Source: Glandiceps talaboti (Eukaryota; Hemichordata; Enteropneusta; Spengelidae). From it: a stretch of DNA of 64,000 bases. The stretch is from positions 5,621,001 to 5,685,000 of the forward strand of contig NC_135556.1 of the NCBI RefSeq assembly GCF_964340395.1, in the 5' to 3' direction. Below, in pieces: positions 1 through 64,000 of the stretch (positions are counted from its first letter, which is position 1; each line of letters begins with the position of its first letter). Both the position numbers and the translations under genes were made by a program. The notes under the pieces were generated by a model. The model did no database searches. It worked only from the letters and a program-made list of their open reading frames with translations, and was not told the origin of the DNA.

Positions 1-881
1 GGCAGAGTTGGCGAGTTTCTTTAGTTTAAGAGTCTTTCAAGGCAAGTTTTAGACTACCCTGGCAATAATTTCACATCATTTTCTCTAAACGATAGTACAA
101 CTAAAAAAATAGCAATTAATCTTTAATCGTAGGCTCAAATATTTAAGAAAAGTTTAATACCATTATGACAGTAAAGATAGTTGATCTGATTGTTAGTTGA
201 CTGCATGAGTGACCTCTGGGGTGAGGTAGTCCGAGCAGCCCCGCCCCCCCCCCCCGCCATAGCAGATCTAGGGGTGATTTGGTTCTATTGAGGCAATTTT
301 AGGTTATTCATAGCCATTAATGTAATATTTCACAGCTTCGAAATCTTAAGTTAATGTAAGTTTTAAATGTGTTTCGCATGACACGTACAAGTGGGCCAGG
401 TAGTATCCGTAACATTGGTATAGTGGCATTACTCTTGCAGATATAGTTAATGTCACTGATGTGTTAATGAATGTTAGGTGCTCATACCTACTATGTATAA
501 TAGAAATTGGAATCTGATGAGATGTGGTAATTTGTAGTGTCGATAACATGAAGTGTTCAAAATAGAAAGCATTACAATGCGTATTAATCCCTTCATACTG
601 AAGAATAGTTCTTTACATTTATAAACTATCTATATATACCATTACGGAAATTTCAATTTTCGCCCCGTGAAGCATATTGGTCATTGATTGTGAAATACCC
701 AAGTATTTACATGACATTTTCTGTAACTACATGTAGTGTGGTAGGTAATACAAAGTTATGTTTGAGCGTCACTCCATGTGAAGTAATATTCTATTAATTG
801 TATTCATCAAATAACTTTCGAAGGCAGAAACCATCCCAAAATTATTTGAATCTTTTGACAGTGTTTGATTTACAATTTCAG
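1..881. other. No gene recognised; intergenic or intron
   Basis: AT-rich sequence with a C-tract near 241-256. No convincing exon is visible. It may be the intron upstream of the SLC7 exon that starts at 882. Confidence 0.4.
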
Positions 882-1031
882 ATTGGTGTAATTGTTACGT
901 CGTATGTCAGAAAAGGTATCAATAGACTGTTGAATTTTACCTCATTTGAAATATTCCAGGTGACGAGTGGAACTGTTGCTTCCCTTTTATACCTCCGATG
1001 GAAACGACCAGACATTCCTCGTCCATTTAAG
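882..1031 (+). CDS. Partial SLC7 (LAT family) amino-acid transporter, internal exon
   Basis: A 150-nt, 50-codon phase-0 exon. It is bounded by a polypyrimidine-AG acceptor (AG at 880-881) and a GT donor at 1032 (AAG|GTAGAT). The translation aligns almost without gaps to the late transmembrane region of light-chain amino-acid transporters: an LLNFTSF stretch, a hydrophobic helix, then LYLRWKRPDIPRPFK, matching the family pattern LxxRxxxPxxxRPxK. SLC7 light chains exchange amino acids across the plasma membrane, usually with an SLC3 heavy chain. Earlier exons would lie left of the window. The next expected exon (after PFK, phase 0) is not downstream on this strand. A matching one sits at 2624-2798 on the minus strand. 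Family assignment is by my own comparison with SLC7A5-like proteins; the exact paralogue is unknown. Confidence 0.72.
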
Positions 1032-1274
1032 GTAGATTTTTCATTCCTCTTTCTCTTGTGCTATTGAATTAATATTATCAATTAACAGTCACTATTCTGT
1101 CATTTGTCCGGGAAGGGCGGGGAGTTGTTTTGCTGTCTCCTTGATTATTTTTCAGCAAAACACAAACATATTTCCTTTTCGGTAGTAATGTGCCCCTAAG
1201 TCACATAATGAAATACTGTACAAATCAACAAACACTGAAATTATCATATTTTAATAACTATAATGATAAGGCAT

Positions 1275-1610
1275 GATGGGTGAATGTTAGCGTGTCCGGC
1301 TTGGAATCTGCAGGTTGCAGGTTCGAGCCCCATTGCTGCCGTTTGTTTCGGAGTGGCTAAAGTCCTTGGGCAAGATTTGAACCACTGTGCCTCAGTCCAC
1401 CCAGCTGTATAATTGGGGACCTGGTAGGACAGGGGTTGCAATGTGAATTCTTTAATCCTATGCGCTTATAAAGGCTGCAATGGAGTTGATGAAGTATAAA
1501 GGGCCGTTGTGCCGATATGATTCGAGCCAGGGGTAATAATTGTATTAAAAGCGCTTTGAGCATAGAGTGGGAAAGCGCTATATAAACACTAACCGTATTA
1601 TTATTATTAT
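1275..1610 (+). mobile_element. tRNA-derived SINE with target-site duplication
   Basis: The 5' part has a tRNA-like pol III promoter: an A-box-like TTAGCGTGTCCGG and a B box GGTTCGAGCCCC. The 3' part contains AAAGCGCTATATAAA-type sequence and a TTA-repeat tail. The 336-bp body is flanked by an exact 8-bp direct repeat TAAGGCAT (1267-1274 and 1611-1618), which marks both ends as a retroposed insertion. It lies between the two SLC7 exons. Confidence 0.75.
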
Positions 1611-1619
1611 TAAGGCATT

Positions 1620-2130
1620 GTGACAGAACATACCCATACAATTTATACATTTGAAGAATGTACAACTTTACATCAAGCGTGACGTTTGATGTAAATATTT
1701 ATTATGTATAGCATTCAACATATTGACAGTAGCTAAATGAATTCTTACTTCTCTCCAAATATGTCCCGATAATTAACTAGACCTATTTTTAATCAGGTGA
1801 ACAATATAACGTACAATATTAAAGAGTTCAAAGGTTTGGTAGGGATTTAGGTTCGATATATTCCAGAACTATTTCATATTTTTCCGACCGAAGAAAAGTT
1901 CACTTCCCTTCTCTCTACAAACCACTCACCGTATACATCATCTAGCAATTTTCATATTTAAGTCATGTAAGACAAGAAGAGGGAATTTTATCCAGTTATG
2001 AATGAACCGGACACCTATAAATGTTTTTCATTTTCAACATTTATTTATTAATAATTGTACATATAAGTTTGTTGATCGATCCCGTCTTGTCGTGTAAAAT
2101 ATCACATTTTTTGTATCATGAACAGTGGCC
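1620..2130. other. No gene recognised
   Basis: AT-rich non-coding sequence between the SINE and the left arm of the inverted repeat. No exon or RNA gene is visible. Confidence 0.4.
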
Positions 2131-2132
2131 CT

Positions 2133-2206
2133 TTACTAAAATAAATAATTTAGGTTCAAACCGTGACCTATATTTTATAAGTGTCATTCCACAACTAAAT
2201 CACAAA
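2133..2206 (+). repeat. Left arm of 74-bp inverted repeat
   Basis: This arm is the reverse complement of 2827-2900 with about two mismatches. The arms enclose about 620 bp that carry the minus-strand SLC7 exon and a GA microsatellite. Confidence 0.85.
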
Positions 2207-2239
2207 GCCACACAGGTTTACACTCATACGGAGACAGAC

Positions 2240-2243
<4 letters not shown>

Positions 2244-2312
<69 letters not shown>
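2244..2312. repeat. (AG)n microsatellite
   Basis: About 34 uninterrupted AG dinucleotides, preceded by a few GACA units. It lies inside the segment enclosed by the 74-bp inverted repeat. Confidence 0.95.
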
Positions 2313-2623
2313 CAGTCAAAATCTAGAAGTCACTTTATTCCACGTTTCCCAAACATTGAAATTCTACTTGTAACCTTGAAATTATAGTGACGTCATTGGT
2401 TCTAAATTTGTTATGAAACTAACGCCCCCGAGGTTTAATTTGGTTCAGACGATAAGAAATTTCATAGCCCCCTTCGCACCCCCAATTTCTTTCGTGGGGG
2501 CTCCTCAGCCCCCTGCCGTAAATTCTGCTCGTTCCCTAAGACAGAGAACTATTTTGCTGATATTGGTGTTTACGCTGATATTGGTCTTTATGTTAATATC
2601 ATAACTGTATTGACCCCCCCTAC

Positions 2624-2798
2624 CTGTAAAGTTTTGGAAAAATTTGGATTTGTTTTTCCACTTTCCAAAGTAGTATACCGGTACACCAGTCAGAATAATT
2701 GCTACTCCGATTCCCGCTTCAACAGGTGCCGCGATTAATCCAGTTACTTCCAGGTATATTACGAATAAAAAGAATATAAAGGGTATGAGTAGAGCAAC
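2624..2798 (-). CDS. Partial SLC7 amino-acid transporter, next exon, opposite strand
   Basis: A 175-nt minus-strand exon, phase 0 in and phase 1 out. Its acceptor is at 2800-2799 (TCTTCAAG|GTT) and its donor at 2623-2622 (ACAG|GTAGGG). The translation begins VALLIPFIFFLF, continues through a membrane helix and the strongly family-like APVEAGIGVAIILTGVPVYY, and ends in a basic KWKNKSKFF segment. This is what follows RPxKV in SLC7 proteins, so it reads as the direct continuation of the exon at 882-1031, which is on the other strand. Either this piece has been inverted (it sits between 74-bp inverted repeats) or it comes from a second copy. The C-terminal exon was not found. Confidence 0.75.
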
Positions 2799-2826
2799 CT
2801 TGAAGACAACACATACCGTCAAGTTT

Positions 2827-2900
2827 TTTGTGATTTAGTTGTGGAATGACACTTATAAAATATAGGTCACAGTTTGAACCTAAATCATTTATTTTAGTAA
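2827..2900 (-). repeat. Right arm of 74-bp inverted repeat
   Basis: Reverse complement of 2133-2206, about 97% identical by eye. See the left-arm entry for what it encloses. Confidence 0.85.
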
Positions 2901-3350
2901 TGACATTACAACTTGTGTTCTGGCATTATTAGAACTGTTGATTGCATAGTTCGTAGTTCCTGTACATTTTTCATTCATATAATAAATTATGTCATCGGAT
3001 CATTTATAAGTTAAACCCTAATACCATGTTCGAGTTCAGTTAATTTCAAATAATGATTAAGAATACACCGGTAAGTAGAATACTGTGTTATTTGCAGAAA
3101 AAATCACACCCTAAAACATATAAACTCATATAATTACAAATTATCGATAAAAATCGTTTAACATCCAACGTTCACTTTCTGTATATACAAAAACAGACTT
3201 GTTTATTGTTGCTTAACGGCTTTTTTTAAAAACGTACATACATGTAATCTGGTTCGATTTATTAAAAATCAAAAATAATTACGCATTTCTTATCCACACT
3301 ATGACTTTAAATGATTCACTTCGTTGCCTATTTTTCCCTTCAACATGAAC

Positions 3351-4550
3351 CTACACAAATATTATCACATTTTCATTCTCTGTTTTCAAAGATTTTAAAG
3401 TTGTTTTAAGTTCAGTCAGCTCAGTTTCTAGAGCACTAACCTTTTCTAATATTTTGGTTTGGATTTCTAAGTCATGTCTAAATTTGTAAAAATCGTTGTC
3501 ACCGTCATCACGTAGCTCGTTTCCATGTGACCATCTTCTGCTAGTTTCTGGTTCAATAACGCTAACTGTGTTAAACCTGCTTTGATTTGATGTTTGCTCT
3601 CTGCGACAGAAGATCGCTACGAAACCACTTCGAAATGGACGACACCAAACCGCGTAAATGAATGGATTGAGACAAACGTTACAGGCCGCAAAAATTATAG
3701 TGAAATTGTAAAATTTACTATTCAAGTCAATTTGATAGCCAAAATTTGCGCTGAGGTATAGAAACTGGTTTGGCGCCCAACATATTCCAAAACATAAGCA
3801 GACGATCAGAAACATTTTCACCACTTTCTTTCTAGCTTTAGTAGTTAGACTAGAAGATGTTGCGTCGCAATTCTGTGAAGAGTGCCGAAGCGCCATGAAT
3901 ATTCTTCCATACGCTAGAAGGAGGAGTAACAGCGGGATGAAATAAGTGGTGAAGAAAAGTCCGATGCCTGTGAAGGTTTGATACCATTCTCCAAATGGCC
4001 ACTTGTATCTGCACGTCTGTTGCTCAGCATCGTACGAACTGTTGTATACGCAGAAACTCTGCATTATGAATGCTGACAGCCAAACAACGATGATGATCAA
4101 AGATGCTGATGGTTTCCTCCTCTGAGTTTTGTAAGAAAGTGGGTGAACTATCGCAAAGTACCGTTCAACTGTGATGGCCAAAAGACTGTATGTAGAAGCA
4201 ACTAAACTGACCCACAGGAATGTTGCCTTGAACGTCCGACAGTATATCTCCCCTAGTATGCCAGACGGAATCGGGAAAAAACCTCGAAGAGTTCGAGGAA
4301 TTAGAAATACTGACGATATGAAGTCAGCAACTGCTAAAGACACGGTTAGCTTGTACGTCAGTTGACTACGAAGAGACTGTCGTCCTAACATGACAACGAT
4401 TACTACAAAGTTACTCACGATGCCAACGATAGCAATGATGATTTCAGTGGTCTGGACATAGCTCCATTGTGGACCTGTTGCCGAGTAGGATGTTGAGGCG
4501 TTATTACCAGATGTGTATGATCCATTGGATGTATTCATTTTTAACACCAC
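3351..4550 (-). CDS. Class A (rhodopsin-like) G-protein-coupled receptor, intact, single exon
   Basis: A 399-residue receptor in one exon. The N-terminus (about 1-33) is rich in N-glycosylation sequons (NTS, NGS, NAS). Seven membrane segments follow. TM1 is about 36-56. TM2 holds LAVAD (72-76). C104 before TM3 and C180 in extracellular loop 2 can form the usual disulfide. TM3 ends in ERY (129-131). TM4 has W157 and TM5 has P206. TM6 has CWAP (257-260) and TM7 has NPFIY (295-299). The roughly 90-residue tail ends in a leucine heptad segment (I367, V371, L374, L378, L381, L385, L388) and the hydrophobic terminus IIFV. ATG at 4550 is used; a second ATG four codons in could also start. It is probably a peptide-type receptor coupling to heterotrimeric G proteins, but I do not recognise the ligand family. 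A decayed inverted copy lies at 9738-10939. Confidence 0.9.
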   Translation of the reverse strand: MVLKMNTSNGSYTSGNNASTSYSATGPQWSYVQTTEIIIAIVGIVSNFVVIVVMLGRQSLRSQLTYKLTVSLAVADFISSVFLIPRTLRGFFPIPSGILGEIYCRTFKATFLWVSLVASTYSLLAITVERYFAIVHPLSYKTQRRKPSASLIIIVVWLSAFIMQSFCVYNSSYDAEQQTCRYKWPFGEWYQTFTGIGLFFTTYFIPLLLLLLAYGRIFMALRHSSQNCDATSSSLTTKARKKVVKMFLIVCLCFGICWAPNQFLYLSANFGYQIDLNSKFYNFTIIFAACNVCLNPFIYAVWCRPFRSGFVAIFCRREQTSNQSRFNTVSVIEPETSRRWSHGNELRDDGDNDFYKFRHDLEIQTKILEKVSALETELTELKTTLKSLKTENENVIIFV

Positions 4551-5822
4551 ACAACAGCTTGCTATTCAACATTATGTACTTGTAACATTGCCAACTTTCG
4601 TATTTATAGATAAGGCCAAAGTAATGAAATGTTATGGTATGCATCCATACAAGCGATCGCGATGGATTGAACAATTTCATAAAAAAGACAATGTATACAT
4701 TTTGAGTAATGTGCTCTATATAATTCCTAAGTTAAAAGGTTTACTACACCATAATTATTTTCTGGCCGTACAACTTACGACGCATATTTACGTCCTGATA
4801 ACATATTTGTTTGTGGCAGCTATGACTTTCGTAGCAAAAAAAGGAGAGTAAAATGAAGAACCGGAAGAGAACAGCGATCATATGGCAAATAAATTTTATA
4901 CAGTACACAAGGGTAATTAGCAAAAAATATATTGCTTGCGAGCATTTCAAATTATCTTCCAAAGTGATCCATACGTTTACCATAGACTTTTGTTCGTTTG
5001 GCTTTAGTCAAATCTTGCAACAATCCCCATCAATTTTCCTCTTTATCGATTGTAATAATTGCAATCTGACCTGTTCATACAGGTACTTAGTGACTTGATA
5101 TGAAAATTTCACAGAGTATATAAAATCAAGTTTGATCTGCATATAGAATTCATCAAATATACAATACTGTCACAATGGAATCCAATTAATAGACGCAGAA
5201 AGATGAACAATTGAATGAAAACGTGTGTGTACTTATACCTTTTTTGTAAATATATAAGCCTTATTGGAAATGTAAAACGGCGAGAAATAAATGTTTGCAT
5301 TATATTTACAATACTGTTCAAATAACAACCATTCAAAATAAACGTACAATACAAAACATAACATTTAGTATTCTGGATTAAAATGGTTAGACAGGCAGTG
5401 CAATTAGATTGTAACCATTACAATCAAATGTATGGCTACCCTGCAATTTAACTACAGCATGTTATCATGAATTGTGTAAGATGAACGCATGTCAATGTCA
5501 CGTGTTCACGTGTTCATCAGAAAATAAGATGTTTTTTTTTTAAAAAACAATGAGGACATTGTCTGATGAAGGCGGAAGAACATCGTGTCTTTGCAAGTAT
5601 GTCACTACTCCAGGAAATTATAGTATGTTTATGAGTCTTCGCAGATTATGAATATTTATTAGAATGCACACCGATATATTCATGACTACATGCATCTTAA
5701 ATCATGCGTACAGTGGCACTTTTAAGATAATTGCATCGTATCAGTATACGACAGCTGTCTTTCGGATGTACATGTCTTTCGGCTGTCTTTCGGATGTACA
5801 TTGTCCTGTAAACCTTATTATC
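4551..5822. other. No gene recognised between GPCR and LINE
   Basis: AT-rich upstream region of the GPCR gene. A short direct duplication (TCTTTCGGATGTACAT) lies at about 5758-5801, just before LINE homology starts. No exon is visible. Confidence 0.4.
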
Positions 5823-7465
5823 AAAGCGAAAATTGCAAGTTCTATCAACGAATCTTCCAGTGACACCTCTCAGGTTATTCCTACTTCTAATTCTGTAAAT
5901 GGTAATTTTAACTCGCTCAAAACTAAATGGCAGACTGAACTTTCAGGTGTTTTCAAAAACACATTTAATGAGCATGCAGAGGCCATTGAAACCCTCAACA
6001 AAAAGATTGTTAGTACTAACAAATGTATGTTGCAGCAGGTTGACATGGACATCTTAACTACAGATCTTTGTAAGATTTTCATAAGTACTGCAAAGTCGGC
6101 CGGTATAACCAAAGAAGTTACTCTTAGAAAACCAAAAGGCAACAAGAAACAGTTGAATTCGAACAAACCATGGTTTGACAATATTTGTTTACAACAAAGG
6201 TGTGAATATATTAGAACCAAAAATAGGCTAAAGAAAATTAATACTTTCGAAGCCAAAATGGAGATTAGAAACAGAAATAAAGCATATAAAAAGCTAATTA
6301 AGCAAAAATACAGATGCTACCACAACAGTTTGCATAAGAAATTAAGGAATTTAAAGAAGGAAAACTCCAAAGAATTCTGGGATATTATTAATAAGGCAGG
6401 TAACCCCGAAACTAAGCTAGGAAAAGTGTCCATGGAAGCCTTTTTTGGTCATTTCAAGAACCTCAGCCAAAACTGTAATAGTTCTGAGCAAGATGATGCG
6501 ATATTTAACCCAAGCACTGTAAGCCACTCTGCCAATGAGTTTATTAATTTTCCCTTCACTGTGGATGAAGTCCAAAAACTTGTAGCTAAGCTTAAGAACA
6601 GGAAAGCCTGCGGAATTGATAATATCACTAATGAATTTATTAAAAATAGCCCAGACAGAATTTTAGAGATAATAGTAGCCCTCTTTAACCTTGTGCTTGA
6701 TACGGGTATAGTCCCTAGTGATTGGTGTATTGGTATGATAAAACCCCTGTATAAAAATAAGGGATCCCCTGATGACCCAGACAATTATAGAGGAATTACT
6801 TTACTTAGCTGTCTTGGGAAGCTATTCACGTCCGCACTTAATGCCAGGTTAAGCTGGTTCATTGAGAGCACTGGTACCCTTGGTGAAGAACAGGCAGGAC
6901 TTCCCATTTCAGATCGTCGTTTTCAAATTGAGAACCACAATAACTTGTGCACTATCTGCAACCTAAACGAATTAGGCGATGAATACCATTACATCCTTGT
7001 TTGCCCTGCTTTTAAAGAATTTAGACATAAATTTATCAAGAGTTATTATTACACGAAGCCAAATACACTAAAATTTGAAGAGTTACTTAACTGTAAATAT
7101 TACACCGAAACACTTGCTAAATTTGCTAAAATCATTATGACAAAATTTGAGTAATCTTTATATATATACATGTAGTCTCTTTCATCTGCCAGGTAACTGA
7201 CTTTTGCCTCTGTTATGCATGTTTTTTGGTTTTATTTTCTCAATTTTTCTTTTTGTGTAAGCATTCTTTTCCCACTTGTGTATAATGTATATGTTTTCTG
7301 TCTGTCACTTCTGTATATATCAGTTGTTTTTTGAAAGTACTTTTTGATTTGTATTTTTTGATGTGTATATTTTAACTATCTCTCATACTCCCATTGAAAG
7401 GGGTCGCAGAGTAAATAAATTATTATTATTATAATTATTATTATAAATTATTATAAATTATTATA
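5823..7465 (+). mobile_element. 5'-truncated, internally deleted non-LTR retrotransposon (LINE) with reverse-transcriptase remnant
   Basis: An open frame ending at 7154 carries LINE protein from the linker before the reverse transcriptase onwards. The first RT blocks are clear: KNRKACGIDNITNEFIK near 6596, then WCIGMIKPLYKNKG and DNYRGITLLSCLGKLF near 6780-6830. At about 6895-6920 the frame jumps from EEQAG straight to the C-terminal zinc-finger-like segment (CTIC near 6950, then H and C near 6985-7000). The catalytic YxDD palm region is therefore missing. The frame stays open across the junction. The 3' end is a TTA/ATT-rich tail at 7415-7465, typical of L2/CR1/Jockey-like LINEs. It cannot move itself. 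It lies between the two GPCR copies. Confidence 0.8.
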
Positions 7466-7650
7466 GTATAATCAGTATGTAGATATTTATTTTTAATTTC
7501 GTAGAGTGGGAATTTATATTACACTTAATGAGGAAAAATAATAAAACGTTGGCCTGTATTTCATGAGAGTATTTTTTATGAGGAAAATGTTTTTTTTTTA
7601 AATTGGATTAGGTTTTTTTCGATGGAATATTTTTCCATGGGGATTAGGGT

Positions 7651-8628
7651 TTTTTGCACAACTGAACTGAGGTTCAGTAGTGCTCTAGGCATGGCGAAAT
7701 TTCTGTGTGTGTGTGGGGGGGGGTGTAAACGACTTAAAGTCAAAAACCGCCAGACCGATTGCCTGGTATTTGGTGGAAACATTATACTTGGGGTGTATAT
7801 ATGGGAAATTGTTCAAATAAAATAACCGCATCAGAGATGTGCGTTTTGGGTAAAAAAAATGTGAGTTTTGGTCAAACAACTTTTTAAAAAACTACTGGGG
7901 CAGATTGGCCTAGAATTTGGTGGTAACATTCTTAGGGGTACAGTGTGTAAATTAAGATTTTTCAAGACATGATGATTCCATCAGTAATATACAAATTAAG
8001 GCTAAAATTGTGTCTCTTTGGTCAAAAATCGTTAATTCCAAAACTACTGTAGGCAAGTGAATAAACATTCAAATATTTATGCAAATATCCCTAGCAACCA
8101 TGACCACGCCCATTCAACAGCCAAACGGTGATGTATTTCACAAAGATAAAAACATGAACGCTTAGACAAGTGAACAAACATTCAAAAACTGTATGCAAAT
8201 ATACCTAGCAACAGTACCACGTCCATAACAACAGCCAAATGATCACATATATCGCAAAGATAACAGGGATTAATAGACAAGTGAATAAACATTCAAAAAC
8301 TGTACGTAAATGTGCCTCGCAACAAGACCATGCACATAGCAACAGTCAAATGATCATATATATTGCAAAGATAACAACATGGATTAATAAACAAATGAAT
8401 AAACATTCAAAATGTATGCAAAATTTGTCTAGCAACATGACCACGCCCATAGCAAGAGCCAATTGATCGCGTATATTGCAAAGATAACAACAGGTTTTGA
8501 TGGGCAACTGGATAGTCATTCAGCAAATAAACACCTATACCTAGAATGGATCAGCATGTGGGTAAACATTTTTAAAAACTGTACAGTTGTGCTACAAAGC
8601 TACAACGCCATAGTGGCGCTATTTTTTC
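7651..8628 (+). mobile_element. HINE/pearl-like non-autonomous repeat, copy 1
   Basis: Starts with GCACAACTGAACTGAGGTTC and a short hairpin, followed by a GT/G-rich microsatellite and a unique stretch. About four diverged ~114-bp tandem units follow (recognisable by AGCAACNNNACCACGCCCAT). It ends with ACTGTACAGTTGTGCTAC. The two ends share TAGCACAACTG-like sequence in inverted orientation. Related copies lie near 27.7-28.3, 52.5, 54.2 and 55.8 kb. The layout (subterminal inverted motif, microsatellite, internal tandem units) resembles Helentron-associated or pearl elements; that class is inferred. Confidence 0.6.
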
Positions 8629-8629
8629 C

Positions 8630-9055
8630 ATTTCATTGCATTGGAGTATTTTTTTTTAAATTGTGACCTTTTTACCTACGGCTAGAGGCAGGCGACACTT
8701 ACAGTTGAAGCTGTCAACCCTGCAAGTGGTGTCGGGGTATGATTTCGCTAAGGGACCGGTCTGTTTCTCCAGTTGGGGGTGGGTGGTGGGGGGTGGTGGT
8801 GGAATCTTCCATCGGGCCAACAAAAAGTGACTGACTCTCCCTGTCTGTAAAACCAAAAACAGGCTCCCCCCCCCCCATATCACTAAATTCTAAAACATGA
8901 TGACCCCCCCCCCCCCATATCATATTCACATGACAGGTATTTTTTGATCGTGACTCAGTGTGGACTGCTTGACTGTCTTGCAAATACTTTATAAGATCCT
9001 GGGATAGGACTATCATATAATTATTGACTACACAGGGTAAATATATTCCAAAAGG
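8630..9055. other. No gene; G/C homopolymer-rich sequence
   Basis: Several runs of 7-12 C or G (near 8868 and 8905) in otherwise unremarkable sequence. No coding signal is visible. Confidence 0.4.
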
Positions 9056-9530
9056 AGTTTAATAGAACCTTGACAATGAAAAGTAGAGGGAAGGCTTCAG
9101 AAGGAAATATGTACACCTCTCATGGGGGGGGGGGGGTCCGACGGGGTCTGGAGTTTTTTTACTCTGAAAAGTCAATTTTGAGACGAGTCAGACACTTTCA
9201 GACAATACTTTCCAAGCTTTACAAGACAGCACCAACATGTAAGAAGCAACTACATAGGGTTGAAATAGTTTTCAATATAGTTTGATAGCACCTTGACAGT
9301 AAGAGGTAGGGGGAAGAGCTTGAGACTGGGATGTATGTGTCCACCTCATGTGAGGGGGGGGGGGTCCTTTGGGGTTTCCCCTAGAAGCACCAGATGTATT
9401 TTTACTCTAAAAGTCAATTTTAGGCTATTCAGACCCTTTCAAGCAATAACTCCAAAGCTTTACAAGACAGCACCATCAAGTATCAGAAAACTATTCTTTA
9501 CAACTTACATAGGGTTGAAATATGTTCTTA
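9056..9530 (+). repeat. Two-copy direct repeat (~235 bp units)
   Basis: 9056-9280 and 9281-9530 are diverged copies. Both carry a CCTTGACA start, a 9-13 base G run, the string AAAGTCAATTTT and the shared string CTTTACAAGACAGCACCA. They look like a tandem duplication of a repeat fragment. Confidence 0.65.
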
Positions 9531-9737
9531 AAAAGTTAAATGACATCATTATAATAAAGGTCAGCACATCTAACTTTGTCCGAGAATACACACTCGATCT
9601 CGCTGCAGCTCCATCTCGAGGCAACAAAGGGTAATGTGAAAGCTGAATCTAAGTACAGGAGGAAGCAGTCAAGCATACCTAATTACTTTTCAGTAATCTA
9701 TGTGCTAAGTTACGTGTAATTTCAGACAAGCTGTCGT

Positions 9738-10939
9738 GTGGTGGTAAAAATGAATACATCCAATGGATCCTACACATCTGGTAACAACGCCTCAACATCC
9801 TACTCGGCAACAGGTCCACAATGGAGCTATGTCCAGATCACTGAAATCATCATTGCTATCGTTGGCATCATGAGTAACTTTGTAGTAATCGTTGTCATGT
9901 TAGGACGACAGTCTCTTCGTGCTCGCCTGACGTACAAACTGACGGCGTGTTTAGCAGTCGCTGACTTTATATCGTCAGTATTTCTAATTCCTCGAACTCT
10001 TCAAGGTTTTTTCCCGATTCCGTCTGGCATACTAGGGGAGATATACTGTCGGACATTCAAGGCAACATTCCTGTGGGTCAGTTTAGTTGCTTCTACATAC
10101 AGTCTTTTGGCCATCACAGTTGAACGGTACTTTGCGATAGTTCACCCACTTTCTTACAACACTCAGAGGAGGAAACCATTGAACAGCATCTTTGATCATC
10201 ATCGTTGTTTGGCTGTCAGCATTCATAATGCCGAGTTTCTGCGTATACAACAGTTCGTACGATGCTGAGCGACAGACGTGCAGATTCAAGTGGCCATTCG
10301 GAGAATGGTATCAAACCTTCGCAGGCATCGGACTTTTCTTTGCCACTTATTTCATCCCGCTGTTACTCCTCATTCTAGCCTACGGTAGAATATTCATGGT
10401 CCTTCGGCGCTCTTCACAGAATTGCGACGCAACATCTTCTAGTCTAACCATTAAAGCTAGAAAGAAAGTAGTGAAAATGTTTCTGATCGTCTGCTTATGT
10501 TTTGGAATATGTTGGGCGCCAAACCAATTTCTTTTCCTCAGTGCAAATTTTGGCTATCAAGTAGACTTCGATAGTAAATTCTACAACTTCACAAGAATTT
10601 TTGCGGCCTGTAACGTTTGTCTCAATCCATTCATTTACGCGGTTTGGTGTCGTCCATTTCGAAGTGGTTTCATAGAGATCTTCTGTCGCAGAAAACAAAC
10701 CGTTAAACACAATTAGCGTTGTCGAACCAGTAACGAAAACGAGGAGACGGTTGTCACAGGGAAACGAGCCACGTGATGACGAATACGATAACAACGAGTT
10801 TGATCAATTTAGAGATCACTTAGAAATCCAATCCAAAATATTAGAAAAGGTTATTGCTCTAGAAACTGAGCTGACTGAACTTAAAACAACTTTAAAATCT
10901 TTGAAAACAGAGAATGAAAATGTGGTAATATTTGTGTAG
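9738..10939 (+). pseudogene. Inverted, frameshifted copy of the class A GPCR
   Basis: A close copy of the receptor at 3351-4550, in the opposite orientation. Frame 1 (from 9738) runs from the glycosylated N-terminus through TM3, ERY and HPLSY. A 4-bp insertion at about 10179-10184 then shifts the frame. The rest of the helices (W of TM4, CWAP, NPFIY) continue in another frame to a stop at 10714-10716. That stop is exposed by a 14-bp deletion near 10700. The coiled-coil tail continues in the third frame to the TAG at 10937. Similarity to the intact copy extends into both flanks. Only two indels break it, so it is young, or one of them is a sequencing or allele error. No splice sites that would remove the shifts are visible. 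Confidence 0.85.
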
Positions 10940-12240
10940 ATTCATGTTGTAGGGAAAAATAGGCAAAGAAGTTGACCACTTACATTGTAAACTGTGACTG
11001 TGACTGTTAACAGTGTTGATGCATGATATAAGGGTGCACATAATCAAGACATGTATTCGTATCACAATATTAATTGTGTCTCATTTATTCAACGCAAACG
11101 TATTTAGACAGAATTACACATTAAAATATGTGACCGGGAGGGGGGATACGAAAATTCTTGGATTCATTTCAGTGGACATGAATTTTTTTGAGAGCGCAAA
11201 GAGGGGGCTGCAGAAAAAAATTTGACCAAATTATTTCTCCACAAGCTCCCCCTGCTGTAAATTCTGATCCTATTCTAAGAAACATCATACATAGGATTCT
11301 TCTATAATATATACTCAGAATTACCACGGCATCACACGTTAAAAGGGATATTTATTTAATGAGACTTATTGTCAATGACTGAATTGTCAATACATTATGT
11401 TATCTTTTTGTGAAGATTGTGTTGATGAACTGTGACCGTTTTATATGGGTTTATAAGTATTTTCGAATGATAGTAATGTAATCTCTAATTTATGCACTTT
11501 TAAATTTTAAGTGACTGATACACAATAACTTATTAATGTCAACTTTATATTACATACATTATTTCTTTTGAAGGACCGACGTTTCTATAGTTACACATAG
11601 AAATACATCTTTTGTCATTTGCACATTTTGTTGAAGGCAATAATCTTTCTAGTATAACATACGTCATCGAGGTCAATATCACTATTTAATGCCTGCACAA
11701 GTCAAGGGTTGATACGCTTTACCAAAATTTTAATGATGCCCAAGCTTAAAGGTGATGACACAATCAAAGTTTTGGTAAAGAATGCCAGCCCGAGGGCAGG
11801 AATTAAATTGTTATATTGTCCGAGCTCATATGTTATAAGATTATTAATGTTATTACACCATCCAGTTATTCGTCAAATCATTGACATGTCCTTTTGTCAT
11901 TTGTCATCATTCATCAGAGATAGAAAAGTGCCCCTTGTGTCGCTCACTGTAATCACTTTGTCATGTCTGACGTGTAATATCAGAAAACATCACTTTGGTG
12001 TACAGAATATATGCACATCAGTAGAAATAACTCCAGTGGGTTATGGTGCCGGGCAGTAGTCTCTGCACATGCAGGCAATACCGTCGCACAGGCAATAGTC
12101 ATGTGATTCGATTCTGATCAATGACAGCTAGTGTAAGAACGCCGGTATGACAATAAATCACTCACCTTAGGTGTAAAAGTGTAATATTTCAATTGGTTCA
12201 TGATTCTGATATGTTGTCATTCAAAATTTCTTTAGTTCGG
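10940..12240. other. No gene recognised
   Basis: AT-rich intergenic sequence. Short open frames here have no recognisable domain. A G-rich patch near 11130-11260 resembles 2410-2530. Confidence 0.4.
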
Positions 12241-12242
12241 TA

Positions 12243-12930
12243 ATGTGAGTTTGTAAATGAGTGGTACACAGTGGAATCACTTCACTTGGATGGTATGAGT
12301 TGTAAATGAGTGTGGTACACAGTGGAATCACTTCACTTGGGTGTTGTAAATGAGCATGGTACACAGTGGAATCACTTTATTTGGGTGTTATGGGTTGTAA
12401 GTGAGTGTAGTACAGAGAGGAATAACTTTATTTGGGTATTATGGGTAGTAAATGAGCATGGCACAGAGTGAAATCACTTAATAGTGTTATGGGTTGTAAA
12501 TGATGTTCACAGAGTGAAATCACTTTACTTGGGTGTTACAGTTTGTAAATGACTGGCACACAGTGAAATCACTTCACTTGGGTGTTTTGGGTTGTAAATG
12601 ACGGACACACAGTGAAATAACTTTACTTGGGTGTTATGGGTAGTAAATGAAGGGCACACAATGAAATAACTTTACTTGGGTGTTATGGGTTGTAAATGAA
12701 GGGCACACAGTGAAATCACGTTATGGGGTGTAAATGAAGGGCACACAGTGAAATCACTTTACGTTGGTGTTATGGGTTGTAAATGAAGGGCACACAATGA
12801 AATCACTTTACTTGGGTGTTATGGGTTGTAAATGAAGGGCACACAATGAAATCACTTTACTTGGATGTTATGGGTTGTAAATGAAGGGCACACAGTGAAA
12901 TCACTTTACTTGGGTGTTATGGGTTGTATA
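12243..12930. repeat. ~49-bp minisatellite, about 14 copies
   Basis: The unit reads roughly GGGTTGTAAATGAAGGGCAC then ACAGTGAAATCACTTTACTT then GGGTGTTAT. The left half is more diverged and the right half nearly uniform. Confidence 0.9.
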
Positions 12931-14340
12931 AAATGTAGTTATTCCTAGTGTTAATGGTAAAGTCATTCATACAATGAATCAACAGAGACATCAACAATAT
13001 AAAGTTTGGCAAGATACTTTTAATATTTTATTTTAATGTTTGCATAAATTTGATTAGTATTATCAATTCTGCTGAGAAATAACACTGATTTACGATATCA
13101 TTCATTGAATTTATAAATGAACTGTTGTACTTAAAAAGTGAGAATTTTTCTCCGACTATTGGTCACTTAATTCGGGTAATTTCTTTGCAAATGAAAGTGG
13201 GAACATAAAAGTTGCACTTCAAGACGTGTTCACTTTTACTCTCATTTTGACAGATTTTATATTTTTTTTGCTGTTCTTTCCATGATTTTCATTATTTTTC
13301 TGGATAATGGCATCTTCACCAGTTTTTACAAGATTTAATAATCAACAGAAATGTTGAGCACTATATTCTGACATTCAAATGCATTTAATATTGGGAAGTG
13401 TTTTTAGCACTGTTCACTTTCATAAAATTGGACATCAGCTGTAACTATTAAACCAAAGACTTGTCGGGGTTTCACTACCTTAGGACATTATGAACTTTGT
13501 CATTCTGATGAGGATCGTTGATAAGGACAGACTGAAAACTCAATGCTATAAAAGTTGACTTGCTTGTGCGTTTAAACATTTGCAATTCATTTCACAAACT
13601 TGTTTGCATACTTGTACAAAGAAACTCATGAGACATGAAACAAAACGTCGGCTGGCTCAACAAAAACCTCACTAACACTGCTACATTTTGTCTGGCTCAA
13701 TAAAAATATAATATACACAGTCTGGATAAATGCTGAGAAACATCTGAGTGTTAAAGTAATCCTAAAATTTGGAATAGCAGTGGACAGGATATGACTTAAT
13801 ACTATTGATAATGTCTGCTTATATTATCAAATATTGTACTTTACTCTAGGGTGGCTAAAATTTGGCTGAGAATATAAGTTGCGCTATTTTGCTTTAATTC
13901 ATCTTGTGGATGACTCAATAGAAAAGGGGTTCAGAAAACAGCAGTAATAGAAATGACAATACAAGCAAGTAGTAGAATACACTGGGAACTCTGTTCTTTA
14001 TATGCACGCGCACTCCAACTTGTAACTGAAACTTACATCACACAAGAAATTTTGATTTGATCGTCTGCCTTATCTTATTACATCTTGATTTGTTTGATGT
14101 AAGATTGAATGTCATGGCATTACTACCACAAGCTATCCAAACAATAACTTAATGTGTTAGTGAGATCACTGGTGGTGTAGATGCTACCCTTGATATCAAA
14201 TCATCTCTTCACCTCATCTAGCTCAGTGAGAAGTCATGAACCAAAAGGTGGTCACACAAATGATAGAATGGTGTAAACAGTGTATAAGTAGTAGAATAGA
14301 AATTGAAAATTGACTCCATTTTATACTCTAGTAGTGTAGC
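12931..14340. other. No gene recognised
   Basis: AT-rich intergenic sequence between the minisatellite and the LARS1 3' side. No exon or RNA gene is visible. Confidence 0.4.
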
Positions 14341-14510
14341 AGTAGGGTTACCTTATTGGAATCTAGTTTTTGAAGCAACTACATACATGTAGCTTTAGTC
14401 CGAATCACTCCATTGTCATCAACTTAATGATGTTGTGCTGTATGGTCAGATGACCACCTAATGGAATCACCTGACTTCAAAACCTAGATTCCAGTAAGGT
14501 AACTACTACT
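14341..14510. mobile_element. Small foldback (MITE-like) element
   Basis: 14341-14375 and 14475-14510 are inverted copies (GTTACCTTAYTGGAATCTAG core, a few mismatches) around a 100-bp loop. Confidence 0.65.
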
Positions 14511-14513
14511 AAT

Positions 14514-14790
14514 AGGGTTGTCGGTGGCCGAGTGGTTAAACCACTTGCCTCTTACCACTGTGGTCGGGGTTCGAACCCCATTCAAGGTTCGATTAAATTT
14601 ACCACGCTGTAAGGGAGAAGAGTGACGTTCAGTTTGACTCTACCAAACAACGCAGGTTTTCCCCGGGTAATCCGGTTTCCACCTGCATTAATACTGAACC
14701 CATGAGGGATGGCCCTCACTGGACTTCTTGGGAGACAAGTGTTTATATGCTTAAAGAACTATCCAGTATAAATAAAGATTATTATTATTA
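14514..14790 (+). mobile_element. tRNA-derived SINE
   Basis: The head looks like a Ser/Leu-type tRNA: A box TGGCCGAGTGG and B box GGTTCGAACCCC. It is followed by a CCCCGGGTAATCCGG-containing body and an AATAAAGATTATTATTATTA tail. No clean target-site duplication was found. The CCA-side stem does not close, so this is not a functional tRNA gene. Confidence 0.72.
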
Positions 14791-15422
14791 ATATAAAAGT
14801 AGCGTCCTGAGCTGACAAATATACCATATTTGGACATTATGTAACTCCCAATAAACACTAACTTTTATCATGGGCAGAATTCTGTGATTGATTACATGTA
14901 GAACATGATGTTACTGATTGTGGGTGGCTTTGGTTTAGTTGGACATTTTATCTAAGGACCTCATTGAGCTAGACGTAAATAGCAAACTTCAAATTCGATG
15001 CCACAGATAGCGCTAGACTAAATCACTGTCAGCCTATGGGCTAACAACAGCTTAGAAAAGATTACCTCTTGGGGATTTCACTTTTCATTTTTTACCTTGA
15101 ACAAATCACCTGTGATAGAGTACTTAATTCTAAAAGGTCTTAAATTCAGCCCAAAATATAACTTAGTTTTGTTGTTACAGTTCATTTTGTCTGGAGTTCA
15201 GATGCATGTTGAGGCCTACAAAATAATGATCTCTTGGGGGATTTCATTTACTTAATTTTCCTTGAAGAAATCATTTGCAAAATATGTTATTACAAAAGCA
15301 TATGAAATTTTTTCTAGTATTCTGTGTTTCTGAATTAGAATTTACTGAATTATATTCATTTGTAATTTTTGCCTTTTGACCATTCACCATAACTTGTATT
15401 TGTATTGTCTGTTCTAGATAAT

Positions 15423-15428
15423 TTTATT
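15423..15428 (-). promoter_or_regulatory. AATAAA overlapping the LARS1 stop codon
   Basis: The final CAA-TAA-AA reads CAATAAAA on the minus strand, so a canonical polyadenylation hexamer contains the stop. I see no other AATAAA on the minus strand in the next several hundred bases. Whether it is used is unknown. Confidence 0.35.
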
Positions 15429-17055
15429 GAGCTATGTAGACTAGATTTGACCCGATGTCAACAGTTTGGCCATTTTCTGTTAGACTGACTTTCTTCATCT
15501 CTAAGTCAATATGAAATACAGCAGAGTCAGAGATTTTGGATCTTCCTTGTTCAGGTTTTTCAAATTGTGGGATTTGTCTTGGTCCAAGTTCTGGATCATC
15601 ATGCCTCAATATTGTCACTTGTTTGGGATCTGTAATCAAAGAGATCTCGCAATCAGTATGTAGATTGATATGACTGTCTTAGTACACTTACAGGAGATTT
15701 TCATCTTAGCTTGCAAATTAAACGATATATCAAGATCAGTAAAACTGATCACAAGGTTTAATGTGGAGATAGACAAAATGAAAATAACACACAAACATCC
15801 CATACAGAGTGTCTGCTCTGTATTTTGTTATATTGTATTTAGTTTTTGTTATCATTAAAAAAAATACAGAGCAGACAATGTGTAAGGGATGTTTGTGTGT
15901 TATCTTTATTGTGTCTACAGAACAGACCCTGTGTAAGGGATGTTTGTGTGTTATCTTTATTGTGTCTACAGAGCAGACAATGTGTAAGGGATGTTTGTGT
16001 GTTATCTTTATTGTGTCTACAGAACAGACCCTGTGTAAGGGATGTTTGTGTGTTATCTTTATTGTGTCTACAGAGCAGACACCCTGTAAGGGATGTTTGT
16101 GTGTTATCTTTATTGTGTGTACAGAGCAGACACTGTGTAAGTGATGTTTGTGTGTTATCTTTATTGTGTCTACAGAGCAGACACTGTGTAAGTGATGTTT
16201 TTATGTGTTATCTTTATTGTGTCTACAGAGCAGACACTGTGTAATGGATGTTTGTGTGTTATCTATATTGTGTCTACAGAGCAGACACTGTGTAAGTGAT
16301 GTTTGCAACACTAATGATTTAACTGATAATACAGCATATACATGTATTTGTAGTCAATTCTGCTCACCTTTAATTCCTCTCTCCTGTTTTGCCATTCTAG
16401 TGGTGACCTTTTCAAGAGTATCACCTTCCTGTATAGGTACTACCAAGTTGAAATGACCACTGGATGCTTGGGGGTTACTGATACGAACATCTACTGAGGG
16501 CTGTTAAGAAATGCAATGGTGGAAACACATAACTGATTTTGTAATATTTATGTCTTGTGTATGCGTAGTCAGGTCAGTGATAAATACAACATGTTGATGA
16601 CTAGAGAGTATTCAGAAATTTTCTTTTACAGCACAAGATGAGAGACTTGGTGAATTATCAGCATTTTCCATACACAAGCTAAGTTGAACACATTCAAACA
16701 AAAATATGGGATTTCATACCCAAGTTGCTGTTCATCATGACAACCCATGTCTATATCACTGGTTCTGTGGTGCTCAAAATGAGTTTTCATAATTATGTTT
16801 GATGAGGTATAATTATATTATTTCCCAATATATTACTTCATTCATCATTCTATCTAATTAGCCTTTGTGCACAAGTTGTACACATCTAAACAGAAAATAC
16901 AGTATTTATTTCTTGGGTCATTCTACATCATAACAACACACACATCATTGTTTTCTGCAGAACTCAAAACTTGAGACATCACTGTAACATAGTATAAGGT
17001 GCACGATGAATACTTTATTTGGCAAAGCTAAATGTCAAGTTACTACACAGTGAGT

Positions 17056-17091
<36 letters not shown>

Positions 17092-20000
17092 CACAGTGTC
17101 ACATACAGTGCCACACACACACACACACAATAAAATTAAAACTCCAATATCAGCTGAGTATTAGAATTTGAGATTGCCAAAGAGTTGTCTGGTAGTACCA
17201 TAGAAAACATTTTTCATGAACAAAGAAATGGTTACATATAATCCTCATAGTTCCACTGAAAAGATAATACTAATCCAAGACCATGTATATTACACATTTA
17301 AAGACCAAGGATTCAATCCCTGGTTCTGGCCCCACTGTTTCTATATAAGCTCTACCAGACAACTGTTTTTCACACCTAGATTTTAACTTTAATCTGAACT
17401 GAGCCTTTATGCAATAAGGAAGTTAATATCATCATGTCACTTTGACAATTCAAATGGTTGATAAATGGAAATGGTTCTCCACGAAATAGATGTATTTTTA
17501 TAAACTTTGGGTTCTGAAGAGTCATTTCATTAGTTCACATCACATAAATACTGAATACTGGGCAATTACCAAAAATACCACCAATCATCATTGCCTCATG
17601 GCACCCAACAGACATACGTATGAATTAGAGGCACACTGAATATTCACAACTATCTATTGAAAGGTACTAAGCACTTAGGAGTCCCATGATGTAACAGTGG
17701 ACCAGTGTGAGACCAATAGACGTGACATAGTTTCAATTTGGTGTTTCTTATCAATTATGCAAAAATGATGTGATGTGAAATGATGAAATGAAACTACAGA
17801 GCCAAAAGTTTATGAAAATACATCTATTTCCTGGCATGGTGTTCCCCCTTAAATCTATATCTGACATGATTGGTGGGTGAATTAAAGGTATTAGAGTAGA
17901 GTAACTTTAAAACAGTCAGAGTGCATACTTGACTATACCTGACTACTAAACATGGAGAATGGTTTCCCAGGACAACACTCTTCTCTTATCTTAGTATCTG
18001 CTTCTTCTGAGAACTTCACATCTATGGATTCCAGCTGTTGGAAACAAGTGAAAGGAAATCTTAGGAAAACTTTACTAATGCATTACCATGGCAACCACTC
18101 ATCTCAAAATGAACATACATGAAACTTTCACAAGGTTTGCTAGTTTTACTGTCATCATATAAATGTTGCCTACTCAAATAAGCGTACTGTCATCATATAA
18201 ATGTTGCCTACTCAAATAAGCGTACAATAAAATATTTCACTTAAACCTGCATGCTTAATTTTTCCATCAGAAAACCAACAAAATATTGACAGAAAATTAT
18301 CAAAATACCAATAATTAGAGATTGCGCATGTAAATGCAAAGTCTATGTTATCTATAAGTAGTATAGTAATAAGTTGAAATTATGATTCATTGGAAGTGCT
18401 GATTTTTGGGTGTGGACCAAAAAGTCGATATGAGTGTATATACATATATTGCAGCATACTATGTGTACTACACAAATAGGTTTATCCACAGATGATTCGA
18501 TACTGTGCAGGGTGTTCGGTGATATGAGGACATCATTATATCAAACAAAAGAGTTTCATAAAAATCTTTCAGTTACAAAACTAGTGCAGCTTTAAATATA
18601 AGAAGAATGAAATAAACTGACAAAATGTGCATGAAATGGTCGCTGTGTGTCTGATAATTTTATCAAATATATGTTGACAGAATTTCTTATTTCACTGCAT
18701 AATCATATTATTTCATCACATTTCTATTCACTTAAAACAAAATACAATTGTTTCTGTAATTGGTAATTTCTGCATATATCATGATAATGAGTGGAGATTA
18801 AAATAACCAGGATTAAAACTAACAAACTTGACTTTTACATTTCTCAACTGTTTAAAACCATACTACTTACTTCAAGGGTATATTTGAGGTAATTGACATT
18901 AGTAAGCAATACTTGTTTTTCATCAAAGTCCGACGTCAAATCCATAGCATGTACACCTTTCTCTTCTACATTTTGCTGTAAAATAGATATGAAAAATTTA
19001 TGTTTCAGCAATTAATATTATAAAGTGACTTTCTGGCAATATTCTAATAACCCAATATGAATATTATACATACATATTATTTTACATCAGCAGTTTCACA
19101 TGGCACCTAAAAGTATGTCTGCTGAAAGCAAATAATATCAATCTGAATGGGACATGGTACACAGGTGCATAGTAAATACACATAAAACTAATCTGATACT
19201 GGTGTAGTGAGGATACATCATTACATGCCTTGAACCACATTAAAATACATCTTGTGATATTTCCTCACAATTTCACAATTTGGGTTGATCTCAGGCCTGA
19301 ATGAATAAACTGCTGAGGTATAAAGCTACTACTGTACATCTTTCAGTCAGTAAATATTAAAACATTTAGCAACTTTTTATTTTAAACCAAAAATGGGGAA
19401 AAATTTAGACCGTGTCCCTTTTAATAGCAGACTACATCCGAGTTGTCAGACAGTACCATCAATAAAATTTCTGTGACATTATTAAATTTTGATGTACTTA
19501 AAAGAAGGACGTAATTGTAACATTAATTACATCCTTGTTGTAATTACATCAAAGTTTAATAATATCACAGAAATTTCACTGATTTACTCTCTGAAATCAA
19601 TAGTAAATTTTCTTCCATTTACATTGTATTCTCATTTCCTTTTTGTAACAATGAATTATTTTTGTCTGAGAGTAAATCAATCAAATTTCAACGATATTAT
19701 TAAATTTTGATGTACTGTACAACGTACATATACACGTCATGCATTTGAGTTGCACGTAACACAAACAAAAAAAATGGAAAAAACAAAACACAAAATTACT
19801 GTTAACAAGGTTTGTTGGCATTTATATGATTATATGTATATGATAACATAAGTTATTGAGCAATTTGCTATTGGAACTTGTATGTGTCAACGTTTTGGAG
19901 ATATGAGACAAAATGTACACTTTTATCACAAATATGGCCGCCATTTTGCCATAAAGGTCAAGGTCATGTAATTAAGTGAAGTGCATATGTCCTAGATAGT

Positions 20001-23000
20001 GTCACCTTTGTGACAAGTTTGGTTAGAATAGGCCGATGCATGTCTGAGAAATGATAGTACACAGATGGGCAGACTGAGGGATGAACCGGATGGAACGCAC
20101 AGATGGATGGCCAGACAGAACCCAATGTAATAGCCCCTCCAGGTGTGACCTGTTGGAGGCAAATAAACATTTTTTTTTTTAAAAGAGTAAAATGAATGTT
20201 GTAATCTAGAGGAAACTAAGTTACCTTGACTGTCTGAACAAATGGCATAAGTTTTTTCATGTATTTTTTGACGGCATCTTTCTTCTTCAGCTCTGCTAGA
20301 ATGTCTTTATTACCTGGGAACTGTTTACCATTGGCCTATCAAAGCATAAACAAGATAGAAAGTCAATATGTTTTGTCTTCCTAGTGAAAGTATTAAAACA
20401 ATATTATAAAATGTCATTAAAGTGTTGACAATATTCAACTGTTTGGACTGAATTTACATACTACAATGGGTCAATCACAACTTAGAGATTTTACATTTTT
20501 CCACTTTGACATCAAAGGTAATATCCTCTAGCATAATATCCTGAGAAGTGTGACAACAATGGTATATGGTTTTTGACTTTGTCACAAATGCATCAAAATA
20601 CAGCCACCGACACAATAGCACTCATCTACAGTTTCTGCTAGTACAAGTAGCACTCTGGACCACACATAGCAATTCCTACTGAAACGGCCAGTACCACCAG
20701 GGATGTAGAAAGTATTAGTGACAGAAAGAAACATATGTTTTGATATGCAGATTTGACATGCAAAGTTTGCAGTGACTGCTCTATGGTTGTAGCAGGGGGT
20801 TCCCCCTCCCATGGTTTGGACTTTTTAGGTCACACAATGTATTCTGAGCCACTGACGCATACCTTAAAACCCGATATCAACATAAAACTTTCCTCTCAGT
20901 TTACCTCTTATCAAACTCAAGCTACATACAAAATACTGCCATGATGGATACAAGGGAACGACAAAGGTTACAAAAGATATTACCTTAGTGACAATATATT
21001 TGACTTTTTGATGTTATACATGTGAATTTGCAAACTTACGTCATACAGTTGTTTCAGACAGGATAATGTTGTGTGTTGCCATGGAGGATATGTCTTAGCA
21101 ACATAGAAGGTACCATGGTTGGGTTTCCGTTGGGGTACTGCTTTCTGTAAAATGAAACACAACAGACAGTGTAAGAGTCTATCAGTGCTGGCTGGCAGTC
21201 ACTTTTACTCTTACACAAAACTTCACATGTAAAGTACTGGAAAATATACCTATTTAACCATACACCTCCTGTTGTCAGGTAACCTTAGCAAAAACACTGA
21301 GACAAATCTTACACAAGTATGGTATATTTTCTGATAAGCCAGCACTACATGGTTTTAAACTCACCTTTCCTTTGCCAGGCTGAGAGATTTTTGAGAGACG
21401 AATACGGAAATCATGTGCAGAATCCATCAAATACTGAGATGATCTCACTAATACATCATCTACTTCCTGGGTTTCTGGCCATCTTGCTTTCATAATAGAT
21501 CCTTCCTATGAACAAAATAAATATCAAATGTGCAAATGTTAGACTCAGCTTCATTTAAATCCTCTTTGTCTGATTGGGGATATTTGTTCGTACTCAAGTA
21601 CATGTAATTACTAGTTTGGGAAAACAGGATTAATGACACAATTTGATATACCCATATGATCTTTAGCTTGTGAACACCATGACAATAATCCCTACTGTAC
21701 CATATAGATGAATAGTGTTATGAAATGATTCTGTTTTACGTACACAAGGTATAACTTATTACTAGCATTATATGTGACGAGAAGTGGTGTGGGGTGATGT
21801 GAAATGGTGTGGTGTGGTGTAGTGTGGTGTGGTGTGACGTGTGGTGTGGTGTGGTGTGACATGGTGTGGTGTGGTGTGGTGTGGTGTGGTGTGGTTTGGT
21901 GTAGTGTGGTGTGGTGTGACATGTGTGGTGTGGTGTGATGTGATGTGACATGGTGTGGTGTGGTGTCATGTGACATGGTGTGGTGTGATGTGACATGGTA
22001 TAGTGTGGTGTGATGTGACATGGTGTTTTGTGATCAGATGTGACATGGTGTGGTGTGGTGTGATGTGACATGGTGTGGTGTGACGTGATGTGATGTGATG
22101 TTATGTTGGGTGATGTGACATGACGTGGTGTGGTGTGGTGTGGTGTGGTGTGATGTGGTGTGGTGTGGTGTGGTGTGGTGTGGTGTGATGTGATGTGGTG
22201 TGATTTGCATCATAAATATACCAGAATAATATAATTCACAATATTACATAGATTGTGTGATTCCACCTGACATAACATGTTTTCTTACCTTGCCTATGAC
22301 TTGCCAGATATGTTCACAGATATGAGGGCAGAGAGGAACCAGGAGAAGAATCTGAGTTTCAATAAATCTCATGATCAAATCCTTATGTGTATCACCCATG
22401 GTTACTTCCCTGTACTTGTCTCTCAATGCCTGTTGGCAAAAACCAAAACACAGAAAAAATAGAGTTCACAAAAATGCATGTCATTAGTTTGTATAACTTT
22501 CTGATTTGTGGTATCAGAGTGCCACTGATCTACCTCAATATTAAAAGGAAAGGATACCTGGTGAATTTACAATGTTTAATGTCATTTTGGACGGTAAATG
22601 TCATCAAATGTGTTGATTTTATTCACTTTCACTCATCAATATGAATCTGCTATTGATCAGAACCTAGGCAGAACTGACATACAGGCCTTGCTAGGCAATT
22701 CCTGTTACAGGTGTTGTTGACTGTTTCTATTGTTATAACTGTAACTGTATAAAAATACAAACAGTCAACAATATGTTTTAACAGAAGTCGCCCTACTGAG
22801 AGGCCAGTGTGTCACTTCCGCCAAAGTTTTGATTCACGCCAGTTCTGTAACAACAAATGAAAGTGAATACGTGAAACCAGTACATTTTACCTTCTTTAAA
22901 GTGGCCATATGGATTAGAATCTGGCATTTAGTTCAGAATTTTAATTGCTAAAACAACTTTACTATGTTTTTCTACTTGAAAAAACAATGTGAAAAAAAAT

Positions 23001-26000
23001 ATACCAAGTCTTTGTTTGTAACTCAATACGTTGACTTTGTACATTTTGTATTTGTGATTTCGTATTGTTTTTTTCAAGTAGAAAAACATAGTAAAGTTGT
23101 TTTATCACTTATCCATGCTTTTATTAAACAATTCACAAGGTATTCATTCCCTTTAAAGTAATCACAACAGAAGAGATTTCTCACCACAAATTCCTTTTAA
23201 TAGAGGGGAACACCACTCCAGGAAATAAAGACGACATTTCCTTAAACTTTGTGTTCTATAGAGTCATTTAATAGTTTTACATCACATACATTACATGCAA
23301 TTTCTGAGAAACAGCAAGCTGATTTTGTCCCCAAGTTGGGATCTTTGATATGATGTGGGAGTCAGCAGACTGCTTATATGCAATGAATATGTACGACATT
23401 TTCACTGAAGTTAATAGGCACTACCATTTAATAGGTTACGACTCTTCAAAACTCTAAGTTCATGAAAATGCCTTGATTTCTTGGAGTAGTGTTCCCCTTT
23501 AAAATGAGAAGATTTTCATTACAACTCACCTGATATTCATAGAACCCAGTCTTGAGAGCTTCTTTGTACATCATCTTTTCATAATTCTGTTCTGTTTCTT
23601 GGATTCCTTTGTCCATTTCAGTGGCAAACACTCTATCGTCAAAGCTTTCTATGGGGCCACCTCTCATACTGTCTTTGGTGGCGACCATCTCCTTCACCCA
23701 TTCTAAGAAGTTGTAAAGACGCAGAATTCCAGCATCTGCCATAGCTTCTACAAAGTTGGCATCTTCTTGTGTGTCTCCAGCATCAGCTAAGGCAAGTCTC
23801 ATACCTGTCAAGGCAAGATATGGAAAAACTGAATTTTAATTTTGTTATCAAAGTGCTATATTTTTTGGTAAGCACTGAAACTTTACATTGCAGAGAGTGT
23901 CTACATAAATAGATTTGGGTAAATGTGATGTCATCACTAGACGTTTTCCTATAAAACCTTGTAGAATGTCCCCTAAAATGGCCAAACACATGAGAAATGC
24001 AGTAGGGTTTCTTTACGAGATTTCAAAGTTAAGTAAGTTACCAAAGTGTTATCTCATCACAGTAAACAACAAGTAAGTTGATAGCAGTAATTGATACAAG
24101 TGTACTACAGACAGACACAAGACTGGACTTTTTCTTTAAACTGCGGTCTACCCAGGTCCAAATTTGTACAGCCCAATCAACCATCTACTAACCAAACCAC
24201 TTACCATCTGCTGAGTACAACTCCACTGCTTCGTAGAGGGTCAGGAAATTTCCAGTCTGTTTAGACATCTTCTCTGAATTCAGCAACAAATGTCCATTAG
24301 ATCTTACACTTCTTGGCCATTTATACTCAGGGTCCTCAGGCCACAGAGCACAGTGATTGTACAGGAAGTACGTCAAGTGGTTTGGTACAAGGTCTTTTCC
24401 AGACACCCTCACATCAACAGGATACCAGTACTGGAATTCATTCCGGAGTTTATTCAGTGCTGACTGCGGGATAGCTGTTCCAGCTGGGAAGGGTGCATCT
24501 TTGTAATAAATGTAGTCCCACACTTCTGGAGTAAGTTGTTCTGGTCTGAGAAGGAAAGGTGGTTTTGAATCAATTGACAACAAACAGTGCATGCAAATGT
24601 TACTGGGCTGACAAGAGTAGTGTTACGCATTTTTGCTGAAATGTTATTGTCTGATATAATGCTGAGTGGTTAACTACAGAGACATGATAAAGTCTAATGT
24701 CTGCTTACTACAACCACCAATACTTGTTTGGACAACTGCAGTTCCTTTGTTTATATTTATTTCTCTATATCTAGAGACATCACACTATCCTTGCCAGCCC
24801 TGTATACACAGAAAACATACAACTGGAAAATAAATTTCACAGATTTGAACATCCATCATAAAAATGTGTTGTTGCTTTGTTCTGTTTTACGAAATTTCAA
24901 CAAACTGAATACATGTTGTCCAAATACACGTTGTACAAAAACATGTTCTCCTTGAGTGTTTTTTTTCACATACAAATATTTACAACAAACAGAGTTTCAC
25001 TGACAGTCTGCCATTCCTACTACACAAGGGCCCTTATTTCACTTGTACTTCATTCAGTGAAAGAAATCCATTTATGATAATATCAACATCAAATTTACAT
25101 CTACTTCCTAATGTATCATTAAACATGGCTATAGCCAACACTTACTTGATATTAAGAGGACTTGGTCCAGAGCCATCTACTACACCACCTTGTAATAGAT
25201 GACATACCGTGTAGTATGCCATATAGATAGTGGAGTCTGACAAGGACTCTATCAAATATTGTTCATCCCATGGCAGTTTTGTACCTATAAAATATAACAC
25301 ACAACTTATTAATAACCATGGCAGTTTGATTTTACATTTAAAAGAATATCAACATATTAGACAAATTGTAATAACAGAAAGTCACATGTATACATTGTAT
25401 ATGGTTAGATGTATACAGCAATATCTGTTTTAACTTTCAAAGGCCAGGGTTTCAATCCTATGTTTTCACATCAGTATTAACATATCAGTTAAAGGCCAGG
25501 GTTTTAATCCCAGGTTCTCACATCAGTGTTAACATATTCAGTGGTTTTTTGTGAACTATAAGGATTACATAGGATTATTCTTTCATTCTGGACAAATTTT
25601 TTCTACAGCTCTGCCAGACAACTGTTTTTCACATTTAAATATTAATCTTAATCCGAACTTCTTAATCCAAAATCTATGCAAAAGTCTTTTGTCATTCCAT
25701 GATACACTATGAAACTCCTATCCGTACGTATTTGCATAATTAAGTAGCATTTGTACTTAGGATTTCTGGGCAATACATGGTATGACATCAATGTTGACTG
25801 TGATTGACTAAATTCTGTTTCACATATCAGATGACAATCATAACAAGGTACGGATACTTCAGTTTATAATTATATATGATTTCCAACAATAATTTCAAAT
25901 TTAACCCATTTGGAGACTTTAAATATCCAGTAGACATGTATCTAGTGTGGTGTACAGGATAGTTAGTTTATAGAATCAGAATCAGAAATATTGGGGATAT

Positions 26001-29000
26001 TTTCTCTATTTACCTAAACCATAGGATCTTGAACAAGCATGTTCCTGTATCCAGTCTAGGGTGGCCTGGAAATTTCTCCTGGTTTCTTCTGCATATCTGT
26101 GTTAATGAAAAAATAATGAAAAAATAAGGTTTAATGAATTGGAATGATTTACGATGCCTCTTGGCCAAAAGTTCTTCTGGCCAATCACAATCTGACTTGT
26201 GTTTCAGTCTTAGCCAATGCTCCTCTAGCCAATCACAATCTGACTTACATTTCAGTCTTGGCCAATGCTCCTATAGCCAATCACAATCTGACTTACATTT
26301 CAGTCTTGGCCAATGCTCCTCTAGCCAATCACAATCTGACTTACATTTCAGTCTTAGCCAATGCTCCTCTAGCCAATCACAATCTGACTTACGTTTCAGT
26401 CTTGGCCAATGCTCCTCTCGTCTGATTCTTCCATTCCTCGTTACCATAATCCAAGAACCATTGATCACACAACGCCACCACACATTCATCCGCTGATCTA
26501 GACACTACTTGTCTTTCTGGTTCCATGTAAATCACAGCTTCATTGGAATCCACCATTTTCTTCTGGACCAATTTCTTAACATCCTGGACCTTTTGACCTT
26601 TGTGATCCCCAATTATCATGACCTAAGCAAGATAACAAAGTCATACAATGATGCATGTTGGGTAAACAGATGTCAATTACATCTTTCATACAATGTATGT
26701 AACACTCTAAAGTGTGTACTCAGAACCTTACTTTTCCAAATCTGGGACCCCCTCAATGAGAAATGACTGGAATTTGGCAAACAAAATATGGTGACTTGAT
26801 AACATGAATGAATCACTGTTGCAAACAATCTGTCAGATTGTCTATAAACCATGAAGACTCTTGCAGGGAGGTTATTGTTCTGATCAACCAAGATTAGTCA
26901 TCAGTGTGTGAACTTAAGGGAAAATGACTACTGGTCATAAGGACCGACATGTAACAAATGCTGCTGGTCCTTATGGAAAACAGCTGGTCCATATTCAATG
27001 CAGTTCATGTTCACGACCTGTATCTACACCCCCTATTTACAGATTAAATGATTTTGAACTTTAATATGATACAGCATATCTTTAGATATAAAAGTAAAAG
27101 AGAGTACAACGAATTGTTCACTATCCACTATTATTTCATACAATTTCCACTCACAGAGTCAAAAAATAGCGCAAATATTGCGTTGCCGCACAACTTCATG
27201 TTCAGGGCAATGATAGATATATAATTTTTTGAAGATTTAAAGTTGTAACCAAAACAAAATTTTCATACCTAATTTCCATCAGCATAATCCAGCCATCCTA
27301 TGTTGGAAGTGTACAAGACAAGTATAGCAACATCCTAATCAAACTTTAAAGGGATGTGTCTACAAGGTTTTGTACTTCTTTATTTTTTTAAATCAATTTG
27401 GAACCAAGTCATACCAATGTAACAGGTTTATCTTTCTTGGTTGTCTTATTGTAATATTGTAAAAGCCAGCTACATTCAGTTTATATGGGTAGGTGATGAA
27501 ACAGCTGTCTTACAATATATTACATAATCCAGTCATAAACCAAACTGGCCATGCTACAGGCTTTACCACCAGAGGAAATAGTAAAGTAAACATTATAGTT
27601 AATTAACAATGTACTGTTCTCACTGTGTCAGCTATTAATGAGGACAAATCTACACATTCTCAACAAAGTTAAGCTCAATCTACTGGGTAATTTCAGAGTT
27701 GAAGATTTTTGAGGAAAAGCAATGACAAAGAATAACACTTCTAGAAACATCTCACCAAGTTTCAAACTCATTCACTTAGTATTTTTTGAGATATAAGTTT
27801 TTGACCAAAATTCACATTTTTACACCTTAATTCCATATCACTCATGAAATCATGGTATGCTTAACATATCTTCGTCCATACATCCCTAAATGCATTTCCA
27901 TTAAATTTCAGCCCAATCTGCTCAGTGGTTTTGGAATTATAGATTTTCAACCAAAAAGACACATTTTCAGCCCTAATTTGCATATCACTGATGGAATCAT
28001 CCCGTCATGAACAAATCTTACTTTACACCCCCTTAAGAATGTTCCCACCAAATTTCGCACCAATCTGCCCAGTAGTTTCTGAGTTTAAGTTTTTTGACCA
28101 AAAATCATATTTTTTTGACCCAAAACCCACATCCCTGATGCGATCACTTTCATTTGAACAATTTCCCAACTAGACACCAGAAGTAACATGACCACCAAAT
28201 ATCAAAGCAATCGGTCCAGCAGTTTTTGACTTTAAGTTGTTTACACACATACACACACACACAGACAGACAGACAGACAGACACTTTGCCATGCCTATAG
28301 CACTACTGAACCTTATCAGTTCAGTTGTGCTAAAAATAACTTGGAAGTAAATTTTGGATTTCCAACTAAGTCATTTTTGACTCTGTGAGTAGAGATTTTC
28401 ATTTGTAACTATGAACCCAGAGACTATGAATATTCATTCTCACATAATCTGTTCCTATAGACTATAGTGGTCTGAGTATGAATGTATTCATTCCACCATA
28501 GTAATACAGATACATAGATTGTAGATAATATGGGTGAATGAATCAATAAATCTACATAATCTGCAATCTCTAAGAGATCACAGTCATCTCCTTCCTCTCT
28601 GTACGATTCACTAAATTCTGAATCACATAATCCAAAGTCAGATTCATCGTCTGTGGCAACAGCTGATGTAGCTTTCCAACTCTTAGCGAACGTACATGTA
28701 GACCCACACATTCACATGATAGCAGAAAGTTTTATCGCGTAACTATCCCTCTCGAAAACTGTGTATTTGCTTTATTTCAATTTCCATCCACACAGTGACA
28801 CGGAGCGGTTTTGTCTTCCTTCAGTCTTTACAAATAGTACTGAAGCCCCCCATAAAGCCCTACCCGTATACCCTACCGTGGTGTATTGAGTATCGTCTCT
28901 GACTGTTTGTGTAAGAAATCCGACCATGATGAAGAGAACTATGGCTAAACATGTCTTACAGTGCGAGTTTTTTTTTTTTGACGTGGGAACGTGATATGGT

Positions 29001-32000
29001 AACTGTACTGTAATGTGTCATCCACTATGTACCCGTGTTTGGCATGATGCAGTAATTTTCCAGATACAACAATGGCAACAAAAATGCAACATTTCTAAGT
29101 CTACACGTTGATTACAACATGACAGGACGTACATTATCATATGCATCAAATTGAAAGCAATCAGACTACGCATTTTTTTAATACTGTTTTTACAAAAAAA
29201 CAACCTATCGTACTGAAGATATTTTACGAAGTGTACCTGCCTTCTTTATTAGTTAAAACGCCATTTTCGTATGTTTTCCGTCAGTTTGTTTTGATCGTGG
29301 CAACAGACATGGGGAACTCCGGTAAATTGATCGGGAAACCCATCTAACATTTACCGGCTTACAGTATGTTTCGTCTTCTCCTTCGGAAGCTCATTGCCGC
29401 CTTCTAAATATCGCCACATACTTTATAAATGCAACGTGGAACTGTCTCAAACACGTTAAAAGTTTCAAACACTTCGAGCAGTAAACTTTACAACAATGAT
29501 TACATGATTACGATATTATGGCGGAAAAAGACGCATGCGCTGAATGCGTATGAGTCTGAATGTCTAAGACGTTCTGATTAGACGCTGTATGCTACGTCAT
29601 GTAGACTAGATATCAACATTGGCAACAACACGTAGCGAGCTAGCTCTGTGTCGCTTGACTTGAACGAGATGTCGAGAGTAAAATAGGTAACACAAGATCA
29701 GATTCATGTAGGTGAAATTGGATATATCTTTGAATAAATGTTATTATTTACTCCAAATTTCAATCGGTCATAAGGACCGATACATTGTTGTAATTCTGAA
29801 AAACTGTCGGTCCGAACGGAAATCTGTTGGTCTCGGGCCGAAGGACCGGCGTTAATTTCACACGCTGTTAGTCATTATAGTAAATTGAGGGGAAAGACAT
29901 TGATCAAGACCCCTAAGGTTACAAGCAATAAAACTGTCTGCTATGATCGTCTTCACATGTTGGTGCAATAAAATCCACCACAAAGTGCAACTCCAATTAA
30001 CCACACAGTTCTTTGTATCAGAATTTAATCACTTTACACTGCATACTATCTATTAGAGTGACAAATTTTTGGCGGGAAAATGTGAGCATCTAAATACTTA
30101 CACCTTCATAGAATCCTTTGAGGTAGACTTTCTCTTTAGCTTCCTGTAGTTTATCTTTATCATTTTGACTCTGTACTTTAAACATATCACACGCAGTAAC
30201 AGCTGATAGGTTACCAAACTCTGGAACTTCAATTATGGGTATGGGGTCAAAGGGCAACACCATCTCATCTGTCACACTGTATTTTTCCCTGAATGGCTGT
30301 GAACATAATTATGCAAATATTATGTAAAAAACCAACAACAAAACCGTTACGATATGCAAATATATGCACAGAGACTATCAGACATAAGTATTTGAGTTGT
30401 TCCATGTTCTGTATAATTATTGTATGACACCATGCATGGTGTGCTAAAATAAAATTCCGTTGTAAAGCAGGGAAACACGGCCATTGACCTGCACTATGCC
30501 AAGAAAGCAAGATGGGCAATCTGCAGCTGATCTATAATATGATACAATTTTTGCCAATGTCTTTTCAATCTTTCACATTCTGTATGCTTTCCCCCATCAA
30601 AAAGACAACAAATATCAAAAGACTTTCATCCATCATAACCATGAATCTGTAGGTAGGCTGTCACAAGATGGCGCTATTCATCAGAAAATATGGGGAAGAT
30701 ACCGTCACAAGATGGCGCTCTTCATCAGAAACAATATGTATACATTGTTACCTGTTTCTTTTTCAGATCTCTGAGGGCAGCATAATCATCTGGGGCATCA
30801 GAAGGCACACTGGTGACGATACCTGAACCTTTGTTTTCTTTGATATTCAGCATTGGCAGAGTATAAATCACTTTGTATGAAGTCAATGGTGCAGCAAGGC
30901 CCATGCCCATAATGTCCTATTAAATACATCATACATTTATCAAAACAAGCAAAATGATGTGTGCAAACGATTAATCAAACTCTTACTATATCGTGTCAAC
31001 TGTGCTATAGAAACATCTCAGAATAGAGTTAGATGATCCCAGTTTCCTTTTCCATTTCTAATTCTACATGTAACATAATATATTCAAATTAGAGTGCTAT
31101 TCCTACATGTAGTTTATATTAGAATGTCAGTATGGCCTTTACATAGAGGAATGTGCCACAGCTTGAAACAACTTGTAATAACTTGCTTTTCAAGGACTGA
31201 AATAATACCATATTAATTCCTGTTCAAATTAGAATCTCTTTCTAATTCAAAATTGTCTGCCTTATACAATACAATATAACTGGAGTACCTGAAGGCAACA
31301 AGGCCATACCTTCTCAGCCATTACTACATTAGTAATATGAATCAATGTTTTATCAGAGTAAATCAGGAACCACTATTTTATTAACTTTACCTTGTAGTGC
31401 AATATCTAACCTTAATTAACATTGCAGTCACTGTCCTTTTGCCCGAGTTCAAACCCAGATTGGTGAAAACACCATACGTTTGTCTGTTGGGTCTGGTGGG
31501 CTACTGACATAACAGTGACTGATTTTCGTCTGTCAAATGTTCACACTTATTCAGTTACATTTAACAATTTAAAAAAAATGTGTAGATTTTTGTGCTAGGA
31601 ATAGCTTCCAGCGACTCATTTTTTCATACAGATATGTACACAATTACAAGCACATAATTGTACAGATTTACATTCAGGTTTGGACTTTCTGACAGAGTTA
31701 TGTTGCACGCTGGCTATCACAACTGTCACAGCTTTCCCAGTCAGTTCATAGTCTATCCTGTAGTGATCCTGGCCTGGGCATGTATAGCACCTGTGGGTTC
31801 CATTTGAGTAATCCCTGTCCAAGTCACTGACTGTTGGAGTCATTACATCAGGAGCACCTTGCAAATTTGCACTCGTCTTGTAAATGATACTCATCTAGCA
31901 TTACTACCTTACACTTATTTAGGAGAAAATCCTATCTTACCTGTCCTACGATGTTCAACAATACATCCACTTTGCCCTCTTCATTCATAAAGCCTTGATA

Positions 32001-35000
32001 TGAAAGATTCCTGGCAGCTCTTCTAGTTGAAATGAATACTTCTCCAGTCTTGAGTTGGTAGGCGATATATTTCATGTCAGGTCTCACCCAACAATTGGTC
32101 TGTCCATACATGGTTTCTGGCCTCAGAGTTGCAGCCACTAGAAACACTGGTTTCCCTGACAACGACCTAAAAGTAAGAAACAAATAACGTGTGTTTTGAC
32201 TCAAGAGCTATTGATACAAGTCACGGCAAGTGACGTCAGTGGCATGTAAATACTGATATGATGCATTTTTTATGATCAGACAGTATTGACCAAACACAGC
32301 AGATGAAATATTAGAAGAAACAGTATGTACTTTGTGTAAGTTTGCTCTGTATGACTGGAGACACTACATTTTTGTGGTATTTAGCTACAGGCTGCAAATT
32401 CAATCTTTTTAGCTGTCTGCTAATTTTGTCAAAACTGTAATTAATGAGTAAACATTTCAAACCTAGCAGGTAGAATGAAATTTCCTTTACTAGTTCCTTA
32501 TTTCCTGAATAACAGGATTCAATACTAATATTGTTAAGTGTTAACTGTTGACTGTTCTCGTACTGTGTGAGGATATTTTAACTAAAGGTTATAGAAGCAT
32601 GGTAATGGAGCCAGGAGAGGGGAGCTGCTCGTAATTCAGTTTCTTGCAATTTTATCTTCATTTTGGATGGGAACAAAGTTAACTTGAGGGCTTTGGAACT
32701 TTTGTACTGTCTTCAGTACAAAGATTTCATGTACTAGCACAGATGAGTCTGATTGTCAAGGTCATGAAACAAAGTGAAATCGATATGTCTGCTACAGTAT
32801 GTCACATTTTTGCCAAATGTGCATTTTGGAAATAAGACTGTACACAAACAGATGCACATACATACACACAGGCAGACAGATACACATGCAGAGACAGAGG
32901 CACAGACAGACCCACATCATACCTATAACTTCCTCTAGGTTACGCCAGTTGACAGCTAAAAATACAATAACATCACAGAAGATTGTGATGGCCATGCCGA
33001 CCACTACAAGTACACACAACAACATGTAAACATTATCAACACAACTATCATCCTTACGCAAGTTTTGGTGGATACGGCGCAACAGCTTTCATCTTGATTA
33101 GTGTATATTCCTGTGGGCCAACACCTTCACCACTGGCTCTGTCATGGTCCATACACGGTTGACCATCTTTTGGACTGTAGATGGTATACCTAGAAAACAC
33201 AATGTGTTATCAGTGATTTAAAAGATTTTACACACTTTACAACTAAAATATGACACTAAGGTTGGTGCTGATATGACGTAAATGAAAAATGGTCAAATGC
33301 ATCAAAAATCAGAGAATCTATTCAAGATTAACATCAATTCCTAATATAACAAATTCTTTCAAGATGGCCGCTAAACTACCTTCCTTGTCACTATTGAAAA
33401 TACAAAATAAATACAAAATAAATAAAAAACAAAAATTTCCTTGGAATCATTAAAATTAAATTAACACTATGATTTTGTTAACGTCACTCCAGGAAATAAA
33501 GACATTTTTATAAACTATGGGTTCTGAAAAGTCATTTCATGATGTTACATCATCTGCAATTTACTTTCGATTTCAGAGAAGCATCAAGTTAATCCTGTGT
33601 ATTTACAGGGTACTGTATCTTTGCTGTGAGCCATTGCATCATGGGAATCAGTAGAAAAAATATACTCAAGTTGCTAACTGAATATTCATGAGTCCTGAGT
33701 GGCTAAACCCTTCAGTGTGTAAAACATCTCCCATGATAATAGGACCCTTTTTTCCCTGAAATGAAGAGAGTAAGATTAAAGGCCTAACCTTTTGCCAAAC
33801 TTGACCTTGTTCCTGTCTCTGAGTTTGAAGAACTGCCACCTGACAAAGGAGTCGTAGAAAGGATTGACATCTGTTGTAATGAAGGACCTTCTCCAATCAA
33901 CCTACAAACATTATCACAGAGGTACAATATGAAGGAAATCAGTTTATAAAAATTCATTTACAATCACCCCAGTAATAGAAAGGGGGAAAGGGGTAGTAGT
34001 TTCCCATACAATCTACCATAATTTTGTGTGGGAACCCTGGTAGATTTTACCTGCTTTAATACCACCCTTAACAAAAACACTTATACTATGTATGTTCATC
34101 ATGGAGGCACCATGAATTCTGCCACATCTAGTGTGAACACCCAAGAGGATAAGTGTTTTGATTCAAACATGTCTGTTTGTAAATCCAAAGCATGCAGAAC
34201 ATTCAAATGAGGTCTCTATCTATTAAGATTCCAGAGTTGGTGGTCAAAACATCAATTTTTACAACAAATGTGGCTAAGAATCAGAGTGACATGCATCTGC
34301 AGAATAAAGTCGTAACTTGTTGTCACACAACTCACCTTAACACCCATGTTCTTCAGATCCAGTATAGCCCTTGGTGGGAAATATTCCAACCAATGATCAG
34401 TCTCGGCAAACTTCACAATTTCATCGTCTTCCAATCCCAAGGACTGCATGATTTGCCATTGGAATTTAGCACCACCAGTTTTAGCTACCAATTTGCTCTG
34501 ATGGTAATTAATAAAACAATCAACATCTGTTTTTTGAGATTTCAAGTAAACACAAGTATTCATCATTTTTTGAACAGTTTTGGTGTAATTTGAGTACATT
34601 TTTGAAATTTCATCGCCATAACACAAGGTATGCTTTGACATATTCATCATTTTGTGGACAAAATTGGTGTGATTAGGGTATATTTCTGAAATTGTGACTA
34701 ATTCTCAAATATTTATCTTTTGAAGAAAATTTGGGATCTACTTCAAGGCTTATCAGTAATCACAGATCTTAAATAGTTGAAAGATTCCTGACATTGAAAA
34801 CATCTTGAAAAGAAAGAAATAAGTTAGTATGATTGATAAATTAACATTTTACACCACCACTGGCAAAATAACGTCATCCTGGAGGTGAACAAGATTCAAA
34901 GAAGTTCAAAGACTGTTGAATTTATGTGACATACAAGTCATACATTGTAGATGTGGAATACGCCATATTTTAGAGATAAAAGATTTCAAGGTTTGGCCAC

Positions 35001-37470
35001 TAGGAGTGCTGTTTGCAAGCCGTTCATGAGCCAGAAGTGAGGTTCAGAATAACTGGGTATTGTTGCAGAAAGACAGCAGACACAAATTTAGTTACTACTC
35101 ATTTTCCATGCTATTTTATTATTGACTACCAGTGATCAAAACACATAATTATATAACCACTAGTGTAATACTCTTATTTATAAGAACACATGGAGTTCTT
35201 TTACAGACATTATGTTCACAGCTTTATGCATTACCATGCAATCAGCAACCATGCCAAAATGTTAGCCCTCACTCTGGCAAATCTGACCCTTTCATGATCC
35301 TTACATACGAAATTGCCAGAACTTTGGTAGCTGGAATACAGCGGATTGGTCAATCGCTGCAATTTCACATCAGGAAATAACAATACTCTAGTACACCTTG
35401 CTAGACTACAAGGAGAGATCATGTTTTACCTTCTTTCCCTTTGATTTGTCAACAATAACAGGCTCATCAGGTTTTTCAATGACCACTGCTGTATTACCTT
35501 CGGCTGGAAATATTGGAGGACACCCATAGTCTTCAATCTCTCTTTTCAATTTATCTGAACAAGCCTAGGAAAAGAATAGCAATGACATGACAAAAGAGAT
35601 CTGACATTAATAATGAAGCTAGCATCACCTTCATGATGCATCACTTGTCTATTGCCTCTTATATTACAATACTGTTTGCTATCAGTATTGCAATGCTCTT
35701 CATGCACGTCTCACATGTCTTATGCTTCAATCTGAATGCAGACATCAAAAGTCCATCTGTATCTCTTCAACTTGTTTCTCTTGTTGTGAGTAATACATGT
35801 GTAAAACTCTTGTAGTACATCCCTGACAATGTTGACTAGACATCAACAAAACTTCAGGATTCACTTCCAAACATGTTTTCACTGTCAGTAGAAATCCTCA
35901 TGTCTAAATATGAACCCAGTGTCCAAGTAATACTCATTCTTGCACAATTATTTTTGTTTATAATATGTTAACATACCTTGATAGGCATTCCAGTACAGTG
36001 GAGTCCAAATGGAAATAGACATTGCTTTCCTTTCAATCTTTGGTAACCAACAGCAAACTGTGAATTTAAATGTACCATATATTTACAAATGAGTCTAAAA
36101 TCAAACCAGTGAGTAACTTCTACCAGAATTCATATCTCATGTACAGAGTACAGACTGGACACAATAAAGTAGATTTTATCTTACCTTTCACAAAACTAAT
36201 ATTCCTAATACTGACTAACTGAGTATGCCTAGTTACATAAGCTGTTGAAAGGTATGATCCAGGACTACATGTACATTTGTAGTTCTGCTACACCATATTT
36301 TTATAGTATTAGATAAGTATGTACCAGGGATTTTTTTTTTTTGCACTGATGCACATTCATACTATTGGTATTTGCATTGCAGTGCAATGCCAAAAACATT
36401 ACTGAATACCTGCATGCAGATGATATGCAAATGTGGGAATGGTCATTCCTTGCACACAAAATCACATGATCACACAGTAGGATTTAATGGAAATTGTCAT
36501 TTTGGACAAACACATGTAATAATAACAGAACCACATGACAAATGAAATGCTACACCAGTGAAAGTATAGAGAACACTTCAATCTAAGCACTCATGCAAAT
36601 ACATTTGTACATGCACCCTGAGTATGCCATACTTGCACTGGTGTGTCATGGAGTTGTCATAGTATGCCATACTTGCACTCGTGTTTCATGGAGTTCTGTG
36701 ATAATACTGTACAGGCATTTCATTCTCAGTGCATAATATTAATAAGATATATTGTATTTGCTTAAAACACTATAATAGTAAATGAGGACAAAATGACTTG
36801 AATCTTCCACTAGTTACATACATACCTTAAAGTGGAGTGACATGCTTACCTCACATTTGGAGAGTGAAAATGTATGGCCGAGATGAAGACGTCCATTCAT
36901 GTACGGATAGGGAAAGGTGACAAGATATTTTTCTTTCCTGTTGAGTCAAATGAGCAAACATCCAATCATGATTAACACAGAGCAACTTTACGTAAAATAC
37001 ACCATGTCAGGGCACCCTAGTGGTCGCACCACTTTCACAACACAATTTACTGTCTAAAGACAACTTGTTGACAATTTATAATAACCTTTCCAGGATTCTC
37101 TAGAAATGATATCTGAAAAGGTGGAATAACACACATATGTTATAGACTATACAACAATATCAAGCATGCAATATATTATTCCTGTGATACATTTTAAGTT
37201 CAAGTGATTGATCAATATCATCTGCAGCTAGACAAATCAGCAATTATACCAATCAATGTCAATTATTGACTAACTTTACTCAGTTACTACATACAGGAAT
37301 GAAATTTTACATTAAAACAGAGAACTCTAATTTTACCCTGATTGTGTGAAATCTGTTGGTGCATCTTCTTCAAACATTTTTTCTTCAGTCCATTTCTTCT
37401 GAATTTCTTTTTCCAAGGCTTTCAGAGCTTCTACTTTCCCTGTCCCCTTCCTCTCTATGTTACGTTCCAT
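15424..37470 (-). CDS. LARS1: Cytosolic leucyl-tRNA synthetase, complete, 23 coding exons
   Basis: Charges tRNA-Leu in the cytosol; in animals it also signals leucine to TORC1. Coding exons on the minus strand, 5' to 3': 37470-37337, 36937-36850, 36057-35977, 35564-35430, 34497-34336, 33901-33789, 33189-33058, 32166-31941, 30916-30752, 30296-30102, 26622-26393, 26096-26014, 25284-25146, 24545-24205, 23804-23530, 22429-22289, 21505-21365, 21144-21040, 20335-20225, 18975-18871, 18034-17939, 16500-16368, 15629-15424. All junctions are GT-AG and the phases agree. The total is 1178 residues, close to human (1176). HLGH (63-66) is the HIGH motif. The CP1 editing domain has TLRPET (295-300) and the VPSD aspartate D397. 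The KMSKS loop reads KMSKQ (720-724), an unusual last residue. The C-terminal domain ends in IAQ. ATG lies 8 nt inside its exon, so a 5' UTR exon is spliced on. Confidence 0.96.
15790..16305. repeat. 51-bp minisatellite in LARS1 intron, with inverted head unit
   Basis: About nine copies of a 51-bp unit (GTGTAAGGGATGTTTGTGTG... TGTCTACAGAGCAGACACT) from 15862 to 16305. A reverse-oriented partial unit at 15790-15828 faces the first copy across a ~30-bp spacer, making a potential hairpin. The unit is a multiple of three, so spurious open frames run through it. Confidence 0.9.
17060..17130. repeat. (CA)n microsatellites
   Basis: Two CA runs separated by about 28 bp, in a LARS1 intron. Confidence 0.9.
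17455..17853. mobile_element. Foldback family II element
   Basis: The arms at about 17487-17547 and 17769-17824 are inverted copies (GATGTATTTTYATAAACTTT core). The ends resemble GGGGAACACCACTCCAGGAA. The centre holds CACTTAGGAGTCCCATGA, shared with the 61.7-62.1 kb copy. Other copies lie near 23.2 and 33.5 kb. It is inside a LARS1 intron. Confidence 0.65.
19864..20180 (-). mobile_element. Dispersed repeat family D (SINE- or MITE-like)
   Basis: On the minus strand it contains GGGGCTATTACATTGGG, then CCAAACTTGTCACAAAGGTG, then GACCTT..TGGCAAAATGGC, and CTCATATCTCCAAAA. The same blocks occur at 44390-44640 and partly at 62550-62720. No coding capacity is seen. It lies in a LARS1 intron. Confidence 0.65.
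21776..22206. repeat. TGTGG-type pentanucleotide satellite
   Basis: About 430 bp of TGTGG/TGATG/TGACA pentamers in the LARS1 intron between exons 16 and 17. The His/Thr-rich open frames it produces are artefacts of the repeat. Confidence 0.92.
22895..23160. mobile_element. Foldback family I element
   Basis: The arms at 22950-22988 and 23064-23103 are near-perfect inverted copies. The left side starts CTTTAAAGTGGCCATA, shared with the longer copy at 37577-38033. It is in a LARS1 intron. Confidence 0.7.
23195..23512. mobile_element. Foldback family II element
   Basis: Begins GAGGGGAACACCACTCCAGG and ends with the inverse ...GGAGTAGTGTTCCCCTTTAA. It sits directly beside the family I copy and just beyond LARS1 exon 15. 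Confidence 0.65.
26166..26418. repeat. 48-bp tandem repeat duplicating the LARS1 exon 11 splice donor
   Basis: Five 48-bp units. The unit nearest the exon covers the real exon 11 end and its donor (GT at 26392-26391). Further units carry GTAAGT donors at 26344, 26296 and 26248; the farthest unit has lost the GT. On the minus strand each reads ...GCCAAGACTGAAAYGTAAGT. Confidence 0.88.
26901..29867. mobile_element. hAT-type DNA transposon, non-autonomous, 2967 bp
   Basis: The terminal inverted repeats start CAGTGTGTGAA (left) and CAGCGTGTGAA (right, reversed). The ends are flanked by a perfect 8-bp target duplication TTAGTCAT (26893-26900 and 29868-29875), the hAT hallmark. Subterminal GGTCATAAGGACC / GGTCC motifs recur at both ends. 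No full transposase is visible; a short acidic open frame on the minus strand (28711-28424) may be a remnant. A HINE/pearl-like repeat is nested at 27700-28336. It sits inside LARS1 intron 10, the largest coding intron. Confidence 0.82.
27700..28336 (-). mobile_element. HINE/pearl-like repeat, 5' part, nested in hAT element
   Basis: On the minus strand it begins TTAGCACAACTGAACTGATA and the hairpin, then a GTCT/GT microsatellite (28250-28282), then the AAACAACTTAAAGTCAAAAA block and repeated GGTCAAAAA-type segments. The tandem-unit half is missing. Confidence 0.65.
33484..33720. mobile_element. Truncated foldback family II copy
   Basis: The left arm CACTCCAGGAAATAAAGACA and the block TATGGGTTCTGAAAAGTCAT match the other copies. 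The right arm is absent. It is between LARS1 exons 6 and 7. Confidence 0.55.
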
Positions 37471-37576
37471 TGTTAAACCTACAAATATTTATAGATATAG
37501 ATAGATATGTAGTTGGATGAACATTTCTAGATCAATGGTGATTTGCTTTAAACACAATCCAGATCATGCTAGGCTT

Positions 37577-38033
37577 TAAAGTGGCCATAAGGATCAAGAT
37601 TGGGTATTTGTTTTGGATTCTGGATTTATAAAACAATTTTATCATAGTTTCCTCCTTTAAAAATCAATGTGAAACAAGCATATACCAAGTCTGTGTTTGT
37701 AACTCAGTACTTCGCAAGAGATTAATAATTAAATGTGTCAAATGGTTGTTATTGTATTTACAGTAACAAACATTTGACACATTTATTTATACATTTTTTA
37801 TTTTTTTGAATTTTTGTGCTGGGATTTTCTATTACATGTACATGTATGCAGACACATACACACAATCACACATTTATTAATCTTTTGCAATTTATTGGGT
37901 TACAAGCAAGGGCTTGGTATATGTTGTGTGACATTGATTTTTTAAGTAGGAAGCCATGATAAAGTTATTTTATATATTAAAAATCCCAACTAAATACCCA
38001 ATCGTCATCTACATCTATATGGCCACTTTTAAT
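37577..38033. mobile_element. Foldback family I element, long arms
   Basis: Arms of about 160 bp, both reading TTAAAGTGGCCATA from the outside, with a ~130-bp centre. TTAA is present at both outer ends. It lies in the intron between the LARS1 UTR exon and coding exon 1. Confidence 0.75.
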
Positions 38034-38457
38034 GTATAAAACAACTCTACTATGTTTTTCTACTTGAAAAAACTGTGAAATATTAATGTAACTTTCTCTC
38101 ACCCTTGCTGTGCTCCCTAACATTATACAGTGTGAAACATATAATATATATTGCTTAAGTTTAAAGTTGATACTTTACAGCAAAAAAAAAGAGTGGGACT
38201 GGAGACAATGAACGATGTTTCTATAGCTCTGCAGCCAGACAACCTTTTACTCGCCTAAATTTTCATCCTAATCGAACCATGGGCCCTATTGATTGAGTGG
38301 TTCACCGTTGTTATTGGAAATATCGGTTTTAACAAACTATTTTATTTACAAAATGTTTTATATACACATTAATCTTTGTACTAAACATGCTATCAATACA
38401 AGTACATTTTGTACATGGACAGTTTGTCATGACACAATGTAGGATAACAACACAACC

Positions 38458-38492
38458 AACAAACAAACAAACAAACAAACAAACTAACAAAA

Positions 38493-38523
<31 letters not shown>

Positions 38524-38572
38524 GACAGACAAACAAACAAACAAACAAACAAACAAACAAACAAACAAACAA
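38458..38572. repeat. (CAAA)n / (GACA)n compound microsatellite
   Basis: CAAA runs flank a GACA run in LARS1 intron 1. The open frames on both strands here are artefacts. Confidence 0.95.
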
Positions 38573-39471
38573 AAGTTGCATTTTCTTGTTTTTAAAGTAT
38601 GACAATACCATACTCCATCCTGTCCAATATGCATAAATGTATGCACTACCAATGGGTTTACATGGTATTTAATTTTATTTCATTTCCCAATGCTTTTAAT
38701 TTTTAATTCTTATTATTCAGTGCTTTTGAATATTTTTTTTTTATAATAGAAAGGGTGCTATAGAAAATAAAATAAATGTCAAATGTTTACAAGTACTTGG
38801 TACATACATTCTATTATATAAAGGACTGTTTTGGTGACACTGACTACATTTGATATATGTCAGTTTCTCTACAGTAGTACTATGATGCTATAATTGTAAC
38901 ACACACTTAAGTACTAGAATCATAGACCCCACACTAAATAGGGTGTAGAGTCTATACTAAAATGCACAATATGTCACTCTATTCCTTCTACAAGAAAGCT
39001 CAAGTTGCTATGACAACATACGTGTAATTACACTGCATAGAAATACAAAAATAAAATCATCTCAGATTACTCAATATCTGTATAAACTTTGTTCGTTCAG
39101 ATTATTTATGATCATCACTGTAAAGCTATACACCTTAGCTAGCATGGACTCCATAGTTTTTTGGTCAATGAAGATTGAATTTATATATTCTTCTATTTTT
39201 GAATGGATGGACTTATCTTGTTTGGAAGGAAAAACTTCTGACAATATGAGAGTGATATGACAATTTTCGACATGACATAAGTAACAAATTTGATACCCAA
39301 TGACCGATAACCCTGGCTGAGCTGATGATGTAATTGTATTAGCAGCTTTTGTAAAATTTCAGTCTGCTGGGAGATCAATCTTCGTGGCATTGAATATTGA
39401 ATGGCACACATGTACGACTCCACACCAGACGGTATAACACTCTCGTTCGATCTATATTTCATGGAACTTAC

Positions 39472-39535
39472 TTGTGACCGGATATCTCCTCCTCGGCACG
39501 TCTTACAAAGTGATCTGTCACTTTAATAGCGGCGA
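39472..39535 (-). other. LARS1: Probable LARS1 5' UTR exon
   Basis: A strong donor (CACAA|GTAAGT, GT at 39471-39470) faces the acceptor at 37480-37479, just before the start codon. A TATAAAA on the minus strand (about 39568-39562) would place the transcription start near 39535. Both the exon and its start are predictions. Confidence 0.5.
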
Positions 39536-39959
39536 AATGCTGAAAGTTAACGAATTCAGCTTTTTATACACGCCGGCTGCTTCGCCGTCGAAAAGTTGAT
39601 GCAAGCACATGAAAGTTGCTCTTACTGCGCATGTTCCGATACAACGTGGGAATTAACTTTAAAATCTTCTTTATGCCACCTGTTTTGACACATTTTCCAC
39701 CTCATAGAATATTTTGTACAATTTCAGGTACATCTGTGACAAAATACGCCGAATTCAGGATGCTTTACAATGTAACGTTTATTTTGATTATGTCGCAAAG
39801 AATGTCGTAAATTTCCCCCACCGCCAACTACTTCCGGGTCAGTCGGTGTGCACATATGTGATGAAGTAAACAGGAATTCGTTCGTGAATTGCATCTTAAC
39901 ATCGTAAAACACTTCAAACTCGTAAACATCTTTCCAGAACCTCAATCAGTTCTCGCGAA
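39536..39959. promoter_or_regulatory. Divergent LARS1-NUDCD2 promoter region
   Basis: About 490 bp separates the LARS1 UTR exon donor from the NUDCD2 start codon. It holds a minus-strand TATAAAA, an NRF1-like half site TGCGCATG (about 39626), an ETS-type ACTTCCGG (about 39830) and TCTCGCGA (39951-39958) immediately before the NUDCD2 ATG. All are common in housekeeping promoters. Site assignments are by eye. Confidence 0.6.
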
Positions 39960-51584
<11,625 letters not shown>

Positions 51585-52339
51585 ATTATATGATTTATAC
51601 TATTCCATTCAAAGGTGATCATTTGACTTTGTACTTTGCACAAATCAAACTTGGTGATAGTCACATTCATTTGGGCATCGTATAAAATCGTGATTTTATT
51701 TCCCTGAGATAAAAATCATAATACATGTACTTTGGTCAGTTGACATTGTAAGCTCTGAAAAGACTTCGTACCTAAGTACTTTTGGTTATGCGTACATGTA
51801 TCAAGCAGTATAATGATTTCTTGTATGCATTGAACATGTAACAGGCAAATTATGAAATTAATACCAAATTAATATTCTTTTCTCCATGGTGCATTAAATG
51901 TGAATGATTGATAAATTCATTTGCGTTTAACTTCATTCTCAAATGTAAGCACATCCCAAACATTTCATCTTTTTGTCTGTTCCATTGTAATTTTGTAAAA
52001 CAAAATGACGGTATAAAGTTCAAACTACCATAACATTACAAATTGTGTGAGTATATCTGTGTACAGGATTGCTGCTTTTGCCGACAAATTTCACAATGGA
52101 GCCATTGCGCTTGACACAGACAATAGTAATGTATAGATGAGCAACTACATGAAGTCTCTGATGACCTTGACTTTCAAAGGTCAAGGTCAGTGCCATCTTC
52201 CGACTACATTTGTATCTCTTGCATAACATAGAAGTGTAGTATTAGTGTCTGGAACTGCATCCCCTTAATTTCACCTTGACTTTGACCAAAAGTACTTGCA
52301 TCTAGTTGGCCTAATCACTGAATCTTGCCTTTACTTTAG

Positions 52340-52340
<1 letters not shown>
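51585..52340. other. NUDCD2 3' flank; UTR extent unclear
   Basis: AT-rich sequence after the NUDCD2 stop. No clear AATAAA close to the stop. It includes a family D-like stretch (TGACCTTGACTTTCAAAGGT near 52160). Confidence 0.35.
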
Positions 52341-52370
<30 letters not shown>

Positions 52371-52371
52371 G
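52341..52371. repeat. (GT)n microsatellite
   Basis: About 15 GT units followed by a G tract. Confidence 0.9.
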
Positions 52372-52505
52372 GGGGGGGGGACTGTTGAGGGTATTTCTTG
52401 GAGGGGAGAGAACAGGTTTGTTGTTGTTTGTTTGATGGTGTCTTTTCGTCATTGTAAACCACAAATCTCTTTATAACAACTACAGTATACGTCACCAAGA
52501 GGTTT

Positions 52506-52558
52506 TATTAGCACAGCTGAACTGAGGTTCAGTAGTGCTATAGGTATCGCCCAGCGCT

Positions 52559-52597
<39 letters not shown>

Positions 52598-53430
52598 GAG
52601 TGTGTGCGTGTGAGTGTGTGCGTGTGTCACTGAGAAATATTAAGCATACAATGATTCCATGAGTGATATGCAAATTAGGTGTAAGAATGTTCATTTTTGG
52701 TCAAAAACTTATATCTCAAAAAGTACTTGGTCAATGAGTCTGAAACTTTGTGAGATGTTTCTGAAAGTGTTATTCTGCAGATTTTCTTCAAAACATTTGA
52801 CAAATTGGCCCTAGCAACCATGACCACGCCCTTAGCAACAAACAAATGGCAGTATATTTTGGTCAAATAACAACATCATCTGGTAGGCAGGTGAGTAAAC
52901 ATTCAAAAAATGTATGCAAATACACTAGCAACCATGACCACGCCCATAGCAACAGCCAAACGGTCGTGTATTTCACAAAGATAACAACAGGAATAGAAAA
53001 ACAAATGAATAAACATTCTAAAAATGTATGCAAATGTGCCTAGCAACAAGACCACGCCCATAGCAACAGCCAAATGATCACATATATTGCGAAGATAACA
53101 ATGGGGATTAATAGACAATTGAATAAACATTCAAAAAATGTATGTAAATATGCCTAGCAACAAGACCACACCCATAGCAACAGCCAAAGGATCATGTATA
53201 TTGCTAAGATAATATCAGGAATTCATACACAAGTGAACAAAAACATTCACAAATGTATGTAAATATATCTAACAACATGACCACGCCCATAGCAACAGCC
53301 AAATGATAGCATATATCGTAAAGATAGTCATTCAGCAAATGAACACTTATTGTTAGCATGGACTAGCATATGGATAAACATTTTAAAAACTGTACAGTTG
53401 TGCTACAACGCCATTGGCGGTATTTTTTTT
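52506..53430 (+). mobile_element. HINE/pearl-like repeat, copy with both ends
   Basis: Begins TTAGCACAGCTGAACTGAGG and the hairpin, then a long GT microsatellite (52561-52626), then the unique block. About four 114-bp tandem units follow (TGCC starts at 53037 and 53151). It ends AACTGTACAGTTGTGCTACA then CGCCATTGGCG. This is the clearest full-length copy in the window. Confidence 0.68.
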
Positions 53431-54080
53431 CATTGCATCAGTAGAAAAATATGGTTTATGAAAGTCTAAGGGATCATTTTTGTCTCTTTTTATGAACCTG
53501 AGCTCTTACATTATGTACCCTGAATGAATCAGATCCACAATGAGGGAGTTTTTCACAACTTTTGGGGCAATGACACAAAATTGGGTCAAAACACTACCTT
53601 GTATTTAAACATGCCATGGCACTGAAAAACAACAAACGACAAAATGATGATAAGAAATGAAGAGTTATTTTTAGGTGAAATTTTGTGACGCAGGAATAAT
53701 CATTATAAGAATTCCAACTGTGTTAAAAGGTACAGCACAGCAAGTGATTGGTGCATTCATGTCCTGCTAAGTGGTTCTATCATCTCCGTCACTCATACGA
53801 GTACTTATTTACCAATTCTGTATGTTGACAAATCTTAGTTGACATCAGACCCCAAACAGCCGAGTGATCTTGTATCTTTCACTGATATATATACGTTATC
53901 AAGTCAGTGTATAGCAGAGCTCTATGAAATTGGATGCTATGAATTGAACACCCAGTGTTCTTTAAATGTGAAAGGGCAACAGGTTAAGTAAATGCTTGCG
54001 TACGACATTATCTACAGAATACTTGGTACAAATTACAATGTATAGGAACTGAGATGATCAGTAGTATTATAGACATGGTG
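53431..54080. other. No gene recognised
   Basis: Intergenic sequence with no visible exon. Confidence 0.4.

Positions 54081-54082
<2 letters not shown>

Positions 54083-54116
<34 letters not shown>
54083..54116. repeat. (GT)n microsatellite
   Basis: About 17 GT units. It may be the microsatellite part of the repeat copy that follows. Confidence 0.9.
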
Positions 54117-54119
<3 letters not shown>

Positions 54120-54224
54120 CAAAAATAAAAAACTCCCTGACTGATTTGTATCGGTATCAGTTGTGGGGATATTAACTAGGGTATGTATTAAATGTTAATT
54201 TTTTCACATGAAATGACTACAACA

Positions 54225-55031
54225 TACATATGTGATTTTTGGTAAAAAAGTTAAACTAAAAAACAACTGGGCAGATTCATTACATGACAATCACATCAAT
54301 GATATACAAATTAGGACTGAAGATTTCAATTTTGGTCAAAAAAGTATGGGTCTGAAATTTTGTGAGTATGTTTCAGAGGTGTTATTCTGTACATGTTGTT
54401 CAAGACATATTGATACAACTGGCTCTAGCAACCATGACCACACTCTTAACAACAGCAGCATTTTTTGCAAGGATAACATAATTGGGATCGGGAAGGCAAT
54501 TGCACAAACATCCTAAAAATGATCAGGTGTGCATAGTAACATAGTAACAAGACAATGCCCATAGCAACAGCTAAATGATATATATTGCAAAGATGACAAG
54601 GCATCGATAGGGAAATAGATAAACATTCAAAATTGAATACATATGCCTAGCAACAAGACCACTCCCATAGCAACAGTGAAATGATGTATATTGCAAACAT
54701 AACTATAGGGATGCATAGTTAGGTAAATAATAAACATTCAAAACATTGACATATAATCACCTAGCAACTAAGGCACTGTGGGTAGCAACAGTATAATAGT
54801 ATTGCATAGGTATCAACAGGTATAGTTAGGTAAATTGATAAACATTCATAACAATGGCATAATCACCCAAGCAACTAATAAAGTAACACTGATACTTTAT
54901 AGCAACAATATAATGATGGGGTGTATTGCATAGATAAACAACAGGAATGGGTTAGCATATGAATAAATATGTTTAAAAAATGAAAACCTAAACTGTACAG
55001 TTGTGCTACAACACCATTAGCACTATTTTCT
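54225..55031 (+). mobile_element. HINE/pearl-like repeat, diverged copy
   Basis: Contains the GGTCAAAAA blocks, several diverged tandem units (AGCAACNNNACCAC...CCCATAGCAACAG) and the terminal AACTGTACAGTTGTGCTACA near 54992. The 5' hairpin is not recognisable. Confidence 0.6.
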
Positions 55032-55840
55032 TTCTGATGAGGCCATAGAGGGTGTCATAGAGTGTCCAAGCCCCTGTGCATAAACTCAGCCACCTCCATC
55101 ATACAGTGTCGGCACTGATCGATTTGCTCCTAAAATGATTTTTAAAAGGTCTATGATATTTCAGCATTTTTGCAATGACTAGCCAAAAAAGGAGTAGACA
55201 GTTTTGATATCCTTAATAACATCAGGAGACAGCTAAAAGAGGGTTATGTTACTGTGTTCTGGGCAAGTAGATAAGATAGATTTTGACATCAGGTTCATGT
55301 AATTCTATCTTTAATCTGTGCTTTCAATTCCTGTGAACTGTGCCACCCTCATGGGTTTTCATTCTCAAGACATCAAACTGTGTTTCAGTTGTTTCCCTCA
55401 CACAATCAAGACTTATAAAATCACCAGAATCAGAGTTGTTTTCTCTCTTAGTAATCAGTGTTTTTCAGTTGGTTCTCTCAAGCAATCAAAATATCTTTAC
55501 TTGCCCAAATCAGAGACAACATCTGTCAATCGTCATGGCGTTTTTTTCTTTTTTAAGGCTTGACATAGTTTTCAGTCGGCTCTGTGAAACAGTCAATTTG
55601 ATTGCTTGAAAATATTTTTTAATTGCCAAAATTGAAGACAAAATCAGCATTCATATTGTTTTTCTTTTAGCAATCAGACAGTGTTCCATTGGGCTCTCTC
55701 AAACATAGCTTTGTCATGCAAGTATTTTTGCAAAACCAAATGTTAATCCTGATCCAAACAAGACTTTTAACCCAAAGTAATGATGAGACCTACTCTTGAG
55801 GGATGCAATGCAGCCTGTGGCCATAGTTTTTAGAATGCTC
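55032..55840. other. No gene; diverged internal repeats
   Basis: From about 55300 to 55700 a motif like TTTTCAGTYGGYTCTCTCAA...CAATCA recurs about four times with ~110-bp spacing. No coding signal. Confidence 0.4.
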
Positions 55841-55841
55841 A

Positions 55842-56520
55842 TTTTTAGCACAACTGAACTGATAAGGTTCAGTAGTGCTATAGGCATGGCAAAGTGTCTG
55901 TCTGTCTGTCTGTCTATCTGGCTGGCTGTCTGTGGATGTATGTAAACAACTTAAAGTCAAAAACTGCTGGACCGATTACCATGATATTTGGTTGGTGTAT
56001 TACCTAGGGTGTCTAGTTGGGAATTTGTTAAAATCAAAATGATCTTACCACCGGTGTGTGATTTTGGTCAAAAATGTGATTTTTGGTAAAAAAAATTAAA
56101 CTCAACAACTAGGGCAGATCGGTCTGAAATTTTGTGGGAACATTCTTAAGGGTGTTTAGATGAATTGTTCACGACATGATGATAAGCCTTTGTGTTGTTA
56201 TGTAGACTGTCGACAGTCGCTCGCGCCTTTTTTCCCCCTACGTTTTATCTAAACTCCGATCCGGCACAACACTAGTCTAATCGCAAACTGATATCGAGGG
56301 CCAAAGGCCCAAGTGATCAAGGGCCGAAGGCCCGAGCTTGGGCCTTCGCAATTCGGCCCTCGAAATCAGTTTGCGATTATACTAGTGTTGCGCCGGACCG
56401 GAGTTTAGATAAAACGTAGGAAAAAAAGGCGCGAGCGACTGTCGACAGTCTAGTTGTTATGCTGTAATGATTGATATGCAAATGTACACATTTTGTTTTT
56501 AGAACCTCAAAATTTCAGTC
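55842..56520 (+). mobile_element. HINE/pearl-like repeat, 5' part, interrupted by a foldback element
   Basis: Starts TTTTTAGCACAACTGAACTG with the hairpin, then a GTCT microsatellite (55895-55915) and the AAACAACTTAAAGTCAAAAA block. It is interrupted at 56203-56452 and resumes with GATTGATATGCAAATGTACA after the duplicated 9-bp target. Confidence 0.65.
56203..56452. mobile_element. 250-bp palindromic foldback transposon with 9-bp target duplication
   Basis: The outer ends TAGACTGTCGACAGTC are perfect inverted copies. The arms are about 105-110 bp, roughly 93% matched, and rich in CpG unlike the surroundings. GTTGTTATG is duplicated exactly at 56194-56202 and 56453-56461. A 9-bp duplication is typical of Mutator-like elements; the class is inferred. 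No coding capacity. Confidence 0.88.
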
Positions 56521-56529
56521 CGTTTCAAT

Positions 56530-59206
56530 GCGAGTATTGAAAAATGAATGAGTGCAGTGTTAGGTGGTCAATCTTCCTCTTCAGTCTCCATACACATATG
56601 CAAATATGTTAGTGTGTGATGTCATAATGTGTCAGAAATATGCATATCAGTTTATCACATTTCATTATTGGTAAAGTAACTGATATTTTCCTATGAAATT
56701 AAAGATAGAATGAATTTATATGTCTACAGATAATGCCCTTTTCTCACACATACAACAAAAGAAGGAAAATATGGAAATTATTTACTCTGAAAGGATTATT
56801 TGGAGTGCATGCTGAATTGCTTGAATTTTTCTTTGGCCAATAATGTGCACAAGGCAATACAGAGCCTGCGGTGTACAGAAAGGCTCAGTATTTGGTTTGC
56901 AATGATTCAGTGAGAAAACAAGCTTAGGAATTTCAGAAATAACCATGAAAGTTTAGCCCTATATAGCATATGCTTAGAAGATATTGCTGCAGGTGCGTGA
57001 AGACAGTTACTTTCTTTATAAGCAATAACCTTGGCATTGTTTGGGCAAGGGTTAAAGAAATTAGGAATGCCTCACCTTGTTAATTTGCATATTGCATAAT
57101 GAGTTCCTTTTATGTAAATTTGTCTGACATTATTTTAGATATACATTTATATTGATTTGCATATTAAGTATCTAATTTGTGTAGGCAATATAATGGGTCA
57201 GCAAAGAGTATCAGATTTAAATTATAATTTACCCTAAGCATAGTAGATTGTGCATTAAATAGCTAATTTGTGTAATGAGCAAGGTGATTATAGGACGACA
57301 TAGTAAGATTTCATTCTGTTTTGTAGACATAATCATCAATTTGTCAATTTGTGTGTGCATCTAACCATTTCATGCACCAAGTGACTTCCCAATATCTTTA
57401 ATCTCTAATAAAAACATATTTCATACAAATGTTTCAAAATTGGAGATGTGATACAAAGTCAAATGATCTCCTTGAATACATGCCATCTAATGATTGTTCA
57501 ACCTTATATGATTTTCCAAGTAACTCAGTTGTTATATGTTCTGTTTCCTTTGCAGTATATAGATGATTACGCATAGACCAGCTGTGACAAACCATATTTC
57601 AATTGTATGAACTGCTTTGTCAATTTGTTACCAAGGAGTTGTCCATTGGGATTAATTTGCAAATGTTAGTACATTGTATGCACACTGATAACAATTCCCA
57701 ACTGACCAATCTTGATTGATCACTGAAGTGTTATCATACTTCGCTCAACATCAATGATAACTCAAGGACTGTATACACGTGGGGACTAATTAGCAGGTCA
57801 TCATACATACTGCATGTACATTTATTTAACACCGATGATTTGTAATTTTTTATGCGCTTCCACTTATATTTAACATTTACTTTGTTGGAAACTTGCAATG
57901 GGCTTGAAATAATGAAACCATTTTAACTTTCCCTCTGGACAAGTAGAAAATCAGCAGTATCTGTCTGAATTAGAAAAAATACCTGTCCACAAAGTGGATA
58001 TTTGATTTGTAAATTTAATTTATACATTGTCATTTTGATCATCATGTGAGTTGCCATATTGTTACTTCCAGTTTGAGTTTCACTTCGAGTTTGGATTTTG
58101 TTCTTAACATAAACTGTAAACTCAGGAAAGACTAATCATTCATATGCTTCTATTCATATGCTAAAATGTCACTTTGAATGTTTCTACAGGTACAGGAAAG
58201 TTTTACTGATATTAGAATAAGTGAGGAGAGGTTTTAAAAATTAATAACGATTAGAAATTCTACTTGTCTATTGGGTTAAGTACTTTTAAAACTACTTTCT
58301 CAACCAAGGCTTCAAATCACTTGTCCGGGGACAAGTAACCACCCTTATTTTGAGCCAACAGCTTACTAGAGTACTAGTAAATAGATTCATTTCTGGTTAT
58401 TGAAATCTGTACTGCCAATTTGTAGGATATAAAGATTGTATTTATGCAATCAAATTATGGTGAAAAACATGAACAATATAAATGAGAAAGGTAATCTTAG
58501 CTATCATGTTCATCCTGTCCACTGCAGCTCTCCTTTCACTTACGCAAGATTATGTAAAAAATATATGTAAAATGCATTAGAATGTTCATAAATCTACCTT
58601 AACTACAAATCTATATACCTTGGACTTGCTATATCGGATACTTATAAAGACATAGATATACATTTTATTTACTTGGAATCAGCTGTTTACATCTAGTTTT
58701 GGTAATAGATGATAGCAATGTTGAGAAACATAATAGTTTGATTGCAATGTCAAATTGTGTTTACACCTTGTAAAGACAGTTGAATCATATTAATACATCT
58801 AGTATACAGCATACACAAGGGTAGAGAATAACATATAATAATGCATGCAAGTACACCACCCCTGAATACTGCATTAACTCTGTAGGAAAAATAATAGATT
58901 GTCAATTTCCTTGAATAAAAGATTGTAAACCTCAAACTTTTTATTTATTATTTGACAAGGACTAAAAACAAGCTGTCACATATGGTAAAGTTTGTAGCTA
59001 ATTTTAATAACTTTTATTTCAGGGAAATTGGTCCCTGAAGCATGCTCTATTTTAAAAAGAAAAAGTATGTTACACAAGTATACAATTTGTTGTACAAAAA
59101 GCTTATGATTGTTTTTCACAGTTTGTTTCCAAGTAGAAAATTTTACTACCAACCCACCGACAACTAGTACACTTTAAATTCCTAGGAACATATAACAAGT
59201 TTGTTA
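56530..59206. other. No gene recognised, 2.7 kb
   Basis: AT-rich intergenic sequence. A small palindrome CTTGTCCGGGGACAAG at 58319-58334 is the only structured spot I noticed. Confidence 0.4.
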
Positions 59207-59208
59207 TA

Positions 59209-60208
59209 CCGGAGTTTTCCGAAAACTAGCCCTGGGCCACTATTCGGAAAATCAGCAAATTTGGAACCACAACAGAGGAACTAAATAGAAGCTCAGGGCA
59301 ATTATTTGGCAGTCAACACTCAACAGCCATGTGGCTATATCATTACTAATGGGGACATACCAGTTTAGGGACACAACAATTAGGAAGACAAGAATAATAA
59401 TTTCATTTTATAATAATTCAAATATATCAAATGAAACATTTTATTTGCTATCATTCTATCAGCATTGATTGTATTGTTGCGTCGATGCCTCAAAAATAAC
59501 CATTACAAATAGAATAGAATTGTCAATTGACTGAAACCAAGCATGTCAACTGTATATTTATTATTATAAAGTGGATATTGTTCAACTAAAAATAGTGTAC
59601 GTCTGAATATACAGATTCATAGGCAAGATTCAATGTTTCACATTAGCGGGACTTGGGACCACTAATTTTTTTAGCAGGACCACTGCATTTTTTTCATCAC
59701 TGGTCCGGGGACCACAAGTTCACAAAATGATTTGTTCACCCTGGATAAACTTGACATTAGCCTTGTACCGATCGTTAAATCACCATGAACTCATTTATAC
59801 ATGACATTACACATTACCTTCAACTCTCACTCGATGTAATTCACTTTGTGTGCACACTCACCATGCAAATTACCCTGACCTATTTTTAGACCCAGTGTGT
59901 CGCATTGACAGTGACGTCTGCGGGTCTCCATGAGTCATCTGCTGACTTGTTGATCGATCTCAGCACAAAGGTGTATGTACCTACCTTCACGATCACATTC
60001 TCCTCGTGTAAAAAACATCCATTTTTTATTGGCACTCTAAGTTTATGGTTTTTTCAACGGAACATTCGAACTAAATAAAAACTAACGTTACCAATATAAC
60101 AAGGCAAATTCTTGCCGTAGTGAATCTGAAAAACCCATTAGACGCCCACCCACCAAATGATCGCCCATGGGCAACTTTTCGGATGGGCTTGTTTTCGGAA
60201 AACTCCGG
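59209..60208. mobile_element. 1000-bp TIR transposon flanked by TA, non-autonomous
   Basis: Ends are CCGGAGTTTTCCGAAAAC on both sides (inverted); about 24 of the outer 25 bases match. TA lies directly outside each end (59207-59208, 60209-60210), the target duplication of Tc1/mariner-type or related elements. No transposase frame is visible. GC content is higher near 59870-60010. Confidence 0.75.
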
Positions 60209-60210
60209 TA

Positions 60211-61690
60211 ATTGGAAATGGACATAGTTAGGGACGTCCAAAGACTATAGAATGGTACATATACAGCTCAGATGACACTCCGTTGTTGGTTTTGGTTTGT
60301 TTGAATTGCTGAACGTCATTTTCCAACAATGTTCATAGGCAGAATTGATCAGGCTTGCTCTACATTAACACATTTATGAATAAAAATAACACTAAGAGAC
60401 AAGTGAGAATTACTGTACCAACAATGAAATAGGTGTATGAAATTAATTTGCATTGTTCTGCTTCCCTTGCACATCATTCCTGCTAGACTCTGTTGATCTA
60501 CAGATGAACTTAAAATCCCAAAAGTAGACACTATATTTCAGAGTGAAATAAACCTATAAAATGGAAAACCATTCTTTATAGATCAGTAATGGCAAAATGA
60601 CACAACATATTATCCATCATTAATCCGAACGTCATACTTGTGAAGTTTCAATTAAGGGAGGGGAGGGGTCTTGACCTCATTGAAGGGATTTCACTTCCTG
60701 AGTTCTGAGACACATGAAGGATATTTTACTTTAATCACAGTCCAATTCTGCTAGCATCACCAAAAGTCAATACAAGACTGACTTGCTTTGTCAACACTCT
60801 CCTGCAATTGATACACTACAGGTGGTGGATTGCCACCATTAACCTACTAGTAATTAATGCTCATGAATTATCAATATCTGCCATGAGCAGTTGCAAAATC
60901 ATCCCGTCGGTTCTTTATCACAAACGCCATTTTTACTATCAAAGAAATTTCAGTCATGTTCTTATTCCGTAATTAATTTCCAAGATCCCTGAATATTTTA
61001 ATTCTTGATAAGTAAAATGAAAAAATAATTGACTTTGCAAGTCTGGTATATTACCTGCAAGTTACAGTCCCTGTTATCACAGTCTGGAAAGAGTTATTAC
61101 TAGAAGTACAAGGGGTGAGGCATTCTGCGAAACAAGCAAAGTTGGGAACTTCACACCTCTTTAGGCCAAGTTGCCAAACAATAACTACATGTAAGGCTAT
61201 TGTTTCAAGAAGTTTGAAGCCCCTAACTTTGTTACCTACCCTCTTCTAATTTGTATAACTATATTTTAGAGAGGTCTCGTGATGTAGAATTTATGAAAAC
61301 AACTTTAATGAGTCACTTAAACACAAAGAAATGTGAAGTAGAAATTAGCCTTGCCTTTTGTTCCCACACTACTTGGTTTTAATAGACAAGAGATTTGTCA
61401 TTGTGTACACTCTTTTTAATCACTCACTACCGGTACACACACCAAATGTTTAAAGGGATGTACACAGCAATGAATCTGTCAGTCTGTATGAAGTTTACCT
61501 ATGGAATTAGCTTTGTTTTTGTGTTTACTGTTCTCACTACAGCCTCCATTGATTGCACATGTATGTTATTCTTTATAAAGCTGTCAGACTTCATAGAAAT
61601 ACGTTGATTATAGTAGGTAATATTCAAAGGAGAAATGACACAATACTGAAATAAAAGACCAAGGAAATAAGAATTGCAGAAATAAATATA
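60211..61690. other. No gene recognised
   Basis: AT-rich sequence with no visible exon or RNA gene. Confidence 0.4.
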
Positions 61691-61692
61691 GT

Positions 61693-62107
61693 TCAATAAA
61701 CTTTTTATGATTTCACATCACACAAATTTTTCGCAATTGCCAAGAAACACCAAATTGAAACTCTTTTCCTCTTCTTCTTTTCTCACAATGTCCCACCATT
61801 GTCTCATGAGACATTATATTAGATGAATTCTGAATAGTCATGACTATTTATCTAAAGGTAATTAACACTTAGGAGTCATGAATATTCAGTGTGCATCTAA
61901 TACATATATATCTGCTAAGTCCCATGAGGCAAGAGTGGACCAGTGTCAGAACAATATATCGGTGAAATAGAGTTTCAAAAATGGTGTTTCTTGGCATTTG
62001 TGTGAAATTCATGTGATGTTAAATCATGGATCGACTCTCCATGCAGACCAAATGTGCATGATGTGTATGAAAATACCTGTATTTCCTGGAGTGATATTCC
62101 CCTTTAA
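61693..62107. mobile_element. Foldback family II element
   Basis: The arms (GCCAAGAAACACCA with flanking TTTCACATCACA) are inverted across a centre containing AACACTTAGGAGTC. It ends TATTTCCTGGAGTGATATTC then CCCTTTAAA. It matches the 17.5-kb copy. Confidence 0.65.
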
Positions 62108-62549
62108 ACCAACATCATTGTGGTGAATCTCTTAGTCTAGCATGGAATGTACCAAACACTTTCTTAGTTTTAAAGTTTGAAAATTCAATTTTCAAAATGC
62201 AATACATTATTAGTTTCCTCTGCAACTGACACAATAATAAATAATTCTAGACCATCCTGATTCATGTGTCTGATTTTACTGCCATTTTTCATAACTTCCA
62301 TGTTGTTAATCGTATTTACAGAATCTTTTGTAATAAATGACAACATTATGATTATTAACAAAATGTGCTGCGTTTGGTTTTAGTACTACTGGACAGCAAT
62401 ACTTTAGGTATGGTACATGAAGTGAATGTTTGTGTAACTGCAAATATGAACAGATGAGGATGGTGGTATCATTTTCAGTGCAATTTTGGTATTGTAACAT
62501 CGATAACAAGATATAGCAAGCAAGCCAGAGATCTCCCTTGTTTTATTAC

Positions 62550-62720
62550 ACGCTCCTTTATTAGCCCCTGATGGGCAATACACAGTGGGGGCTATTACAT
62601 TGGCTCCGTCTGCCCATTGGGCCATCCACCTGTCTGTTAGTACATGTGTTCACCCTCATATCACTGGCAATGTCATGCAACAACTGATTTCAATCAAACC
62701 TGGCACAAAGGTAACATAGT
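62550..62720 (+). mobile_element. Dispersed repeat family D fragment
   Basis: Has TAGCCCC...GGGGGCTATTACATTGG, which forms a short hairpin, then CCGTCTGCCCATTGG and CAAACCTGGCACAAAGGTAA, as in the 19.9-kb and 44.4-kb copies. Confidence 0.6.
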
Positions 62721-63730
62721 ATACGAGACAGACGCTCATCACTTTGTTTTCTATGCTTACTCACTCACTAGCTGCTTGAGGTACCATCAGGAATCTTACA
62801 GTCGAACACTGAAGAAATTTAGCAGACATACATACAATTTCAAATTATTGAATACGGCAATGCATGGCATCTTGAGTCGTATATTATCTAACCTAAAATA
62901 TGAAGATAAAGTTAAGGGTCAAAAGATGAAGACTTTATGGCTGTTTGATTGATCAATCGTTCGAGCACTGAGTCCAAACGTCGGCACTACCAGCTCTGAG
63001 AGCCAAACATCAATCCTGACCTCCAGGGAGATTCCTCTCGCAACCAAGATCCACCTTCAAACTCATGAAAATACAACAAATTCTTCTGGTGCAGGCCTCT
63101 GAATCAATACCGTAGGGAATGACTTTAGTACTTTGTACAATTTGCATAATATTATGCAAATTATACAAATTATGTAAGACAATCATGGTATCGTTAATTT
63201 TGCTAAATTTGATGAAATTCTGAGCTATAAAATTTCTAGTTGAGTTTAGCGGTGCAAGGAACCCGTCTATTGTTATTAAATTGTCGATATTATTCATACT
63301 TCATTACATTCACACACATATCACAGGTCACGCGTGTGTCTACTGTGTATGAAACCACCAAACCGTGGATTTTAAAGCTAAGACAGAAAGTAAATCCATA
63401 AAAATAAAGTGAAAACTGATTCGGAAGTTATGAAGTTATGTCCTTTAAAACATTCCCTGTGGATTATGAAGACAGCCTGGATAGAGTTCATTACACAACG
63501 GGAACTTCAAGAGATCATACATTTTATCTGATAAAAGCCTTAACGAGTATATAACTGTTCATATTTATAAAGGATGCATTAACGCACGTTGAAGTATATA
63601 GCCAATGGACATGAGTTTGTATTGGTTCAAATAATTACAACATTATGTAGATAGCATCACAGTGGTTTACTGCAAGGGGAACGCCATGTTACAACTAATA
63701 ATGTATCAATCAACTCGATATACTGTAGCA
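62721..63730. other. No gene recognised
   Basis: Short open frames only, without recognisable domains. Confidence 0.4.
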
Positions 63731-63955
63731 AAAATTTACCGATAACGTAGTAAAACAACTGATAATGTGCCAATTAACCGATAACGTAGTAACATTTTCT
63801 TACCAATAATATACACCAAATTGTTACGTTTGATACAGCCTTTACAACTGATTAATGGTCACAAATTAAAACATAGTATCTCAAAATCGATATGTAATTA
63901 GCATTGATAAGCTTACATTATCAGTAAATCCTTACTACATTATCGGAAATTTGTT
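63731..63955. mobile_element. MITE-like element with internal motif repeats
   Basis: The outer ends AAATTTACCGATAACGTAGTAA (left, 63733 on) and AAATTTCCGATAATGTAGTAA (right, reversed) match. CYGATAAYGT-type motifs recur several times inside. It is near the window edge. Confidence 0.6.
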
Positions 63956-64000
63956 TATGTTAGGTATATATACGCGTCCATCATCCTACTGCACGTTTCC

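Follow-up and report, generated by a model that had tools for sequence, protein, structure and literature searches.

An exon of a LAT-like SLC7 gene lies on the opposite strand between inverted repeats in an assembled haplotype of Glandiceps talaboti

How do two neighbouring exons of one transporter gene come to lie on opposite strands, 1.6 kb apart as measured from the end of the first to the near edge of the second? The question is raised by a locus within a 64 kb stretch of DNA (hereafter the window, that is, the whole stretch analysed; 35.9% G+C, no N), in which two exons of an SLC7 gene, A and B, face each other and B is enclosed by an inverted repeat (Table 1). The answer that we favour, with moderate confidence, is that a small, probably young intragenic inversion splits the SLC7 gene in the assembled haplotype. 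Below we give the evidence for the two exons and for the repeat, then the geometry of the proposed flip, its age and the alternatives.

Table 1. Positions of the SLC7 exons, the repeat arms and the elements between them, in window coordinates
Feature	Positions	Strand	Basis
Exon A, SLC7 (LAT-like) coding, 150 nt	882-1031	+	Open frame, splice dinucleotides, PDB matches (Y+LAT1, LAT2, xCT)
SINE-like insertion with (TTA)n tail, intronic	1262-1612	+	Type by eye
Left arm of the 74-bp inverted repeat	2133-2206	+	Repeat search, alignment
Segment between the arms, with a (GA)n microsatellite towards its left end and with exon B	2207-2826		Sequence
Exon B, the coding exon of SLC7 that follows A (LAT2-like), 175 nt	2624-2798	-	Sequence matches, splice sites
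Right arm of the 74-bp inverted repeat	2827-2900	-	Repeat search, alignment

Exon A is free of stops and translates as IGVIVTSYVRKGINRLLNFTSFEIFQVTSGTVASLLYLRWKRPDIPRPFK. It is bounded by TTTCAG on its 5′ side and by GTAGAT on its 3′ side, and ends in phase 0 with the residues PRPFK. In phmmer searches the best match was Y+L transporter 1 (exon residues 11-50, E 5.7e-05); residues 12-50 matched LAT2 383-421 (E 9.2e-05) and residues 2-50 the b0,+ type transporter (E 0.013), with the first ~10 residues weakly aligned. Since the tblastn match to LAT2 begins at 927 and the phmmer alignments begin at residues 11 or 12, position 882 is the better start of the exon and, judged from these alignments, likely the right one, the alternative being an acceptor before 960. 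The start at 882 was already proposed in the preliminary description of this DNA, and we retain it.

Exon B, read from its higher to its lower coordinate, starts in phase 0 and ends in phase 1. It is preceded by TCTTCAAG and followed by the donor GTAGGG, and the acceptors and donors of both exons obey the GT-AG rule. Its best match was LAT2, with residues 2-57 aligned to 423-479 (E 3.5e-09). When the two peptides were joined, they aligned with LAT2 continuously over residues 383-479 with one 1-residue gap, and the E value of 3.4e-21 was better than that of either exon alone against the same protein. The next matches were a consensus-mutated xCT, Asc-1 and LAT1. The junction falls between LAT2 residues 421 and 422, in phase 0 on both sides, and the two exons encode neighbouring parts of an SLC7 light chain without overlap. 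In a control, the plus-strand reading of the exon B interval was placed behind exon A, and this ran into a stop after 1 residue. The Pfam AA_permease_2 profile scored 18 of 27 bits against an 82-aa version, below its curated cut-off, as expected for a fragment that covers the profile end only. By sequence similarity, then, A and B together belong to an SLC7 light chain of a heteromeric amino-acid transporter, of the LAT type and jointly closest to LAT2. The earlier observation that two exons for adjacent SLC7 parts, meeting in phase 0 after PRPFK, lie on opposite strands was confirmed.

The repeat around exon B was likewise confirmed as a 74-bp inverted repeat of ∼97% identity. Its arms are identical at 72 of 74 positions, in runs of 14, 14 and 44 nt, and are separated by 620 nt, so that the whole segment measures 768 bp; the inner edge of the right arm lies 28 bp from exon B. 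In a BLAST self-comparison of the window (dusted, E up to 1e-8, with query starts outside 44-49.5 kb), only the arms, of the 21 inverted pairs listed, combined a distance of less than 1.5 kb with an identity above 90%. Less similar hairpins occur elsewhere, for example 56230-56305/56352-56427 at 89%, among the 25 of 157 repeat pairs listed. Within the window the arms matched each other only, with no further copies. In a gapped extension of the arms, 6 of 300 shuffles scored at least as high as the outer flanks and 17 of 300 at least as high as the inner flanks; the outer value hints at slight additional similarity, and we kept the arm length at 74 bp. The SINE-like insertion between exon A and the left arm had no second copy in the window by blastn.

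We computed what a reversal of the segment between the outer arm edges, 2133-2900 (x becoming 5033-x), would do. Exon B would then occupy 2235-2409 of the plus strand, in phase with exon A and 1203 bp downstream of it. The preliminary description had proposed that recombination between the arms would restore collinear exons. The geometry and the phases fit this proposal, and recombination between the arms may have caused the flip. From the one assembled sequence we infer an inversion as the cause of the present arrangement, and also the direction of change, from uninverted to inverted. On this interpretation the window would carry the 3′ part of a LAT-like SLC7 gene on the plus strand, with the exons upstream of A falling left of the window, and a 768-bp piece holding one of the gene's last exons would have been turned around in the assembled haplotype. 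In its assembled orientation exon B is unable to splice in cis to exon A, and the gene or allele is therefore probably broken or truncated, and the allele presumably non-functional.

The flip would most likely have been a single DNA-break or replication accident. The arms may have been present before it or, at least as likely, may have been made by the flip itself, through a template switch or through a staggered break of which both sides were filled in. The longest unbroken identity that the arms offer for recombination is 44 bp, which is short for homologous recombination. In our judgement a single breakage or replication accident deserves somewhat more weight than repeated flipping. For classical inversions in people, the leading mechanism put forward is recombination between inverted repeats (PMC12229492). 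In Drosophila, staggered double-strand breaks leave inverted duplications at inversion breakpoints (PMC5080602), and microinversions arise at inverted repeats by break-induced replication or template switching (PMC8755829).

The arms differ at 2 of 74 positions (2.7%, confidence interval 0.3-9.4%), a divergence that bounds the age of the inversion only if the event itself gave rise to the arms and they have remained unconverted since. Under that reading the inversion would be young. We simulated decay of the exons in the absence of selection (2000 runs, with the indel rate assumed at 12% of substitutions), scoring whether exons and splice sites remained open. At half of the 2.7% divergence, that is, for one lineage, 73% of runs stayed open without indels and 48% with them. 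The proportions fell to 33% and 8%, respectively, at the upper-limit age of 4.7% per site per lineage, and to 13% and 0.5% at 9.4% per site. With so many runs open at the likely age, the intact exons fit a dead gene and give no argument for function. In this model, intact exons would be unlikely if the event were as old as the upper confidence limit implies.

Among the findings that would count against an inversion, the description of this DNA had named a complete second SLC7 gene on the minus strand that uses exon B. We looked for it with tblastn over the 64 kb, using a human LAT2 sequence as query. Exons A and B were the only matches with E < 2, so the minus-strand gene found no support in the window. 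Three further matches (E 2.3-4.3) were taken as chance. Neither exon A nor exon B had a second copy in the window. Since only A and B were matched with E < 2, the window shows neither a minus-strand gene to which exon B could belong nor an alternative exon B for the plus-strand gene.

SLC7 proteins extend ∼20-50 residues beyond the point at which exon B ends. Given such a tail and the donor at the end of exon B, one last coding exon is expected to follow. We scanned for it on the plus strand over 1032-23000, where the best score was 24 among 567 phase-1 acceptor candidates, and to the left of exon B on the minus strand, where it was 18 among 54 candidates. Controls reached 28 on the opposite strand and 20-31 in ten shuffles of the plus-strand stretch; the shuffles were sized to that stretch and run without a length filter, so the score for the 54 candidates is not properly calibrated by them. 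No candidate for the last coding exon stood above shuffle level on either strand, and tblastn with a few SLC7 tails gave nothing better than E 0.15 and 0.16. A continuation of the plus-strand gene beyond the right edge of the inverted segment is therefore putative, and so is the orientation of what remains of the gene. Such a continuation is the best test of that orientation.

To the right of the SLC7 locus the window holds a rhodopsin-family GPCR gene (3308-4561, minus strand), similar to galanin and somatostatin receptors, in a single open frame of 404 aa; its closest relatives in the PDB are galanin receptors. An inverted duplicate lies 5.2 kb away (9727-10982, plus strand) and is 91% identical. 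Around 10183-10268 its reading is divided between two frames, and it may be a pseudogene. A plus-strand open frame of 500 aa at 5652-7154 resembled, on visual inspection, a LINE-type reverse transcriptase that is broken, and Pfam returned for it only a weak, sub-threshold ZSWIM match. Further right, the open frame at 24191-24622 (minus strand) matched cytoplasmic leucine-tRNA ligase (E 5.9e-52); those at 23449-23835 and 31935-32207 appeared by eye to be part of the same leucyl-tRNA synthetase gene and matched no Pfam family. With its introns, the GPCR gene and the synthetase sequence, the window has the character of animal DNA. Repeats make up other parts of the window. A tandem array of 4.5 kb (44639-49099; 50-bp unit, 89 copies, 94% matches) has long open stretches in three frames, and a second tandem repeat lies at 42311-43677 (47-bp unit, 29 copies, 91% matches). 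A dispersed family, with copies ∼65-87% identical and partly with internal tandem units of ∼113 bp, was found at 7650-8641, 27729-28337, 52505-53438 and 54046-56183. An Rfam scan of positions 1-12000 gave no match, nor did a tRNA scan.

These neighbours bear on two other explanations of the locus. Exon B might be what is left of a duplication in which the 3′ part of the SLC7 gene was copied in inverted, tail-to-tail arrangement; the minus copy would have kept exon B only and the plus copy lost it, the arms being a surviving bit of the duplication. The adjacent GPCR gene, which begins ∼400 bp right of the right arm and has an inverted copy of its own, speaks for such a history. We nevertheless hold it to be unlikely: it requires complementary losses, one in either copy, after which each exon is present exactly once, and the GPCR copies, at 91% identity, look older than the arms at 97%, so that the two are not obviously products of one event. 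A single event for the GPCR duplication and the arms is less likely on the same difference in identity. The other explanation is that the true chromosome carries exon B on the plus strand between the arms and that the assembler chose the wrong orientation. A short-read graph could flip at an inverted repeat with identical runs of 14, 14 and 44 nt, but any read that crosses 74 bp fixes the orientation, and k-mers longer than 44 nt are unambiguous. Assembly of the 89-copy array and the lack of any N in 64 kb suggest, moreover, that long reads were used. We regard an assembly error as distinctly unlikely.

The 74-bp arms that end a 768-bp unit resemble terminal inverted repeats, as if a MITE-like transposon had captured an SLC7 exon. 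One TA lies at 2134-2135 and another at 2898-2899, close to the outer ends, and they may represent a target duplication of 2 bp; but this dinucleotide is palindromic, and any inverted repeat containing it would look the same. Direct repeats of 5-12 nt were absent within 8 bp of the arm edges; two 4-nt direct matches were the only ones, chance-like and neither of them at both edges. No other copy of the arms occurs in the window, and a captured exon would leave exon A without a next exon of its own. A transposon is thus very improbable. Alternatively, by analogy with mod(mdg4) of Drosophila, the gene may function through trans-splicing, with exon A joined to an exon B that is transcribed off the minus strand. 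The open frames of both exons and their compatible phases and splice sites suit this view, and FlyBase curators provide a precedent in nine mod(mdg4) transcripts that draw on opposite-strand exons, at a locus that in their opinion was shaped by small inversions (PMC4528330). Exon B ends in a donor, however, and would need a second join, while mod(mdg4) trans-splices alternative 3′ ends; in our simulation, exons can stay intact at the likely age without selection. We give trans-splicing hardly any credence. Just as little falls to the broader idea that a nuclear gene of an animal works with one exon invertible or split off to the other strand, in which case the arms would keep both orientations in the population or the soma, or B would be supplied in trans.

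An inversion in the assembled haplotype, the explanation that we prefer, has relatives among described systems. Human-chimpanzee microinversions comprise 59 cases, all flanked by perfect or near-perfect inverted repeats of 3-75 nt per flank (PMC8755829). The turned part measures 17-33 nt, 31 of the 59 lie in introns, and the sole exonic case spares the coding part (PMC8755829). The SLC7 locus is like them in its near-perfect flanking repeats, with 74 nt inside the 3-75 nt range, and in its intronic arms; it is unlike them in that the turned part amounts to 620-768 bp and includes a complete coding exon, and in that it is deduced from one sequence whereas the human-chimpanzee set came from genome comparison (PMC8755829). 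Human intragenic inversions also have both breakpoints in one gene, and loss of function is the harm that their authors expect as likely (PMC12229492). Of the human cases, 1356 of 1586 affect a single intron, in contrast to the coding exon turned here (PMC12229492). The staggered-break inversions of Drosophila are large, chromosomal and checked against the uninverted form (PMC5080602), while the SLC7 case is known in its assembled form. At mod(mdg4) the exons of one protein likewise lie on opposite strands, but trans-splicing has been demonstrated there and the exons are alternative 3′ ends (PMC4528330), whereas it would be hypothetical in the SLC7 case. Intragenic inversions and microinversions flanked by inverted repeats are thus known kinds. 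What is unusual here is that exactly one coding exon has been taken, together with both of its splice sites. A search of open-licence papers found nothing on an exon inversion between inverted repeats in SLC7.

Were the arrangement an assembly error, its significance would lie only in a warning for gene models; were the exon invertible or strand-split in a working gene, transporter activity would be switched or rescued. If the inversion is real, it is a clean, sub-kilobase event that turned a single coding exon without damage to its splice sites or frame, and it is young enough for its arms to differ at no more than 2 of 74 positions. Such inversions would be easily missed, as gene annotation would simply omit the exon; as polymorphisms for the presence or absence of a transporter they can be tested.
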